Origin: Balneola sp.
GTDB lineage: Bacteria; Bacteroidota; Rhodothermia; Balneolales; Balneolaceae
Assembly (NCBI GenBank): GCA_003712055.1
Contig: RHLJ01000001.1
Location: 992,001-1,056,000 of the forward strand
Reading direction: 5' to 3'
Length of the DNA stretch: 64,000 bases
The translations under genes and the position numbers were made by a program. How positions within the stretch are numbered: the first letter of the stretch is position 1; each line of letters starts with the position of its first letter. Of this stretch, positions 1 through 64,000 are shown piece by piece. The notes beneath the pieces were generated by a model. The model worked only from the letters and a program-made list of their open reading frames with translations. It was not told the origin of the DNA and ran no database searches.

Positions 1-54
1 AATTGGTGCGTTGATTACGAAGTAAATAGAATGATAAGACACAGGTTTATCAGA

Positions 55-80
55 AAAGAGGTGCTAAAAGGCACCTCTTT
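55..80 (-). terminator. Hairpin terminator of the susCD-lamG operon
   Basis: A perfect 10-bp inverted repeat (55-64 with 71-80) has a 6-nt loop and lies just past the stop of the LamG lipoprotein gene. On the minus strand the stem is followed by a short T run. The A/T-rich outer stem would also give a short T run on the plus strand, so it may stop transcription in both directions. Confidence 0.75.
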
Positions 81-96
81 ATGGTCATCTATGTTT

Positions 97-1368
97 TTAT
101 TCTTCTGAATCATACATCAGCTGAATTTCGGTTGCAGTAAGCACCTTGTGGTAGAACTTAATGTCGTCAAGTTCTCCCTTGAAATGATTTGCAGTTGCAT
201 TGTCGTAACCACCCCATGGTGTGTCGTCCCACATAGTGCCGGCTCGGGAATGAATAAACCCAAAGGCTAACTCGTTCACTACATCGGGCTCTGTTCCTGC
301 ATATATCATACCTAATGTTCCTCTCTTAGCATCTTCATCTGGCCAGAGATTAAAATCAAACGTCTTCATTAGCTCTCCATCATAGTACATACTTCCTCTC
401 ATGGTTGATCCTTCGTAGGTATATGTCACCTGAGTCCAACTATCTTTCAGATAACCTTCCATTTGTTCCTGGGTGATGCTCTTGGCAAAATCCCAACCTT
501 GCCATCCGCCATTCGTGTTGTCGAGGGCTTCTACGGGGAACCACATATCTTCGGCTCCAGTATTACCGTCTGCAAATTCATATTGTATTGCAAATTTAGC
601 CCCGCTGTAATCACCAAAAACTTCAAATTGTAATCCAAAGAACGCTCCAAGCCCCATTACAAAATGTCCGGTTGGATTACCATTCGCATCAACATGTCCA
701 TCAGAGTTGGTTTTCATCCAGAAGCTAATGGTAAAGTCGCTGGTATTAATTAATGCATCGGCACCAGGGATTTCAATAATACTTGTATTCCCATTAAAAG
801 ACGCTGCTTTACCAGCTGCATCATTTCTACTATCAACATAGCTAATATCTACTACCGCAGATGCAGCGGGATCAAAACTACCTACTATATCTTCTGCTGT
901 TTCTTCGAATGTCCAGTTAGCAATCATACCTGCAGGGCTAAAAGTACCTGCTGTTGTAAAGGCACGGTTTGTAGAAGCCAAGGGCTGATCATCATTATTC
1001 AAAAGTCCTGCTGATAGTGCGAATGTATATAGAGTTCCTGAACCAAGCGTTGAAGTAGGGGTAACGGTCAGCATAGGACCATCCACGACAATATTCAGTT
1101 CTATATCTGCCTGATCATAATCCTGAACAAGGGTGATGTTCGCCGAGGTAGCTGTTTCGATTTTAATATCGGAATTAAAGGTAATAACGATGCTTGCATC
1201 CGAAGGTACATCGGTGGGAGAAGTTGCTCCATTTAGATCTAGCCCACCTACCGTAATACTTTCGATATTAAGATCTACAGGGTCGCTATCGCTGTTACAT
1301 GCCTGCGCTATAAATACTATAAGCGTCAGCATCAAAACATATTTAAATGTTGTATATATCTTTTTCAT
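97..1368 (-). CDS. LamG/Ig-like surface lipoprotein of a SusCD locus
   Basis: This 423-residue lipoprotein is predicted to sit on the cell surface. The N-terminus is a type II signal ending in a lipobox-like AQAC at about residues 21-24, followed by an Asp/Ser-rich spacer. Residues about 35-140 look like a bacterial Ig-like (Big_5) domain. Residues about 148-420 look like a concanavalin-A-like LamG domain, with the typical closing pattern of a GELDDIKFY strand and a TATEIQLMYD helix. An AAAGGA site sits 8 nt before the ATG. It is the third gene after susC and susD, the slot of SusE/F-like glycan-binding lipoproteins, so a carbohydrate-binding role is inferred. No catalytic motif was recognised. 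Confidence 0.8.
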   Translation of the reverse strand: MKKIYTTFKYVLMLTLIVFIAQACNSDSDPVDLNIESITVGGLDLNGATSPTDVPSDASIVITFNSDIKIETATSANITLVQDYDQADIELNIVVDGPMLTVTPTSTLGSGTLYTFALSAGLLNNDDQPLASTNRAFTTAGTFSPAGMIANWTFEETAEDIVGSFDPAASAVVDISYVDSRNDAAGKAASFNGNTSIIEIPGADALINTSDFTISFWMKTNSDGHVDANGNPTGHFVMGLGAFFGLQFEVFGDYSGAKFAIQYEFADGNTGAEDMWFPVEALDNTNGGWQGWDFAKSITQEQMEGYLKDSWTQVTYTYEGSTMRGSMYYDGELMKTFDFNLWPDEDAKRGTLGMIYAGTEPDVVNELAFGFIHSRAGTMWDDTPWGGYDNATANHFKGELDDIKFYHKVLTATEIQLMYDSEE

Positions 1369-1408
1369 TATTGATCCTTTTGTTTCGAGGTTTATGTATT
1401 AGTTTTTT

Positions 1409-2872
1409 TTACCACATCGGGTTTTGCTCCAAAGAGCCTTGAGATAAATCGATTTCACTTTGCGGAATGGGCAGCAATTCGTGCTTTCCTTCTATAAAAC
1501 CCAAAGGCCCTAATACTTCAGGGGCTTTTCCGGTGCGTACCAGGTCCCAGAAACGATGCCCTTCCATGGCCAGTTCTACTCTTCGTTCCTGAATAATAAT
1601 TTCTCTTAGCAGGTCTTTATCGGTTTCTATGATGTCTGGCAAAATGCCTGGATCGCCTTGCCGAGCTCGTTCTCTCACTCGATTTAAATAAACCAGAGCC
1701 TGGACAGGTTGGCCATTTTCATTTAAAGCCTCGGCGGCCATAAGCAATAAATCTGCAAAGCGAATTAATCGACGGTTATGACCAAATTGAGTGTCCGTAT
1801 TATTTCCGGGAAACCAAACCTTACGGTTATAACTCTCAATCTCAATTACGATACCATTTTCATCTGTTGTCTCATCCGGTGTAGATCCGTCTCCTAGTAT
1901 AGTTATACCATCAATCACATCACCAAGCTCAATAATGGTAGCTTGCTCTCTGGGGTCATCATCCTCAAATGCGCTCCTGAGATCTATGGTTGGCCGATTA
2001 AAGCCCCAGCCTCGGTTTGGTGTGCCACGCACACCCTGGGTATTGGCATACTGATTTCCCGCTGTTCGATCTGATGCTGCACCTATCTCGAATACTGATT
2101 CTACACCTTGCTCACCTTCTGACCCATTTGCATGATAGAAATTCGTCTCCAGATCGTATTCATTCGAGTTTATAACAGCAAGAGCAAAGTCTTCAGCATT
2201 TCCAAAATCATTTTGGAATAAATACACCTTTGCTAATAAAGCCTGAGCTGCTCCTTTAGTAGCCCTGCCAATATCTTCAGCTCCGTATTCACTCTTGAGC
2301 GGCAGGTCATTAATTGCATCAAGTAAATCGGTCTCAACCAAATCATATATTTCTTGAGAACTAGCACGGGTTAATTTAATAGAAGGATTAGTTGTAGTTA
2401 CAAGAGGAACTCCTCCAAACCCTCTTACTAAATCGAAATAAAAAGAAGCCCGAAGAAATTTTGCCTCCGCCACGTATCGTGCTCTTAACTCTTCATCCAT
2501 TTGTATTAAAGGAACGCTCTCAATAACTACGTTTGCCCTTCGGATACCCAGGTACAACGTGTTCCACCATCTATCAAGGCCGTCTTGTGTAGTGGCATGA
2601 GTAAAATTATCGTAAGGAGCCTGATCAACTCCATCATTCGGGTTACTGCCTTTTGCTCCATCATCTGAAAGAAATTCCAGGAATGGGAAGCCACCAGTAT
2701 GGTAGTTCCACTCCCGAAGTGTAGAGTACACCCCATTCGTAGCTAGCAATGCATCAGAAGCAGAAACTGGAAATGATTCTTGTGTAAGCTCTCCTTGAGG
2801 GTTTACATCCAGGAAACCTTCGCATCCAAGTAAAATTATTGTCAGAAGTAGAATTGAAAAAAATCGCTTCAT
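1409..2872 (-). CDS. SusD/RagB family nutrient-binding outer-membrane lipoprotein
   Basis: SusD-type protein of about 487 residues that would cap the adjacent SusC channel at the cell surface and capture its substrate. A lipoprotein signal ends in LLGC, followed by the family-typical start FLDVNPQGELTQESF. The middle holds TPR-like helices, and the C-terminus has the usual RRVELAMEGHRFWDLVRTG block and a final LEQNP.W tail. I chose the ATG at 2872 because an AAGG site lies 8 nt upstream of it; the in-frame ATG at 2878 would be only 2 nt from that site. The gene starts 10 bp after susC and is surely cotranscribed with it. The substrate (glycan, peptide or other oligomer) cannot be told from sequence. 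Confidence 0.92.
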   Translation of the reverse strand: MKRFFSILLLTIILLGCEGFLDVNPQGELTQESFPVSASDALLATNGVYSTLREWNYHTGGFPFLEFLSDDGAKGSNPNDGVDQAPYDNFTHATTQDGLDRWWNTLYLGIRRANVVIESVPLIQMDEELRARYVAEAKFLRASFYFDLVRGFGGVPLVTTTNPSIKLTRASSQEIYDLVETDLLDAINDLPLKSEYGAEDIGRATKGAAQALLAKVYLFQNDFGNAEDFALAVINSNEYDLETNFYHANGSEGEQGVESVFEIGAASDRTAGNQYANTQGVRGTPNRGWGFNRPTIDLRSAFEDDDPREQATIIELGDVIDGITILGDGSTPDETTDENGIVIEIESYNRKVWFPGNNTDTQFGHNRRLIRFADLLLMAAEALNENGQPVQALVYLNRVRERARQGDPGILPDIIETDKDLLREIIIQERRVELAMEGHRFWDLVRTGKAPEVLGPLGFIEGKHELLPIPQSEIDLSQGSLEQNPMW

Positions 2873-2887
2873 AGTCATAACCTTGTT

Positions 2888-5800
2888 TTAAAATGAGGTA
2901 TTAAAGCCAACAGATATCACCCGGGGAATTGGGTAAATCCCCGTATCAATTCCATTCGCTATTACACTTTGGCTGCCAATCTCCGGGGTATAGCCTGTGT
3001 ATTGAGTGATTGTTAGCAGGTTATTGGCTTTTACATACAATCTTGCTTCTCGCAACCCTAAACGGCTCTGGTAAGAGGGGGGTAATTGGTACCCAATGAT
3101 GACCGTTCGTAATCGTAAGAAACTACCATCATGTATGAATCGGTCTGAAGGCAAGAAGTTATACCCGCCATACGTTACCCTGGGTTCTGAATTACTGGTT
3201 CCCTCTCCCGTCCATCGGTTCCATACATGCTGCTCAAAATTATAGGGGTCAGGCCGGACTACATTTTTCCCATTAAAAATTTCATTCCCAATTTGCCCTT
3301 GTAGCCCAATACTTAGATCAAAATTCTTGTAGAACAAGTCGAGGTTGAATCCATAAACAAAATCCGGAATTGGAGAACCAATAAATGTCCGGTCTTCGCC
3401 ATTAAGCACTCCATCACCATTTACATCTACGAAGCGTAAATCTCCTACATCAGCTTGAGAAAGGTGAGGATAGGCATCCAGTTCTGCCTGGTTCTGGAAA
3501 ATTCCATCCGTTTTATACCCATAGAATGCACCAATAGGTCTTCCTACCACTGATCGGGTAACAGATTGACCGTTCGCTAAAAAGCCACCGACAAGAACCG
3601 AGTCTATGCCACTATTTCCACCAATAGCTTGTACTTCATTATCAATAGTATTGCCTAAAAAACCAATGGAATAGGCAATATCACCCACCCTATCCTGCCA
3701 TGCTATATTAAATTCTATTCCTTTGTTCTGTACTTCTGCGGCGTTAAATGTAATGCGTTGACCTTGACCATTGCCCAGATGTCCGGGAGTTGACAGGTCT
3801 ATGAGAATATCGCTGGTAGTTCTATTATAATAGTCTATCTCGACGGAGAGCTTATCTTCGAAAAGTCCTCCCTCAATACCTACATCTATTTGAGTTGTGC
3901 TTTCCCATTGTAAATCGGGATTCCCTGACGTTCCATAAGTAGCTGCATTATAAGGAGTATCCGGCGAGCCAAAAACAGCCAGAATATCTGAGTTTACTCC
4001 TGAAAATCTTCCCAGATATTGAATCTTCTCATTTCCAATTATCCCCCAGCTAGTTCTCAGTTTCAGGCTACTAATCTCAGGAATTAGCCCCATGAATTTT
4101 TCCTGATCAATATTCCACCCAAATGCTACGGATGGGAAATATCCCCAGCGGTTTTCCTCAGCAAATTTGGAGGAACCATCAGCCCTGTATGTAAGGGTAG
4201 CTACATACTTTTGATTGTATGTATATACAACACGACCAAGCAAAGAAATCATGTTGAAGTAATTCCCGGCATCTACTCCGTTATTGTTTGCCTGTAAATT
4301 ATTAATGCCGTTTGCTTCATCAATTATGTAAGATGGGTTTACATACCAAAAATCTTCATCGTCACGAATTACATTCTGTCCTGAGAGTTGAAGAAATTCA
4401 GAACGAGTTTGTTGCATGCTTAGCCCACCTACAGCATTTACAGAATGTCGATCATATTCCTTTATATAGCTGAGTGTGTTTTCCCAAAGCCAGTTATAAT
4501 TAATGCTCTCCTGTTTGAAAATATCGCTGAAATCATTGTTCTGCTGAGAAGCAGTCCCATCTGGATTTAATACGGTGAAAGCGGGAGTAAAATTTCTGGC
4601 TCGATTTAACGAAGCATCAATTCCAAAACTGGAACGAAGTAAGAATTCATTTTTGATAATAGCATCGGCAAAAATATTACCCACAAACCGGGTTCCACTA
4701 TTTTGATTGTTCGAATATTCAATGTCGGCTAATGGGTTACCAACATTATAAACCACCCCAAAGCTACCATCATCGTAAAAAGGTTCGAGTAAAGGTTGCG
4801 CCCGATATGCTGCAAAAGTTGCATTCGGCGCGATTTGCTGTTTGTATGGGGCTATCGTCAGGTTGTTTCCAATCTTGATTTTTTCATTCAGCTTATAGGT
4901 GTTATTCAACTTTATGGTTAATCGCTCATAACTGGATTTTTCTATAATCCCATCCTGCTGGAAATACCCCACACTCACGTAATAATCGCCCCGGTCGCTC
5001 CCTCCACTTACTGATAACTGGTGATTTTGTATGGGTGCAGTACCAAATACAAGATCCTGCCAATCGGTATTGGGTACAGCATCTACATTATTATAGGTGC
5101 CCGATCGAATTTCGTTGGCAATAATGGCGTATTCTCTACCATTTAAAAGATCAATAGTGCGCTCTACCTGCTGGAAACCTGTTTCAGTAGAAAAATTAAC
5201 CTGGGGTTTCCCTACTATTCCTGACCCGGATTTAGTTTGAACTAATACTACCCCATTAGCACCTCTGGATCCGTAGATAGCTGTAGCAGAAGCATCTTTC
5301 AATACTTCCATCGACTCAATATCCGCAGAGTTCAAAAATGAGATGTCATCTAAAATGACGCCATCAACTACATATATAGGAGATGAATCATTGAATGTAC
5401 CAACCCCTCGAATACGCACTGCGGCTGCAGCTCCCGGAGCTCCTGAAGTAGAAGTAATTTGTACACCACTTACTTTTCCTTGTAATGCCTGTTCAACATT
5501 CAGACTCGTTACTTTCCCAAGTTCCTCAGAACTTACCCTGCCAATTGCTCCTGTTACATCTCTTTTCTTAACTACCCCATATCCAACAACAACCAATTCG
5601 TCCAGAGTGCCAACCACAGTTCTAAGTTGAACTTCTATCTCTGTAAGACCGGTTACATCTATTTCCTGGGTTTCGAATCCAAGGAATGAAAAAACCAATA
5701 TACTTTCTCCTTCCTGGAGCCTTAACCGGAAATTACCTTCCGGATCCGTGGAAGTCCCTCGGGCAGTTCCTTTTATAAGTATGTTTACTCCAGGTAGTGT

Positions 5801-5962
5801 TTCTTGTGTTTCTGCATCATATACAGTACCGGTTATTTCGGTTTGGGCATATACTGTGTTACTTCCACTTGAAAACAACATGAAGCCTAACAATGCAAAA
5901 AAAAATGTGCCGACAATAGATTTTTGTTGGGTAGGCATAGGCTGTTCTGTATCAAGATTCAT
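2888..5962 (-). CDS. SusC/RagA family TonB-dependent outer-membrane transporter
   Basis: A 1024-residue outer-membrane importer. Order: signal peptide ending near YAQ (about residue 40), a CarboxypepD_reg-like beta domain (about 43-120), the SusC signature DELVVVGYG just before the plug, a plug domain with the IRGVGTFNDSSPIYVVDG and ATAIYGSRGANGVVLVQTK blocks, then a 22-strand-type barrel ending in aromatic-terminated VISVGFNTSF. It forms the energised pore partner of the downstream SusD. There is no N-terminal STN extension and no anti-sigma/sigma pair nearby, so trans-envelope signalling is unlikely. The ATG at 5962 has only a distant AAGGA; an in-frame ATG at 5938 is an alternative that keeps the signal peptide. 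Confidence 0.95.
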   Translation of the reverse strand: MNLDTEQPMPTQQKSIVGTFFFALLGFMLFSSGSNTVYAQTEITGTVYDAETQETLPGVNILIKGTARGTSTDPEGNFRLRLQEGESILVFSFLGFETQEIDVTGLTEIEVQLRTVVGTLDELVVVGYGVVKKRDVTGAIGRVSSEELGKVTSLNVEQALQGKVSGVQITSTSGAPGAAAAVRIRGVGTFNDSSPIYVVDGVILDDISFLNSADIESMEVLKDASATAIYGSRGANGVVLVQTKSGSGIVGKPQVNFSTETGFQQVERTIDLLNGREYAIIANEIRSGTYNNVDAVPNTDWQDLVFGTAPIQNHQLSVSGGSDRGDYYVSVGYFQQDGIIEKSSYERLTIKLNNTYKLNEKIKIGNNLTIAPYKQQIAPNATFAAYRAQPLLEPFYDDGSFGVVYNVGNPLADIEYSNNQNSGTRFVGNIFADAIIKNEFLLRSSFGIDASLNRARNFTPAFTVLNPDGTASQQNNDFSDIFKQESINYNWLWENTLSYIKEYDRHSVNAVGGLSMQQTRSEFLQLSGQNVIRDDEDFWYVNPSYIIDEANGINNLQANNNGVDAGNYFNMISLLGRVVYTYNQKYVATLTYRADGSSKFAEENRWGYFPSVAFGWNIDQEKFMGLIPEISSLKLRTSWGIIGNEKIQYLGRFSGVNSDILAVFGSPDTPYNAATYGTSGNPDLQWESTTQIDVGIEGGLFEDKLSVEIDYYNRTTSDILIDLSTPGHLGNGQGQRITFNAAEVQNKGIEFNIAWQDRVGDIAYSIGFLGNTIDNEVQAIGGNSGIDSVLVGGFLANGQSVTRSVVGRPIGAFYGYKTDGIFQNQAELDAYPHLSQADVGDLRFVDVNGDGVLNGEDRTFIGSPIPDFVYGFNLDLFYKNFDLSIGLQGQIGNEIFNGKNVVRPDPYNFEQHVWNRWTGEGTSNSEPRVTYGGYNFLPSDRFIHDGSFLRLRTVIIGYQLPPSYQSRLGLREARLYVKANNLLTITQYTGYTPEIGSQSVIANGIDTGIYPIPRVISVGFNTSF

Positions 5963-6164
5963 AGGCTGATTGTTAGGTCCTTAGCATCAAATAAACCAGC
6001 CTGGCTTCGAGTATAGCAGCGCTTTCGCAAAACGAAGCACAGGCAGGTATAAATCAGGATAATGATTACTGTTGTGTATTAACTAGCAATCGTTCTATTG
6101 AATATTGTGCAGCATTTAATTTATTCCAATAGAGGCAAGTACAATAAGATTACTTCATGCTTAT

Positions 6165-6176
6165 AAAAGCGCTTTT
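6165..6176. promoter_or_regulatory. CG-centred palindrome upstream of susC, possible operator
   Basis: A perfect 12-bp palindrome AAAAGCGCTTTT lies about 200 bp upstream of the susC start and about 80 bp downstream of the DUF420 stop. CG-centred palindromes of this kind are typical LacI/GalR-family operators, and SusCD loci are often controlled by such regulators. No regulator gene is in the window. A short terminator for the DUF420 gene is the competing reading, since the right arm runs into six Ts, but that strand orientation is wrong for DUF420. Confidence 0.3.
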
Positions 6177-6253
6177 TTGGCACTACTACATCACTACGTC
6201 ACTTATAGAAAAATCGGCTTTTAAATATCTATAGAGAGGTCTTCGGCTTCGGT

Positions 6254-6823
6254 TTACCCAAAGGTTTTTAAGAGGATAAATACCAACACCCCAGTCACGG
6301 AAACATAGAGCCAGATTGGGAAAGTCCACTTTGACACTTTACGGTGTGTTTCAAATTTACCGGAAAAGGCAAAGAAGAAACTGGAGAGCACAAGAGGCAC
6401 TACAAAAACGGATAGCACTATGTGCGATATTAATATGAAGAAGTAGATTGGCTTGATAAACCCTTCTCCCATGAATTTTGTGTCCCCTACAAAATTATGG
6501 TAAATCACATAACTCACCAGGAATAAGGAAGAAGTAACAAAAGCACTAATCATAAATCTCATGTGCTTTGCATAATTCCTTCTTTTGATCTCCCTGAATC
6601 CCAATAAAAGAAATACAGTACTCAAAGCATTAAATGAAGCATTCAGAGCAGATAGGTTTTTTACCCAGGGTATTTCAGATGGAGCAGGTGCTTTGAAATA
6701 AATAAGCCAAAAAAGAAATACCAAAGCGAGCACACTTACTCCTATAATTATACCAAGTGCCCGCTTGGTATTTACCTGTTCAAATACTTTTAAGCTATCC
6801 GGGAGTTCGACTTCGTGCTGCAT
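6254..6823 (-). CDS. DUF420 membrane protein, CtaM/YozB-like oxidase assembly factor
   Basis: A 189-residue integral membrane protein with about five hydrophobic segments, matching the DUF420 family. Conserved His residues lie at membrane edges (AKHMRFM, IYHNF, SHIVL, ETHRK). In Firmicutes the family member CtaM (YozB) is needed for haem-copper oxidase maturation; the same role is inferred here because the gene diverges from the act-cta respiratory operon. The start is set at the ATG 6823; a TTG directly upstream in frame is less likely. The function in this lineage is not proven by sequence. Confidence 0.75.
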   Translation of the reverse strand: MQHEVELPDSLKVFEQVNTKRALGIIIGVSVLALVFLFWLIYFKAPAPSEIPWVKNLSALNASFNALSTVFLLLGFREIKRRNYAKHMRFMISAFVTSSLFLVSYVIYHNFVGDTKFMGEGFIKPIYFFILISHIVLSVFVVPLVLSSFFFAFSGKFETHRKVSKWTFPIWLYVSVTGVLVFILLKTFG

Positions 6824-7113
6824 CAATTAACTTATTTAATCCTTTGTTTGTTGAGCGCCTTAAAGTTAAGGTAAACTGGCGCTATTATTTGCCTTATTTC
6901 GTTACACAAACCAAGTTTTTTGGAGAAATGTTCTTATCTTCGTCGCAATAATTTACTAACTAGCTTATACTTCTAAACCTAAGTTATTTAGAACGGATTT
7001 AAATAAGAAAACCCTGCATCTAAGTATTCAATTCGAGTCAAAAATTCGATAGCTTTGCGCGGCTTCTTATTGAGCGTTAATGCTCAGGTTTGAAATATAA
7101 AATCAGCATTTTT
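6824..7113. promoter_or_regulatory. Divergent control region between DUF420 gene and act operon
   Basis: This 290-bp AT-rich non-coding stretch separates two divergent respiratory genes and must hold the promoter of the whole act-cta operon. I found no convincing -33/-7 pair of the Bacteroidota type, no strong Shine-Dalgarno before actA, and no clear operator palindrome. The assignment rests on position only. Confidence 0.4.
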
Positions 7114-7758
7114 ATGGCGCAGATTTTCCCTAAGTGGACAAATCAAGTTCCTCGAAAATTACTTATCGGACTTATAGTTACTGCAAACGCAGTTATTCTT
7201 GGAATTTGGTACTTCTTCTCTCCCGAATATACCGATGTAGGTTACGCCCCTGTTCAACCGGTTCCATACTCTCACAAAGTTCACGTTGATAAGCTTGGTC
7301 TTGATTGCCAGTATTGTCATACCTCTGTGTTTGAGTCTAAGCAAGCGAACATTCCTCCTACACAAACTTGTATGAACTGCCATAGCCAGATTAAAACGGA
7401 CAGCGAAAAACTCGCTCCTATCCGTGAAAGTTGGGAAACAGGCAAACCTGTAGAATGGGTTAGAGTAAATAACCTGGCTGATTATGCTTACTTCAACCAT
7501 GCTGCCCATGTGAATGTAGGTGTAGGTTGCGAGAGCTGCCACGGAAGAATTGATAAAATGGAAGTGGTTTACCAATCTGAACCACTAAGTATGAGCTGGT
7601 GCCTTGATTGCCACCGCGAACCTGAAAAGTACCTCCGCCCTGTTGAAGAGGTGACTACCATGGGGTATAAGGCTGAGAACCAACTGTTGTTGGGAAGCGA
7701 ATTAGTTAAGAAAAATAATGTAAGCCCTCCGCAGTATTGTCAGGGTTGTCATTATTAA
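7114..7758 (+). CDS. actA: ActA, pentahaem cytochrome c of alternative complex III
   Basis: ActA receives electrons from ActB and passes them on within alternative complex III, the bc1-independent menaquinol:cytochrome c oxidoreductase. Five CxxCH motifs are visible (CQYCH, CMNCH, CESCH, CLDCH and CQGCH at the very C-terminus), the expected pentahaem count. One N-terminal transmembrane helix (about residues 15-36) anchors it. I start at the ATG 7114 (214 residues); the longer frame begins with a TTG at 7090 and adds eight residues with no ribosome-binding site. It is the first gene of a 13-kb operon, 32 bp before actB. Confidence 0.95.
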   Translation: MAQIFPKWTNQVPRKLLIGLIVTANAVILGIWYFFSPEYTDVGYAPVQPVPYSHKVHVDKLGLDCQYCHTSVFESKQANIPPTQTCMNCHSQIKTDSEKLAPIRESWETGKPVEWVRVNNLADYAYFNHAAHVNVGVGCESCHGRIDKMEVVYQSEPLSMSWCLDCHREPEKYLRPVEEVTTMGYKAENQLLLGSELVKKNNVSPPQYCQGCHY

Positions 7759-7790
7759 TAAGAAAGGATAGTTGAACTTATAATCATCCA

Positions 7791-10700
7791 ATGAGCGAAG
7801 TTACACAGAATACATACTGGAAAAGCTTAAACGAATTAGCTCAGAATAAAGAATATCAAAATTTTGTTGAACGAGAATTCCCTGAGAATGCCACCGAACT
7901 AAAAGACGGTGTTTCCAGAAAGGGATTCCTCCGAGTGATGGGAGCGTCTATCGCACTTGCAGGTTTTGCTGCTTGCCGTCGACCAGTTCAAAAAATTCTT
8001 CCTTATTCTCAACAACCTGAAGACATTGTTCCCGGCATTCCTCTTTTTTATGCCACTGCAATGCCATTCCAAGGTAACCTTACTGGTCTAGTTGTTGAAA
8101 ACCATCAGGGACGGCCTACTAAAGTAGAAGGAAATGACCTTCACCCTGCGAGTTTAGGAAATACCAATTCCTATCATCAGGCATCTATCCTTGAAATGTA
8201 CGATCCTGATCGTTCGAGAAGCCCGCTCCGCAATGGGAGTAAAGCTACTACTGATGAATTCATCAGCTTTGCAAGTGAGCATTTCTCTGATACCAACAAG
8301 AATATCCTATTTATATCAGAAGCTAATTCTTCACCGACTTTTCAATCGCTTAAAGAAGAAGCTTTAAACAAATTTAGAAACGCAAGCTGGGTTACTTTCG
8401 AGCCTTTTGGTGAGAATGCTATTGTTGAAGGAGCCCAAATCGCTTTCGGAAGTAGACTTCGTACTCTATACAATTACACCAATGCCGATGTAATTGTATC
8501 GCTTGACGATGACTTCCTATCTCCTACTCATCCAAATAATGTAGAATATGCAAAGCAGGTTACATCACGCAGGAAAGTAACCAGCACCGGCGATTCTATG
8601 AATCGAATCTATTCGGTAGAGAACGGATTTACTCTAACTGGTTCTTATGCTGATAACAGGCTAAGAGTTAAAGCAAGTGAAGTTGAAGCTTTTGCCAATG
8701 CGCTTGCAGGAGAGCTTTCTTCCAGAATTAGCGGGCTTAATGCCTTTAGCGGAGTTAGCAATAAATTCACCGGGGACAACTTCATTACTGCAATGGCAGA
8801 TGACCTAGCTTCTCACGCCGGACGTTGTGTCGTTTCAATCGGTTTTGATCATTCTCCAAGCGCTCATGCCATTATCAATGCTATTAATGTGGCGTTGGAT
8901 AATGTTGGAAGCACTGTAAGTTATCTTGAAGTTCCTTCCATTGATGATCAAAGTAATTTTGAATCTTTTTCTAGCGCAGTATCAGCTCTTAACGCAGGCA
9001 ATGTTGATACCGTTGTATTATTAGGTACAAATCCGGTCTTCACTGCTCCTGCTGATTTATCCTTTGCAAGTGCGCTTTCTAATGCAGCAGAAGTAATCCA
9101 TTTTGGAAGTTACAGAGATGAGAGCTCTACAAATGCAAACTGGCATGTAGCGCGTTCTCACTATCTCGAAGCATGGGGCGATGGATATTCATTTGGTGGT
9201 GCACGTTCTGTGATTCAACCACAAATTCAACCATTGCATGATTCCTTAAGCGATATTGAATTCCTTGGTGCTATCGTAAATGGTGAGAAAGTATCTGGCC
9301 ATGACCTTGTCAAAAGTACCTTTAACGGGTACTACCGCTCAAATTTTGAAAATCGTTGGAAAGATATCCTCCATGATGGAATTGACATTAATGATGGATA
9401 TAGAACGGCTAACGTTCGATTGAGATCTGTTTCTCCAAGCGATGCTACACCAATTAATGGTATTGAAATAGTTATTCGACCTGACTATTCCTTATATGAT
9501 GGCCGGTTTGCTAATAACGGTTGGCTTCAAGAGTTACCAGACCCAATGACGAAGATTACCTGGGACAATGTGGCTCTTATGAGTCCAGCTACAGCTGCCA
9601 GCCTTGGAGTCGAAAACGAAGATCTTGTGAATGTTACTGTTAATGGCACTTCTATCACCATTGCTGCATGGATTCAACCAGGTCACGCTGATGAATCTAT
9701 TACGCTAAATGCAGGATACGGAAAAGAAGGAATCGGGCGAGTTGCTGATGTAACTTCCGATACTTCTCAGCTTTTTGATAGTACGGTATTTTCTGGTGGA
9801 ATAAATGTATATCCACTGGTACAGTCAAGCGCACTATTATTTAATTCAGGTAGTATTTCAAAAGCAAGTGGAACATATAGCATTGCTTGTGTTCAGGATC
9901 ATCATAGCCTTGAAGGCCGTGATATGTATCGTCAGGCTACACTTGAGAAATACAAAAAGACTCCTGAATATGCTTCATTCGCCTATGTTCATAAATATGA
10001 AGTTCCAGGCCAAAAGGAAGCAAACGAAAAAGGGGAAGACGATCTCATCTCTCTGTTTGATGAGCAGACCTATCCTGATTATGAGCCACAATGGGGAATG
10101 GCCATTGACCTGAACTCATGTTTTGGTTGTGGTGTATGTATTATTGCCTGCCAAAGTGAAAATAACATCCCAGTTATTGGAAAAAGGGAAGTTAGTCGTG
10201 GCCGTGAAATGCATTGGATCAGAAATGACCGCTATTATATGGGAGATGAGCATGATCCTCAGGCTGTTCATCAGCCAGTTCCTTGTATGCACTGCGAATT
10301 AGCCCCTTGTGAGCAGGTTTGCCCAGTGGCTGCTACTACACATAGTGATGATGGAATGAACCAAATGACGTATAACCGTTGTATTGGTACTCGTTATTGT
10401 GCAAACAACTGCCCATTCAAAGTTCGAAGATTTAACTTCTTCAACTATCCAAAAGAATATCTGACAACCGGAGAAGATCCGGATATCATCCAAATGGCGA
10501 TGAACCCCGAAGTAACTGTTCGTTTCAGAGGGGTAATGGAGAAATGTACTTACTGTGTACAGCGTGTTAACAGAGCTAAAATCAATACCAAAATTGAAAC
10601 TGGCTCACCAAAACCTGCTGACGGTACTGTAAAGACGGCTTGTCAGCAAGCTTGCCCTGCTGATGCCATTTACTTCGGAGACTTGACTGATAAAAACAGT

Positions 10701-10844
10701 GAAGTTTCACAAATGAAGTACAATGAAAGAAATTATTTGATGTTGGAAGAACTCAATGTCCGTCCAAGAACATCATACATTGCCAAATTAACCAATCCGA
10801 ACCCGGCATTGGTAGATGATACTAAACAGGAAGCTGCCCACTAA
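7791..10844 (+). CDS. actB: ActB, molybdopterin-like/iron-sulfur subunit of alternative complex III
   Basis: A 1017-residue fusion. The N-terminal two thirds resemble a molybdopterin oxidoreductase but without a visible cofactor ligand. The C-terminal part is a four-cluster ferredoxin domain with [11 protein letters not shown] (from about residue 776), [26 protein letters not shown] and CTYCVQRV...CQQACP. In the family it relays electrons from quinol oxidation to ActA on the periplasmic side. A Tat-like signal is seen at about residues 41-60 as [12 protein letters not shown], with Lys in place of the second Arg, followed by a Cys (GFAAC) that could be lipidated. The stop overlaps the ActC start by one base (TAATG). 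Confidence 0.95.
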
Positions 10845-12271
10845 TGAGTAAATACGAATATATACCGGAACCCGCTCTTGTTAAGGGAAATCATGATTTT
10901 GCCAGTATCACTAAACTGGTTACTGATGTAAATCTTCGCCCTACTCCAAAATTATGGTACCTGTTCATGCTTATTTCGAATGCACTACTTGGTGTATTCC
11001 TTATTGCAGTTGGTTACCTGGTTTGGGAAGGAACCGGAATTTGGGGCTTAATGAACCCTGTTGGTTGGGGATGGGCGATTATCAACTTCGTATGGTGGGT
11101 TGGTATTGGTCACGCGGGAACTCTAATTTCTGCGATTTTATTCCTCTTTAGGCAAGATTGGCGTACTGCCATCAACCGATTTGCGGAAGCGATGACAATT
11201 TTTGCTGTAATCTGTGCCTTGATGTTCCCTGGTATTCACGTTGGAAGAATTTGGGTGATTTATTGGGTATTCCCGCTCCCAAATCAAATGGCAATGTGGC
11301 CAAACTTTAATTCTCCGCTACTTTGGGACGTATTTGCCGTTTCTACCTATTTCACCGTTTCACTGCTTTTCTGGTATGTAGGTCTTGTTCCGGATTTTGC
11401 TACGCTACGTGATAAAGCCACCGATAAAATTCGAAAGATAGCTTACGGTATCGCTTCATTAGGTTGGACAGGTAGTGGTCGTGCATGGTGGAATTACGAA
11501 AAAGCGTATATGATTTTAGCCGGTTTGGCTACTCCACTGGTACTTTCTGTACACACTATTGTATCCTTTGACTTCGCCGTTTCAATGATTCCGGGATGGC
11601 ACACTACCATCTTCCCTCCTTATTTCGTTGCTGGTGCGATTTTCTCAGGTTTTGCCATGGTGCTCACCTTAATGCTTGTTGCGCGAAAGGTGTATGGCAT
11701 GGAAGATATCATGACGGATGACCATATGGAGAAAATGAATATCATTATTCTGGTTACGGGTTCTATGGTAGGCTTTGCCTATATGATGGAGTTCTTCATT
11801 GCCTGGTATAGTGGTGTTGAATATGAAAAAGCAATTTTCATGCTGAGGGCGACCGGTCCATATGCCTGGGCATATTGGATTATGATGTTATGTAATGTGA
11901 TCTCTCCGCAGGTATTCTGGTCAAAGAAATTAAGACGCCACGTTGGATTCACTTTCTTTATTTCCATTGTGGTGAACATTGGTATGTGGTTCGAGCGATT
12001 CGTAATTACGGTTACTTCACTTGCCACCGACTATCTACCTTCATCCTGGGATTACTTCTCCCCAACCATTTGGGACGTACTTACTTATGTGGGAACCTTC
12101 GGTATCTTCTTTACTTTCTTCCTTGCATTCTTGCGCTTCCTGCCGATGATTGCGATCGCGGAGATTAAAGCGGTAATGCCACAGGCTGATCCTCATAATT
12201 ATGACGAGGAGACCCAGGAGTATCATCCCCACGAAATTGAAGTTCCAACCCCTAAAGCTGAAACGGTATAA
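10844..12271 (+). CDS. actC: ActC, NrfD-like quinol-oxidising membrane subunit
   Basis: A 475-residue polytopic membrane protein of the NrfD/PsrC type with about ten helices; in alternative complex III it carries a menaquinol site beside ActB. Hallmarks include the helix with [21 protein letters not shown] and the [17 protein letters not shown] stretch. The start overlaps the actB stop by one base, so the two are probably translationally coupled. A hydrophilic His/Glu-rich tail ends the protein. It is paralogous to ActF in the same operon. Confidence 0.94.
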
Positions 12272-12276
12272 ATACT

Positions 12277-12825
12277 ATGAGTAAAGAAACCAATACTAAG
12301 CTTTACGGCATCCTCGCTGAATTCAAAAACCCAAAAGCGTTAATCGACGCTTCTAAAAAAGTGGTTGAAGCCGGATATGATAAATTTGATACTTACGCCC
12401 CTTTTCCGATTCATGGAATTGACAAGGCGATGAACCTTAAGAAATCCAAACTTGGATGGATTGTACTAGGTCATGGGTTACTCGGATTTAGTGGAGCAAT
12501 ACTTATGATGTACTGGATGTCAGCAATCGACTATCCAATCAATATCAGTGGAAAACCATTTTTTAATGCACCGGCATGGGTACCTGTTACTTTTGAATTA
12601 ACGGTACTTCTTTCTGCTTTTGGTGCAGTATTTGGAATGTTCTTCTTAAACGGACTTCCAAGACTTCATAACCCTTTATTTAATGTTGATCGCTTCAAGA
12701 AGGCTACTGATGATGGCTTTTTCGTATGTATTGAAGCGACAGACAGCAAATTCCAGGAAGATTTGGTTCGCCAGCTTTTTGAAGAAGCTGGAGCTACTCA
12801 TATCGAGGAAGTGTATGACGACTAA
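12277..12825 (+). CDS. actD: ActD, DUF3341 subunit of alternative complex III
   Basis: A 182-residue protein with the DUF3341 layout: a soluble N-terminal domain (LYGILAEFKNPKALIDASKKVVEAGYDKFDTYAPFPIHG), two transmembrane helices (about residues 58-82 and 96-125) and a soluble C-terminus. ActD is a structural membrane subunit of alternative complex III with no cofactor. It starts 5 bp after actC, and its 3' end lies 22 bp before the chosen start of actE. Confidence 0.92.
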   Translation: MSKETNTKLYGILAEFKNPKALIDASKKVVEAGYDKFDTYAPFPIHGIDKAMNLKKSKLGWIVLGHGLLGFSGAILMMYWMSAIDYPINISGKPFFNAPAWVPVTFELTVLLSAFGAVFGMFFLNGLPRLHNPLFNVDRFKKATDDGFFVCIEATDSKFQEDLVRQLFEEAGATHIEEVYDD

Positions 12826-12847
12826 CAGTAATCACCGAATATCATTC

Positions 12848-13846
12848 ATGCATTTAAAAAAGACACTTTCCATTGTTGTGCTAGGTGCTGTCCTAGTGGG
12901 ATGTAGAGGTACTGTTTCTGAGAAGCCTGCCATCCATCCTAACATGAACATGGATCAGCAACCAAGAAAAGAAGCACAGGAGGAAAATGCCTTCTTTGAA
13001 GATGGCCGCTCTATGCGCCCTCCTGTTGAAGGAACCGTTGCTCGGGGTTACCGAAAAGCTGACTTGGCTTATTATGAAGGAGTTGATGAAAACGGTGAGT
13101 GGGTTGAAAACACTCCTGTAGAATTCACCAGATCCTTCCTTTACAGAGGAAAAGAGCGCTACGAAATTTACTGTACTCCATGTCATGGAATAACTGGAGA
13201 TGGACAAGGTATTATTATGACCGGGCAATACGGTTATGTGCCTGCTCCTACCTTCCACCAGGCTCGATTAAGAGAAGCTCCCGATGGCGAGCTTTATTCA
13301 GCTATCTACAATGGAGTACGAAATATGCCTTCCTATGCACATCAGGTTAAAGTTGAAGACCGATGGGCTATTGTAGGATATATCCGAGCATTGCAAGCAA
13401 GTCAAAATGCAAGTGAAGAAGAAATTGCTGAATACGACATTGACCTGGATGAATTACAAGCTGAATTTACAGCAGAAGAAGAAAGGCTTGCTGCACTCGA
13501 AGAAGCAAGAACTCCACAGGATGCAGGAGTCGTTGCCATTGCTGCTAGAGGAGAGGAATTAATTACTCAATATGCTTGCGCTGTTTGTCACTCTAACGAT
13601 GGAAGTTCTTTAATTGGCCCATCATGGTTAAATGTTTATGGCAGTGAAGGCCAAGTGGTAACTGAGGCAGGTGAAACGATTACTGTTGTTAAGGATGACG
13701 AATATCTCATAGAATCGATTGTTAATCCTTACGCCAAAATCGTAGACGGATATGATCCACTTATGGCTAATGCTTATGGATCTCTTTCAGAAAGCGACCT
13801 GCAATCAATCGTGGAATATTTGAAAACCATCACGGATAATAACTAA
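12848..13846 (+). CDS. actE: ActE, dihaem cytochrome c lipoprotein of alternative complex III
   Basis: A 332-residue periplasmic lipoprotein with lipobox LVGC. It holds two haem-binding motifs, CTPCH (residues 109-113) and CAVCH (244-248), separated by an acidic, Glu-rich linker. The first domain matches the single-haem ActE known from Rhodothermus and Flavobacterium complexes. The second is an additional class I cytochrome domain closely resembling the C-terminal domain of CtaC four genes downstream. I chose the ATG 12848 because it gives a clean lipoprotein signal; the open frame runs upstream into actD, and an ATG at 12815 would only add a hydrophilic leader. Its likely job is to export electrons from complex III to the oxidase. 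Confidence 0.93.
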   Translation: MHLKKTLSIVVLGAVLVGCRGTVSEKPAIHPNMNMDQQPRKEAQEENAFFEDGRSMRPPVEGTVARGYRKADLAYYEGVDENGEWVENTPVEFTRSFLYRGKERYEIYCTPCHGITGDGQGIIMTGQYGYVPAPTFHQARLREAPDGELYSAIYNGVRNMPSYAHQVKVEDRWAIVGYIRALQASQNASEEEIAEYDIDLDELQAEFTAEEERLAALEEARTPQDAGVVAIAARGEELITQYACAVCHSNDGSSLIGPSWLNVYGSEGQVVTEAGETITVVKDDEYLIESIVNPYAKIVDGYDPLMANAYGSLSESDLQSIVEYLKTITDNN

Positions 13847-13872
13847 GAGATTTTTGCTTAAACACATATACA

Positions 13873-15087
13873 ATGAGTCATAAGCCTACAATAACAGATT
13901 CTTTACAATTCTCACCAGACAGCAAGCTGCCCCAAATTTTGTTTGGAGTTGGTGCTGTTGGATTAGTTGCTAGCGTGATCGGCTACTTCGTTAATTCAGA
14001 ACAATTCTTCTTCTCCTACTTAGTAAGTTTTACCTTTTTCACTGGTATTGCTCTTGCATCGGTATTTATGGTGATGTTTCACCACATCACTAAGTCTAAG
14101 TGGGGAGTAGTTGTTAGAAGGATTCCTGAAACTTTCGGTTCTAACCTTTGGATTTGGGCACTGTTCTTCATTCCTATATTACTAGGAATGCACACGTTGT
14201 ACCATCATTGGACCGAGCCTTCGCTTTTCGATCCGAATTCACCAAACTACGACTATATAGTAGCTGGTAAAGAAGCTTATTTGAATACTCCTTTCTTCAT
14301 TATTAGACAGATCATTTATTTTGCCATATGGGGATTTGTGGGCCATAAACTTTATAAAGCTTCTGTAGAACTTGAGAAAACGGGTGATTGGGGAATTACC
14401 ACATTAATGAGAAAAGTCAGTGCTCCTGCAATTCCTCTGTTTGGACTTTCTATTGCTTTTGCCAGCTTTGACTGGTTAATGTCTCTGGATCCTCACTGGT
14501 TTTCAACCATGTTTGGAGTGTATTTCTTCGCTATAAGTTTCCAGAGTTTCTGGGCTATCATGATTTTAATGGTATTCTTCCTCCACAGAAACGGATACCT
14601 AAAAAATACCATTGGTCAGGCACACCTTTATGATCTTGGTGCATGGCTCTTCGCTTTTACAGTATTCTACGCGTACATAGCATTTAGCCAGTTCCTGTTA
14701 ATCTATTATGCTAACCTTCCGGAAGAAACACTTTGGTTCTACCACAGAATGGAAGGTAATTGGAAATACATTACCTATGGTTTATTGCTATTCCGTTTTG
14801 TTCTGCCATTCCTGGTATTACTGAACAGAGAGCAAAAACACCGAAAAGGAGTACTAAGGTTTGTTGCTATCGTCGTAGTAGTGATGCACTTCCTCGAAAT
14901 TTATTGGATTGCAATGCCTACGCTCAGCGAACACGGAATTCACTTTAGCTGGATTGACATTACCACATTTTTAGGGCTTGGTGGGATGTTCTTTGGGCTA
15001 TTCTTTCACAAGTTCAAACAAAACAGCATGATTCCAGAGAATGACCCAAGATTGGATGAGTGCCTTGAAAAAACGTATCACCACTAA
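13873..15087 (+). CDS. actF: ActF, second NrfD-like membrane subunit of alternative complex III
   Basis: A 404-residue polytopic membrane protein with about ten helices, a paralogue of ActC. The central helices carry the ActF-typical patterns FASFDWLMSLDPHWFSTMFG and HLYDLGAWLFAFTVFYAYIAFSQFLL. In solved complexes ActF sits beside ActC and is thought to contribute to proton movement or to structure. It starts 26 bp after actE and is followed at 14 bp by the small membrane protein gene. Confidence 0.93.
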   Translation: MSHKPTITDSLQFSPDSKLPQILFGVGAVGLVASVIGYFVNSEQFFFSYLVSFTFFTGIALASVFMVMFHHITKSKWGVVVRRIPETFGSNLWIWALFFIPILLGMHTLYHHWTEPSLFDPNSPNYDYIVAGKEAYLNTPFFIIRQIIYFAIWGFVGHKLYKASVELEKTGDWGITTLMRKVSAPAIPLFGLSIAFASFDWLMSLDPHWFSTMFGVYFFAISFQSFWAIMILMVFFLHRNGYLKNTIGQAHLYDLGAWLFAFTVFYAYIAFSQFLLIYYANLPEETLWFYHRMEGNWKYITYGLLLFRFVLPFLVLLNREQKHRKGVLRFVAIVVVVMHFLEIYWIAMPTLSEHGIHFSWIDITTFLGLGGMFFGLFFHKFKQNSMIPENDPRLDECLEKTYHH

Positions 15088-15100
15088 TATTTGATCGATT

Positions 15101-15484
15101 ATGTCGGATCACATTGAAGATTCAAAGACTAAGATTTCTACTACCTCAGGAGATGAAGTTACTCTTGAGACCGTAGATAGCTCATTTGCTGGCGCCGTTA
15201 CTCACGGTGTTAATGATGACAACATGGATTATGGTACACTCTTCTTTTGGTCAGGATTAGGGATTGTCACGGTGATAGTATTTGTTGTGGGATTAATCTT
15301 TTTTGCTCAGTTTAGTTTCTTAAATGCACAGAGAACCGTTTCTGAAAATAGTTCATATACTGAAATCACAGAAATGAGGGCATCTCAAACCGAGCAATTA
15401 AACTCTTTTGGTGTTGTTGATCTGGAAGATGGTGTATACCATATCCCAATCGATGAAGCCATCAATAATATAGCTGTCGATTAA
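15101..15484 (+). CDS. Small single-helix protein between actF and sco
   Basis: A 127-residue protein not assignable to a named family. It has a hydrophilic, Ser/Thr/Asp-rich N-terminus (about 45 residues), one transmembrane helix (about 47-70) and a C-terminal part ending in the motif VYHIPIDEAINNIAVD. Similar short proteins with a terminal I-P-I-D-x-A motif sit at this place in other act-cta clusters, as I recall, so it may be a small accessory subunit or assembly factor of complex III or the oxidase. No Cys or His pair suggests a metal site. It is embedded in the operon, 14 bp after actF and 6 bp before sco. Confidence 0.65.
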   Translation: MSDHIEDSKTKISTTSGDEVTLETVDSSFAGAVTHGVNDDNMDYGTLFFWSGLGIVTVIVFVVGLIFFAQFSFLNAQRTVSENSSYTEITEMRASQTEQLNSFGVVDLEDGVYHIPIDEAINNIAVD

Positions 15485-15490
15485 TTACTG

Positions 15491-16324
15491 ATGAGACGCA
15501 TTGCACTGTTAGCATTTTATTTGCCTGCAGTGCTCCTGATTCCTTTTAAAGCTGAAGCTCAACTTAACAAAGAGCAGCCCGAAGCACTGCAAGGCGTTGG
15601 AGTAGATGAATTTTTAGGAGAATACATCCCCTTAGATGCCAAATTCTCAAATTCGCTAGGTGATAGTGTAACTATCGGCTCCCTCCTTTCTGAAGACAGA
15701 CCAGTTATTCTGAATCCTCTTTACTACGAATGCCCTATGCTTTGTGGCCTGGTAATTGACGGTGTATTGAATGTGGCTGATGATCTGGCATGGCAAGTTG
15801 GAAAAGAATACGACATCATCTCTTTTAGTATCGATCCGGAAGAAAATCACGAGCTAGCCGCTTCATATAAAGAAAGATATGTATCAAAACTTAACCAGCC
15901 TCGCGCACAGGAAGGCTGGCATTTCTTAACCGGCAAGAAATCAGAAATTGATAAAATTATTGATGCTGTAGGTTTTAAATACAATGAGGTAGAGGGAACC
16001 GGGGAATTTGCACATAGTGCTGCTATCATTATGTTGAGCCCGGAAGGGAAAATCACCCGCTATCTTTATGGCATTCAATACAATGAATTTGATGTACGCA
16101 ATGCACTGTATGAATCAGCCGATGGAAAGATCGGAAGTACCCTCGAAAAGGTACTTATGTTTTGCTATCAATTTGATCCAAATTCCAATAGTTATGTACC
16201 TGTAGCTGTCAATATTATGAAGGTTGGCGGCTTGGCTACACTAATAATTCTTGGTATCTTTCTCAGCCTCTTTTGGCTTCGCGAAAGATCAAAAAAAGTA
16301 ACCACTAATATCGATTTCCAATAA
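15491..16324 (+). CDS. SCO1/SenC family copper chaperone for the CuA site
   Basis: A 277-residue thioredoxin-fold protein that delivers copper to, or reduces the thiols of, the CuA centre of CtaC. It has an N-terminal signal peptide, the copper ligands CPMLC (CxxxC) inside NPLYYECPMLC, and the distal His in EFAHSAAIIML. A C-terminal transmembrane helix with a basic stop-transfer (LRERSKK) anchors it, an arrangement seen in SCO proteins of this lineage. The stop overlaps the ctaC start by one base, which fits translational coupling to its client. Confidence 0.93.
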   Translation: MRRIALLAFYLPAVLLIPFKAEAQLNKEQPEALQGVGVDEFLGEYIPLDAKFSNSLGDSVTIGSLLSEDRPVILNPLYYECPMLCGLVIDGVLNVADDLAWQVGKEYDIISFSIDPEENHELAASYKERYVSKLNQPRAQEGWHFLTGKKSEIDKIIDAVGFKYNEVEGTGEFAHSAAIIMLSPEGKITRYLYGIQYNEFDVRNALYESADGKIGSTLEKVLMFCYQFDPNSNSYVPVAVNIMKVGGLATLIILGIFLSLFWLRERSKKVTTNIDFQ

Positions 16325-17265
16325 TGGGCAGACTATTCGATTTCATGCTCCCGGAAAATAAATCTCCGCTTACGGCAGATTCAACCGACGGGCTTTTTCA
16401 CTTCATCAATGAAGTGAGTCTCATCTTCTTAATTGGTATAACAATAGCACTTGTTTACTTCGCCATTAAATACAGAAGAAAATCAGAAGACGACAAAACT
16501 CCTGTAATCACTCACAATAATACTCTTGAAATTACCTGGTCGGTAATCCCCCTTCTCATCGTTATGGTGATCTTTGGGTGGGGATATTCTGGTTGGTTGA
16601 ATCTTAAAGCAGTACCGGATGATGCCTATGAAATTCATGTTACTGGTTTTAAGTGGAACTGGAGCGTGAGCTACGAAAATGGAGCACAAACTTTGAATGA
16701 AATCCATGTTCCAAAAGGACGTCCCATTAAGTTGGTAATGCAATCACGAGATGTATTGCACTCTTTCTTTGTTCCAGATTATAGAGTAAAGCATGATGTG
16801 GTTCCGGGACGTTATACCTACGTATGGTTCCAGGCTGAAGAGTCAGGCGAATCTGTGGTATTCTGTACTGAATATTGTGGAACCAGCCATTCCGATATGT
16901 TAGCTAAAGTAATTGTTCATGAGCCTGAAGATTTTGAAACCTGGCTGGAGCTTAATGGTGGGGGTGTTCAGGGCACACCAGTTGAGCAAGGGCAACAACT
17001 TGTTGAGCTTCAAGGGTGTCAAACCTGTCACTCTGTGGATGGCTCACCTATGATTGGCCCAACCTTTAAAGGTATTTGGGGCAGAACAGAGCAACTTGCT
17101 GATGGTAGTTCTTACACTGTTGATGAAAATTATATCAGAGAATCTATTCTTTACCCTGGAGAGAAAGTCGTTGCTGGATATGACAATGTAATGACTCCTT
17201 ATGAGGGGCGTCTAAGCGACGATGAAATCACAAATATCATAGAATATCTAAAAACACTTGAGTGA
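16324..17265 (+). CDS. ctaC: Cytochrome c oxidase subunit II with fused cytochrome c (caa3 type)
   Basis: A 313-residue subunit II. Two N-terminal helices precede a cupredoxin domain with the complete CuA set: the His in VLHSFF, then [12 protein letters not shown] (Cys 181, Cys 185, His 189, Met 192). A C-terminal cytochrome c domain starts near residue 220 with CQTCH (232-236) and ends with the standard IIEYLKTL helix. The fusion defines a caa3 oxidase that takes electrons through its own cytochrome. No cleavable signal is needed. The CtaD start lies 1 bp after the stop. Confidence 0.96.
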
Positions 17266-17266
17266 T

Positions 17267-19000
17267 ATGGCTACAGCGGAAACTAAAAATATGACTACGC
17301 TACAAGTAAAGAGGTTTATCCCTTCTGAGAATCCAACTAACACCTATCTGACTGATGAGAAAGGTGTTTGGGCATGGATGACTACAGTTGACCACAAGAA
17401 AATCGGGATTATGTACCTCGTCTCAGTAGCAATCTTCTTTGCTGTGGCAGGCTTTTTGGCTATTGCATTAAGAACTGAGCTTTGGACACCGGCAAAAACT
17501 TTTATCGAAGCAGACACCTATAACCAGCTATTTACCATTCATGGTGCATTAATGGTATTCTTTGTTTTGATCCCAAGTATCCCTGCTGCGTTGGGTAACT
17601 TTGTTCTTCCAATGCAATTAGGGGCAAAGGATGTGGCCTTCCCCAGATTAAACCTGGCTAGTTTCTACATTTATGTGATTGGGGCTATCTTCACATTTGT
17701 ATCGCTTACGAAAGGCGGTTTTGATACTGGCTGGACGTTCTACACTCCGTACAGTTCTGACACTAACTCTTTAGGCGTGATTTGGGTAACCCTTGGGGTA
17801 TTCATCCTGGGATTCTCTTCGATCCTGACCGGTACAAATTTCATTACTACCATTCATAAGTTAAGAGCACCAGGTATCACCTGGAATCGACTTCCTTTGA
17901 ATATTTGGGCATTGTATGCCACTTCTATTATCCAGGTGTTAGCTACTCCTGTACTTGCAATAACTATCCTTCTCCTTTCTATGGAGAATATTTTAGACAT
18001 TGGAATTTTTGATCCGGCTAAAGGTGGTGATCCGGTATTATACCAGCATTTCTTCTGGTTCTACTCCCACCCTGCTGTATACATTATGATCGTTCCTGGC
18101 TTTGGAATTATCTCTGAGGTTATTTCGACCTTTTCTAAGAAAACAGTATTTGGATATTGGGCGATTGCACTTTCGTCTTTGGCAATTGCATTTATTGGGT
18201 TCCTTGTTTGGGGACACCATATGTTTACCTCAGGTCAATCTGCAGTGGCAACTACCGTGTTCTCATTCCTAACCTTCCTTGTTGGTATCCCAACAGGTAT
18301 TAAGATTTTCAACTGGATAGCAACCCTCTATAAAGGTTCGATTGATATGAAGACACCTATGTTGTATGTCTTCATCTTCTTGTTCTTATTCTCAATTGGT
18401 GGTTTTACCGGGATTATGCTTGGAGCGCTTTCTGTAGATATCCATTTACATGATACCTATTACGTGGTAGCTCACTTTCACTATGTAATGATGGGTGGAA
18501 CATTAATTGCACTACTTGCGGGACTGCATTACTGGTGGCCAAAAATGACTGGTAAGATGTACAACGAAACATGGGGAAGAATTGCAGCAGTGCTGATCTT
18601 CATCGGCTTCAACATGACTTTCCTTCCACAGTTTATTATGGGATCTCAAGGAATGCCTAGACGTTATTATAACTACATCGATCAGTTCCAGCCATTCCAT
18701 CAGACTTCAACGATTGGCTCCTATATTCTAGGAGTAGGCTTCCTGATCATTTTAGTTTACTTACTTCATTCTTTATTCGCAGGAAAGAAGGCTCCATCTA
18801 ACCCATGGAATAGCCGGGCATTAGAATGGCAATCCACTTCTCCTCCGGATTTCCACAACTTCAGTCACACCCCTGTTGTAATTAATGGGCCATATGACTA
18901 CCACAAACCAATGGAAGAATTCCAACTTGGACTAGCAGTTTCTCATAATGGCCATGGTGAACACCATGAGACAGAAACTCAAGAAACTGAAAAAGCTTAA
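17267..19000 (+). CDS. ctaD: Cytochrome c oxidase subunit I (haem-copper catalytic subunit)
   Basis: A 577-residue subunit I with twelve predicted helices. Seen are the low-spin haem His in [10 protein letters not shown], the CuB His and cross-linked Tyr region [10 protein letters not shown], the CuB His pair in WGHHMFTSG, and the haem a/a3 ligands in [17 protein letters not shown]. It reduces oxygen to water and pumps protons. The YSHPAVY pattern with the downstream Tyr is A-type-like. The start is put at the ATG 17267; a TTG three codons upstream overlaps ctaC and is less likely. The C-terminal tail is His/Glu-rich. Confidence 0.96.
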
Positions 19001-19023
19001 TTAACCTTATACCTAAACACTAA

Positions 19024-19689
19024 ATGGCGAATCATTCAGCTTCCCAACCAGCTCATGTTCAGCATCATTTTGTGGATTCGGATCAACAATTCGAATCAGC
19101 CAAAATGGGAATGTGGGTCTTTTTGGTAAACGAAATCCTCTTTTTCGGCGGGCTATTCTGCGCATATATCATATTCAGAGCCTGGTATCCTGAACTTTTT
19201 ACACAAGCGGCCCTGGAGTTAAATAAACTTTGGGGAGGGGTAAACACCGTTGTTCTTATTGGTAGTTCTTTAACTGTAGCAATGGCTATCCGTTCTGCGC
19301 AAAAGAATCAAATCCGTGGATTGCGGATAAATCTATTGATTACCATTGCACTAGCGTGTGTCTTCATGGTGATCAAGTACTTTGAGTATGAGCATAAGCT
19401 ACACCTAGGGATCGCTCCTGGTTCTTTCTGGAATCCTACTCCGGAAATCCTAAGTGAGCTTTCGCACCCAAAGGCCAATATCTTCTTTGGGATTTATTAT
19501 ATGATGACCGGTATTCACGGCCTCCACGTTCTGGTCGGTATTGGATTGATGATTTGGTTATACATCCGTGCTGGAAAAGGCCATTTCAACAGTGAATACT
19601 ATACTCCGGTTGAAATCACAGGATTATACTGGCACTTAGTTGACTTGATCTGGATTTTCCTATTCCCACTACTATACTTAATTGAATGA
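19024..19689 (+). CDS. ctaE: Cytochrome c oxidase subunit III
   Basis: A 221-residue membrane protein with about five helices, shorter than the seven-helix mitochondrial form and typical of caa3 operons. The family pattern is clear: MGMWVFLVNEILFFGGLF near the start, GIYYMMTGIHGLHVLVG in the middle, and the C-terminal WHLVDLIWIFLFPLLYL. It stabilises subunit I and lines a proton-uptake path. It follows ctaD by 23 bp. Confidence 0.95.
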   Translation: MANHSASQPAHVQHHFVDSDQQFESAKMGMWVFLVNEILFFGGLFCAYIIFRAWYPELFTQAALELNKLWGGVNTVVLIGSSLTVAMAIRSAQKNQIRGLRINLLITIALACVFMVIKYFEYEHKLHLGIAPGSFWNPTPEILSELSHPKANIFFGIYYMMTGIHGLHVLVGIGLMIWLYIRAGKGHFNSEYYTPVEITGLYWHLVDLIWIFLFPLLYLIE

Positions 19690-19702
19690 GAGGTTTTTAG
19701 AA

Positions 19703-20017
19703 ATGAGCGAACACAATCACGAACATCACGTTTCTTCGGTAAAACAACTTTGGTCAGTAGGTACTGCATTATTTATCCTCACCATACTTACAGTTGTGGT
19801 TTCTAATCTGGGACTACCTGCTCCTTTTGATATTATATCAGCACTTATTATTGCTTTCGGTAAAGCATACTTAGTAGCTGCATTCTTCATGGGACTATAC
19901 TGGGATAATAAATTTAACACCCTCCTTCTTATTGGAGCCTTTGTATTCTTTATAATCATGGTAACTATTACTATGCTAGATACTATGTTCCGGAACGATG
20001 TAGTTCCATCTTTTTAA
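19703..20017 (+). CDS. ctaF: Cytochrome c oxidase subunit IV
   Basis: A 104-residue protein with a His-rich N-terminus (MSEHNHEHH) and three predicted helices, matching the bacterial COX4/CtaF family that completes small four-subunit oxidases. I use the ATG 19703; a longer TTG start at 19682 overlaps ctaE. A GAGAGG sequence lies about 11 nt before the ATG. It is the last gene of the operon; a strong terminator begins about 20 bp later. Confidence 0.9.
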   Translation: MSEHNHEHHVSSVKQLWSVGTALFILTILTVVVSNLGLPAPFDIISALIIAFGKAYLVAAFFMGLYWDNKFNTLLLIGAFVFFIIMVTITMLDTMFRNDVVPSF

Positions 20018-20038
20018 AAGAATGATCATACATTTTAC

Positions 20039-20071
20039 AAGCCCTCTCGCTTTAGCGTGGGGGCTTTTTTT
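20039..20071 (+). terminator. Intrinsic terminator of the act-cta operon
   Basis: A GC-rich stem of about 12 bp (20039-20050 with 20055-20066) has one mismatch, a TTTA loop and a run of Ts reaching 20071. It is the clearest intrinsic terminator in the window and closes the respiratory operon before the MBL-fold gene. Confidence 0.92.
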
Positions 20072-20090
20072 ATATTAAAAGAAAAAACTT

Positions 20091-20966
20091 ATGAACCTCT
20101 CCAAAACTACCCTCGGACATTTTGAACTCTATTCCATAGAAACAGGAGATATAAAACTAGATGGAGGCGCTATGTTCGGAGTAGTTCCTAAAACACTATG
20201 GTCGAGAGGGATTCCTGCCGATGAAAAGAATCGCATAGCTATGACCATGCGATGCCTGCTTGTTAAATCTAACCGATCAGGTAAGATCTATCTCATTGAT
20301 AATGGAGTAGGTGATAAGTTCAATGAAAAGATGATGGAGATTTATCAGATCGACTTTTCTGAAAAGACACTTTTGAACTCTCTAAAAGCTCATGGATTTA
20401 CTCCTGATGATATTACTGATATCATTTTCACACACCTACACTTCGATCACTGTGGTGGAACAACCTATTTTGATGAAGCTGATGAAATAGCTTTTACATT
20501 CCCTAATGCCACATATCACGTAACCAAACGACATTTCGAAACTGCTACTAATCCTAATGCTCGTGAAAAGGCGAGTTTCCTTCCTGATAATATCAATCCA
20601 TTGAAGGAGAACCCCAATCTGAATTTGGTGGAAGATAGTCATACCTATGAACCAGGATTAAGTACCGTCGTTGTAAATGGCCATACTCTAGGGCAACAAC
20701 TTCCCAAAATAGAGGGAGATGGAAAAACCATCGTATTTGTTGCTGATTTACTCCCTACTCATGTTCATCTGCCCCTACCTTGGGTAATGGGTTATGATAT
20801 GAGACCTATTGAGACCCTAAATGAAAAAAAGGAGTTTCTTGAAAAGGCTATCTCCGGGAACTGGAACCTTTTTCTGGAACATGATTTAGAAACAGAAATG
20901 ATCAGAATTGGTAAAGAGAACAACAGGTATTTAATTACCAATAAACTTGCCTTATCTGATCTTTAA
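20091..20966 (+). CDS. MBL-fold metallo-hydrolase, lactonase-like
   Basis: A 291-residue cytosolic metallo-beta-lactamase-fold hydrolase. The zinc motif THLHFDHCGG (HxHxDH) is at about residue 115, followed by NGHTLGQQ (third His), FVADLLPTHVHL (bridging Asp) and a final LEHD (last His). The pattern resembles the AHL-lactonase/AidC-like branch, but the natural substrate is unknown; an ester or lactone is possible. The ATG lies 20 bp after the act-cta terminator, so it has its own promoter or depends on readthrough. Its stop is directly followed by the palindromic element. Confidence 0.85.
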   Translation: MNLSKTTLGHFELYSIETGDIKLDGGAMFGVVPKTLWSRGIPADEKNRIAMTMRCLLVKSNRSGKIYLIDNGVGDKFNEKMMEIYQIDFSEKTLLNSLKAHGFTPDDITDIIFTHLHFDHCGGTTYFDEADEIAFTFPNATYHVTKRHFETATNPNAREKASFLPDNINPLKENPNLNLVEDSHTYEPGLSTVVVNGHTLGQQLPKIEGDGKTIVFVADLLPTHVHLPLPWVMGYDMRPIETLNEKKEFLEKAISGNWNLFLEHDLETEMIRIGKENNRYLITNKLALSDL

Positions 20967-20967
20967 C

Positions 20968-21157
20968 ACCTGAGTTCGAGATAAGAAATACCCTTTGAAT
21001 GTCAAAAAAAGTCATTCCGTAGCGAAAGCCGGAATCTAGATTGTTTTAAAGGCAATATTCTAATTATGAAAGCTAAATCTAGATTCCCGCCTCCGCGGGA
21101 ATGACTGAGAGGATTGTTTATTCGCTTTTCTAAAAGCTTCTTATCTCGAACTCAGGT
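20968..21157. repeat. MITE-like palindromic element with 20-bp terminal inverted repeats
   Basis: Perfect 20-bp terminal inverted repeats (20968-20987 and 21138-21157; sequence ACCTGAGTTCGAGATAAGAA at the left end) enclose a second, imperfect inverted repeat (21010-21042 with 21076-21106). Each inner arm contains a hairpin of the form ATTCC(n)GGAAT; the right one reads ATTCCC-8 nt-GGGAAT. There is no open reading frame inside. It begins one base after the stop of the MBL gene and ends about 60 bp before the next gene. This is consistent with a non-autonomous mobile element or a dispersed intergenic repeat; no target duplication is obvious. Confidence 0.75.
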
Positions 21158-21220
21158 TTAGCGACAATTTTTAACTAAGATTTATAGTTTTTGATTGGGT
21201 AAAGTAGTTTCTTAGTATCG

Positions 21221-24200
21221 ATGAAAGGCTCAGATTCAACATATTCTTCTTCTCAACTTAAAGAGATTCTTCAGAAAGCACACCAGAATTACGATCGAAG
21301 CAGTTCTATGGGTGTCCTCTACCAGGCTCTTCTGATCCTGATACCTTGGCTTTGTGTTCTCATATTAGCTGAACATGCATTCTATTTATCAGTTGGATTA
21401 AAATTCATTTCTCTTTCAGGTGCTCTGCTTACTACACTTTTCGTTTTTTGGAATGGGTACTCAAATAAAAAAAGTATTTCCTTTATCGAATTTTACAGGG
21501 GTTTTGCCCGTTCATCTAAAGTTCCTGCACTTACCTATGCCCTTGATCTTGAGAAGAATAGTAACGCAAATCCAAAGTTAGTAGAAGCAGCTATCTTCAA
21601 AAATCTGGAACAAATTGATGGAGCTCTTCTTACCGAGAAACTAGATCAGTTCCTTTCCCAATCTGATAGAATAAGATCCACTAGAAGGAAAATGTTCTTA
21701 TCCATTGGAGTTCTTATTGCTTTTGCTTTCACCTCATTTTCTTTTGATTCAGCTAGTAAAAGGCTTGGAGCTTTTTGGGAGGATTTCGAAAAACCTAACC
21801 CATTCGCTTTTATAGTTACTCCGGGAACTACCACCATAGAGCAGGGAACTCCATTTTCTGTACAAGTCGAGTTTGATGGAGAAACACCTCGAGAAGTAGT
21901 TCTGTATATGAAAACCCCCATTGAGGAAAATTTCAGGGGGAGAGATATGCAAGCTAACAGCCAAAATTATTACTCGTCAACTCCTTTCGATCTGAGTAAT
22001 GATCTTGAATACTATATCGAGATGGACGGCTATAAAAGCGGATCCTATTCTATAGATGTGCAACTAAGACCACGATTTAGTGAGTTAAACTTAACGGTAG
22101 TTCCGCCCTCATATACCGGAATTGACAGCACTTCATACTTCTACCCTTTTTCAAATATTCAGGCTTACCAGGGGTCGGAACTAGTCCTTTCTGGATTGAT
22201 GAATAAACCTGTTTTAACTTTTATTCTGAACAGAAAAAATCAGCTAGATTCTCTTAGTGCTCCTGAAAATATATTTGAGCATTCTGTTACCGTTTTAGAG
22301 AATGATACTCTCTCATTTACATTAGAGGACAACAACGGATTGAGCAATAGCAATAATTTCGAGTTTGTTGTCCAGGCGATTCAAGACGAATATCCATATA
22401 TAGAACTCCTCGAGCCTTCCGCTTCCTTTGAAGCGGTTGAACCTACTACCATAGAGATATTATTTAGAGCTAATGACGACTTCGATCTAACCAAGGCCAC
22501 GTTAAATTATGAGTTGGTTAAGGCCTTTGTTAATAGCCCTTATGAAGTTACCACAGAGCTTGAAACACCGAGAAACGGAGCACTACAATCATTTCTCTGG
22601 GATATAACTGACCTTAATCTTTCTCCTAAGGATGAGTTAAGTTTTTGGATTGAGGTAACAGATAATGATGGCTTCAATGGATATAAAAGCACCAGATCTC
22701 AAGAGATCACTTTAACTGTTCCTTCTCTAGTTGATTACTTCGAAGGATTAGAGGAGCGTGAATCGGAGGTCGAAACTGATCTCGAGGATATATCAAAAGC
22801 TTTTCAGGAAATGAGTGACCAATATGATACGTTCAAAGAGCAATTGAAAGAAGACCCACAAGTCAATTATGAAGATCAGCGTCAAATAGAAGAAGTAATA
22901 GAACAGCAAGAAGAAATTCAGGAAAGAATTGAAGAGTTGAATGAAAAATTTGACGAGCTGAAGGAAGAGCTAAGCGAAAAGAATATGCTTTCCGAGGAAA
23001 CACTCTCGGCATATGAAGAGCTAAAAAAGTTAATGGAAGAAATTGACGACCCAGCATTTAGGGAGGCGTTAGAAAAGCTTCAGCAACAAATGAGTGAAAT
23101 GACTCCCGATCAAATGAGGGATGCTCTGCAACAAGCTGAGTTTAATGAGGAACTATATCGCCAAAGACTTGAGAGAACTCTTGAGTTATTTAAAAATCTA
23201 AAGCTTCAATCTGATCTTGAAAAACTTGCTGAGTCCTATGAAGACATGGCTCGTCAGGAAGAAGAATTGGAGCAGGATCAGCTTTCTCCGGAAATGGAGA
23301 AACAGCAAAAGGAAGAAGCGATCAGAGAGTTGGAGCAATTATACGATCAGTTGATGAAGCTTTCTGAAAATATGACTTCCAAAACTGAACAACCTGTACA
23401 GGAACTACAGGAAAAGTCAGCTGAAGAACTTCAGGAGATTGAAGATACGATTCGGAAAATGATGGAGGATTTAGAGAAGGCCCTTGAGGAAGGTATTACT
23501 GATTCGAACAGGCAGAGTATTGAGCAGCAAAGGCAACAGATTCAAGAGATGTTCTCGCAAATGGCTCAAGAAACCAGAAACACTATTAATCAAATACAGC
23601 AGGAGCAACAGCAGTTAAATATTGCCGGCCTTAATTATATCTTATATGGCTTGTTAAACCTGTCCATTGAGCAAGAAGATTTGGTTTCATATGCAAGTAC
23701 TACCGAAAATAGAAGTCAGGCTTTTGTGGAACACGCTCGTAACCAAAAAAATGTTGAGGATATCTTTATCTCCTTATCCGATTCATTGTTTGAACTTTCG
23801 AAAGAAGTACCTCAAATCTCGAACACTATTCTTCAAAAGAAAGAAGAAACAGAATTAAGGCTTTCAGGTTCGCTTGAGCAAATGGCCGAAAGAAGCCAAA
23901 ATAGAGCTTCTGTAGCTTCCAGACAGGCTTTAGGAGGAATTAATGATCTGGCATTCCTCATTGCAAATATCCTTGAACAAGAATCTAATAGTCAAGGAGG
24001 AGGCTCTGGTAGTGGGCAACCTTCTATGCCGCAGATGATCGAACAAATGCAACAGATGGGTCAGGATCAGCAACAACTGAATCAGCAGTTACAGGAGATG
24101 ATTAATGATATGCAAGGTGAGCGGTTGACCCAGGATCAAATGGATCGCCTTAATCAAATCTCAAGACAACAAAATGAGATAAGAAAGCAGCTTCAACAGC

Positions 24201-24586
24201 TACAAAGAAGTGGACAACTAGAAGGTGGTGATAAATTAGGAAGTGAAATAGAGAGGATGATTGAAGAAATGGAGGATACCATCAATGATTTAAGAGGTGG
24301 CGCCGTTGATCCTACACTTATTGAGCGTCAGCAAAATATTCTTTCTCGAATGCTTGAAGCTGAGAATGCACTACAGGAAAGGGATGAAGAGGAAAAACGG
24401 GAGGGTAATGCAGCGGAGAATTTAGCTCCGACTACACCTCCAGAGCTCACTCTTGAAGAACTAGAAAAACAAATCAGGAATCGATTAAACGACCCAAACT
24501 TCACCAAGTATTCCCCGGATTATCAACGCCTAATTGAGAAGTATTTTGAGCTACTCAAATTAATCCAGGAACGAGAGATTCAGTAA
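21221..24586 (+). CDS. Giant coiled-coil membrane protein, DUF4175-like
   Basis: A 1121-residue protein. It has two adjacent transmembrane helices (about residues 35-85) and a third near 150-170, then a periplasmic beta-rich stretch with two or three Ig-like segments (about 190-500). A very long charged coiled coil rich in Glu and Gln follows (about 505-790 and 930-1100), with a Gly/Ser linker near 925-935. The layout fits the DUF4175 proteins of Bacteroidota, whose function is not established; a structural or aerotolerance/Bat-related envelope role is a guess. It has no signal peptidase site. The gene is convergent with the HAD gene, with only 5 bp between the stop codons and no room for a terminator. 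Confidence 0.7.
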   Translation: MKGSDSTYSSSQLKEILQKAHQNYDRSSSMGVLYQALLILIPWLCVLILAEHAFYLSVGLKFISLSGALLTTLFVFWNGYSNKKSISFIEFYRGFARSSKVPALTYALDLEKNSNANPKLVEAAIFKNLEQIDGALLTEKLDQFLSQSDRIRSTRRKMFLSIGVLIAFAFTSFSFDSASKRLGAFWEDFEKPNPFAFIVTPGTTTIEQGTPFSVQVEFDGETPREVVLYMKTPIEENFRGRDMQANSQNYYSSTPFDLSNDLEYYIEMDGYKSGSYSIDVQLRPRFSELNLTVVPPSYTGIDSTSYFYPFSNIQAYQGSELVLSGLMNKPVLTFILNRKNQLDSLSAPENIFEHSVTVLENDTLSFTLEDNNGLSNSNNFEFVVQAIQDEYPYIELLEPSASFEAVEPTTIEILFRANDDFDLTKATLNYELVKAFVNSPYEVTTELETPRNGALQSFLWDITDLNLSPKDELSFWIEVTDNDGFNGYKSTRSQEITLTVPSLVDYFEGLEERESEVETDLEDISKAFQEMSDQYDTFKEQLKEDPQVNYEDQRQIEEVIEQQEEIQERIEELNEKFDELKEELSEKNMLSEETLSAYEELKKLMEEIDDPAFREALEKLQQQMSEMTPDQMRDALQQAEFNEELYRQRLERTLELFKNLKLQSDLEKLAESYEDMARQEEELEQDQLSPEMEKQQKEEAIRELEQLYDQLMKLSENMTSKTEQPVQELQEKSAEELQEIEDTIRKMMEDLEKALEEGITDSNRQSIEQQRQQIQEMFSQMAQETRNTINQIQQEQQQLNIAGLNYILYGLLNLSIEQEDLVSYASTTENRSQAFVEHARNQKNVEDIFISLSDSLFELSKEVPQISNTILQKKEETELRLSGSLEQMAERSQNRASVASRQALGGINDLAFLIANILEQESNSQGGGSGSGQPSMPQMIEQMQQMGQDQQQLNQQLQEMINDMQGERLTQDQMDRLNQISRQQNEIRKQLQQLQRSGQLEGGDKLGSEIERMIEEMEDTINDLRGGAVDPTLIERQQNILSRMLEAENALQERDEEEKREGNAAENLAPTTPPELTLEELEKQIRNRLNDPNFTKYSPDYQRLIEKYFELLKLIQEREIQ

Positions 24587-24591
24587 ATCAA

Positions 24592-25338
24592 TTACCTTTT
24601 TTTGTTTCGTTCTATTATCGTCTGATAAGCTTCAACAACAGCTTTTGTAGATTGCCCTTTCATTACTTCTGACACATTTTTTGTAGCCTGAATTGCATTA
24701 GCAGGAGAAAATGGCATCCCAACAATTTTTAAGCCTGGTATATCACCCGAGGAATCTCCAATATAAGCGACCTCGTCAAGTTCAATTCCAAGGTAGTCAC
24801 AAAGCATCGCTATGCCTTTCCCTTTATTAGCTCCAGACTGAATAATATTTACCGAGACATCTGTTTTATGAACCTCAAAACTTTCGTAATTCGATGTGAT
24901 CAAGTCAGTTGCTTGCTTATAAATTTTGTCAATAACCGAAGAGTCCTTATGGATAAATCCAATATCCGTATGCTTAGCAAATTCAGGAATTACGCCTTCA
25001 AAGTTTGGTAGTATTTGCTCATGTGACCATGCTTTAATTTCATTAACATGACGTTCTGCATCTTTATTAAAAGACGGAGACCAAATAAGCTCATTTTTCT
25101 TAACATCATACATCCCTCCCCCACTTTCAAAAATAAATGGAACAGTAATCCTCAACATTAGTGCCTGAGCTTCTGCATAGGGCATTGGTCGCCCTGTACA
25201 AATAGTAAGAGGTGGAATATCATGATCTTCTATACTTTTCAGATTCAATCTGCGTAACTCAGAATATGCTTCCCAATCAGGGGTTTCAAATGGATCGGTG
25301 ACGCAGCCATCTAGATCCGTTATAAATAGTCTTATCAT
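24592..25338 (-). CDS. HAD-superfamily phosphatase, Cof/IIB type
   Basis: A 248-residue cytosolic phosphatase. Motif I is DLDGCVTDP (nucleophile Asp 8), motif II TICTGRP, a conserved Lys is in NKGKGIAML, and motifs III/IV are in AYIGDSSGDIPGLK. The cap lies between motifs II and III as in the IIB (Cof, sucrose-phosphate or mannosyl-phosphoglycerate phosphatase) branch. The start is the ATG 25338, which overlaps the stop of the VWA gene in a TAATG arrangement; the longer open frame (to 25410) lies inside that gene. The substrate is unknown; a sugar phosphate is likely. Confidence 0.8.
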   Translation of the reverse strand: MIRLFITDLDGCVTDPFETPDWEAYSELRRLNLKSIEDHDIPPLTICTGRPMPYAEAQALMLRITVPFIFESGGGMYDVKKNELIWSPSFNKDAERHVNEIKAWSHEQILPNFEGVIPEFAKHTDIGFIHKDSSVIDKIYKQATDLITSNYESFEVHKTDVSVNIIQSGANKGKGIAMLCDYLGIELDEVAYIGDSSGDIPGLKIVGMPFSPANAIQATKNVSEVMKGQSTKAVVEAYQTIIERNKKR

Positions 25339-26357
25339 TATGTCTCTTCTTTGTAGGAGGGAACCAAAATCGATATTACAAAACACAAGAGTGCCAGTGC
25401 CCCTAACCACTGGTATTGATTCTTGAAGTCAGCATATTCCTGACTTGAAAACTCTCCTTTTTCTAACTCATCTACACGAGCTAGGAAAGCATCAATCCCA
25501 TCATTCCCTCGTTCGATTTCATAATAATTTCCATTTCCCTTATTAGCGATTTCCCTCAGTACATCACGTTGCAATGAAGTTGTTACTACTTTACCATCTC
25601 TATCTCGCTTATACCCTATTAATTGTCCTGTTTCATTTTCATATAACGGAATTGTAGTTCCTTCAGAAGAACCAATTCCTAAAGTATATATTGAAATTGA
25701 ATTATTTATAAGCTCATCAAGCGATTCTTCAAACGATTGACCGTGATCTTCACCATCGGAAATGATTAGCAATACCTTGGCTGCCTCAGTGGCATTTTCT
25801 TCCAAAGACTCAAAAGCAGAAAGGGCTGTTTCCATCGCAGACTGGAAATCAGTAGCTGAACTCGGCATTTGATCGGTATCTACAATTTCAAGAAATAAAC
25901 GAAGAGCTGAATAATCGAGGGTCATAGGGCTCTGTAAATAGGCTTCCCCTGTAAAAACAATTAATCCAACCCTGTCCCCTTTTAATCGTTCAATCAATCG
26001 GTTTATCTCGAATTTTGCTTTTTCCAATCGACTCGGGCGGACATCTTCAGCGTTCATACTAGCAGAGAGATCCAACGCTATCAACATATCTACCCCACGA
26101 CGTTTGACTTCTCTAACCTCAGTTCCAATTTTAGGGCCAGCCAAAGAAGTAATAAGAAGAATTAGCCCACTTAGAGTTAGTACGGTTTTAGTAATAGCAC
26201 CAAAGGACCAAAACCCTTTCCTTAATGACTTAAATAGCTCTTGTTCAAAAAAAGATTGCTGAGCCTTTAGGATAGATCGATTCTTGGTCCACATAAGAAG
26301 GACCAGAATAGGTATGATTAATAGTAACCAGAGGTATAGTGAATTCTCCCAAATCAT
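25338..26357 (-). CDS. BatA/BatB-like VWA-domain membrane protein
   Basis: A 339-residue membrane protein. Two N-terminal helices (about 6-24 and 58-78) are followed by a von Willebrand A domain with an intact MIDAS (DLSASMN, then Thr in SPMTLDYS, and SDGEDHG), and one C-terminal helix (about 312-332). This is the Bat (Bacteroides aerotolerance) architecture; such proteins usually work with MoxR ATPases and DUF58 proteins, but neither is in the window. It shares a TAATG junction with the downstream HAD phosphatase. The role is probably scaffolding or stress resistance at the inner membrane. Confidence 0.85.
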   Translation of the reverse strand: MIWENSLYLWLLLIIPILVLLMWTKNRSILKAQQSFFEQELFKSLRKGFWSFGAITKTVLTLSGLILLITSLAGPKIGTEVREVKRRGVDMLIALDLSASMNAEDVRPSRLEKAKFEINRLIERLKGDRVGLIVFTGEAYLQSPMTLDYSALRLFLEIVDTDQMPSSATDFQSAMETALSAFESLEENATEAAKVLLIISDGEDHGQSFEESLDELINNSISIYTLGIGSSEGTTIPLYENETGQLIGYKRDRDGKVVTTSLQRDVLREIANKGNGNYYEIERGNDGIDAFLARVDELEKGEFSSQEYADFKNQYQWLGALALLCFVISILVPSYKEET

Positions 26358-26407
26358 ATTCTATGATAAATCTTCACAAAGATACGTTCCGTACTTCTTG
26401 ACCTCAA

Positions 26408-27691
26408 CTATTCAATAATTACAACTTGTAAATCCGCAAGGTTTTTCCCCGTTTCTCCGAATTTAACGAGTGTCCCCATCTGTTCATGAAAACTATATGA
26501 ATCATTATTCTGCAAATATTCTTCCGGAGATATTTTCATTTTCCTTGCTTTAAGGGTTGTATACGAGTCAACAATTGCTCCAGCAGCATCCGTAGGCCCA
26601 TCGATTCCATCCGTTCCTATACTTAGCATTGTAATAGAGTGTTGACCTTCAATTGATATAGCCGACATTAATGCCAATTCTTGATTCCTCCCTCCCTTTC
26701 CTTGTCCTTTTACTTTCACTGTACTTTCTCCATAAAATAATAACGCCGCTGGTTTTCCTATTGGCTCATTATTGCTAAGAACTGAAATCGCTTTACTACA
26801 GATATGCTTGGATACTATTTGAACATCGTCGTTATAAGCTTGTTTTGCAACCCTGGTATTGTACCCTGAGGCTTTATAATACTGCTCGATTTCAGAAATA
26901 AAATCAGATGGCTTAGATACCAGATGAATTTCTTGATTTGGGTGATCATTAATCCCTGGTTTTGGAGTATCCAGTATTTTACCAGCCAGGCCTTTTCTAA
27001 TATGTTCACGAACTGAATCAGGAATTTTACTCCAAAGCTGATATTCCTTTAATACTTCAAAGGCATCTTGAAATGTTGAAGAATCACAAATTGTAGGTGC
27101 ACTTCCAATAGTTTCAAGATCATCACCTGGTACATCCGATTCGATAATCGTAATCAGGTTAACATGATGCAGAGCCTGGGCTAGTTGTCCTCCTTTTAAA
27201 AGACAAAGGTGTTTACGAACAATGTTGATCTCTTTAATTGGAGCTCCTGAATTGAGAAGGAGTTTATAAGTATATGCAAGCTCTTCTTCCTCAATATTCT
27301 CAGGTGGAATACACAACATTGACGAAGCTCCTCCAGAAAGCAAAAATACTACAGTCTCACCTGCCGGGATACCTTTTGTGAGTTCAAGTATTTCATAAGA
27401 AGCTGCAATAGTAGAAGCATCTGGGTATGGATGCGAGCCTTTAAAAACTTGCACTTTTGCTAAAGAAGGAGGTTCATTTCTAGTGATGATTATCCCGTCA
27501 ATAATCTGTCCTCTTCTATTCTCTCTTAAAAACTTTTTTAAAAGTGAGCCTGAAGACTTACCTGCTCCTATTACCCAAACAGGTTTTGGAGAGCTTAAGA
27601 ATGAAAAATTAATCTCAGAATTGGAGGATGCTTTTATGCGAGAAATAACATTTTCAAAGAGAGAATATGTTTGCTCTTCCAGATTATCCAA
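26408..27691 (-). CDS. D-glycerate 2-kinase (MOFRL family)
   Basis: A 427-residue kinase of the GckA/TtuD type converting D-glycerate and ATP to 2-phosphoglycerate. Seen are WVIGAGKSSG near the N-terminus, the LLSGGASSML loop, the NIVRKHLCLLKGGQLA block, the SDVPGDD segment and the C-terminal MOFRL part (KGQGKGGRNQELAL, then GTDGIDGPTDAAGA). No ATG fits: the start is a TTG at 27691 with AAGGA/GGGA about 8 nt upstream, overlapping the end of the preceding gene by 8 bp. It lies at the end of the polysaccharide gene run, which encodes two hydroxyacid dehydrogenases that could produce or use glycerate-like acids. Confidence 0.88.
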   Translation of the reverse strand: MDNLEEQTYSLFENVISRIKASSNSEINFSFLSSPKPVWVIGAGKSSGSLLKKFLRENRRGQIIDGIIITRNEPPSLAKVQVFKGSHPYPDASTIAASYEILELTKGIPAGETVVFLLSGGASSMLCIPPENIEEEELAYTYKLLLNSGAPIKEINIVRKHLCLLKGGQLAQALHHVNLITIIESDVPGDDLETIGSAPTICDSSTFQDAFEVLKEYQLWSKIPDSVREHIRKGLAGKILDTPKPGINDHPNQEIHLVSKPSDFISEIEQYYKASGYNTRVAKQAYNDDVQIVSKHICSKAISVLSNNEPIGKPAALLFYGESTVKVKGQGKGGRNQELALMSAISIEGQHSITMLSIGTDGIDGPTDAAGAIVDSYTTLKARKMKISPEEYLQNNDSYSFHEQMGTLVKFGETGKNLADLQVVIIE

Positions 27692-28163
27692 GTTTCCCGT
27701 CCTTTTTTAAATAAGCGAATCCTACTAACCCTAAGGAAAACAGGGGAACTAAATATCTGGATAAAAGATCTGGAACTATTAGTAAATAGTGATAGAAATT
27801 TATACCAACTAATAAGAATAGGAATGAAATTAACCCTGAAGTAAAATGAATCCCAATTAGTATTAAGTAATCAACCCTTTTGGCATCAATTAAGATCAAA
27901 CCTAACAAAGAGAATAAAAAAAAGGCTCCATAAGGTATTTTGTAAACCCAAGTATAGCTGGAGTCAGAATTGTAATAAAATGTGTAAGAGACTGAAGACT
28001 GAGAATAAAAAGAAAGGCTTGTATCTCCATCTATTAAGCCAGAAGAGGTAGGAAGAACACTCCCCAGATGAAAATCATGTACTAATGATCTTAAGTTCCT
28101 AATTCCAAAAAAGTAAACTATCACTACGATTGTAAGTAGTAATAACTTTTTAAGTAGAGGCAT
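27684..28163 (-). CDS. Exosortase-linked membrane protein of unknown function
   Basis: A 159-residue protein with an N-terminal signal-anchor helix (about 4-22), a periplasmic Ser/Tyr-rich stretch (about 30-70), and three further helices (about 75-92, 98-120, 126-150). I do not recognise its family. The gene overlaps the exosortase gene by 14 bp and the glycerate kinase gene by 8 bp, so it is cotranslated with the exosortase and is probably its partner, by analogy with the dedicated membrane partners seen beside other exosortases. Confidence 0.6.
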   Translation of the reverse strand: MPLLKKLLLLTIVVIVYFFGIRNLRSLVHDFHLGSVLPTSSGLIDGDTSLSFYSQSSVSYTFYYNSDSSYTWVYKIPYGAFFLFSLLGLILIDAKRVDYLILIGIHFTSGLISFLFLLVGINFYHYLLIVPDLLSRYLVPLFSLGLVGFAYLKKDGKLG

Positions 28164-28680
28164 TTTCTAGTTTGAGAGAAGATTTGAAATCACCATCACT
28201 AAATTTCACCCAAGCCATCCACATAACAAAAATGACTATATAAAATATCGTGGTTGTAGAGTAATCGTGGGTAATATCAAAAAAATTATTCCATTCTTCC
28301 TGCGTAATCACCAAAATCACAATTCTGAGAATATTTACTATATAAATAACCCCAATTCCCAATAGGCAAAAACTGATTCTATTTTTCCAGTCTCCTGGGT
28401 ATGCCAAAATAAACCCAAGAAAAAGACCAATTGCAGAAATTCCTGTACAACCATCTACTAACTCAATACCTACATTTTCTCCAATTCCTAAAATTCTATG
28501 CAAAGTCCATATTTCATAACCCATTGCCTGGATTATTCCTGAACTAACACTTACAATATTAAATGCTAACCATTCATCTAATCGTCCATCTGGTAAAAGC
28601 CAGAGCTCATACACTACGTACCATAAGATGAAAATCCCTAGAGCTTTTAAAATAAATTGTGTTATTGAGGATTTGAGCAT
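28150..28680 (-). CDS. Archaeosortase/exosortase family transpeptidase-like protein
   Basis: A 176-residue membrane protein with about six helices and the full exosortase active-site triad: Cys 78 in VDGCTGISAI, Arg 119 in NILRIVIL and His 138 in DITHDYS. Exosortases cleave C-terminal sorting signals (PEP-CTERM-like) of secreted proteins and are typically encoded in exopolysaccharide loci, as here. It is the short, single-domain form without an EpsI partner domain. No gene in the window ends in a recognisable PEP-CTERM tail, so the substrate must lie elsewhere. It follows the aminotransferase gene by 3 bp. Confidence 0.88.
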   Translation of the reverse strand: MLKSSITQFILKALGIFILWYVVYELWLLPDGRLDEWLAFNIVSVSSGIIQAMGYEIWTLHRILGIGENVGIELVDGCTGISAIGLFLGFILAYPGDWKNRISFCLLGIGVIYIVNILRIVILVITQEEWNNFFDITHDYSTTTIFYIVIFVMWMAWVKFSDGDFKSSLKLENAST

Positions 28681-28683
28681 GAT

Positions 28684-29916
28684 TTAATGTAAAGCTTTTG
28701 CTATGGTATTAACCACTTTTTCTTGCTGATCATCATTCAGTTCTGGATAAATGGGAAGAGATAAGCTCTGTTGACTTGCACAATATGATATCGGACAGTC
28801 TTCTTTTTGATAGCCTAACTCTGAAAAACACTCTTGTATATGAAGCGATACGGGATAATAAATTGCAGAACCAATTCCCTCTTGCTTTAACATATCTACT
28901 ACTCTATCTCTGTTCTTTACTCTAATAGTATACTGATGATAAATATGCCTTCCTCCGTTTTCTGGATTACCAGTAGTCTCAAGAGGAAGGATCAGCTTGT
29001 CGGAGTTTAGTTTACAATCTGTACCCAGCGAATCACAATCATTTGCACAAATAAGATCACTAGATTGTACAAGCTCACTTTTATTAAATAACATATTGTA
29101 TTTTAGTGCTTTATCACGACGAGTCTCAGACCACTGATCAAGATATTTTAATTTAACTGAAAGTATTGCTGCCTGGATAGCATCTAACCGACTATTAATT
29201 CCTACAAACTTGTGATGATATTTAGGCCGTGCCCCATGTAGGCGTAGGATATCTAATTTTTGAGCTAGCACTTCATCATTTGTAGTTACCAAACCGGCAT
29301 CTCCATAAGCTCCCAGGTTCTTACTTGGGAAAAAACTAAAACATCCTATATCTCCAATATTTCCAGCCTGACTACCTTTGTACCTGGAACCAATGGATTG
29401 AGCTGCATCTTCGATCACATATAAATCAAATCTTTTGGCAATATCCATAATTGGACCCATTTCAGCCATTTGACCATAAAGATGCACCGGGATTATTGCT
29501 TTTACTCTCTTAAGGTCAGGCTTTATCCGATCATAAACTTTTCCCTTTCCTTGAAGAAACTCTTCTATTTTTTTTGGATCCAAATTAAAACTCAAAGGAT
29601 CGATATCTATAAAAACCGGTATAGCGCCTAACCTGTGTACCGCGCCAGCTGTAGCAAAGAATGTGAATGGTGGAAGTATAACATAGTCCCCAGGTTTTAG
29701 ATCAATTGCCATCAAAGCGAGAAGTAACGCATCTGATCCTGATGCACATCCAAATGCAAAATCCGATTCACAGTACTCTGCAACTTCTTTTTCAAACTGC
29801 TTAACAAAAGCTCCCATTATGAAGTGTTGGGATTCCAACACTTTTTTTAAGGACAGCTCTATTTCATCTCTAAGCGTCTCATATTGGGCCTTAAGATCTA
29901 GGAGAGGAATATTCAT
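28684..29916 (-). CDS. DegT/DnrJ/EryC1 sugar aminotransferase, WbpE-like
   Basis: A 410-residue PLP enzyme. The Schiff-base Lys is in [13 protein letters not shown], with [14 protein letters not shown] binding the cofactor phosphate and [10 protein letters not shown] holding the Asp that contacts PLP. In the WbpE role it would transaminate UDP-2-acetamido-3-keto-GlcNAcA with glutamate. That role is inferred from the adjacent WbpD-like acetyltransferase, WbpB-like dehydrogenase and WbpA-like dehydrogenase. About 30 residues near 275-305, rich in Cys/Asp, look like an insertion compared with typical members (about 360-380 residues). The start overlaps the acetyltransferase stop (ATGA). Confidence 0.88.
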
Positions 29917-30497
29917 GAGCTTAAAGGAAAAACCTTATTGTCTTTAAATTGGTACCGTTCACCTGTTTCTTTACAAGTAGCCTCATTCTCATTATTAAAT
30001 ATTAATCGATTCCCGGATTTTGAAACCCATCCTATTTGCTTACCGGGATTGCCAACTACTAATGCAAATGCAGAGACGGGTTTTGTAATGACAGTTCCAG
30101 CTCCAATAAATGAGTATTCTCCAATTTCATTTCCACATACAATAGTAGCATTAGCGCCAATTGAAGCTCCTTTACGGACTATGGTTTTTTTATACTCATC
30201 CTTTCTCTCAACATGACTACGAGGATTAATCACATTGGTAAAAACCATACTCGGACCACAAAATACATCATCTTCTAGTATTACAGCGTCGTAAATAGAG
30301 ACATTATTCTGGATTCGGACATTATTCCCAATTACCACATCATTACCAACAAATACATTTTGCCCAAATACACAGTCATTGCCTATTCTTGCGTCAGGCA
30401 TTATGTGAACCCAGTGCCAAATTTTAGTTCTAGCTCCTATTCCATCTGGGTTCTCTACTATAGCTGTAGAGTGAATAAAAAGTTCGTTTTCCGACAT
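29913..30497 (-). CDS. Left-handed beta-helix N-acetyltransferase, WbpD-like
   Basis: A 194-residue acyltransferase built of hexapeptide repeats ([20 protein letters not shown] and following turns) with the catalytic-type loop [31 protein letters not shown]. The pattern matches the WbpD/WlbB family that acetylates the 3-amino group of UDP-GlcNAc3NA, giving UDP-2,3-diacetamido glucuronic acid. It is coupled to the aminotransferase by a 4-bp overlap and follows the Gfo/Idh gene by 8 bp. Confidence 0.88.
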
Positions 30498-30505
30498 TAT
30501 CGAAC

Positions 30506-31534
30506 CTATTTAGTAAATCCTGCAGACTTATAAATTCTCTCAATTATACTAACTACTTTCATTCCATCAAAAGAAGTCGCCATTGGTTCTTCTTTACCAT
30601 TCAATACATCCACTATATTTTCAAAAACATAATGATGGTTAGCTGCACTACCTTTGTAAGGGCCATAATCATTGGGAGGATTTGTCGCTGGTAATTCTGG
30701 CATCTCATAACCTTGAATATGGCAATATTCTACTTCATTCATGTACTGTCCTCCTACTTTGAAGCTACCTTTTGTCCCTACAATAGTAATACTACTCTCC
30801 ATATTTTTATCCCAGCATGAAGTAGAATAATTGATAGAACCCATCCCTCCATTTTCAAACTCGAATTGTGCAAAACCAGAATCGTCAAAATCTACCAAAT
30901 CAGAATGGGTGTAATTCTTAACAATAGCTTTGGGTTCTTTTATATCTCCAAATACCCAATACATGATATCCACAAAATGACTGAACTGAGTAAATAGAGC
31001 TCCACCATCTAAGTCCTTTGTACCCTTCCAATCACTCACTTTATAATATCTAGCATCCCGATTCCAATAACAATTTACCTGAACCATAAGAGTATCTCCT
31101 ATGAGACCACTCTCGACCATATTTCTCATCCAAACAGAAGGGGGACTATACCTATTCTGTTTAACTACGAACACTTTTTTATTAGACTCTTTCTCTGCTT
31201 TAATGATCAGTTTAGCTTCCTCTTCTGATAATGCCATCGGTTTTTCAATCAGTACATGATATCCATGTTCTAAAAGTTTTATTGCATATTCAGCATGAAA
31301 GCCATTAGGAGTAGCAATTGTTACGATTTCGGAATTCCCTTTGTCCTCATCTAAAAAAACAACAATTGACTCATAAGTTATACAATCCAATCCTAGAGAA
31401 TTAATAGAGTCAAATTGCTTAGTGTTGACATCAACTACCGAAACGAGTTCAGAATGACTGTATTCCTGAATAATTTTTGCATGGCGTTGACCAATTCTTC
31501 CAAAACCGATTACTGAAAATTGAATCGCATTCAC
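30506..31534 (-). CDS. Gfo/Idh/MocA oxidoreductase, WbpB/WlbA-like
   Basis: A 342-residue NAD-dependent oxidoreductase with the Rossmann start [15 protein letters not shown], the EKPMAL motif at about residue 96, and the C-terminal dehydrogenase domain ([18 protein letters not shown]). In the WbpB/WlbA role it oxidises C3 of UDP-GlcNAcA to the 3-keto sugar. It starts with GTG (31534) preceded by a good AAGGAG at 7 nt. Its neighbours supply the steps before (WbpA-like) and after (WbpE-, WbpD-like). Confidence 0.87.
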
Positions 31535-31546
31535 CTCGAATCTCCT

Positions 31547-32719
31547 TTAATCCTTTCCAAAGAGATCTCTAGTGTAGACTTTATCTTCAACGTCCTTGAT
31601 CTCATCTACCATACGATTTGCTACAATTACATCAGATAACCGCTTAAATTCACCTAAATTGGTAATTACTCTGGAATGGAAAAATTCTTCTTCTTTCAGA
31701 TACGGTTCATAAACAACTACTTCTATTCCCTTTGCTTTAATCCGTTTCATGATTCCCTGAATTGCACTAGCCCGAAAATTATCTGACCCTGCTTTCATCA
31801 CTAATCGATATATACCAACAACTTTAGGGTTCTTCTTTATTATTTGGTTAGAAACAAAATCCTTTCGGGTTCTGTTTGCATCAACAATAGCACCGATCAA
31901 ATTATTAGGAACATCTTTATAATTTGCAAGAAGCTGCTTGGTATCCTTTGGTAAGCAATAACCACCATATCCAAAAGATGGATTGTTGTAATGGTCTCCA
32001 ATTCTTGGATCCAATCCTACTCCTTTTATAACCTGAACTGTACTTAAATTGTGTGACTCACAGTATGAGTCCAGCTCATTAAAATAAGCCACCCTCATCG
32101 CAAGGTAGGTATTTGAAAAAAGTTTAATTGCTTCGGCTTCAGTGGAATCTGTAAATAAAACTGAAATTTCCTCCGAAGGTTTCACAGCTCCCTCAATTAA
32201 TAAATCAGCAAAAACTTTGGCCCTTTCAGATTGCTCTCCTACTACAATTCTTGATGGATATAAATTATCGTATAACGCTTGGCCTTCGCGCAAAAATTCG
32301 GGAGAAAATAGGATATTATTACAGTTAAACTCTTCCTTAGCATGTTTTACATAGCCTACAGGAATGGTAGACTTTATTATCATGGTAGCATGGGGGTTAA
32401 TGCTCAACACATCTTTAATTACTGCTTCTACTGATCTTGTATCGAACTTATTTGTCTCCGAGTTATAATTCGTAGGAGTAGCAATAATTACGAAATCTGC
32501 ACCTTTATAAGCCTCTTCTTTATCAACCGTTGCTACGAGGTTTAAATCTTTATCTGATAAGAAACTTTCTATTTCTGAATCACTGATTGGTGATTTTTTA
32601 TTATTAATTAGATCAACTTTTTCCTCGACTATGTCAAGTGCTACTACTTGATGATGCTGTGACAATAAAACAGCTAATGACAAACCAACGTATCCAGTTC
32701 CAGCTACAGCAATCTTCAT
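31547..32719 (-). CDS. ugd: UDP-glucose 6-dehydrogenase
   Basis: A 390-residue nucleotide-sugar dehydrogenase of the short Ugd type, making UDP-glucuronate with two NAD. Seen are [13 protein letters not shown], the [11 protein letters not shown] block, the catalytic Cys in [14 protein letters not shown], and the [15 protein letters not shown] signature that separates UDP-glucose dehydrogenases from the UDP-GlcNAc/ManNAc group. The product can feed the epimerase at 55475-56425. It is 12 bp upstream of the Gfo/Idh gene. Confidence 0.9.
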
Positions 32720-32725
32720 ATAACT

Positions 32726-34009
32726 TTATGCTTTATATATTTTTTTTGAATCTTTGGCTTTCGAGTAGACATTTCTAGTATCCACAATACAATTTGACCA
32801 TTCTTCTAATTGCTCATAATTAACATCTTTATGATCGGTAACAATTAAAGCAGCGTCAAAAAACTCTATCGTTTTTTTATTCCATCTTATACTTTCCTTC
32901 CCCTTCCAATTCATGTGCTGCCTACTTATAGGAATAACAGGAATCCATGGATCATAGAATTCGACTTCTGCTCCTAATGATATTAATCTATCCATGATAG
33001 GAAATGACGGCGACTCCCTCATGTCATCAACATTAGGTTTATATGCAATCCCTAACACCAAAATCTTACTTCCATTTACTGACTTTGATTGTTCGTTCAA
33101 GGCAAGGATGAGTTTATTAATTACAAACTGAGGCATCGCGTTATTCACTTCGCCTGCTAGTTCAATGAACCTTGTATTTAATCCAAATTCTCTAGCCTTC
33201 CAAGTAAGATAAAAGGGATCTATGGGAATACAATGTCCACCAAGCCCCGGACCAGGTGTGAATTTCATAAACCCAAATGGCTTTGTAGCTGCAGCTTCTA
33301 TTACCTCATGAATATCAATTCCCATCGCATCCATCACTAACTTCATTTCATTAACAAGTGCAATGTTTACAGAGCGAAAAATATTCTCCAGCAGTTTTGC
33401 AGACTCTGCAATTTTTGCTGAAGAGACGGGCACCACTTCTTCTAAAGCACTTGAGTATAGCTCAACAGCCATTTCTCGGGCTACATCAGAAGAAGAACCT
33501 ACTATCTTAGGAATGGATTTAGTGTCAAAGTTTGGGTTACCAGGATCCTCTCGTTCAGGACTGTATGCAACATAAAAATCAATATCAGACTTTAACCCCG
33601 AACCATCTTCCAATATTCTTGCTAGGAGCTCATCTGTTGTTCCTGGCCAAGTAGTGGATTCTAAGATAACCACTTGACCTCTTCTTAAATACTTTGATAT
33701 GACTTTTGTTGTTTCAACAACAAAAGTCATATCTGGTTCACGATGATGATCTAATGGAGTAGGAACACAAATAAGAATAAAGTCAACCTCAACAAGCTTA
33801 GAGAAATCTGAAGTTACCTCACATCTGTCAGAATTTACTAAGGCTTCAATCTGACTATTTTTAAAGTGTTTTATATAACTTTTACCAGTGTTAAAAGAAT
33901 CGATTTTACTTTGATCTATGTCAAAACCTATTACGTTTTGTCCTGCTTGATGAAATGTGTAGAGTAGTGGAAGACCAACATAACCAAGGCCAATAATTCC
34001 TGTTTTCAA
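32726..34009 (-). CDS. UDP-N-acetylglucosamine 6-dehydrogenase, WbpA-like
   Basis: A 427-residue nucleotide-sugar dehydrogenase of the WbpA/WecC/TviB class: GLGYVGLPLLYTF at the N-terminus, the conserved SPEREDPGN block, the catalytic Cys in GPGLGGHCIPIDPFYL, and LGIAYKPNVDDMRESPS. It is expected to oxidise UDP-GlcNAc (or UDP-ManNAc) to the uronic acid. Given the WbpB/D/E-like set next door, UDP-GlcNAcA is the best product. The start appears to be TTG (34009), since no in-frame ATG or GTG precedes the Rossmann motif. An 84-bp gap separates it from the sugar transferase. Confidence 0.88.
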   Translation of the reverse strand: MKTGIIGLGYVGLPLLYTFHQAGQNVIGFDIDQSKIDSFNTGKSYIKHFKNSQIEALVNSDRCEVTSDFSKLVEVDFILICVPTPLDHHREPDMTFVVETTKVISKYLRRGQVVILESTTWPGTTDELLARILEDGSGLKSDIDFYVAYSPEREDPGNPNFDTKSIPKIVGSSSDVAREMAVELYSSALEEVVPVSSAKIAESAKLLENIFRSVNIALVNEMKLVMDAMGIDIHEVIEAAATKPFGFMKFTPGPGLGGHCIPIDPFYLTWKAREFGLNTRFIELAGEVNNAMPQFVINKLILALNEQSKSVNGSKILVLGIAYKPNVDDMRESPSFPIMDRLISLGAEVEFYDPWIPVIPISRQHMNWKGKESIRWNKKTIEFFDAALIVTDHKDVNYEQLEEWSNCIVDTRNVYSKAKDSKKIYKA

Positions 34010-34093
34010 CTTACCAAGATTTTTTAACTATTTTTTTAAGTAAGATATGATAATGTGAACTTAAAAGAGATAATAAGCTCTTAATGAAGGAAG

Positions 34094-34798
34094 TTAATGG
34101 GCGTTTGTATTTAAATGGAGCATTTGAAGAACCGTATTAAAGATGATCTTTATGTCTAACCAGAAAGATTGTTTCTCAACATAAATTAGATCCCAGTTTA
34201 ACCTCTCCCGCATATGATTTTCATCGAAAGTACCTCCACGAAAACCTTTTACCTGGGATAGTCCCGTAATTCCCGGTTTGACTGCATATCTGTAATAAAA
34301 ATCGTCAAATTTTTTGTTCCAATAGCTACACTCATCTTCCATGTATGGCCTAGGGCCCACTAAACTCATATCTCCTTTAAGAACATTGAATAGCTGTGGG
34401 AGCTCGTCCAAATTTGATTTTCTTAAAAAACTTCCAAAACTAAAAATCCGTACATCTTTTTTTTGTGTCAACGCCGGTTTTTCGCTCTGTGGATTATCAT
34501 AAAAAACATGCATTGTTCGAAACTTATAACATGTAAATGATTTACCATTCCTCCCAGTACGTTTTTGCTTAAAAAGTATACTTCCATTAGAAGAAATTCT
34601 TATTCCCAAAGCCAAAAAAGGAAAAATAACTAAAAACGGTACAAACCCAATTAAAGAAAGAATAATATCTAAAAAACGCTTACCTAAATAATCCTTCTGG
34701 GTAAGCTTGTAGAAATCGTCGGGAAATACAAAACGCCCATTGATTATTTTTTTCCGACTCCTTTCAGCCTCTTGTAAAATTGTATCCCTAACCGTCAT
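34094..34798 (-). CDS. Initiating phosphoglycosyl transferase (bacterial sugar transferase family)
   Basis: A 234-residue monotopic phosphoglycosyl transferase that starts the repeat unit by moving a phospho-sugar to undecaprenyl phosphate. It has the re-entrant hydrophobic segment (KRFLDIILSLIGFVPFLVIF), the FKQKRTGRNGKSFTCYKFRTM block, the catalytic DE pair in KSNLDELPQLFNVLKGDMS, and VGPRP. It is the minimal form without the N-terminal four-helix and CoA-binding-like region of WcaJ/WbaP. The likely sugar (for example a UDP-GlcNAc derivative) cannot be read from sequence. Confidence 0.92.
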   Translation of the reverse strand: MTVRDTILQEAERSRKKIINGRFVFPDDFYKLTQKDYLGKRFLDIILSLIGFVPFLVIFPFLALGIRISSNGSILFKQKRTGRNGKSFTCYKFRTMHVFYDNPQSEKPALTQKKDVRIFSFGSFLRKSNLDELPQLFNVLKGDMSLVGPRPYMEDECSYWNKKFDDFYYRYAVKPGITGLSQVKGFRGGTFDENHMRERLNWDLIYVEKQSFWLDIKIIFNTVLQMLHLNTNAH

Positions 34799-34830
34799 TA
34801 GAGTATTTTTTATTAAAAAAATAATATAAC

Positions 34831-35949
34831 CTAATTTTGAATTTCATTCAATTTATCAGAAATAATTAACTTTAGTCTTTCAATAAAATGCACCCTATCA
34901 AATCTTAAGGCATTATTTTTTAATGCTTTAGGATCGAATTTAAGCGATTCAAGTTTTTTAACCGCCTGATTTAAGGAATCAGGAGTTTGTTGATCAAAAA
35001 AAACAGCCGAACCTTCATCTGGGTTAACTTCTTTATCAACCATGGTATCTAAGGCCCCCCCGGCCCGAAAACATATTACTGGCTTTCCAGAAGCATTTGC
35101 CTCTATAGGGGTTAATCCATAATCCTCGTATTGAGGAAATATAAAAGCCTTACAATTCGAATATAGTTCTATTAATTCTCGATCTGACACCCCTTCCTTA
35201 AATTCAATATTACTATTCGCAATACTTTTTAAGTATTCCTTTTGAGTTCCATTTCCAACTATAATTAATTTTTTGCGAGATTTATTAAAAGCATTAATGG
35301 CCAGATCCACCTTTTTGTAGGGCTCAAATCTTGAAACCAATAGATAATAATTTCCTTCTGTTTCCGAAACTGAAAATTTTCCAATATTAATAGAAGGTTC
35401 TAAAATTGGTATTTCCTTATCAAATTTATATGCCTTTCTAATCCGCTCCCTAGTCTCTTTAGTCATGGCTATAAACATATTTGCTTTTTGAGCATGCGCA
35501 AAATCAATTCTTTTCAGGATTTGAACAATAAAAAATTTTAATTTATTTATGAAATAATTAGACATTCCCATTGAGTATGAATCAGGTCTCCAAGCTAACC
35601 TGAATGGGGTATAACAGTAAAAAATTTTAACTGAATTATCACTCATCTTCGGATATTTAGCACAATGTGTTGTTGAAACCAATATCAAGTCGTAATCTTT
35701 TAGATTTATTCTTGACATCGATAAAATCACAAATGGAAAGAAAAACAATTTAAACAAGCGTTCACTTCTTATAAACCTATCCACAAAAGAGGTTCTTATT
35801 CTATATTTTTTAAACTCTGGGTACGTTTTTTCGGGTAGATACACACTTGTAAATATATCAGCATTTGGGTAGGCCTCACAAAAGTCAAGAAAAACTCTTT
35901 CAGCTCCACCTTTCCCGAACAAAACATCATGAACTAATGCAACTTTCAT
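34831..35949 (-). CDS. Glycosyltransferase family 4, mannosyltransferase-like
   Basis: A 372-residue retaining GT-B glycosyltransferase. The N-terminus has the acceptor-side loop GKGGAERVF; the C-terminal half has the donor-site motif EDYGLTPIEANASGKPV (E-x7-E type) and LLVSRFEPYKKVDLAI. It resembles WbaZ-type mannosyl/rhamnosyl transferases. With GDP-D-rhamnose genes directly upstream, a GDP-sugar donor is a reasonable inference. It starts 1 bp before the end of the RMD gene region. Confidence 0.88.
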   Translation of the reverse strand: MKVALVHDVLFGKGGAERVFLDFCEAYPNADIFTSVYLPEKTYPEFKKYRIRTSFVDRFIRSERLFKLFFFPFVILSMSRINLKDYDLILVSTTHCAKYPKMSDNSVKIFYCYTPFRLAWRPDSYSMGMSNYFINKLKFFIVQILKRIDFAHAQKANMFIAMTKETRERIRKAYKFDKEIPILEPSINIGKFSVSETEGNYYLLVSRFEPYKKVDLAINAFNKSRKKLIIVGNGTQKEYLKSIANSNIEFKEGVSDRELIELYSNCKAFIFPQYEDYGLTPIEANASGKPVICFRAGGALDTMVDKEVNPDEGSAVFFDQQTPDSLNQAVKKLESLKFDPKALKNNALRFDRVHFIERLKLIISDKLNEIQN

Positions 35950-36858
35950 TTAATACTTTAGCATTTTTTCTAATAACTGAGGAAACCTAATTTTTGGCTT
36001 CCAGCCTATCTCTTTGATAATTTTACCATTATCTCCAATTAAGATAGGCATATCACTAGGCCGCATGAACTTTTCGTTTTTTCTAACATCAATATCAGTA
36101 TCAAGAATTTTTTCAAGAATTCTAATTGTATCTCTTATTGAGTAACCAATATTAGAACTGATATTATATGTTTCTAGATTTTTACCCTTGTCTATTAAAT
36201 CGATGTAAGCTTCTACAATATCATTTACATCTGTAAAATCTCTTACAGCGTCGATATTACCCAGTTCTAAAACTAATTTATCATAATTTGCTCTTTGTCG
36301 ATTAAGTGTATTAATTACTTTAGCAATAACAAAGTTCTCAGATTGTCCTTGTCCAGTATGATTAAAAGGTCTTGCTAAAACTATTTTTTTAATTTTTTCT
36401 TTATAAGCTAACACAAGTTTTTCCATAGCAAGCTTACTGATTCCATAGTGATTAATTGGATTCGTGGGAAATGACTCAGCTATGGGATCTTTATAGTTTC
36501 CATAAACATAGCCGGAACTAACCATAAGAATAGTGGATTCAGGAACATATTCTTGGGCGCTCTCAAGTATATTCAAACTCCCCTGCAAATTTACATCATA
36601 GATGGTTGATATATTTTTTTCAACTGGACTTGATATTGCTGCTAAATGGAACACATAATCTGGCCTTTGTTCTTTAAATAATTTTGATACCTCCTCAAGG
36701 TTTCGAATATCAATTTGATAAATTTGATTTTGTTTATTTCCGGATAATTTTGAAGTAATTATAACTTCAAAGTTTTTGGTTCTTAATTTTGGAACTAAAT
36801 AGCTACCTACAAAACCTTCTCCACCCGTAACCAAAACTTTAGGCTTATTTTGTTTCAT
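35950..36858 (-). CDS. rmd: GDP-6-deoxy-D-mannose reductase (GDP-D-rhamnose synthase)
   Basis: A 302-residue short-chain dehydrogenase/epimerase. The Rossmann start is TGGEGFVGSYL, the catalytic YGISK follows SSGYVYG, and the RMD signature ARPFNHTGQGQ is present. It reduces GDP-4-keto-6-deoxymannose to GDP-D-rhamnose. A talose-forming reductase is the main alternative. Its start lies inside the GMD gene (14-bp overlap), matching the consecutive reaction steps. Confidence 0.85.
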   Translation of the reverse strand: MKQNKPKVLVTGGEGFVGSYLVPKLRTKNFEVIITSKLSGNKQNQIYQIDIRNLEEVSKLFKEQRPDYVFHLAAISSPVEKNISTIYDVNLQGSLNILESAQEYVPESTILMVSSGYVYGNYKDPIAESFPTNPINHYGISKLAMEKLVLAYKEKIKKIVLARPFNHTGQGQSENFVIAKVINTLNRQRANYDKLVLELGNIDAVRDFTDVNDIVEAYIDLIDKGKNLETYNISSNIGYSIRDTIRILEKILDTDIDVRKNEKFMRPSDMPILIGDNGKIIKEIGWKPKIRFPQLLEKMLKY

Positions 36859-37897
36859 TCTTTAAAAAGTTTAAATCTGCGTTAACCATCAGCTTTACTA
36901 ACCCTTCAAACGTAGTTCTTCTATGCCAACCTAGTTCTTTTTCAGCTCTTGTTGGGTCTCCTACCAACAAATCTACCTCTGCAGGTCGATAATATTCTGG
37001 GTTAATACTGACCAAAGTCTTCCCGGTGAGCGCGTCTATTCCAACTTCATCTTCATACTTCCCCTTCCATATTAATTGAATTCCTATTTCTTTAAATGAT
37101 AGCTCAACAAATTTTCGCACCGAATGAGTCTCTCCAGTAGCTAACACATAGTCATCTAGGCTATCCTTATCTTGCTGTAACATTAACCACATTCCCTCAA
37201 CATAGTCCCCAGCATAACCCCAGTCTCGTTGCGCATCGAGATTACCCAGTTCAATTTTTTCTTGCAATCCAAGTTTAATTTTTGCGACTGATTGAGAAAT
37301 CTTTCTCGTAACAAACTCAGGGCCTCTCCTCTCTCCTTCATGATTAAATAAAATTCCACTTACAGCGTACATTCCATAGCTTTCTCTATAATTTTTAGTA
37401 ATCCAATGTCCATATAATTTAGCTACCCCATATGGACTGCGCGGATGGAATGAGTCAGATTCTGAATAACCAGAATCTGGACGATTATAATCTAAACCTC
37501 CAAACATTTCTGATGTCGAAGCTTGGTAAAAACGTGTAGTTTCCTCAAGTCCTGCCATTCGAATGGCTTCAAGCATATTAAGCACACCCATTGCCGTTAC
37601 ATTTCCTGTTAAAATTGGATTTTTAAAGGAGTAACCTACATGACTTATTGCTCCTAAGTTATAAACTTCATCAGGTCTAATATCAGTCATAGCTCGAGTT
37701 AAAGCAGACAAATCTAGAAGATCAGCCATAACTATTTTTAAGAATGGAAATTCCTTTTGCAACGCATGAAATCGAGGATGTGAAGCTTCCGTTTGCCCCC
37801 TCAATACACCATAAACTTGATACCCTTTATTATCTAGGAAAGTTGCTAAGTGGCCTCCATCTTGCCCTGAAACACCAGTTATAAATGCTTTTTTCAT
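36845..37897 (-). CDS. gmd: GDP-mannose 4,6-dehydratase
   Basis: A 350-residue dehydratase giving GDP-4-keto-6-deoxy-D-mannose. Seen are GVSGQDGGHLATFL, YNLGAISHVGYSF, the catalytic set STSEMFG with YGVAKLYGHW, and LFNHEGERRGPEFVTRK. It differs slightly from E. coli GMD (SQDGSYL becomes QDGGHL). It overlaps the RMD gene and is 1 bp from the preceding glycosyltransferase gene. Confidence 0.93.
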   Translation of the reverse strand: MKKAFITGVSGQDGGHLATFLDNKGYQVYGVLRGQTEASHPRFHALQKEFPFLKIVMADLLDLSALTRAMTDIRPDEVYNLGAISHVGYSFKNPILTGNVTAMGVLNMLEAIRMAGLEETTRFYQASTSEMFGGLDYNRPDSGYSESDSFHPRSPYGVAKLYGHWITKNYRESYGMYAVSGILFNHEGERRGPEFVTRKISQSVAKIKLGLQEKIELGNLDAQRDWGYAGDYVEGMWLMLQQDKDSLDDYVLATGETHSVRKFVELSFKEIGIQLIWKGKYEDEVGIDALTGKTLVSINPEYYRPAEVDLLVGDPTRAEKELGWHRRTTFEGLVKLMVNADLNFLKNETK

Positions 37898-37898
37898 A

Positions 37899-38918
37899 TC
37901 AAATACTTGTAGTTAAAATTTCTTCAATTTCTTTCGCTGTTTTTTTTGCTCTAAACTTTGATGCCACTTCAAATCCTTTTCTAGATAATCTTGTTCTAAG
38001 TGAATCATCAAGAATTACTGATTCAATTTTTTCGACAATGTCTGCTACATTTAGTGGATCTACAAATATAGCTGCTTCATTACCTATTATATCTCTAATA
38101 GGTCTAATATCTGAAGTTATTACTGGACATTTTTGAGACATTGCCTCTAATGGGGGGAGTCCAAAACCTTCATACAAAGATGGATAAATAAAGCAATGAG
38201 CATTTCTATATAAAAAGAGTAACTCTTGATCATCTACATAGCCAGTAAAAATAACATTCTTAGGTATAGAATTAAACTTTAGCCTAGCTAGTGAATGTTG
38301 ATTAGCCCCGACGACACACAACTTTATATCAGTATTTAAAGATAACTTCTCCCAAGCTTGTAACAACCTTAAAATATTTTTCCTGGGGTCCATCGAACCA
38401 ACATATAATATATAGTCTTGAGGAAATTTAGACATAAAATTTGCAGCCCCTATATTCTCTCTTTCACTATTAAAAAATTTATCTTCTAACCCACAATGCA
38501 CTACCTGTATTTTTTCAATTTTTATTCTAAAAACTGTACTTATTCGTTCTTTTGAAAATTGAGAGCTTGTAATAATAGTTTTAGCATTTCTTGTTAGTTT
38601 TGGAAGTAAGAGTGAATATAAATAAGCAAATTTTTTATCAAACCACTCCGGATGGTCTATAACAGATATATCATGTAAAGTCACAATATGATTTCTGTGC
38701 TTAATAGGCCCCATATTGGCAGGGCTCCAAAGTAAACTCTTTCCAATCAACTTAGGTAAGGTTAGTTGCTCCCAAAAATATCCTCCAATCCTTGATTTTG
38801 GATTAGGGCCAATAAGCTGGAACTTTTCCGAATCTAAGTAAGGTAATATTGAAGATAAATATCTTTGTACACCCGTTTTCTGACTCAATAAAGTCCTAGT
38901 ATTTATGTAATATGGCAT
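37899..38918 (-). CDS. Glycosyltransferase family 4
   Basis: A 339-residue GT-B glycosyltransferase with the GT4 donor motif PSLYEGFGLPPLEAMSQKCPV and the LYVGSMDPRKNILRLLQAW loop. The N-terminus lacks a long acceptor domain insertion (KTGVQRYLSSIL only), as in WbpY/MtfB-like mannosyl- or rhamnosyltransferases of O-antigen loci. Being next to gmd/rmd suggests GDP-rhamnose or GDP-mannose as donor, which is inference. It ends 1 bp before gmd starts. Confidence 0.87.
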   Translation of the reverse strand: MPYYINTRTLLSQKTGVQRYLSSILPYLDSEKFQLIGPNPKSRIGGYFWEQLTLPKLIGKSLLWSPANMGPIKHRNHIVTLHDISVIDHPEWFDKKFAYLYSLLLPKLTRNAKTIITSSQFSKERISTVFRIKIEKIQVVHCGLEDKFFNSERENIGAANFMSKFPQDYILYVGSMDPRKNILRLLQAWEKLSLNTDIKLCVVGANQHSLARLKFNSIPKNVIFTGYVDDQELLFLYRNAHCFIYPSLYEGFGLPPLEAMSQKCPVITSDIRPIRDIIGNEAAIFVDPLNVADIVEKIESVILDDSLRTRLSRKGFEVASKFRAKKTAKEIEEILTTSI

Positions 38919-38932
38919 ACTAGTTCTCTTAC

Positions 38933-40141
38933 CTATTTATATCTATTCCCAACAATTATACCCAAAAATAAATTAACTATCGAAATCTCAAATAATGAGG
39001 TTGTAATACCGGCCGTAAATAACATACTAACAAACAAAAAGGCATAATAATTATGCACTGTCGAAATCTTGAGCATAATAGTTCTATACATTAACCATAT
39101 TAGTAGAACAAAACCTATCGCCCCGAAATTTGCATAAACGAACAAAAATAAATTATCCCCAGCAAGCCTCTTATCATTTTCAAAGTAAGCCTGTGAAGTT
39201 CCTATACCGCCTATACCTCTTCCAAAGATAACAGAACCATCATTTTTGATTAACTCTAAAGTTTCTGGCCAATGATTATAAATTCGATCTTGTAGTGAGT
39301 ATAAACGAACACCATTTTCAGTGTTAAAAAGACTTTTGGATATCAAACTACTACCCATTAATGGCAACATTATCATCAACAAAAAAGAAGCTATTGCAAT
39401 AGATTTTATATATTCTGATTTAAATACTTTATAGAATAAATGAATAAATGTAATTATTACAATAACTAATATAGCACTCTTATTAGTAGTTAAAATTATT
39501 CCATATAAAGATAGAATAAATAAGCCCACCTTAAACTTAAAATTATCACTATAAGTTAAAACCAATAAATATAAGACTAATATAAATACAGATGCAGTAG
39601 CAGAATCTCCTGAAAAGCCTGCTAATCTTCTGACTCCACCTGTAGTCCATTCTCTTGAAATATCTATCTCAATGCCGCCTAAGTTAATCAGGTCCAAAAA
39701 CTCCCACGGATATACAACGAAATTATTAACTATAACACCAGTTATTATTATTACTAATAGGAAAGTGCAAAACTTTATATATTTCTCCAGGTTTAAAAAA
39801 AAATGTGGGGCTATTATTATCCCACAAAAAAGAGGAAGGAAAACTCTTATCCCGAATAAAGGCTGGATATAATTGTTCAAATAAAATATTGAAACTAGAA
39901 CAGAAATAATTAGGACACTTATTAAAACTAATCCTTTGTATAGTATTTTGTTGGTAATAAAAACTTTAACAATGTAGATCAATAAAATTAATAGTAGAGC
40001 TAAATCTTTGACATAGTATAACCAACTTATATTTTTTACCTCTAAGTAAAATTTAATTGGAGATGAAAAAACAGTTAGAGTTAGATAGACAGTAACAACT
40101 AAAAAACTAAACTTATCAATAAGTTTTGAATCATTAATCAT
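38933..40141 (-). CDS. Wzy-like O-antigen/EPS polymerase or ligase
   Basis: A 402-residue membrane protein with ten or more helices and one large periplasmic loop (about 270-330), matching the O-antigen ligase/Wzy group. The loop and following helix carry the family-like FGRGIGGIGTSQAYF and AGDNLFLFVYANFGAIGF. It would polymerise lipid-linked repeat units, working with the flippase at 54016 and the Wzc at 57848. Sequence is very AT-rich, as usual for wzy genes. An A9 run lies at 39795-39803. Confidence 0.78.
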   Translation of the reverse strand: MINDSKLIDKFSFLVVTVYLTLTVFSSPIKFYLEVKNISWLYYVKDLALLLILLIYIVKVFITNKILYKGLVLISVLIISVLVSIFYLNNYIQPLFGIRVFLPLFCGIIIAPHFFLNLEKYIKFCTFLLVIIITGVIVNNFVVYPWEFLDLINLGGIEIDISREWTTGGVRRLAGFSGDSATASVFILVLYLLVLTYSDNFKFKVGLFILSLYGIILTTNKSAILVIVIITFIHLFYKVFKSEYIKSIAIASFLLMIMLPLMGSSLISKSLFNTENGVRLYSLQDRIYNHWPETLELIKNDGSVIFGRGIGGIGTSQAYFENDKRLAGDNLFLFVYANFGAIGFVLLIWLMYRTIMLKISTVHNYYAFLFVSMLFTAGITTSLFEISIVNLFLGIIVGNRYK

Positions 40142-41258
40142 TTATAATCTTTTTATAAAACTCCATATATTCATACGAAGTTTTCTCAATTGTGAATTGT
40201 TTTCCCTCACCTATTCGTTTTAATGATTTATAGATTGATTTCAGGTTACTAGTTGTTTTTAAATAACTAATCACCCTTTCAAAATCACCTCTATTATTGG
40301 GATCAAAAATCAAATTCTTATCTATACTTTGAACTATCGTTTTACCTCCTGAATGAATTGACAAAATAGGTATTACATTAAAAGAAATAGACTCATAAAT
40401 AATCCTTGGTAATGGATCGTACCAAACCGAAGTTATAATGACTACATTAATCTGTGAGTAAAAATCGAGAGGCTTCATATAGCCTAAATAATCTATGGAT
40501 TTTTTATCGAAAGAATCTATAATGCTCTGATTTCCAGTTCCTGCAACTAACAATTTATTCCCAGTGGCTTCTAAAATCTGCCTTCCTATCTCGTTAAGTA
40601 GATGACAACCTTTAGCCTTATTGATCTTACCAAGATACCCAAATCGAATATCGGTTAATGAGTTTTTGTGAATTTTAATGCTTGGCATATCATAACCAGC
40701 ATAAATAATTGACTGTTGCCCTCTTTTATATCCATACTGATTATGAAGACTTAAAGTTAGATTACTATTAGATACGATCCCATCAATATTAGCATATAAA
40801 CTTTTTTTGTAAACACTCTGAAGTTTACAGAGATTACATTGGTCACAAATACCATTTTTGTATAAAGAATTTCTAAAACAAATTGTATTATAATCTCTTA
40901 GAGTATGTACAATCTTGTACTGATCCAAAAATCTAATCAATATTGCAGGGTATCCTTGTATGTTATTAAAATGAACTATATCTGGAGCTATTCTATCTAT
41001 TATACTCTTTACTTTGAACGCCAAGGAGATGTTTAATTGATTGAAAAAATGTGTAGCGTATCTTAAGTCTTGGAATCTATTTCTTTTTAAAAAAATATTG
41101 ATAACTTTTTTTTCTTTAATAATGATATTATCCTTATAAAAAGAAATAGTGTAAACCCTATTAGATTTTGATAATTCTTTAATGAGAATTCTCGATGATT
41201 CTTCGGCACCACCAATATAATATTCATGCAAATAATTGTTAATAAATACGATCTTCAT
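40134..41258 (-). CDS. Glycosyltransferase family 4 with Cys-rich loop
   Basis: A 374-residue GT-B glycosyltransferase. N-terminal IGGAEESSRILIKEL is the glycine-rich acceptor loop; RFGYLGKINKAKGCHLL opens the donor domain, and YESISFNVIPILSI stands for the E-x7-E region, here weakly conserved. A Cys cluster (GICDQCNLCKL) at about residues 136-146 is seen in several GT4 subfamilies and could bind metal. It overlaps its neighbours on both sides (8 bp with the polymerase gene, 4 bp with the GT2 gene). Confidence 0.82.
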   Translation of the reverse strand: MKIVFINNYLHEYYIGGAEESSRILIKELSKSNRVYTISFYKDNIIIKEKKVINIFLKRNRFQDLRYATHFFNQLNISLAFKVKSIIDRIAPDIVHFNNIQGYPAILIRFLDQYKIVHTLRDYNTICFRNSLYKNGICDQCNLCKLQSVYKKSLYANIDGIVSNSNLTLSLHNQYGYKRGQQSIIYAGYDMPSIKIHKNSLTDIRFGYLGKINKAKGCHLLNEIGRQILEATGNKLLVAGTGNQSIIDSFDKKSIDYLGYMKPLDFYSQINVVIITSVWYDPLPRIIYESISFNVIPILSIHSGGKTIVQSIDKNLIFDPNNRGDFERVISYLKTTSNLKSIYKSLKRIGEGKQFTIEKTSYEYMEFYKKIIND

Positions 41259-42205
41259 TTTGAAAAATTGTCATTAGCTCCATCTATAAAATTCAAATTA
41301 AAATTACACAATTCTTTAATCTTAAATCTTAATAAATAATACAAATTGTATTTGAATAATAATTTAAAAAAAATCATTCGATTGTATGTATAATTTATAT
41401 ATCCTAAATTTCTAAAATAGATGCTTGATCTTTCAGGTGGTTTTAGGATTATTCTTAAAGGCAAGGGAGGTAATACTTTTGTAAAAGTGCTTCTGCTTGG
41501 GGGATGATAATGTTTCGCTTTTGTAATCGTTGCCACCGGATAACCATTGAATTTTACTCTATTTGTATACTCTTCTTCATCACCCCATATAAACATCTCC
41601 TTCTTTATGAGCCCTATTTTTTCTGGCACTTCCCGATGTATAAGTGTTCCATTGAATGGATTCATGAATCTTGGTATAACTTCGGAGTCATTAATTTGTT
41701 TTATATAGTAGATTCCGTTTAACCCGAATGCCAGTTCTTCTGGAGATTCTTGATTAATTACAATGGCATTGCAATATTTCAGTGAGAACTTTTTTGAATA
41801 TTTTTTCAGATTCCTTAACTGATCTTTGCATGGAATGCCATCATCATCCATCATCCAAATCCAGTCCACCCCTGATTCAAAAGCTCTTTTCAATCCTTCA
41901 TAAAAACCCCCCGCTCCACCATCATTTTCAGATTTTCGAACATATACAAGTTCAATTAAACCAGTATCTGTACTTATCACACACTCGATAACTTCATTTA
42001 CCTCTGGACTTTTTGAAGGAAGTTTTGGAATTATTTTTTTTTCCAATAAAATTTCTGGTGTCCCATCGTTCGAGAGATTATCTATAATAAATAGAATGTC
42101 AGGCTTTCTTGTTTGAGTTTTTATTGCATCTAAACACTTAATCAATAATTGTTTGCGATTATAGGTAACTACTACAGCAGCGATTTTTTCATGCGCATTA
42201 ATCAT
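41255..42205 (-). CDS. GT2 glycosyltransferase, galactofuranosyltransferase-like
   Basis: A 316-residue inverting GT-A enzyme: VVTYNRKQLL near the start, IDNLSNDGT, and the metal/catalytic region GGAGGFYEGLKRAF ... WIWMMDDDGIP, the GlfT-like arrangement. The gene overlaps the UDP-galactopyranose mutase gene by 8 bp, so a UDP-galactofuranose donor is likely. A T9 run lies in the gene at 42034-42042. Confidence 0.85.
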   Translation of the reverse strand: MINAHEKIAAVVVTYNRKQLLIKCLDAIKTQTRKPDILFIIDNLSNDGTPEILLEKKIIPKLPSKSPEVNEVIECVISTDTGLIELVYVRKSENDGGAGGFYEGLKRAFESGVDWIWMMDDDGIPCKDQLRNLKKYSKKFSLKYCNAIVINQESPEELAFGLNGIYYIKQINDSEVIPRFMNPFNGTLIHREVPEKIGLIKKEMFIWGDEEEYTNRVKFNGYPVATITKAKHYHPPSRSTFTKVLPPLPLRIILKPPERSSIYFRNLGYINYTYNRMIFFKLLFKYNLYYLLRFKIKELCNFNLNFIDGANDNFSK

Positions 42206-43310
42206 TTTTATTCAATTCCTTTCTAGTTTTAACCAATGCAGCACCAATAACTTGATGCATATCATAATATTTATATTCTGCCAAGCGCCCACCGAAAATG
42301 ACATTTTCATGATCCTTTGTTAATCCATAATACTTTTTAAATCTGGCAGTATTCTTCTCATCGTTCACCGGATAGTAAGGTTCCATACCTTGCTTCCATT
42401 CAATGGGGTATTCCTTTGTAATAACCGTTTTTTTTTGTTTTCCAAATTCGAAATGTTTGTGTTCGAGAATTCTTGTGAACGGAATTTCATATTCTGTATA
42501 ATTCACAACAGCATTGCCCTGGAAGTTGTCAGTGTCTAATACTTCATGCTCAAAATTTAGGCTACGGTATTCCAGTTCTCCAAATCGGAAATTAAAATAT
42601 TTATCAATTGGACCGGTATAAACGATTTTGTCTGCAAGTTGATCCAACTCGTCTTTAGTATCAAAATAATTAACCCCAAGTCGTACTTCTATCCCATCTA
42701 AAAGACCTTCAATTAGTTTATTATAACCACCAATAGGGATTCCCTGATACTTATCATTAAAGTAATTGTTGTCGTAGGTAAATCTTAGTGGTAATCGTTT
42801 AATAATGAAAGGCGGTAAATCAGTAGCCTTTCTACCCCATTGCTTTTCAGTATAACCTTTTATCAGTTTTTCATATATATCTTTTCCAACCAGTGTGAGA
42901 GCCTGTTCTTCCAAATTAGATGGCTTGATATCTTTATACTCTCCTTTTTGCTCTTCTATTTTCTGTTTTGCTTCCCTTGGTGTTTTTACTCCCCATAATT
43001 TATTGAAAGTATTCATATTAAATGGAAGGTTGTAAAGCTCATTTTTATATCTGGCTACCGGTGTATTTGTATACCTATTAAACTCAACAAAATTATTTAC
43101 ATAATCCCAGATTTTTTTATCATTTGTGTGAAATATATGGGCGCCATATTTGTGGACATTAATTCCTTCTGTTTCTTCACAGTATGTGTTACCACCAATA
43201 TGATTTCTTTTATCTATTAAGAGACACTTTTTCCCTTGTTTATTTGCTTCATGGGCAAATACTGCTCCAAATAACCCTGTTCCAACAATGAGATAATCAT
43301 ATTTCATCAT
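42198..43310 (-). CDS. glf: UDP-galactopyranose mutase
   Basis: A 370-residue flavoenzyme converting UDP-galactopyranose to UDP-galactofuranose. Clear marks are the FAD motif IVGTGLFGAVFAHEA, DKRNHIGGNTY, the KYGAHIFHTND block, YTEKQWGR, and C-terminal GGRLAEYKYYDMHQVIGAAL. Length is standard. The start ATG overlaps the stop of the upstream DUF115-like gene (ATGA). Confidence 0.96.
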   Translation of the reverse strand: MMKYDYLIVGTGLFGAVFAHEANKQGKKCLLIDKRNHIGGNTYCEETEGINVHKYGAHIFHTNDKKIWDYVNNFVEFNRYTNTPVARYKNELYNLPFNMNTFNKLWGVKTPREAKQKIEEQKGEYKDIKPSNLEEQALTLVGKDIYEKLIKGYTEKQWGRKATDLPPFIIKRLPLRFTYDNNYFNDKYQGIPIGGYNKLIEGLLDGIEVRLGVNYFDTKDELDQLADKIVYTGPIDKYFNFRFGELEYRSLNFEHEVLDTDNFQGNAVVNYTEYEIPFTRILEHKHFEFGKQKKTVITKEYPIEWKQGMEPYYPVNDEKNTARFKKYYGLTKDHENVIFGGRLAEYKYYDMHQVIGAALVKTRKELNKND

Positions 43311-44122
43311 AAAAAAGACTCTAAATTAACTTTTTTGAATACTTCCAGTTTTGTATTTCTAGAAGCATTTAATATTTGTATAGAATTTTTTTCGGCATAC
43401 GCTTTTGCAGCTTCAAAAGCCATTATTTGAATGTCCAATTTCGGAACGGTCCATTTCTCTCCTTTTTTTCGATAATCTTTATGGAAATGATTTACTTCTT
43501 TGTCATTTATTAAAATCTTGTCCTTAACCAAATTATGATGTGAATCTTTACTTTCTTTTGGAATATTGAAATTGAAATCCATTCCAAGAATCACAATTTC
43601 TTTAAACCCCATAAAAACTGCTGTTTGCAACATTCGATAGCTAACAGTTGTTCCACTGAAATACCCACGGGTTAAATCGTCTGAAAATCCGTACCCATTT
43701 CTTAAATCCGATAATTGGTTTACATAAATTACATCCGAATAACCCGAAAACTGTTCCTTTATCTGGTTATCAAATATGCATTCAATCGAGGTATCATTAA
43801 TCACGCTAATTATTTCTTCTTTTGCGTTTTCAACAACTAAATGATCTGCAACAGAATAATAGGTTGGTCGCCAGGTAGATTCATTAAAAATCAGAAAACA
43901 TTTATTGCACCCAAAGCTTACTTCATCTTGTATCTTCTCAAGATCTTCTTTTGTTAAGCTGGGCCCCATTGCTACTAAAAAACATCTTTCCCCTAAATGC
44001 TTGTTTTGATATGATCTTAGCCGATTGATCATTTCTTTATTCATATTCTGATACTTTTTGAGGTTAATCTCACGACGAATATTTCGTAAACTATCAAAAA
44101 TTGGGCTATTCTTTATTGACAT
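43307..44122 (-). CDS. DUF115/MptE-like protein, candidate CMP-sugar transferase (copy 1)
   Basis: A 271-residue protein of the DUF115/MAF (PF01973-like) type. The core motif is GERCFLVAMGPSLTKEDL (GPSL at 53-56) followed by a conserved Asn (residue 73, GCNKCF). Later come GTTVSYRMLQTAVFMGFKEIVILGMDF and HFHKDY. The GxGPSL...N pattern resembles the nucleotide-binding loop of GT42 sialyltransferases (for example CstII), and Maf flagellin transferases belong to this wider group. I infer a transferase using a CMP-activated sugar acid. It sits at the downstream end of the CMP-sugar cassette; a homologue (53177-54019) sits at the other end. Confidence 0.65.
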   Translation of the reverse strand: MSIKNSPIFDSLRNIRREINLKKYQNMNKEMINRLRSYQNKHLGERCFLVAMGPSLTKEDLEKIQDEVSFGCNKCFLIFNESTWRPTYYSVADHLVVENAKEEIISVINDTSIECIFDNQIKEQFSGYSDVIYVNQLSDLRNGYGFSDDLTRGYFSGTTVSYRMLQTAVFMGFKEIVILGMDFNFNIPKESKDSHHNLVKDKILINDKEVNHFHKDYRKKGEKWTVPKLDIQIMAFEAAKAYAEKNSIQILNASRNTKLEVFKKVNLESFL

Positions 44123-44135
44123 ATCAAACTACTTA

Positions 44136-44594
44136 TTAAATGATAATTTTAATTGTTGCCTTTTTAATAGTTATCAGATTATTCACAAATCCTTTTTGCG
44201 GACTGTGTGGATCCCCCGGATAAAAAATTGCAAATACACCATTCCCTGTTACGATCTCTGAGGCATACTGACTTGTTTTCTTATATAAAGTTCTATCAAA
44301 TTCAGGCTCATAGTCAGAGAATCTGTCTAAGGACTCGTAAGGTGTAAAATATGTGATTTCATACCCAATCAATGGATATTGGATATCAATAGTATGATTA
44401 TGAACTTCAAAGATTTCATTATCTTCGCTTAGACTTTGAAGTGGGTAGGAATCAATTATAAGCCTCATATTCTTACTTAGCTCATATGTACCAAAATCAA
44501 TATCTATGTCTGTAGTGGCTAAAGTCTGAACACCAAATAAGATTTCATCTGAAAGAATGCCTTTATTATAGTTATCGAATGAGTCGGTGATCAT
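44136..44594 (-). CDS. YhcH/YjgK/YiaL family protein, NanQ-like anomerase
   Basis: A 152-residue single-domain double-stranded beta-helix protein. Family marks are FEVHNHTIDIQYPLIGYE (Glu and His metal ligands) and FAIFYPGDPHSPQ (third His). E. coli YhcH (NanQ) has been reported to speed anomer exchange of sialic acid. In this cassette a similar role on a ring-forming keto acid is a natural inference. It is 2 bp from the hydroxyacid dehydrogenase gene and 14 bp from the DUF115-like gene. Confidence 0.8.
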   Translation of the reverse strand: MITDSFDNYNKGILSDEILFGVQTLATTDIDIDFGTYELSKNMRLIIDSYPLQSLSEDNEIFEVHNHTIDIQYPLIGYEITYFTPYESLDRFSDYEPEFDRTLYKKTSQYASEIVTGNGVFAIFYPGDPHSPQKGFVNNLITIKKATIKIII

Positions 44595-44595
44595 T

Positions 44596-45414
44596 TCAAT
44601 TACTTTTGGAACTTAACTGATCCTGAAATTCATAAAAATCTTTAGCCAATCCTTTAAGAAAATCAGCACATGTGCTGGCAATATGCGGGGTCATTATGAA
44701 ATTTTCAGGGTGATAATGTTTTAATTCCCCATGATATGGCTCCTTCCAAAAAACATCAAAAATTGCATAAATCCGGCTATTCTTAATTTCATTCAATAGG
44801 TCTTCTTCAGAAACTATTGGACCTCGAGAAGTATTAACTAAAAAGGAACCATCTTTCATCCAACCAAGTTTTTCAGCATCCCAATAACTTCTTGTATGCT
44901 CATTTAAGGGGATATGAAGTGAAACTACATCTGCTTTTTTTGTCAATTCAACTAGTTCTTCAGGAGAATTTTCTCTGATATCGAATGTTGATATATTGAC
45001 TAAATTAATGAGCTTTTCTTTAACATAAGTACCTATTCTACCAAGTCCTACTAGAAGAACTCCTCTGTTTCCAAGAAACGGTCTTTGGTACTTTTTCCAG
45101 TTTTCTAAATCACCAACATTTTTATATAAAGCATTCAGAATTGAGTAAACTGCAAAATTTGCTGTCTCTTCAAATATAATGTTCTGTGTTTCTTTTGATG
45201 GTAAACGTATTTCGATACCTAATGCTTCTGCATCTTCAAAAGGAATATTATCAGTACCAACACCACATTTAAAAATACCTTTTAGGTTAGGCATTTCATG
45301 AACATTAATTGGTTTACTACCAATTACTGCGATTTGACCTTCAGCTGCCTCAACATTAGATAAGAGTTCAGGTACATATTCATCCAATGTAGGTGTATTT
45401 TTCCAAAGTTTCAT
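44596..45414 (-). CDS. D-2-hydroxyacid dehydrogenase (copy 1)
   Basis: A 272-residue NAD-dependent dehydrogenase of the PGDH/D-isomer family: FKCGVGTDNI, the nucleotide-binding VLLVGLGRIGTYV, and the catalytic set Arg in VNTSRGPIV, Glu in WKEPY and His in MTPHIAST. It is about 40 residues shorter than usual because the N-terminal substrate domain is trimmed. It would interconvert a 2-keto acid and a D-2-hydroxy acid. It is 8 bp from the IMPase gene within the cassette. Confidence 0.83.
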   Translation of the reverse strand: MKLWKNTPTLDEYVPELLSNVEAAEGQIAVIGSKPINVHEMPNLKGIFKCGVGTDNIPFEDAEALGIEIRLPSKETQNIIFEETANFAVYSILNALYKNVGDLENWKKYQRPFLGNRGVLLVGLGRIGTYVKEKLINLVNISTFDIRENSPEELVELTKKADVVSLHIPLNEHTRSYWDAEKLGWMKDGSFLVNTSRGPIVSEEDLLNEIKNSRIYAIFDVFWKEPYHGELKHYHPENFIMTPHIASTCADFLKGLAKDFYEFQDQLSSKSN

Positions 45415-45422
45415 TTAGTCAT

Positions 45423-46157
45423 TTATGTGTGGTTATATACAAATACATCGTATCCGAAATCAGATACTTCCTGCATTTCGTACTTAATTCCTAACGAATG
45501 TATAATTGAAATCCCTCCAGCTACATCCCATAACTTGATATCTTTTTCCATGTAAGCATCGAATCTATCAAGTGCTACATAGGCCACTGATAATGCAGCT
45601 GATCCAAGTAATCTTACTTTTTTATAGCTTGTAATTTTTTGGACAAATTCTTGTAAAGAGTCTGTATCGTTATCGAGATCGATATATGTAGAAATTCCAG
45701 TACCTAATATGGATTCAGATTTCGGGCGCGAGATAGGTGCTTTTAGTTGGATATCATTTAACCATGCTCCAGCATCTACATACCCGTAAATTAACTCGCT
45801 TCTATTGAAATCATAAATGACTCCAAAAATTGGCGAATTATTTACCCATAAGGCTATCGAGACACAAGACAGATGTATTGTTCTCGTATAATTAAGTGTA
45901 CCATCAATTGGATCAATAATCCAGTAAGGCACATCTTTTACATTATTATAATTCTGGTATGATTCCTCACTTAATAATGGAAAATCTGAAACACGTTTTA
46001 TTTCATTCAGAATAAATTTTTCTGTCTCAATATCTGCTTTTGCTTTTGTGTCTTTACCCTGGCTTGAAAGAACTTCTAAATTTTTCTCTTTTATTAATCT
46101 TTCACCTGCTTTAATAGCTATTTGTTTTGCGTCTTCAAACTCTTGTTTATAATTCAT
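45423..46157 (-). CDS. Inositol-monophosphatase family phosphatase
   Basis: A 244-residue Mg-dependent phosphatase with LLSEES (metal Glu), WIIDPIDGTLNYTR (metal Asps) and the C-terminal KLWDVAGGISI. The family hydrolyses inositol phosphates, PAP or sugar phosphates; here a phosphorylated cassette intermediate is the likely substrate. It is more like inositol/sugar phosphatases than the CysQ at 63028. It is followed after 8 bp by the dehydrogenase gene. Confidence 0.83.
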   Translation of the reverse strand: MNYKQEFEDAKQIAIKAGERLIKEKNLEVLSSQGKDTKAKADIETEKFILNEIKRVSDFPLLSEESYQNYNNVKDVPYWIIDPIDGTLNYTRTIHLSCVSIALWVNNSPIFGVIYDFNRSELIYGYVDAGAWLNDIQLKAPISRPKSESILGTGISTYIDLDNDTDSLQEFVQKITSYKKVRLLGSAALSVAYVALDRFDAYMEKDIKLWDVAGGISIIHSLGIKYEMQEVSDFGYDVFVYNHT

Positions 46158-46158
46158 T

Positions 46159-46827
46159 TTAATCCTCTGTTATACCAAAACAAGTTACAGGCACACCATC
46201 GGTTCCATCAATTCGTAATGGACAAACAATTACTTCCCTTAGAGTTGTATTTGCATCTACTTTAGTTAAATCCATGTCTTCAATGACAAGAATAGGTGAT
46301 TTAGGATCTAAGAAATGATAATGCGCTGCTTTTCCAGCATCTGAATGTTGGTAACTTGATAGCGAAATAAAGTCCATTCCAACAACACGTATTGAAGTAA
46401 ATTCTTCTTTAAGGTAATCGGCTACATTTGGTGAAAGCCCATAATTATATTCCCAATATCTGGATTCAGATCTAAATGCTGTCGCACCGGTTTTAACTAG
46501 AAGAATATCAAAAGAAGCTTTGTCTTTCACTTGTTTTAGTTGATCAATTATTTTCTCGTCAATGATTAATTCAGATTGTTCAACTTCAATAATGATTGGT
46601 TTGTTAAAGAACCAAAAATCGGCTTCATAATTCTCCTGAGTAATTTTTTCTGAAAAGAAGTGATGGGGAAAATCAATATGAGTACCGCAATGTAGAGGCA
46701 GATTAATTGTACTCTCGTTAACCGTGCTACCTTCTTTAATTGATTTTATTTTGGAAACTGATACTCTGGATCTATTTCCATAGGTTGGAGTATTATTATT
46801 TAAACTATGTGATAAAAAAATCTTCAC
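46159..46827 (-). CDS. Cyclase-family metal hydrolase (kynurenine formamidase-like)
   Basis: A 222-residue member of the PF04199-type cyclase family. The signature LPLHCGTHIDFPHHFF (HxGTHxDxPxHF) is present at about residue 44, with a second His region in SSYQHSDAGKAAHYHFL. Known relatives hydrolyse N-formylkynurenine or act on cyclic acids; the substrate here might be an N-acyl or lactone form of the sugar acid. It starts with GTG (46827), preceded by GGAGG at about 4 nt and directly after the stop of the cytidylyltransferase gene. Confidence 0.82.
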   Translation of the reverse strand: MKIFLSHSLNNNTPTYGNRSRVSVSKIKSIKEGSTVNESTINLPLHCGTHIDFPHHFFSEKITQENYEADFWFFNKPIIIEVEQSELIIDEKIIDQLKQVKDKASFDILLVKTGATAFRSESRYWEYNYGLSPNVADYLKEEFTSIRVVGMDFISLSSYQHSDAGKAAHYHFLDPKSPILVIEDMDLTKVDANTTLREVIVCPLRIDGTDGVPVTCFGITED

Positions 46828-47502
46828 TTATCCTCCGTTTTCCACTACCAAATCATAAAGAGCTTGTGCTATTTTTAGATCTTCTTCTACTTTGATTACA
46901 TGACTTGCTAATTTACTAATTGGTATAAAATCGACATCTCCAGCATATGATGCACATTTACCAATCTCATAATTGGTTATATACTCATCCTTGAGCCATC
47001 CGGTAATTGACCAGGAGATACGTTGTATCAGATCCAGATCCTGGCTATTTGTCTTTTCGTCAAAGGTAAAATTAATTGGAGTATTTTTGTATGCACACTC
47101 AATCTGAATTGGCTCGTAGCTTAAAAATACATTTGCTTTTGAAACCATCATCTTCTCTACAAAGTCGATGATATCTTTTTGTGATAATAAAGGTGCTATA
47201 GAATGAACCTGCACAACATGTGTGCAGTCGTTGGATTTTAAAAATTCATAGATAAAATCTTCACTCGTTGCACTATTATTAGCAAGTTCTTCCGGTCTTT
47301 TATGAAATTTTGCACCATTCTCAAGAGCGACATTTCCAATTATCTCACTTTCAGAATTGACCCAAACTTCATCAAATACTTTGGTATTTTTACACTTTTC
47401 AATGGCTAACTGAAGTAATGTTTTCCCATTAATACTCCTGAGATTTTTCTGTTTTAATCTTTGGCTACCCAAACGAGCAGGAATCATTGCTAAAATCTTC
47501 AT
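46828..47502 (-). CDS. CMP-sugar (acylneuraminate-like) cytidylyltransferase (copy 1)
   Basis: A 224-residue nucleotidyltransferase of the NeuA/KdsB group. The CTP loop IPARLGSQRLKQKN (residues 7-20) is intact, and VQVHSIAPLLSQKDI stands for the usual LQPTSPLR region, with His/Ser/Ile in place of Pro/Thr/Ser. It would couple a sugar acid to CMP. It is 15 bp after the SIS gene. The sugar is unknown; the changed acceptor-site strand argues against ordinary sialic acid. Confidence 0.82.
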   Translation of the reverse strand: MKILAMIPARLGSQRLKQKNLRSINGKTLLQLAIEKCKNTKVFDEVWVNSESEIIGNVALENGAKFHKRPEELANNSATSEDFIYEFLKSNDCTHVVQVHSIAPLLSQKDIIDFVEKMMVSKANVFLSYEPIQIECAYKNTPINFTFDEKTNSQDLDLIQRISWSITGWLKDEYITNYEIGKCASYAGDVDFIPISKLASHVIKVEEDLKIAQALYDLVVENGG

Positions 47503-47517
47503 TTGAAAAAGAATTAG

Positions 47518-48081
47518 TTATGAGACACTATACTCAGCTTTCCCTAGTATCATGTCAACGACTGCAAGAAGCCAAATAGAATGAGCATGCTCAATAATAT
47601 TATACGCTTTACTCTCAACCCAGAAATTAATATCACCCAAAGATTTAAGAGTATTATCTGGTCCGAAACCGCTAAAGGTTATTACCTTTATGCCCAATTC
47701 TTTTGCTGTTTTGGCTGCATTCACAATGTTTTTTGAACTACCACTTGAACTAATTAGCACCACTGCGTCGCCTTCTTGATAATAATGTTCAATTGCTCTG
47801 GCAACCCAATTTTCGTAACCAAAATCATTTGCAAAAGCTGTGATTAATGCGTCTTCATTGAAACATAAACCCTGAACTTTCGCCTGCTTTGTAAAATCTA
47901 ACGCGGCATGACTGGCAATGGTTGCACTTGCGCCATTGCCTGCAAACATTACTTTCTTTCTGCCATTTTTGATTTTCTGAAAGAGTTCTTTGGTCGCAGT
48001 AAGTTCAGAGGTTACATCCGTCTGAAATAGAACCTTTTCGTATCTATTAAAATAATCTTCTAAAAATTCCTTATCTGTCAT
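47518..48081 (-). CDS. SIS-domain sugar-phosphate isomerase, GmhA-like
   Basis: A 187-residue phosphosugar isomerase: MFAGNGASATIASHAALDF is the first phosphate loop and VLISSSGSSKNIVNAAK the second, as in GmhA and DiaA. It would isomerise an aldose/ketose phosphate such as a heptose, but the exact substrate is unknown. I start at ATG 48081 (MTDKEF); a TTG at 48111 would overlap the Gfo/Idh gene by 29 bp. There is 1 bp between the chosen start and the preceding stop. Confidence 0.83.
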   Translation of the reverse strand: MTDKEFLEDYFNRYEKVLFQTDVTSELTATKELFQKIKNGRKKVMFAGNGASATIASHAALDFTKQAKVQGLCFNEDALITAFANDFGYENWVARAIEHYYQEGDAVVLISSSGSSKNIVNAAKTAKELGIKVITFSGFGPDNTLKSLGDINFWVESKAYNIIEHAHSIWLLAVVDMILGKAEYSVS

Positions 48082-48082
48082 T

Positions 48083-49078
48083 TTATTTTGCGTTTTCGTA
48101 AACTTTGTCAATTATTTTCATCAATTTAAGCGCATCATTTGAGCTTCCAACTGAAACCGCTTTGTCTTCAGTAATACATTCCATGAAGTGATCAATTTCT
48201 GATCTCCAGGATGAGTTCGTATGAAATGTAATTCTTTCTTCATCTTCCCAGGTTGCTGCAGGTGCAGTTGACCTGTTTTTGGCAATAGATAAAACTTCAT
48301 CGCCATAAGTTCCAGATGATGTTTTTAGACCATTTAAAACCATATAGCCTTTTTCCAGGAATACTTCGATTGAGAACAGATGTCTCCATTGTGTCATTGT
48401 AGAGTGAAGTGAGGCTGCAATACCGGTTTCTGTATTTTTAAACATAGCGAAAACATTGTCTTCAATATCCAAGCCCCAATATAGATCAGAAACAATCGCA
48501 TGAATTTCATCGAAATCCTTTGCAAAATGTAGAAACAAATCCAACATATGGATACCCTGATCAATAAAAATACCACCACCTGCTAATTCTCTTTTTGCTC
48601 TCCATCCTTTGAAGAAAGATTCATCTACAGATTTACCGTATCTACCTCTCATCCATAGAATCTTTCCATATTCGTTGGACTTAATCAATCCTTTCATATG
48701 TTTTATACTTGAATGATGGCGATGGTTGAATCCGTACATTAGCTTTTTGCCTGTTCTTTTTTCAACCTCAATAATTTCCTGCACATCATCTGCTGTAAAT
48801 GCTGGTGGTTTCTCGCAGAAAACGTGCTTACCAGCTTCTAGTCCTTTAATAGTGTATTCTTTATTCAGAAAATTTGGTGTACAGACAAAAATGATATCAA
48901 TTTCTGTATCACTGAATATTTCATCTGGCGATTCTACCTTATTATAATCTTCAATTTTAATCTGGTCAGAATATTCATAGACAGATTTTACTACTGCTTT
49001 TTTTGTGTTCTCGATAGTTTCGGCTCTTATTTGCCCCATTTTTCCGAAACCTAATATTCCTACTTGATTCATAGACAT
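48083..49078 (-). CDS. Gfo/Idh/MocA oxidoreductase of the CMP-sugar cassette
   Basis: A 331-residue NAD(P)-dependent sugar oxidoreductase: VGILGFGKMGQIRAETI, CEKPPAFTADDVQ with the catalytic-type Lys, and RELAGGGIFIDQGIHMLDLFLHF. It is distinct from the WbpB-like copy at 30506. It lies between the second hydroxyacid dehydrogenase gene and the SIS gene. Two in-frame ATGs (49078, 49072) both fit. Confidence 0.84.
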   Translation of the reverse strand: MSMNQVGILGFGKMGQIRAETIENTKKAVVKSVYEYSDQIKIEDYNKVESPDEIFSDTEIDIIFVCTPNFLNKEYTIKGLEAGKHVFCEKPPAFTADDVQEIIEVEKRTGKKLMYGFNHRHHSSIKHMKGLIKSNEYGKILWMRGRYGKSVDESFFKGWRAKRELAGGGIFIDQGIHMLDLFLHFAKDFDEIHAIVSDLYWGLDIEDNVFAMFKNTETGIAASLHSTMTQWRHLFSIEVFLEKGYMVLNGLKTSSGTYGDEVLSIAKNRSTAPAATWEDEERITFHTNSSWRSEIDHFMECITEDKAVSVGSSNDALKLMKIIDKVYENAK

Positions 49079-49087
49079 GCTTTAGAT

Positions 49088-50029
49088 CTAAATTATATTG
49101 AAAGGAGTTTCATTATTTAAAATGCGCATTGCATTTTTTGCAGCATTCAACCTTAACTCTCTATATGAAGATTGGGAGTAATAAGAAGTGTGAGGATTTA
49201 TAATTAATCTTCCTTCCAACCAGTCCTCAGAGTTTCTCCAGGCGTCGATTAATTTATTCGACATTGGTGGCTCATATTCTAGAACATCAATCCCAATTTG
49301 AGATAGTTTGTTTGATTTAAGAGCATCGAACAATAAATCCAAATCAGAAAAAAGACCACCTCTAGCTGTGTTTACCAATGAGGCTCCATCCTTCATTTTG
49401 TGAATAAATTCACTGTTTACCAATCCCTTAGTATCATTATTCAGTGGTGTATGCAAAGATATAATATCAGACTGTTCAAGAACTTCCTCTATTGAATCAA
49501 CTCTGTGTCCATTGATCATTTTTTCATATCCTCTTTCTTTGAAAGGGTCGTAGAAAACTGTATTAAATCTTAACGCATTACATTTTAAAAGAACGCTTCC
49601 ACCAATCCTACCAGCCCCTATAATGCCTACGATGGTTTCACTGTTTCTTTTGATTGTGGTATCCACATTTTCTTGCCAGCTATCATAATACTTTCTGGCG
49701 TCATGATTGTATTTATAAACACCTCGAGCAATGTTCATTATCATTGCAATAGCTGTGTCAGCAACTTCATCAGTCCCATAATCAGGATTATTACAGCATA
49801 TAATACCTTTTGATTTTAGATAGTCTAAATCAAGTGTATCATAGCCTACTCCATAACGCTGAACACCTTTTAAGTTTGGCAAATCCTTTACGAAGTTTTC
49901 ATTAACATGAGTATGCCACACCAATAAAACTTCGGTATCCTCACCGATCTCCATTCCGACCAGATCACCAAGAATTTCAGATTCAAAATCGGCATTATCG
50001 AAATAGTCTGTTATAGCTATCTTAGACAC
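49088..50029 (-). CDS. D-2-hydroxyacid dehydrogenase (copy 2)
   Basis: A 313-residue, full-length PGDH-type dehydrogenase: VQRYGVGYDTLDLD, VGIIGAGRIGGSVL, catalytic Arg in VNTARGGLF, Glu in LEYEPPMS and His in INPHTSYYS. It is related to but clearly different from copy 1 at 44596. It starts with GTG (50029) and has AAGGGG about 5 nt upstream. It follows the HpcH/HpaI aldolase gene by 9 bp; an aldolase product with a 2-keto acid group could be its substrate. Confidence 0.85.
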   Translation of the reverse strand: MSKIAITDYFDNADFESEILGDLVGMEIGEDTEVLLVWHTHVNENFVKDLPNLKGVQRYGVGYDTLDLDYLKSKGIICCNNPDYGTDEVADTAIAMIMNIARGVYKYNHDARKYYDSWQENVDTTIKRNSETIVGIIGAGRIGGSVLLKCNALRFNTVFYDPFKERGYEKMINGHRVDSIEEVLEQSDIISLHTPLNNDTKGLVNSEFIHKMKDGASLVNTARGGLFSDLDLLFDALKSNKLSQIGIDVLEYEPPMSNKLIDAWRNSEDWLEGRLIINPHTSYYSQSSYRELRLNAAKNAMRILNNETPFNII

Positions 50030-50038
50030 AACTACCCC

Positions 50039-50809
50039 TTAAACGTTATCAAAAGTATCTTTTACTTCAGCATAGCTATTTCTTAGCATATCGCAATCGA
50101 CTAAGTGGACAATATACTTGATCCCTAGCTTCTTGAATTGGATCACTTTCTCTTCAGAAGTTGTAATGGTTCCTGTGTATTTACCGGCTTTGGTAATTTT
50201 TGTATTGAGCTCTTTTAGGTAGTTGATCACTTTTGGATCGTCAACCTGTCCTGGAATGCCCAAAGACTTTGATAAGTCAAAGAGTCCAATAAATAGGATA
50301 TCTAAGTCTTCAATCTCAAGTATTCTGTCTATTTCATCGATAGCTTCTTTTCCTTCTATGTTTACTGCAACAAGTGTGTTTTCGTTACCCACAACAGACA
50401 TTTTAGTAGAATTTTCGATGTTATAATTACCTGCTCTTGTAAATGGTGAAAAGCCACGATTTCCATTTGGAGGATATTTCGAGTAGTGGATCAATTGCTC
50501 GATATCTTCTTTGGATTTCACATTGGGAACTTGAATTGCATGAACTCCAATATCTAATGCTTTTAAAATATCCGACTCGTCAATTGTCCCAACTCTCATG
50601 ACTGGAGATACTCCTCTGGACTCACAAGCTATCACCATATTTTGTGCTGTTTCAAATGAAATAGGTCCATGCTCAGCGTCAATTATAATGAAGTCCAGAC
50701 CAGCAGATGCCATAATATCAACTGTAATAACGGACGGTATTATTGCCCAGGTACCCAGAACAAATTCGCCAGCTTCCAGCTTTTTTTTAAGGAAATTTTC
50801 TCTAAACAT
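50039..50809 (-). CDS. HpcH/HpaI family pyruvate aldolase
   Basis: A 256-residue TIM-barrel class II aldolase. Seen are LGTWAIIPSVITVDIMASAGLDFIIIDAEHGP in outline, with the metal/pyruvate residues in IDAEHGP, Arg in PVMRVG, NGNRGFSPF and VNIEGKEAIDEI (metal Glu). The family joins or splits pyruvate-type keto acids and aldehydes. It is the only C-C bond-forming enzyme in the cassette. I start at ATG 50809, overlapping the cytidylyltransferase gene by 8 bp; the longer frame to 50857 lies inside that gene. Confidence 0.87.
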   Translation of the reverse strand: MFRENFLKKKLEAGEFVLGTWAIIPSVITVDIMASAGLDFIIIDAEHGPISFETAQNMVIACESRGVSPVMRVGTIDESDILKALDIGVHAIQVPNVKSKEDIEQLIHYSKYPPNGNRGFSPFTRAGNYNIENSTKMSVVGNENTLVAVNIEGKEAIDEIDRILEIEDLDILFIGLFDLSKSLGIPGQVDDPKVINYLKELNTKITKAGKYTGTITTSEEKVIQFKKLGIKYIVHLVDCDMLRNSYAEVKDTFDNV

Positions 50810-51491
50810 TGATCCGTAGTTTATCTCTATTTTTATGGATGAGTTTCGCCATTTCAAAATCGAATGGGGTATCGATGTCTATGGCTTCAAGTTCATCGGT
50901 CTCATACAATAATGGATTCGTTGAAATGACATATCTGTTTTTCAACATTTCCATTTTCTTGGCAATAAATAGTGCTCCAGAGATCGAAAATAACTTATCG
51001 AGAAATTGAGAATATTTATGCCAAACTCCCCATGAATAGTTCAAAGGCTGGCATTTTTCATTAACGATAAAACCATTGAAGCGAGTTACAGCAACCAAGC
51101 CATTATACTCGTCCCCAAGCTCTTTATAGGTATTCACAGCATCTGCAAAATTTGAGAAAAATGGAGAAGTCGTATGACACCATGCCACAGAGGTTACATC
51201 TGAAACAGGTAGTGAACTTACTACTTCATGAATAACATCGCTCCATGGTACGATGTTATTGCAAAAATCGTCTGATCTGTCGATGTATTGAACCCCTCGT
51301 TCCTTAGCTAATTTCTTAGCTGTTTCTGAATTACTAGATATAAATATTTCATCAAATGAATTTGATTCTATTAGCTGGTCTAATTTGCGTTCGAAAAGGC
51401 TTTTTCCATCAATAAACGGCTTAAAATTTTTACTTTCTACCCGATCAGATTTCTCTTTTACTGGTATAACAGCTACAATTTTATTGTTCAT
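50802..51491 (-). CDS. Divergent CMP-sugar cytidylyltransferase (copy 2)
   Basis: A 229-residue NeuA-like protein with a degenerate CTP loop: IPVKEKSDRVESKN (residues 9-22) keeps the Ser, Arg and final Lys-Asn but replaces the Ala-Arg-x-Gly part. The later DIDTPFDFEMAK matches the usual IDTPEDL element, and WCHTTSPFFS matches the LQPTSPL strand. It is probably active on an unusual sugar acid. It overlaps the aldolase gene (8 bp) and the GAPDH-like gene (ATGA-type 4 bp). Confidence 0.8.
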   Translation of the reverse strand: MNNKIVAVIPVKEKSDRVESKNFKPFIDGKSLFERKLDQLIESNSFDEIFISSNSETAKKLAKERGVQYIDRSDDFCNNIVPWSDVIHEVVSSLPVSDVTSVAWCHTTSPFFSNFADAVNTYKELGDEYNGLVAVTRFNGFIVNEKCQPLNYSWGVWHKYSQFLDKLFSISGALFIAKKMEMLKNRYVISTNPLLYETDELEAIDIDTPFDFEMAKLIHKNRDKLRINV

Positions 51492-52528
51492 AGTTTTGAT
51501 TCAATAAATTTAATTTGGTCGATCACCCTCGAAGAATAGCCCCATTCATTATCATACCAGAGAACTAACTTCAATGCCTTTCCTTGAACCAAATCTGTCC
51601 ATCTGTGATCTACAACTGCTGAATAGCTGGTTCCCATAAAATCTAGAGAGACCAGTGGTTCCAGATTATTGTGAATAATAGGCCATAATTGCTGTTTTTC
51701 AACTTTCTCAAATGCACGAATTACATCGCGTTTTGTAGTTTCTTTAGAGAGATTTAGCGTTAGATCTGCACTACCAACAATAGCATGAGGAGTCCGATAA
51801 GAAAAAACTCCAATTTTATCTTCTGTTATTTCATCGACAACCTTACACGTTGCATTCATCGCTGAGGTTGGCTTTGGTATAATATTACCAATTGAAGATC
51901 GACCAAGTGCATAGTGGTGATAAATTTCACCAGGAACAGACCACGAACTAGCGGATCCATCCATTAAATTTTGATAGTTTAACCAAGGGTGTAATGTTGT
52001 TACCCACCCTGAATTAATACCAAAATTATCTTTAATAATTCTTACAACCGGTCCCAGGGCCGTAGCGTCACAGATACTTGATGAAATAACCTGATGTTTG
52101 TCAGCGTCAAATTTTTCCTCATTTGCCCCTAGAACCATAGTAAAGTCTACTTCCTTTGGGGAATGAGTTACAATCACTTTCTTTAATTTATTTTTTTTAA
52201 TCGCATTTTTTGCCCTTATAACATTATCTAACACGCCTGAAGCATCAATCACAAAGTCAACACCCACTTCTTCCCATGGAACGTCATCAATGTGAGGATT
52301 GTTGAACACCTTAATTGTATTATGGACACTAACAAGGTTTTCACCTTCCACATGGTATTTATCATCTAACTTACCATAAAGTGTATCATAATTAATCTGA
52401 TATGCAATATTGTTTATATCAGGATTAATGTCATTAATCGCAACTACATCAAAGAAGTTGTTTTTTAAATTATTGCGAAAAATGGCCTTACCAATACGGC
52501 CTATGCCGTTTATTCCAATTCGAATCAT
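51488..52528 (-). CDS. GAPDH-family dehydrogenase with altered active site
   Basis: A 346-residue homologue of type I glyceraldehyde-3-phosphate dehydrogenase, with GINGIGRIGKAIFR, WYDNEWGYSSRVID and the catalytic Cys 153/His 180 pair. The canonical SNASCTTNCLAP is SSSICDATALGP, and the phosphate-site stretch after TTVHA is rewritten as TTLHPWLNYQNLMDG. It should still oxidise an aldehyde through a thioester but probably not glyceraldehyde-3-phosphate. Erythrose-4-phosphate dehydrogenase (Epd) is a known specialised relative. Its embedding between the cytidylyltransferase and HAD genes ties it to the sugar-acid cassette. Confidence 0.85.
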   Translation of the reverse strand: MIRIGINGIGRIGKAIFRNNLKNNFFDVVAINDINPDINNIAYQINYDTLYGKLDDKYHVEGENLVSVHNTIKVFNNPHIDDVPWEEVGVDFVIDASGVLDNVIRAKNAIKKNKLKKVIVTHSPKEVDFTMVLGANEEKFDADKHQVISSSICDATALGPVVRIIKDNFGINSGWVTTLHPWLNYQNLMDGSASSWSVPGEIYHHYALGRSSIGNIIPKPTSAMNATCKVVDEITEDKIGVFSYRTPHAIVGSADLTLNLSKETTKRDVIRAFEKVEKQQLWPIIHNNLEPLVSLDFMGTSYSAVVDHRWTDLVQGKALKLVLWYDNEWGYSSRVIDQIKFIESKL

Positions 52529-52538
52529 AGAATAGTCA

Positions 52539-53177
52539 TTAGTTTATTTGTAAATCTGTATAGTCTTTTATAAGCAAGACATCATTCATTGAGCAAAAAA
52601 AATTTCCCCAATCACTCATTGCTGTAAATCCATAGATAAAGATAAAATCCAACCCGAATTCAGTGGCTACTTCATAGTCTTTTTTACTATCCCCGAAAAA
52701 TAGGACATTTTTAGGAAGATTCATTTTAAGTAAATGATATTTTTTAGACTTGGGACCTCCATGAATATGCGTGAAATAAGTGCTCAATTTCTTGTGATCC
52801 ATAACTTCTTTTACTTCAGCTTCATCCCCCCCAGAGACGATCCTCATAGGTACGTTCTTATCTTGAATAAATGTAAGAAGATTCTCAAGACCCGGGACAA
52901 TACCTGCTCCCTTTAGTGTCTGCAGATTAAGTTCATTATAAGCTCGCATAATGTCCTCAAAATCAGACTCTTTAAAGTACTTAAGTAGTTTCTCTTCTCT
53001 CGGAACACCACTATTTCCAATAAAATAATCTAGAAATTCACCCTGCTCCTGTGAGTTTTGGATGTATGGAGCAGTGACTTTTTTAATATTGTCATACTTA
53101 ATCCAGTTACTATCTAAAACTACACCGTCATGATCGAACAGGATCAGATCGTACTGTTTTATACTTAACTGTGTCAT
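52539..53177 (-). CDS. HAD phosphatase, PGMB/phosphoglycolate type
   Basis: A 212-residue HAD hydrolase with a C1-type helical cap: motif I FDHDGVVLDS, motif II RIVSGG, Lys in GPKSKKYHLL, and motifs III/IV in VLFFGDSKKDYEVA. It would dephosphorylate a cassette intermediate, comparable to KdsC or NanP steps in CMP-Kdo and CMP-sialic acid routes. It starts in a TAATG junction with the upstream DUF115-like gene. Confidence 0.83.
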   Translation of the reverse strand: MTQLSIKQYDLILFDHDGVVLDSNWIKYDNIKKVTAPYIQNSQEQGEFLDYFIGNSGVPREEKLLKYFKESDFEDIMRAYNELNLQTLKGAGIVPGLENLLTFIQDKNVPMRIVSGGDEAEVKEVMDHKKLSTYFTHIHGGPKSKKYHLLKMNLPKNVLFFGDSKKDYEVATEFGLDFIFIYGFTAMSDWGNFFCSMNDVLLIKDYTDLQIN

Positions 53178-54019
53178 TAAAATAACTTGTTATAGCCTAC
53201 TTTAGGAAAAACTTCTAGCATTGTTCCCGGTGAGGCGTTTAAGACTTTCCGTCCGGATTCTTTGAATATATTATGAGCCATTATATACGCATTTTCCATT
53301 GCTTCTAAATCAATTGGTACTGAAATACCTTCTGGCGCATAATCTTTATCAAAATGTGCATCTTTGATTTTTGAGGTATCATAAATGTAACCACCTCGTT
53401 GCTTCTTTTTGTAATCATCCTTTTTATAGGTATGATCTAACCCTAAAATAACTGCTTCTTTAAATCCAAGGTAATGTGCTAACTGAAGCGCTAAGAAAAT
53501 TACTGTACCACCTGCGGTAAAAAACTCATCCGGCTGTTTTGAAAAGAATGATGGTACTTTAAGTGGATACCCAAATCTACTGTTATATTTTGGTCTTAGT
53601 ACATTTATCCAGCTTGTTGGTACCTCTGATTCTAAGTTCTCTTGTAATTCAACTGGCAAAAACTTACGATCACATTTTAGGTTTTTTATTCCGTCTACAT
53701 GATTTTTCCAATACCAATTGGACACATATATGTAATAGTCTAAATTTATTTCGTTTGCAATTTTATATATGCTATTCACTCCGATTGTGTATTCTTTCTC
53801 AATTCTTGATAGATCCACTTTATTTAAACTTGGGCCCGTTGCTAGAATGAAACATCTCTCTCCTTTGTGTTTATCTTTATTTTCACTTAGCCATTCATCT
53901 TTTTTTGAATTTTGACGTAAAGTCAGAATTCTTTTGACTTCTTCCTTTTTTGCGAGGTATAAGTGAATCTGTTCGGGTATTAGATACTCAATAATTTTTG
54001 CTATAGTTTTTTTAATCAT
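53177..54019 (-). CDS. DUF115/MptE-like protein, candidate CMP-sugar transferase (copy 2)
   Basis: A 280-residue homologue of the protein at 43307-44122. Shared are KGERCFILATGPSLNKVDLS (GPSL at about 62-65), a following Asn (GVNSIY), GGTVIFLALQLAHYLGFKEAVILGLDH and HFDKDYAPEG. The N-terminal loop again resembles the GT42 CMP-binding GNGPSL...N motif. I start at ATG 54019, which overlaps the flippase stop (ATGA); the longer frame to 54076 lies within the flippase gene. It is inferred to transfer the CMP-activated product of the cassette to the glycan. Confidence 0.63.
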   Translation of the reverse strand: MIKKTIAKIIEYLIPEQIHLYLAKKEEVKRILTLRQNSKKDEWLSENKDKHKGERCFILATGPSLNKVDLSRIEKEYTIGVNSIYKIANEINLDYYIYVSNWYWKNHVDGIKNLKCDRKFLPVELQENLESEVPTSWINVLRPKYNSRFGYPLKVPSFFSKQPDEFFTAGGTVIFLALQLAHYLGFKEAVILGLDHTYKKDDYKKKQRGGYIYDTSKIKDAHFDKDYAPEGISVPIDLEAMENAYIMAHNIFKESGRKVLNASPGTMLEVFPKVGYNKLF

Positions 54020-55422
54020 AAGAGGATTACTATATACACTAATAATAGTATTAGGATTGGAGAAAATGTCCTCCAACCAAAAGATATCAAATTTTGATGC
54101 AGCGAATCTGCAGCATATTTCAATGCTCTTACATTGAATAAAATAGTCCTTGGTAAAAACAAAGCTAAAATTATCCCAACTATACCATAAGTTCCGACAA
54201 ATATTAGCAATCCTACTAAAGAAATTATAGCAGCAATTATTTGCTCAATGTATAATACTACGTGATTAGCCGATGCCAAAATAGCCTGATATAAAATATT
54301 CGCCCTTTCTACTCCATAAAATAGGCCCATAAGAAGCCAGGTTTCATTACTTACGAACGAAATATTTGAGCCTATTAACTCAAGTATAAACTCATTGACT
54401 AATAGTATTGTGACCACTCCAACGGTATATGTAGCTAAAGAAATAACTATCCGATTTTGAAATACTTTAGCGAGTGTCAAGGTATTTCCTTCAGATCGAA
54501 GTTGTGAGTAGTAAGGATTTTTACTACTAAAAGGTACTTGGGCAAACTGGGCTAAGATCGTAAGTATTCTTAGAGAAAAAAGGTATGCAGCTACAACGGC
54601 TGGATCCCCATAGGCTGTAAAAATCACTCCACTAAACTGAACCATTCCCATCTGGGAAGCATGTGCTACCAACCCTTTCCAGAGAGGTTCTTTGACTGCA
54701 TATAGAATTTCTTTATCAAAGTTTCCTTCTTTCTGTATGTCTCTTTCCTTAAGATAATTATTAAAAAGCCAGTTATCTCTTAGTGCTGAGATCATGGGAA
54801 TTAGCCTCTGCCATACAACAAGCTCCAGTAAACCTCCTCCAATACTAACAATTGTTAAGGCTCCCGCTATACTTATTACACCAAATAAAGTATTCCATCT
54901 GTTTACCAATGCAACTTCATTAAAGCCCATCAAGAATATATTGTACTTAATGAAATTTTCAGTAAATAAAGTTGATATAGCAACTATCAGCGTTATAAAA
55001 ATATATTCACGGGTATAACTTTCTACTAAATTGTTTACACCAAAAGAAAGACCAATAACAACTATAATTGTACTGACCAAAGCTACATAAAAAAAGGTTT
55101 TACTTAGGGTGATGAATATATCTTGAATACCGAGCCAATTTGGTTTACCGTCCCCCCTTTTTTTTCCATAATCGACTATTGGCTTATAATCTTTTGCACC
55201 TGCAAACGCAAAAGAAACTACCCTCATAAATGTGATTTGCAACCTTGAAGATAAAATACTTGAAAACGTAGTTACGGTAGATATCAATAACCAGATAGCA
55301 ATATCTGTAGATTGAAATTTTGATAAAATAATAGGCAAGAGAATAACCGCACTTCCAAGAGTAGAAATGTATTTCCCGTACTGTGTGACCGTGGGAGAAT
55401 TCCAAAGTTTCTTCAGTAACAT
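54016..55422 (-). CDS. Wzx-like polysaccharide flippase
   Basis: A 468-residue polytopic membrane protein (about 12-14 helices) of the MOP/MATE-like polysaccharide transporter group. It would flip undecaprenyl-linked repeat units to the periplasmic face for the polymerase at 38933. A slippage-prone A8G6 tract (sense strand; plus-strand positions 55152-55165) codes for GKKRGD in a loop. It is 52 bp from the epimerase gene upstream. Confidence 0.82.
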   Translation of the reverse strand: MLLKKLWNSPTVTQYGKYISTLGSAVILLPIILSKFQSTDIAIWLLISTVTTFSSILSSRLQITFMRVVSFAFAGAKDYKPIVDYGKKRGDGKPNWLGIQDIFITLSKTFFYVALVSTIIVVIGLSFGVNNLVESYTREYIFITLIVAISTLFTENFIKYNIFLMGFNEVALVNRWNTLFGVISIAGALTIVSIGGGLLELVVWQRLIPMISALRDNWLFNNYLKERDIQKEGNFDKEILYAVKEPLWKGLVAHASQMGMVQFSGVIFTAYGDPAVVAAYLFSLRILTILAQFAQVPFSSKNPYYSQLRSEGNTLTLAKVFQNRIVISLATYTVGVVTILLVNEFILELIGSNISFVSNETWLLMGLFYGVERANILYQAILASANHVVLYIEQIIAAIISLVGLLIFVGTYGIVGIILALFLPRTILFNVRALKYAADSLHQNLISFGWRTFSPILILLLVYIVILL

Positions 55423-55474
55423 GAAGATTCTAAATTATCTATCAAGAAAAATGTAGTACTATCTATTGGACCTA

Positions 55475-56425
55475 TCATTCTCTAACAGATTTGTACCATT
55501 CAACAAATTGAGGTAAACCTTCTTTTATTGATATTGAAGGCTTATAGTTTAGTATTTTTTCAGCCTTGCTTATGTCGGCCCATGTTTGTTTTACATCCCC
55601 AGGTTGTTCTGAACCAAATACCTTCTTCGCTTCAATTCCTGATGCAGTTTCAATTGCATCGATCAATTGCAAAAGCCCTACAGTTTGGTTGTTACCAAGA
55701 TTTATTAATTCAAACATTGATCCTTTGTATTGTATTGAAGCCATTATGCCATCAATGATGTCATCTATATAAGTATAATCTCGTCGCGTAAAACCATCTC
55801 CATATAATGTAATTTCCTCACCTTCACTCATCAATCGAAGAAATTTATGAATGGCAAGATCCGGCCTTTGACGTGGCCCATAGACTGTAAAAAAGCGTAA
55901 TGCCAAAAAACGAATACCATGTAAATGGCTGTATACATGTCCCAACAATTCACCACTTACTTTAGTACTTGCATAAGGACTAATAGGTTCTAATACTCTA
56001 TCATCTTCACACCAAGGGACACTTGGGTTTTTGCCATATACAGAACTCGAAGATGCAAAAATAAATTGCTTGATCTCTTTATCTCTCGCCACTTCAAGTA
56101 AGTTTTGCGTTCCTTTAACATTTACTTCTTGGTATGATATTGGATTCAATATTGAGGGCCTGACACCTGCCTTTGCAGCTAAATGAATGATTACGTCTGT
56201 ATCGTTTGGAATCAAGTTGTCTAGCTTATCTTTATTTCGAATGTCTAACTCAATAAATCTATAGTTCTCATACCCAAAATGGTGTTCAATATTTTTTAAC
56301 TTAATTTCTTTTGAATAAAAAGGGTCAAAATTATCAACATTTAGGACATTTCTACCCTCTTTGAGAAGACGATCTATTAGATGTGACCCAATAAAACCTG
56401 CTCCTCCAGTAACCAAAATATTCAT
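55475..56425 (-). CDS. UDP-glucuronate 4-epimerase-like NAD-dependent epimerase
   Basis: A 316-residue extended SDR: VTGGAGFIGSHLIDRLL, SSSSVYG with YASTK (catalytic Tyr/Lys), and RFFTVYGPRQRPDLAIHKF. The AAKAGVRPS stretch and the VYGPRQRPDLA pattern fit UDP-glucuronate 4-epimerases (CapI/LspL type), which would turn the product of the Ugd at 31547 into UDP-galacturonate. A UDP-GlcNAc(A) 4-epimerase is the alternative. Confidence 0.83.
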   Translation of the reverse strand: MNILVTGGAGFIGSHLIDRLLKEGRNVLNVDNFDPFYSKEIKLKNIEHHFGYENYRFIELDIRNKDKLDNLIPNDTDVIIHLAAKAGVRPSILNPISYQEVNVKGTQNLLEVARDKEIKQFIFASSSSVYGKNPSVPWCEDDRVLEPISPYASTKVSGELLGHVYSHLHGIRFLALRFFTVYGPRQRPDLAIHKFLRLMSEGEEITLYGDGFTRRDYTYIDDIIDGIMASIQYKGSMFELINLGNNQTVGLLQLIDAIETASGIEAKKVFGSEQPGDVKQTWADISKAEKILNYKPSISIKEGLPQFVEWYKSVRE

Positions 56426-56447
56426 ACTTACTTATTCACCCGTTGAA

Positions 56448-56987
56448 TCAATAGTTGCTATCAATAAGTACATAAGCAGTTACTGCAGTACCAATTGCAG
56501 ATATAACAGGTGCTACTACTCCTATATAATCTCGAAAAGTTGGTCTTCGTTTTACTCTAAGCGTTATAGTTTGGTTATTTTCAATCTGAAAATCATGCAT
56601 ACCTTCTGGAAAAGGCTCCTCAAACCTATAGCGGAATTTTTCTATTTTGTCTCGACCTTCTTCGGCATCATATTCTTGAACATGAACCTCTACACGCATT
56701 TTTGACCAATCTAAATCAGTTTGTCCATCTCTTAAAATACTCGGACCAAATCCATATGAAATAAGTTTAGGTAGGGTAGTGCCCTTTGGAACCAAGTATC
56801 TACCTGGAGAACCAATATCTCCCCAAACATTGATGGAATCGGCAAGCTGTCCAGGTTCGGCGATTCGTATTATCCTATCTCCAAGTCGAAATTGTTGTGA
56901 AGTAAATAATTGTTGAGCTTGAGAATATCCCAAGTGATTAATAGATAAAAGTAATGCAGCTAAAAAAAGTAAGAATTTTCTATTCAT
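56448..56987 (-). CDS. Small SLBB-domain periplasmic protein
   Basis: A 179-residue protein with a signal peptide (cleavage near YSQAQ), an SLBB-type domain (INVWGDIGSPGRYLVPKGTTLPKLISYGFG) at about residues 50-85, a charged strand-rich middle, and a C-terminal hydrophobic helix (about 153-175). SLBB domains occur in Wza-type export channels, but the Poly_export domain and the amphipathic barrel helix are missing, so it is not Wza itself. A companion of the Wzc at 57848 or of an outer-membrane channel elsewhere is the likely role. Confidence 0.75.
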   Translation of the reverse strand: MNRKFLLFLAALLLSINHLGYSQAQQLFTSQQFRLGDRIIRIAEPGQLADSINVWGDIGSPGRYLVPKGTTLPKLISYGFGPSILRDGQTDLDWSKMRVEVHVQEYDAEEGRDKIEKFRYRFEEPFPEGMHDFQIENNQTITLRVKRRPTFRDYIGVVAPVISAIGTAVTAYVLIDSNY

Positions 56988-57059
56988 ATCTGATATTGAG
57001 TAAGATCAATTTTTTAAACTTTAAATATACACTTTAATCTTATCAAGCTAGTATAAAAA

Positions 57060-57761
57060 TTAAAGCCTCAATAAACGACGAGCTTCAGCTCTTGAAAATC
57101 CTTTTCGCATAAGAGCAGATAAATTTTCTTCCTGATCAAACTCTATTCTAAAGTTTTTATACTCAAAATTTTCTGTATCTATAAAGGAGCATGCAGCTCT
57201 ATAATCTCCGTCTCTAGACTGCCCTATACTTCCAGGATTTATCATATACTTATACCCTTTTTTAAATTCATATACTCCCAATTGATTTGAAACAAGAGCT
57301 GGTCTATGAGTATGCCCTAAAAAGCATAATTCTACGTCAATTTCATTAAGCAAATCACGCGCTCTGAAAGCGCTCTCTATATATTCCCACTTTTCAGGGT
57401 TATCTGGGCTTGAATGTACGGCCATCCAATTTTCTTTTCTAACCACAAGAGGTAAACCTTTTAACCAATTCAGTTCGTCAACTTCCAGCTCTTTCGAAGT
57501 CAATTCAATCAATTTTCTATTTGGATCTCTAAAATGCTTTAATCCTAGATCCCCAGTAACTCCAGCATCATGATTACCTTTTACACAAACCATATTAAAT
57601 TCCCTTACAAGTTTAATACATTCTGAAGGGAAAGGGCCATAGCCTACTATATCACCCAAGCAAAGCCATAAATCAGGGTTTTTTTTTTCAAGTGTTCTTA
57701 TGGAGTTTTTTAGAGCCGACAAATTACCGTGGATATCTGACAAAAGTGCTATTTTAGGCAT
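57060..57761 (-). CDS. Metallophosphoesterase, YfcE/MJ0936-like
   Basis: A 233-residue calcineurin-like phosphodiesterase: LLSDIHGNLSAL, LCLGDIVGYGPFP, KGNHDAG, AVHSSPDN and FLGHTHRP are the five metal motifs; NPGSIGQSRDG follows. It probably acts on a small phosphodiester or phosphoprotein; the substrate is unknown. The C-terminus adds a short basic helix (SRAEARRLLRL). It is the first gene of the long minus-strand polysaccharide run and diverges from wzc. A run of ten As (57679-57688 on the complement) lies near codon 25-28. Confidence 0.88.
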   Translation of the reverse strand: MPKIALLSDIHGNLSALKNSIRTLEKKNPDLWLCLGDIVGYGPFPSECIKLVREFNMVCVKGNHDAGVTGDLGLKHFRDPNRKLIELTSKELEVDELNWLKGLPLVVRKENWMAVHSSPDNPEKWEYIESAFRARDLLNEIDVELCFLGHTHRPALVSNQLGVYEFKKGYKYMINPGSIGQSRDGDYRAACSFIDTENFEYKNFRIEFDQEENLSALMRKGFSRAEARRLLRL

Positions 57762-57847
57762 TAAAACTTATTCCTCTTATGTTATATTATCGGCAAAATT
57801 TATCAAATTCTTTTCTATCTTGTACCTTTTAAAGTCAGAAAAAAGAG
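57762..57847. promoter_or_regulatory. Divergent promoter region of the polysaccharide run and wzc
   Basis: This 86-bp AT-rich gap separates the first minus-strand polysaccharide gene from plus-strand wzc. It must drive wzc and probably the long run opposite. On the plus strand TATCTTGT (about 57819-57826) resembles the TAnnTTTG -7 element of Bacteroidota; the -33 box is not clear. No obvious operator was seen. Confidence 0.4.
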
Positions 57848-60181
57848 ATGCATCTTAACGGTTCAAATGGAACACCAAAAAATCCTTCTCATATTGAGAA
57901 TAATTTTTCCTCAGAAGAAAGGGAAGTTGACCTATTAAAACTCGCCAATCTTCTTCTCCTAAACAAATGGAAAATAATAGCGATTACTTCTGTATTTACA
58001 ATTGGTGCTATGATTTTCTCATTGTCACTTACTCCAATTTACAGTAGTAGTGGTACTATAATTATAAGTGAAAGTAAAAATAGATATTCATATGCAGGAT
58101 CAGATCTTTCGAATTTATTAACTACCACATACGGAATAGGAGTTGGAAGCACCATTGCTAATGAATTGCAAATTCTTAGAAGTGTTTCTCTAAGCTACCA
58201 ATTAGCAGAAAAGATACTAGAGATACAAAAAGATGAAACTGGAAACATTTATCCTATTGTTATGAGATCATATCCAGACAATCCTGTTTCCACATCTGTA
58301 GATACGGTAGCTATGCGTTTTCGAGGCCTCATATCATTCTCACAAATAGATCCAGAGGCCGACCTAGTAAGAATTTCGTTCGAGAGCCCCTCACCATATG
58401 AAGCTTCTGAGATAGTAAATATGACTATGGATACATATTCATCGATCTCAACAGATCAAAATAGAAGAATGGCTGTTGATGCACTAACCTTCCTTAGAGG
58501 AGAAAAAAGTAAGATTCAAGAACAATTAGAAGTTGTCGAAGACTCTCTTAAGACTTTTATGGATCAGTCCCAACTCATTGCAGTAGACCCACAAACTGAA
58601 AAATTGATAGTAAATATTTCAGGAGCAGAAGTCGAACGTAAAGAGGTTGAAATTGCTCTTGTAGCAGTAAACTCATCGCTTGAAGAATATCAGCAGCAAT
58701 TAAATGAGATCAAACCCGGTCTCGCTAATCAATATTCTGAAGCCTTTGGAGCTATTATTGAGCGTTATCAATTTGCATTATCAGAACTAGAGACTGAAAA
58801 GCTATTGTTAGAAGTCAAAAACCCTAATATTACAGATGAACACTCTGAAATAATAAGAATTCAATCTCAAATTGATCAATTTAAATTACGGATTAAAAGT
58901 GTTACTGATGATCTTTTAGAAAATGATTCAGCTTTAAATTTAAGCTTTGCAAGCAGAGGTGATGGATCAGTTATGAAACGCTTAGCTGAAATTTCTGAAA
59001 AACTCATAGAACTTGAGGTAGAAAAAACAAAATATAAGACTCAGCTTAATTTCTTAAATGAATACTATGAGTCACTAAATCTTGAATTCGAAAAACTTCC
59101 AAATGACATTATAGAATTAGCGAAATTACAGAGAAATGTTAAAATTAATGAAGAGCTTTTTCTACTAGTTTCCAGTCAATATGCTGAAATGAGTTTATGG
59201 GAAAAAACTCAATTTGGGTTGGGACGCCCACTTGATAAAGCACTAGTTCCTTTAGAACCTATAAAGCCGAGAAAAAAAATTATCACTATCATAGGTTTCT
59301 TTTTTGGAGGTTTTTTGGCTGTTGGATTTGTACTTATAAGAAATCTAATTGATGATAAGATAACTTCAACAGATTCAATTAAAGATTTCAAATTACCTCT
59401 CTTAGGAACTATTCCTGACTTTTCTATATTGGATGGCCTTGACTCTAATGAACGACAATTCATAGATGATAAATCTGTATCCAATCAACTAATTACCTTT
59501 TTAGATCATATTTCCCCAATTTCTGAAGCGTATAGAAGACTTCGTATCAACGTGGTTTATGCAAACCCTGATAAAGTACACCGAGTAATCATGGTAACTA
59601 GTGCAACTAAGGGGGAAGGGAAAAGCACACTAGCTGCTAACCTAGCTGTTACTTTTTCAGAAGCTGAAAAGAGTGTTCTTTTAATTGACCTCGACTTGCG
59701 AAGACCAACACAGCACAAAATTTTTGGTGAAAATAGAGAACCAGGTTTAACTGATTCGTTATTCGAAACAATTAAGATAAGCGACATTACTAGAGAGACC
59801 ATTGCTCCAAATGTTGATTTAATCACTGTTGGTAAAAAGACTCCTGAACCTGCTACTGTTCTTGATAGTAAGCGATTAAAACAGTTGATTGATAAGCTTT
59901 CGGAGCGGTACGATCATATTATCTTAGATACTGCGCCTTATGGTATTATTTCAGATTCTGCTTCCTTATTGAGACTTGTAGATGGAATTGTAGTGGTATC
60001 AAGGTTCAATGTTACTACCAAAAGAGAATTAAAGTATACTCTTGAAGGCTTAAATCACCTTAATGCTGATGTTTTAGGAGTTGTACTAAATGCATTTGAT
60101 CCAAAGCGAAGTACTGATTATTACACTAATTACTCTTATTACAAACGAACGTATAGTGAGTATTATCAAGAAGAAGTTTAG
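57848..60181 (+). CDS. Wzc-like polysaccharide co-polymerase with BY-kinase domain
   Basis: A 777-residue inner-membrane protein that controls chain length and export. Order: cytoplasmic leader, first helix (about 36-58), Wzz-type periplasmic domain with long coiled coils (about 70-460), second helix (about 478-500), and a bacterial tyrosine kinase domain with Walker A SATKGEGKSTL (about 585-595), Walker A' LLIDLDLRRPT and Walker B HIILDTAPYG. The tail DYYTNYSYYKRTYSEYYQ carries eight Tyr residues for autophosphorylation. The only plus-strand gene of the polysaccharide system, it ends at a bidirectional terminator. Confidence 0.93.
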   Translation: MHLNGSNGTPKNPSHIENNFSSEEREVDLLKLANLLLLNKWKIIAITSVFTIGAMIFSLSLTPIYSSSGTIIISESKNRYSYAGSDLSNLLTTTYGIGVGSTIANELQILRSVSLSYQLAEKILEIQKDETGNIYPIVMRSYPDNPVSTSVDTVAMRFRGLISFSQIDPEADLVRISFESPSPYEASEIVNMTMDTYSSISTDQNRRMAVDALTFLRGEKSKIQEQLEVVEDSLKTFMDQSQLIAVDPQTEKLIVNISGAEVERKEVEIALVAVNSSLEEYQQQLNEIKPGLANQYSEAFGAIIERYQFALSELETEKLLLEVKNPNITDEHSEIIRIQSQIDQFKLRIKSVTDDLLENDSALNLSFASRGDGSVMKRLAEISEKLIELEVEKTKYKTQLNFLNEYYESLNLEFEKLPNDIIELAKLQRNVKINEELFLLVSSQYAEMSLWEKTQFGLGRPLDKALVPLEPIKPRKKIITIIGFFFGGFLAVGFVLIRNLIDDKITSTDSIKDFKLPLLGTIPDFSILDGLDSNERQFIDDKSVSNQLITFLDHISPISEAYRRLRINVVYANPDKVHRVIMVTSATKGEGKSTLAANLAVTFSEAEKSVLLIDLDLRRPTQHKIFGENREPGLTDSLFETIKISDITRETIAPNVDLITVGKKTPEPATVLDSKRLKQLIDKLSERYDHIILDTAPYGIISDSASLLRLVDGIVVVSRFNVTTKRELKYTLEGLNHLNADVLGVVLNAFDPKRSTDYYTNYSYYKRTYSEYYQEEV

Positions 60182-60207
60182 AAATCATTATTACTTTCTA
60201 TAAATGC

Positions 60208-60242
60208 AAAAAGCCTGCAAGTAATATACGAGCAGGCTTTTT
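60208..60242. terminator. Bidirectional terminator between wzc and cysN
   Basis: A perfect 11-bp inverted repeat (60208-60218 with 60232-60242; core AGCCTGC/GCAGGCT) with a 13-nt loop is flanked by A5 and T5, so it reads as an intrinsic terminator on both strands. It lies between the convergent wzc and cysN genes. Confidence 0.9.
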
Positions 60243-60267
60243 CTGTATATACGATATCTGATTCTTT

Positions 60268-61545
60268 TTAGATAATCATTCCCGCTCCCACAGTAACATT
60301 TGTGAATTCATCTACAATTATGAGACTACCTGTAGATCTATTCCTCTTGTAGCTATCATATAATAAAGGCGCTGTGGTGCGGATTTTTATCCTACCTATA
60401 TCATTTAATCCAATTTCAAAATCATCTTCCTTTCTGTGAAGGGTATTAATATCAACTTTATATTTGATCTCCTTAACTATACAGCGAGCATCTTTGGTAG
60501 TATGCTTGATTGTATATTTTCCATTAAGCTGTAATGGTTGCTGATTCAACCAACAAACCATTAAGTCAATATCTTGTCCATTTTGAGGCTGATTATCCGC
60601 TTTAGCGATCATATCACCTCTACTAATGTCAATATCATCTTCCAAAGTAATGGAAACGGACATAGGTTGATATGCTTCTGCAATTTCTTCAGTATGATTA
60701 TGAATGGACTTAATCTTAGAAGTAAAACCTGAAGGAAGCGCAATAACTTCATCGCCAGGCTTAAACACTCCTCCTTCTACTCTCCCCGCATATCCTCTAT
60801 AATCGACGTAATCTTTTGATTGTGGTCGTACTACCCACTGAACAGGAAACCTTGAATCAACATGATTGTAGTCACTATTTACCTCCACATTCTCAAGAGT
60901 ATACAGAAGGGTCGGGCCATTGTACCAATCCATTTTAGTTGATTTCTCAACTACATTATCACCATAAAGTGCACTGATCGGAATGAAGTGAATATCCGGC
61001 ACATCCAATTTTGATGAAAACTCTTTGTATTGGCTAACTACTTTATCAAATGCTTCCTCACTATAATCGACGAGATCCATTTTATTTACACACAAAACAA
61101 TATGTTTTATCCCTAATAAGGAAGCGATAAATGAATGCCTACATGTCTGTTCAATTACACCGTGCCTGGCATCAACCAAAATAATTGCCAGATTAGCGGT
61201 TGAAGCTCCTGTTACCATATTCCTGGTATATTGAATATGTCCAGGAGTATCAGCAATTATAAACTTTCTTTTTGGAGTAGAGAAGTACCTGTATGCAACA
61301 TCAATTGTAATTCCCTGCTCGCGCTCAGCCGAAAGACCGTCTGTAAGGAGCGCTAAATTTGTATAGTCATCCCCTTTGTTTTTACTTGATTCCTCAATTG
61401 CTTCTAGCTGATCTTCAAAGATTGATTTTGAATCGTAAAGTAAACGACCAATTAATGTACTCTTACCATCATCAACACTACCTGCTGTAGTGAAACGAAG
61501 CAAATCCATATTCAGGTAAGCATTGCTATCTAACTGTTCTGACAT
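60268..61545 (-). CDS. cysN: Sulfate adenylyltransferase subunit 1 (GTPase)
   Basis: A 425-residue EF-Tu-like GTPase that drives APS formation with CysD. G motifs: GSVDDGKSTL (G1), DTPGHIQYTRNM (G3), NKMDLVDY (G4) and the SAL element (G5), then two beta-barrel domains. There is no fused APS kinase; CysC is a separate gene here. It is the last gene of the cysQ-cysC-cysD-cysN run. Confidence 0.95.
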   Translation of the reverse strand: MSEQLDSNAYLNMDLLRFTTAGSVDDGKSTLIGRLLYDSKSIFEDQLEAIEESSKNKGDDYTNLALLTDGLSAEREQGITIDVAYRYFSTPKRKFIIADTPGHIQYTRNMVTGASTANLAIILVDARHGVIEQTCRHSFIASLLGIKHIVLCVNKMDLVDYSEEAFDKVVSQYKEFSSKLDVPDIHFIPISALYGDNVVEKSTKMDWYNGPTLLYTLENVEVNSDYNHVDSRFPVQWVVRPQSKDYVDYRGYAGRVEGGVFKPGDEVIALPSGFTSKIKSIHNHTEEIAEAYQPMSVSITLEDDIDISRGDMIAKADNQPQNGQDIDLMVCWLNQQPLQLNGKYTIKHTTKDARCIVKEIKYKVDINTLHRKEDDFEIGLNDIGRIKIRTTAPLLYDSYKRNRSTGSLIIVDEFTNVTVGAGMII

Positions 61546-61556
61546 CCTTTTAATCC

Positions 61557-62462
61557 TTAAAAATATCCTTGTTTCTTTCGCTCTTCCATAGCTGCTTCTG
61601 ATCGCTTATCATCAGCCCTTCCCCCTCGTTCGGTGATTCTTGCCGAAGCAACCTCTTGTATAATTTCTTCTAGGCTAGATGCATTAGATAATACTGCACC
61701 GGTACAAGTAACATCACCAATAGTTCTAAATCGAACCGTTTTCTTTTCTGGGATCTCATGATCAAAATTCTGGATGTATTCCGATTTAGCCAAGTATACA
61801 CTATCACGCTCAAATACTTCTCTTTCATGAGAAAAATAGAGAGAAGGTATTTTCACATTTTCAGCAGCAATGTACTGCCATACATCCATTTCGGTCCAAT
61901 TACTCAACGGAAACACTCTGAAATGTTCTCCCATGTGTTTTTTCCCATTGAATAAATTCCAAAGTTCCGGTCTCTGGTTTTTAGGATCCCACTGACCAAA
62001 TTCATCCCTATGTGAGAAAAATCGTTCTTTTGCACGGGCTTTCTCTTCATCTCTTCTTGCTCCACCAAAAGCAGCATCAAATTTATACTTTTCAAGTCCA
62101 TCTAGTAGCGCTGTAATCTGAAGCGTATTTCTACTAGCTCTTGGGCCCGTTTCTTCTCTAACCTTACCTTGATCTATTGCTTCCTGTACACTAGCTACCA
62201 GCATTTCAACGCCGAGCTCTTCTGCTAACCAATCTCTGAAGTCAATGGTCTCGTCAAAGTTGTGGCCTGTATCAACATGCATAAAAGGAAATGGAATTTT
62301 ACCTGGGTAAAATGCTTTTTTCGCTAAATGAGCCATGACAATTGAATCCTTTCCTCCTGAAAATAATAGGACAGGCTTCTGGAATTGCGCAGCTACTTCA
62401 CGCATAATCAAAATTGCTTCTGACTCAAGCTGCTGAATATGGGTTAGTCTATATGATGTCAT
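61557..62462 (-). CDS. cysD: Sulfate adenylyltransferase subunit 2
   Basis: A 301-residue ATP-pyrophosphatase that makes adenosine 5'-phosphosulfate from sulfate and ATP. The PP-loop is LLFSGGKDSIVMAHL; the family-typical HVDTGHNFDETIDFRD, GGARRDEEKARAKERFFS and PLSNWTEMDVWQYI follow. It ends 11 bp before cysN. Confidence 0.96.
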   Translation of the reverse strand: MTSYRLTHIQQLESEAILIMREVAAQFQKPVLLFSGGKDSIVMAHLAKKAFYPGKIPFPFMHVDTGHNFDETIDFRDWLAEELGVEMLVASVQEAIDQGKVREETGPRASRNTLQITALLDGLEKYKFDAAFGGARRDEEKARAKERFFSHRDEFGQWDPKNQRPELWNLFNGKKHMGEHFRVFPLSNWTEMDVWQYIAAENVKIPSLYFSHEREVFERDSVYLAKSEYIQNFDHEIPEKKTVRFRTIGDVTCTGAVLSNASSLEEIIQEVASARITERGGRADDKRSEAAMEERKKQGYF

Positions 62463-62487
62463 TTTTTACTGCGTTTTAAAGTCCTTA

Positions 62488-63024
62488 TTAAGATACAGCT
62501 TTATGGCTATTTAGATATCCTATTACTTTTTGGACTGCTTCTTCTAGCGTAATATTTGTCGTATCTATTTCCAATTCCGGATTCTCCGGAGCTTCATAAG
62601 GATCATCTAGTCCTGTGAAATGTTTGATTTCTCCTGCACGAGCTTTGGCATATAATCCTTTAACGTCACGGCGCTCACATTCTTCATAGGGCGTGGAGAT
62701 ATAAACCTCAGTAAAATCTTCACAAAGATCTCTCACAAAATCTCTGGCTTCTTTATAAGGAGATACGAAAGATCCAATTACGAATACTTTATGAGCTTGT
62801 AACCTACTGGCTAAATAACCAACTCGTTTAATATGATTGTTTCGGTCTTCTTTGGAGAAGCCAGTTTTCGGAAAAATATCCCTGATAATATCACCATCAA
62901 GGTGTTCAACTTCATATCCAAGATCTTCAATGATCTTAAATACCTGCTCCGAAATTGTGCTTTTACCTGAGCCCGATAACCCTGTGAACCAAAGAACCGT
63001 GGGTTTCCATTTAATCTCGTTCAT
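62488..63024 (-). CDS. cysC: Adenylylsulfate kinase
   Basis: A 178-residue APS kinase producing PAPS. Seen are the P-loop GLSGSGKST, LDGDIIRDIFPKTGFSKEDR (APS site), and CERRDVKGLYAKARAGEIKHFTG. No PAPS or APS reductase gene is in the window, so the PAPS may serve sulfotransfer as well as assimilation. It is 3 bp from cysQ. Confidence 0.95.
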   Translation of the reverse strand: MNEIKWKPTVLWFTGLSGSGKSTISEQVFKIIEDLGYEVEHLDGDIIRDIFPKTGFSKEDRNNHIKRVGYLASRLQAHKVFVIGSFVSPYKEARDFVRDLCEDFTEVYISTPYEECERRDVKGLYAKARAGEIKHFTGLDDPYEAPENPELEIDTTNITLEEAVQKVIGYLNSHKAVS

Positions 63025-63027
63025 AGC

Positions 63028-63774
63028 TTAAAAGCCCAAAATAAATGATGGGTTTAATAAATTTTCTTTGTTGTACATTAGTTCGGATGGATGCTGTCCC
63101 TCTTTAGCCGAATTCCGATATACACAATCACCAGCTGCCACATCCCACTCCATGGTTGGCGCCATTCTAGGGTAAAAATCTGCTTTACCTTCGGCTACTA
63201 AGCATATTTTTAAAGAACTTCCCGATTTAATTCTTTCCTTGATGTTTAGATCTTCTTTCTGAAGAAAATCTTCTAACTCTTGAGATCCATGAGATCTGCT
63301 TTCGATCATGCTTAAAGGACTTGATTTGTCAGCTCGTTCAGAAAAAATTCGCACTGGAATATCATTTCCAACTTGCTTGAAGGAGCCAAGCCCTTTTTCA
63401 GCATAGTAAGTGAGATCCATAGCTGGGGTATATACTACTCCCAAGATTGGCTCACCATTTTCAATAAGAGCGATATTTACCGTAAACTCGCCGTTTTTTT
63501 TGATGAATTCCTTGGTGCCATCTAGAGGATCAACAATCCAAAACTTATTCCAGTTTTTTCTTTCGTCAAAATCTGGAACTCCAGATTCCTCAGAGATTAT
63601 AGGTGTGTTGGGATCTATGGACCTTATTCCATTTATAATTTCATGATGCGCTGCCAAATCAGCCTTTGTCAAAGGAGACTCATCTTTTTTATGAGTAACT
63701 TCTATCTCTTCATTATAATACTCAAGTATTTTTACCCCAGCCTGCTTGGCAATCTTGATGATATCTTCAATCAT
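63028..63774 (-). CDS. cysQ: 3'(2'),5'-bisphosphate nucleotidase
   Basis: A 248-residue Mg-dependent phosphatase of the IMPase superfamily, removing PAP formed from PAPS use. Motifs: PIISEESGVPDF (metal Glu), WIVDPLDGTKEFIKKNGEFT (metal Asps, CysQ-type GTKEF), and MEWDVAAGDCVY. Placement in the sulfate activation run agrees. The neighbouring upstream gene is the SLC13-type transporter. Confidence 0.94.
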   Translation of the reverse strand: MIEDIIKIAKQAGVKILEYYNEEIEVTHKKDESPLTKADLAAHHEIINGIRSIDPNTPIISEESGVPDFDERKNWNKFWIVDPLDGTKEFIKKNGEFTVNIALIENGEPILGVVYTPAMDLTYYAEKGLGSFKQVGNDIPVRIFSERADKSSPLSMIESRSHGSQELEDFLQKEDLNIKERIKSGSSLKICLVAEGKADFYPRMAPTMEWDVAAGDCVYRNSAKEGQHPSELMYNKENLLNPSFILGF

Positions 63775-63786
63775 TAAATAATAGTG

Positions 63787-64000
63787 TCAAAAACTCCAAA
63801 ATTTAGACACTAAAGATATGGTTATTACCGCTACGATCAAATTTAATGGAAGCCCTATTTTGATGTAATCTGTATACCTATAGTTTCCTGGACCATAAAC
63901 CATGAGATTAGTTTGGTAACCAACAGGTGTAGAAAAACTTGCAGATGCTCCCATAATTATTACCAAAGCAAAGGGGATAAAATCTACTTGAAGTGATTGT
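63787..64000 (-). CDS. SLC13-family sulfate/anion transporter, C-terminal part
   Basis: Open frame of 70 residues reading in from the window edge and ending with TGA at 63787-63789. It contains the SLC13/DASS signature region GASASFSTPVGYQTNLMVYG, then a cytosolic link (YRYTDYIKIGLP) and a final helix. This matches the C-terminal end of divalent anion/sodium symporters, here probably for sulfate because it precedes cysQ by 12 bp in the same direction. The N-terminal part lies outside the window. Confidence 0.85.
   Translation of the reverse strand, partial: QSLQVDFIPFALVIIMGASASFSTPVGYQTNLMVYGPGNYRYTDYIKIGLPLNLIVAVITISLVSKFWSF

Follow-up and report, generated by a model that had tools for sequence, protein, structure and literature searches.

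A dihaem ActE with a caa3-type second cytochrome c domain in Balneola sp. and its family: a candidate tethered relay between ACIII and the caa3 oxidase

The analysed stretch of Balneola sp. DNA (64,000 nucleotides, referred to as the window) carries an act cluster, encoding alternative complex III (ACIII), in the order ActA-B-C-D-E-F, followed by a small membrane protein, Sco and then the caa3 subunits CtaC-D-E-F. The gene under study, actE, occupies the place of this subunit between actD and actF. Its mechanical reading frame opens at 12683; with the start set at 12848 the product acquires a lipoprotein-type signal with Cys19 of an LVGC box, a residue invariant in 26 of 26 aligned ActE sequences. 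The features of the locus, in window coordinates, are as follows.

7090..7758, + strand: ActA, five CXXCH motifs
7791..10844, + strand: ActB, Fe-S/CISM subunit
10844..12271, + strand: ActC, NrfD-like
12277..12825, + strand: ActD (PF11821, E 9.2e-68)
12848..13846, + strand: ActE, dihaem variant, 332-aa putative lipoprotein with its mature N-terminus presumably at Cys19 (LVGC box)
13103..13411, + strand: ActE domain 1 (D1; residues 86-188), the canonical ActE haem domain, matching Rhodothermus marinus ActE 6f0k_E in sequence and structure
13172..13186, + strand: CTPCH haem motif of D1 (residue 109)
13412..13534, + strand: acidic linker (residues 189-229), with a helix at 200-224 in the model
13535..13840, + strand: ActE domain 2 (D2; residues 230-331), a cytochrome c of the caa3 subunit-II type, matching 1w2l in sequence and structure
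13577..13591, + strand: CAVCH haem motif of D2 (residue 244)
13763..13765, + strand: Met306, putative axial ligand of the D2 haem, at a conserved position
13873..15087, + strand: ActF, without a Pfam match, named from position and homologues
15101..15484, + strand: small membrane protein between ActF and Sco, which we take to be ActG and call so here
15491..16324, + strand: Sco copper chaperone
16324..17265, + strand: CtaC, caa3 subunit II, CuA domain and C-terminal cytochrome c, with a single CXXCH (residue 232)
16963..17262, + strand: cytochrome c domain of CtaC, the nearest relative of ActE D2 in this genome
17258..20017, + strand: caa3 subunits I, III and IV (CtaD, CtaE, CtaF)

The initial annotation described this ActE as dihaem, and the 332-aa frame proved real, with CXXCH motifs at residues 109 and 244; its remark that the ActE of complexes described so far is monohaem is in line with passages of two papers (PMC5928083; PMC8552683). 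Having two CXXCH motifs instead of one, the protein is therefore a dihaem variant, in which D1 alone corresponds to an ordinary member. Against solved structures, residues 10-195 matched R. marinus ActE (6f0k_E, E 1.4e-69), while the best match of residues 230-326 was 1w2l, the c domain of R. marinus caa3 subunit II (E 9.7e-18). The same assignment was obtained by structural comparison (6f0k_E, Z 19.5; 1w2l, Z 16.5 with an rmsd of 1.6 Å over 97 residues) with a model built from 85 sequences (mean pLDDT 91.8, pTM 0.60), in which the domains are to be trusted and their mutual placement is not; 26 sequences had earlier yielded a model of low quality (mean pLDDT 69). Thus, D2 has the sequence, the fold and the predicted His/Met ligand residues of a caa3 subunit-II c domain, but is fused to ActE instead of being covalently joined to a CuA domain.

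D2 shares 36 of 95 residues (38%) with the c domain of CtaC from its own operon (BLASTP E 2e-24); the local alignment score is 187, where 1000 shuffles gave at most 54, and homology of the two domains, as judged from sequence, is firm. Internal duplication of D1 as the source of D2 was not supported, the local score of 37 being within the range of shuffles (maximum 49). Among nine haem ORFs of this genome that were compared (ActE, CtaC and seven others), CtaC gave 62 bits with D2, and none of the seven others exceeded the 14 bits of a CcoP-like frame. The start of D2 had been called nearly the same as a stretch of CtaC; the motifs are present, yet this likeness was overstated, as CAVCHSNDGSSLIGPSW and the CtaC stretch are identical at 10 of 17 positions, counted by eye. 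The matching IxEYLKT ends were found as claimed (IVEYLKT and IIEYLKT). The CXXCH of D2 is kept in all 26 aligned sequences (25 from Balneolaceae and one from M1805, a genome of another family), and its late Met in 25 of 25 (24 Balneolaceae and M1805). Mean pairwise identity rises from 51.5% for D2 through 61.7% for the CtaC c domain to 71.9% for D1. Net charge was considered as a docking clue and discarded, Balneolaceae D2 and CtaC-c both being strongly acidic, with no complementarity.

The haem number of ActE in relatives, which the initial annotation had proposed to survey, was followed through the 128 genomes of the order, 92 of them Balneolaceae; 116 gave an ActE match. The match extends over the whole of D2 in all 86 Balneolaceae that have one and in M1805 (L082, apparently the same as G286), the sole genome of its family, whereas in three other families it ends within D1 in 11/11, 4/4 and 14/14 matching genomes (0/29 reach D2; the last family has 20 members, one match being cut by a contig end). 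Dihaem ActE is consequently a mark of the Balneolaceae, not found in three of the four sister families. In a sample of 296 Bacteroidota genomes, among the matches listed, only 36 of 36 Balneolaceae and G286 reach D2 together with D1. Beyond this phylum, dihaem ActE was detected in 23 of 45 matching Myxococcota genomes (195 searched), one further genome having both ActE halves as adjacent frames, and in 4 of 56 matching Planctomycetota (246 searched). ActD-ActE fusion frames of other Bacteroidota (~380-455 aa) were rejected as dihaem ActE, holding one haem motif only.

A duplication of the domain between reductase and oxidase, as suggested at the outset, is the reading that the trees favour. 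In the tree of 63 rows, whose resolution is limited by its 98 columns, Balneolaceae D2 form one clade (99/99) and are split from the rest together with Balneolaceae CtaC-c (94/94), a grouping repeated in a wider quick tree (87 SH-aLRT). The identity of D2 to the CtaC c domain of the same genome (45.6%) barely exceeds that to the domains of other Balneolaceae (44.4%); recent copying or gene conversion from CtaC was therefore rejected, and the event is an old one. Hence, while the homology stands, descent of D2 from an old duplication of the Balneolaceae CtaC c domain is favoured and not proved, as the AU test also retained D2 outside all CtaC (p 0.231) and all ActE-D2 as one clade (p 0.128). 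The latter topology, and the likewise retained clade of Balneolaceae and M1805 D2 (p 0.086), would suit another scenario, in which D2 did not come from Balneolaceae CtaC and all ActE-D2 share one older origin, followed by many losses or horizontal transfer. The haem-to-haem spacing in M1805 (135 residues) is also in line with it: the CXXCH motifs are 134-135 residues apart in the Balneolaceae and M1805 sequences listed, against 110-121 in Myxococcota and 113-150 in Planctomycetota. However, the best tree sets the other D2s apart from the Balneolaceae ones, a clade of Balneolaceae and Myxococcota D2 was rejected (p 0.018), and in the D1 tree the Balneolaceae adjoin monohaem Balneolales (93) and dihaem Myxococcota lie within a group including monohaem Myxococcota (98). 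The mono- and dihaem states require at least 7 changes on this D1 tree, one of them due to an apparent split gene (L196), so that several gains of D2 would be a simpler reading than repeated loss, and we regard a single older origin as unlikely.

The position of the c domain was tallied over the fetched operons showing both ActE and CtaC, five duplicate places being omitted; this set was picked by ActE similarity and is hence a non-random sample. One haem in each of the two subunits was found in 80 operons (65 next to a five-haem ActA, 14 in stretches devoid of ActA and one with a cut ActA), and two haems in ActE with one in CtaC in 30. Another 20 operons combine one-haem ActE with a c-less CtaC, including L110, L118 and L144, which are to be discounted for their cut or broken CtaC frame; in three of the c-less-CtaC operons ActA has six haems, as in the Flavobacterium type. 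Two haems in ActE with a c-less CtaC occur once (L194). Wherever CtaC was seen together with a dihaem ActE in Myxococcota (7 of 7: L194 and six stretches with CtaC upstream; in the other dihaem Myxococcota CtaC falls outside the fetched stretch), it is c-less, as if the domain had moved to ActE. The similar fusions in Myxococcota and a few Planctomycetota therefore suggest a module that moves between subunits.

Some less common arrangements were also encountered. In L199 (Myxococcota; CtaC frame of 517 aa) CtaC bears two tandem c domains and ActE one haem, the extra haem being on the oxidase side. The ActG protein between ActF and Sco bears a CtaC-type c domain in L125 (11819-12544), there besides the CtaC one, and in L198 (9069-9794). 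In the Bacteroidota operons L038-L066 ActD and ActE are fused, CtaC is c-less, and a separate one-haem membrane protein of ~310 aa lies between ActF and Sco; in L031 (same class, family f7) ActE is monohaem, CtaC is c-less, and an ActE-like protein of 310 aa with two haems is encoded separately. A dihaem ActE in L210 (9367-11070) is directly followed by a free 178-aa near-copy of its own D2, as if caught in tandem duplication, and in L196 (4644-5589) the ActE D1 and the c domain are in two overlapping frames, which is either a split gene or a sequencing frameshift.

In R. marinus, ACIII reduces HiPIP and a soluble cytochrome c and can also feed caa3 directly (PMC5928083). The soluble cytochrome c query was taken from the R. 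marinus genome G003 and identified as 3cp5 (E 1.9e-70); the ActE of the same genome (L021) has one mismatch to 6f0k_E in 209 residues. HiPIP (PF01355) matches were obtained in 4 of 92 Balneolaceae, all weak, one being below the curated cut-off and one running across a stop codon, against 32 of 36 genomes from the rest of the order and, across the class, 96 of 152 genomes outside the Balneolaceae; this contrast amounts in effect to one evolutionary event, the counts being dominated by shared ancestry, so that the Fisher p of 2e-21 is not independent evidence. Relatives of the R. marinus-type soluble cytochrome c occur in 58 of 92 Balneolaceae, so that D2 was not seen to track loss of this carrier as a family rule. 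Searches with PF01355 and the G003 query found neither carrier in the Balneola genome studied here. By hand tally, both are absent from 21 of 58 Balneolaceae that are >=95% complete, this genome included, and from 0 of 10 such relatives. Four relatives within the order lack HiPIP; three of them have the R. marinus-type cytochrome c, and the fourth (G360, 90% complete) has neither. In M1805, dihaem ActE occurs alongside both carriers, HiPIP and the soluble cytochrome c, and this genome may be either an intermediate or a counter-example. The additional c domain at the N-terminus of Flavobacterium johnsoniae ActA (6btm_A) is similar to the R. marinus soluble cytochrome c (L181:1441-1770; E 1.7e-8), as if a soluble carrier had been captured on ActA.

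Among known systems, the R. marinus one is the closest: its ActE (6f0k_E) is the same subunit and shares the D1 fold, the putative lipobox and the order of an operon that continues into caa3, but it has one haem, 209 aa and no D2, and its genome (G003), unlike that of Balneola, encodes HiPIP and soluble cytochrome c. The domain that shares the D2 sequence and fold, 1w2l, is fused in R. marinus to the oxidase CuA domain, whereas here it is fused to ActE. Actinobacteria, reported to be without small c cytochromes, use the dihaem cytochrome cc (QcrC) of the bcc-aa3 supercomplex; in this system too, the quinol-oxidising complex has a subunit with two class I c domains and is wired to an oxidase of the aa3 type (PMC8361435). 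QcrC differs in belonging to the bc1 family and in its transmembrane-helix anchor; its chains align to D1 alone, and the present operon is act, not qcr, with no QcrA/QcrB partnership. Balneolaceae dihaem ActE would thus work like the cytochrome cc system, by analogy, and is not a member of it. In F. johnsoniae the extra c domain is likewise on an ACIII subunit facing the oxidase, namely at the N-terminus of ActA, where it apparently replaces the subunit-II c domain (PMC5928083), while the Balneolaceae retain both.

The whole of these data is, in our opinion, probably best explained by D2 being a fused caa3-type c domain that serves as a tethered relay from ActE to caa3 without a free carrier. 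A copy of the subunit-II c domain would have been joined to the C-terminus of ActE by way of a linker of ~40 residues that is acidic and partly helical. D1 would stay in the usual position of ActE, where the haem chain of ActA ends; in R. marinus the ActE haem is reported at ~9 Å from ActA haem V (PMC5928083). D2, in a working mode like that of actinobacterial cytochrome cc, would act as a carrier on the linker, taking electrons from the D1 haem and passing them to the c domain (or CuA) of the neighbouring caa3 CtaC, and transfer from ACIII to caa3 would then need no free carrier. The 25-residue helix of the linker, its placement not fixed by the model, would span ~37 Å (1.5 Å per residue), long enough for a short swing or a strut. 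While the identity, conservation, distribution and fold of the domains come from computation directly, we infer the haem loading, the direction of electron flow and the supercomplex. The built-in wire of the initial annotation, whose interpretation as a whole is partly supported, fits the loss of HiPIP and a genome without the two known soluble carriers. Counting against the relay are M1805, with dihaem ActE and both carriers, the soluble cytochrome c retained by 58 of 92 Balneolaceae, and the lower conservation of D2 than of the CtaC c domain or D1; the AU test, moreover, retained other origins of D2.

The supercomplex that the initial annotation attached to the wire has a precedent in R. marinus, for which direct ActE-to-caa3 transfer and a 20 Å map of the ACIII-caa3 supercomplex with ActE near subunit IIc are reported (PMC5928083); ActE has one haem there, and the second haem is therefore not needed for a supercomplex. 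That the two R. marinus complexes associate and exchange electrons without an extra haem is compatible with a D2 whose main part is in assembly or docking, keeping caa3 at ACIII while the D2 haem is off the main path, and so is the greater variability of D2 compared with D1. Still, a redox role is indicated by the CXXCH and the late Met conserved in all aligned D2, and by the Myxococcota, in which ActE carries the domain that CtaC lacks; we consider a mainly docking function quite improbable. D2 might alternatively be a second output port, a tethered cytochrome c feeding cbb3 or periplasmic peroxidases, with D1 passing electrons to caa3 directly as in R. marinus. This genome does encode a cbb3-type oxidase beside caa3 (2 COX1 matches; CcoO/CcoP-like ORFs) and a MauG/peroxidase-like dihaem ORF, with no match for HiPIP or the R. 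marinus-type cytochrome c, and ActE has been speculated to send electrons beyond the supercomplex (PMC8552683). D2, however, is related to the caa3 entry domain and not to cbb3 cytochromes, and CcoP-like frames are present in monohaem relatives too, so that in the few genomes examined D2 does not track cbb3; an output port thus seems to us unlikely.

Returning to the tethered relay, it may be one instance of a broader pattern, in which the oxidase c domain is a module repeatedly changing subunit at the ACIII-oxidase junction. Its most common site would be CtaC; it would have been copied to ActE in Balneolaceae and some Planctomycetota, moved to ActE in Myxococcota, placed on ActG in L125 and L198, doubled within CtaC in L199, and set on ActA in the Flavobacterium type. 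The Balneolaceae copy would have made soluble carriers dispensable and left ACIII and caa3 self-wired, convergently with actinobacterial bcc-aa3. We put this generalization forward tentatively, considering it nearly, though not quite, as probable as its negation.

Direct transfer from ActE to caa3, supercomplexes of ACIII with oxidases and an extra c domain on ActA are already known; the variant that is new, as far as we have seen, is a dihaem ActE that is fixed in a family and whose second domain is of the oxidase type. A literature search over titles and abstract openings, which is weak evidence, returned no description of dihaem ActE. Refojo 2013 ('variations on the same theme') may mention one already. 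The hand-over from ACIII to the oxidase is debated, ActE being a direct donor in R. marinus and dispensable in F. johnsoniae, and a direct test of it is offered by naturally occurring forms in which the entry domain of the oxidase has been copied or moved to ActE. Balneolaceae without HiPIP or R. marinus-type cytochrome c are expected to rely on D2, and the monohaem sister families are not; if the relay is true, it is a built-in wire that probably replaces a loose electron carrier.

Apart from the respiratory operon, the window contains a surface polysaccharide cluster at 28684-43310 (- strand) and 57848-60181 (+ strand), with genes for a DegT aminotransferase, UDP-sugar dehydrogenases, a glycosyltransferase, an O-antigen ligase-like protein, UDP-galactopyranose mutase and a Wzz/tyrosine kinase.
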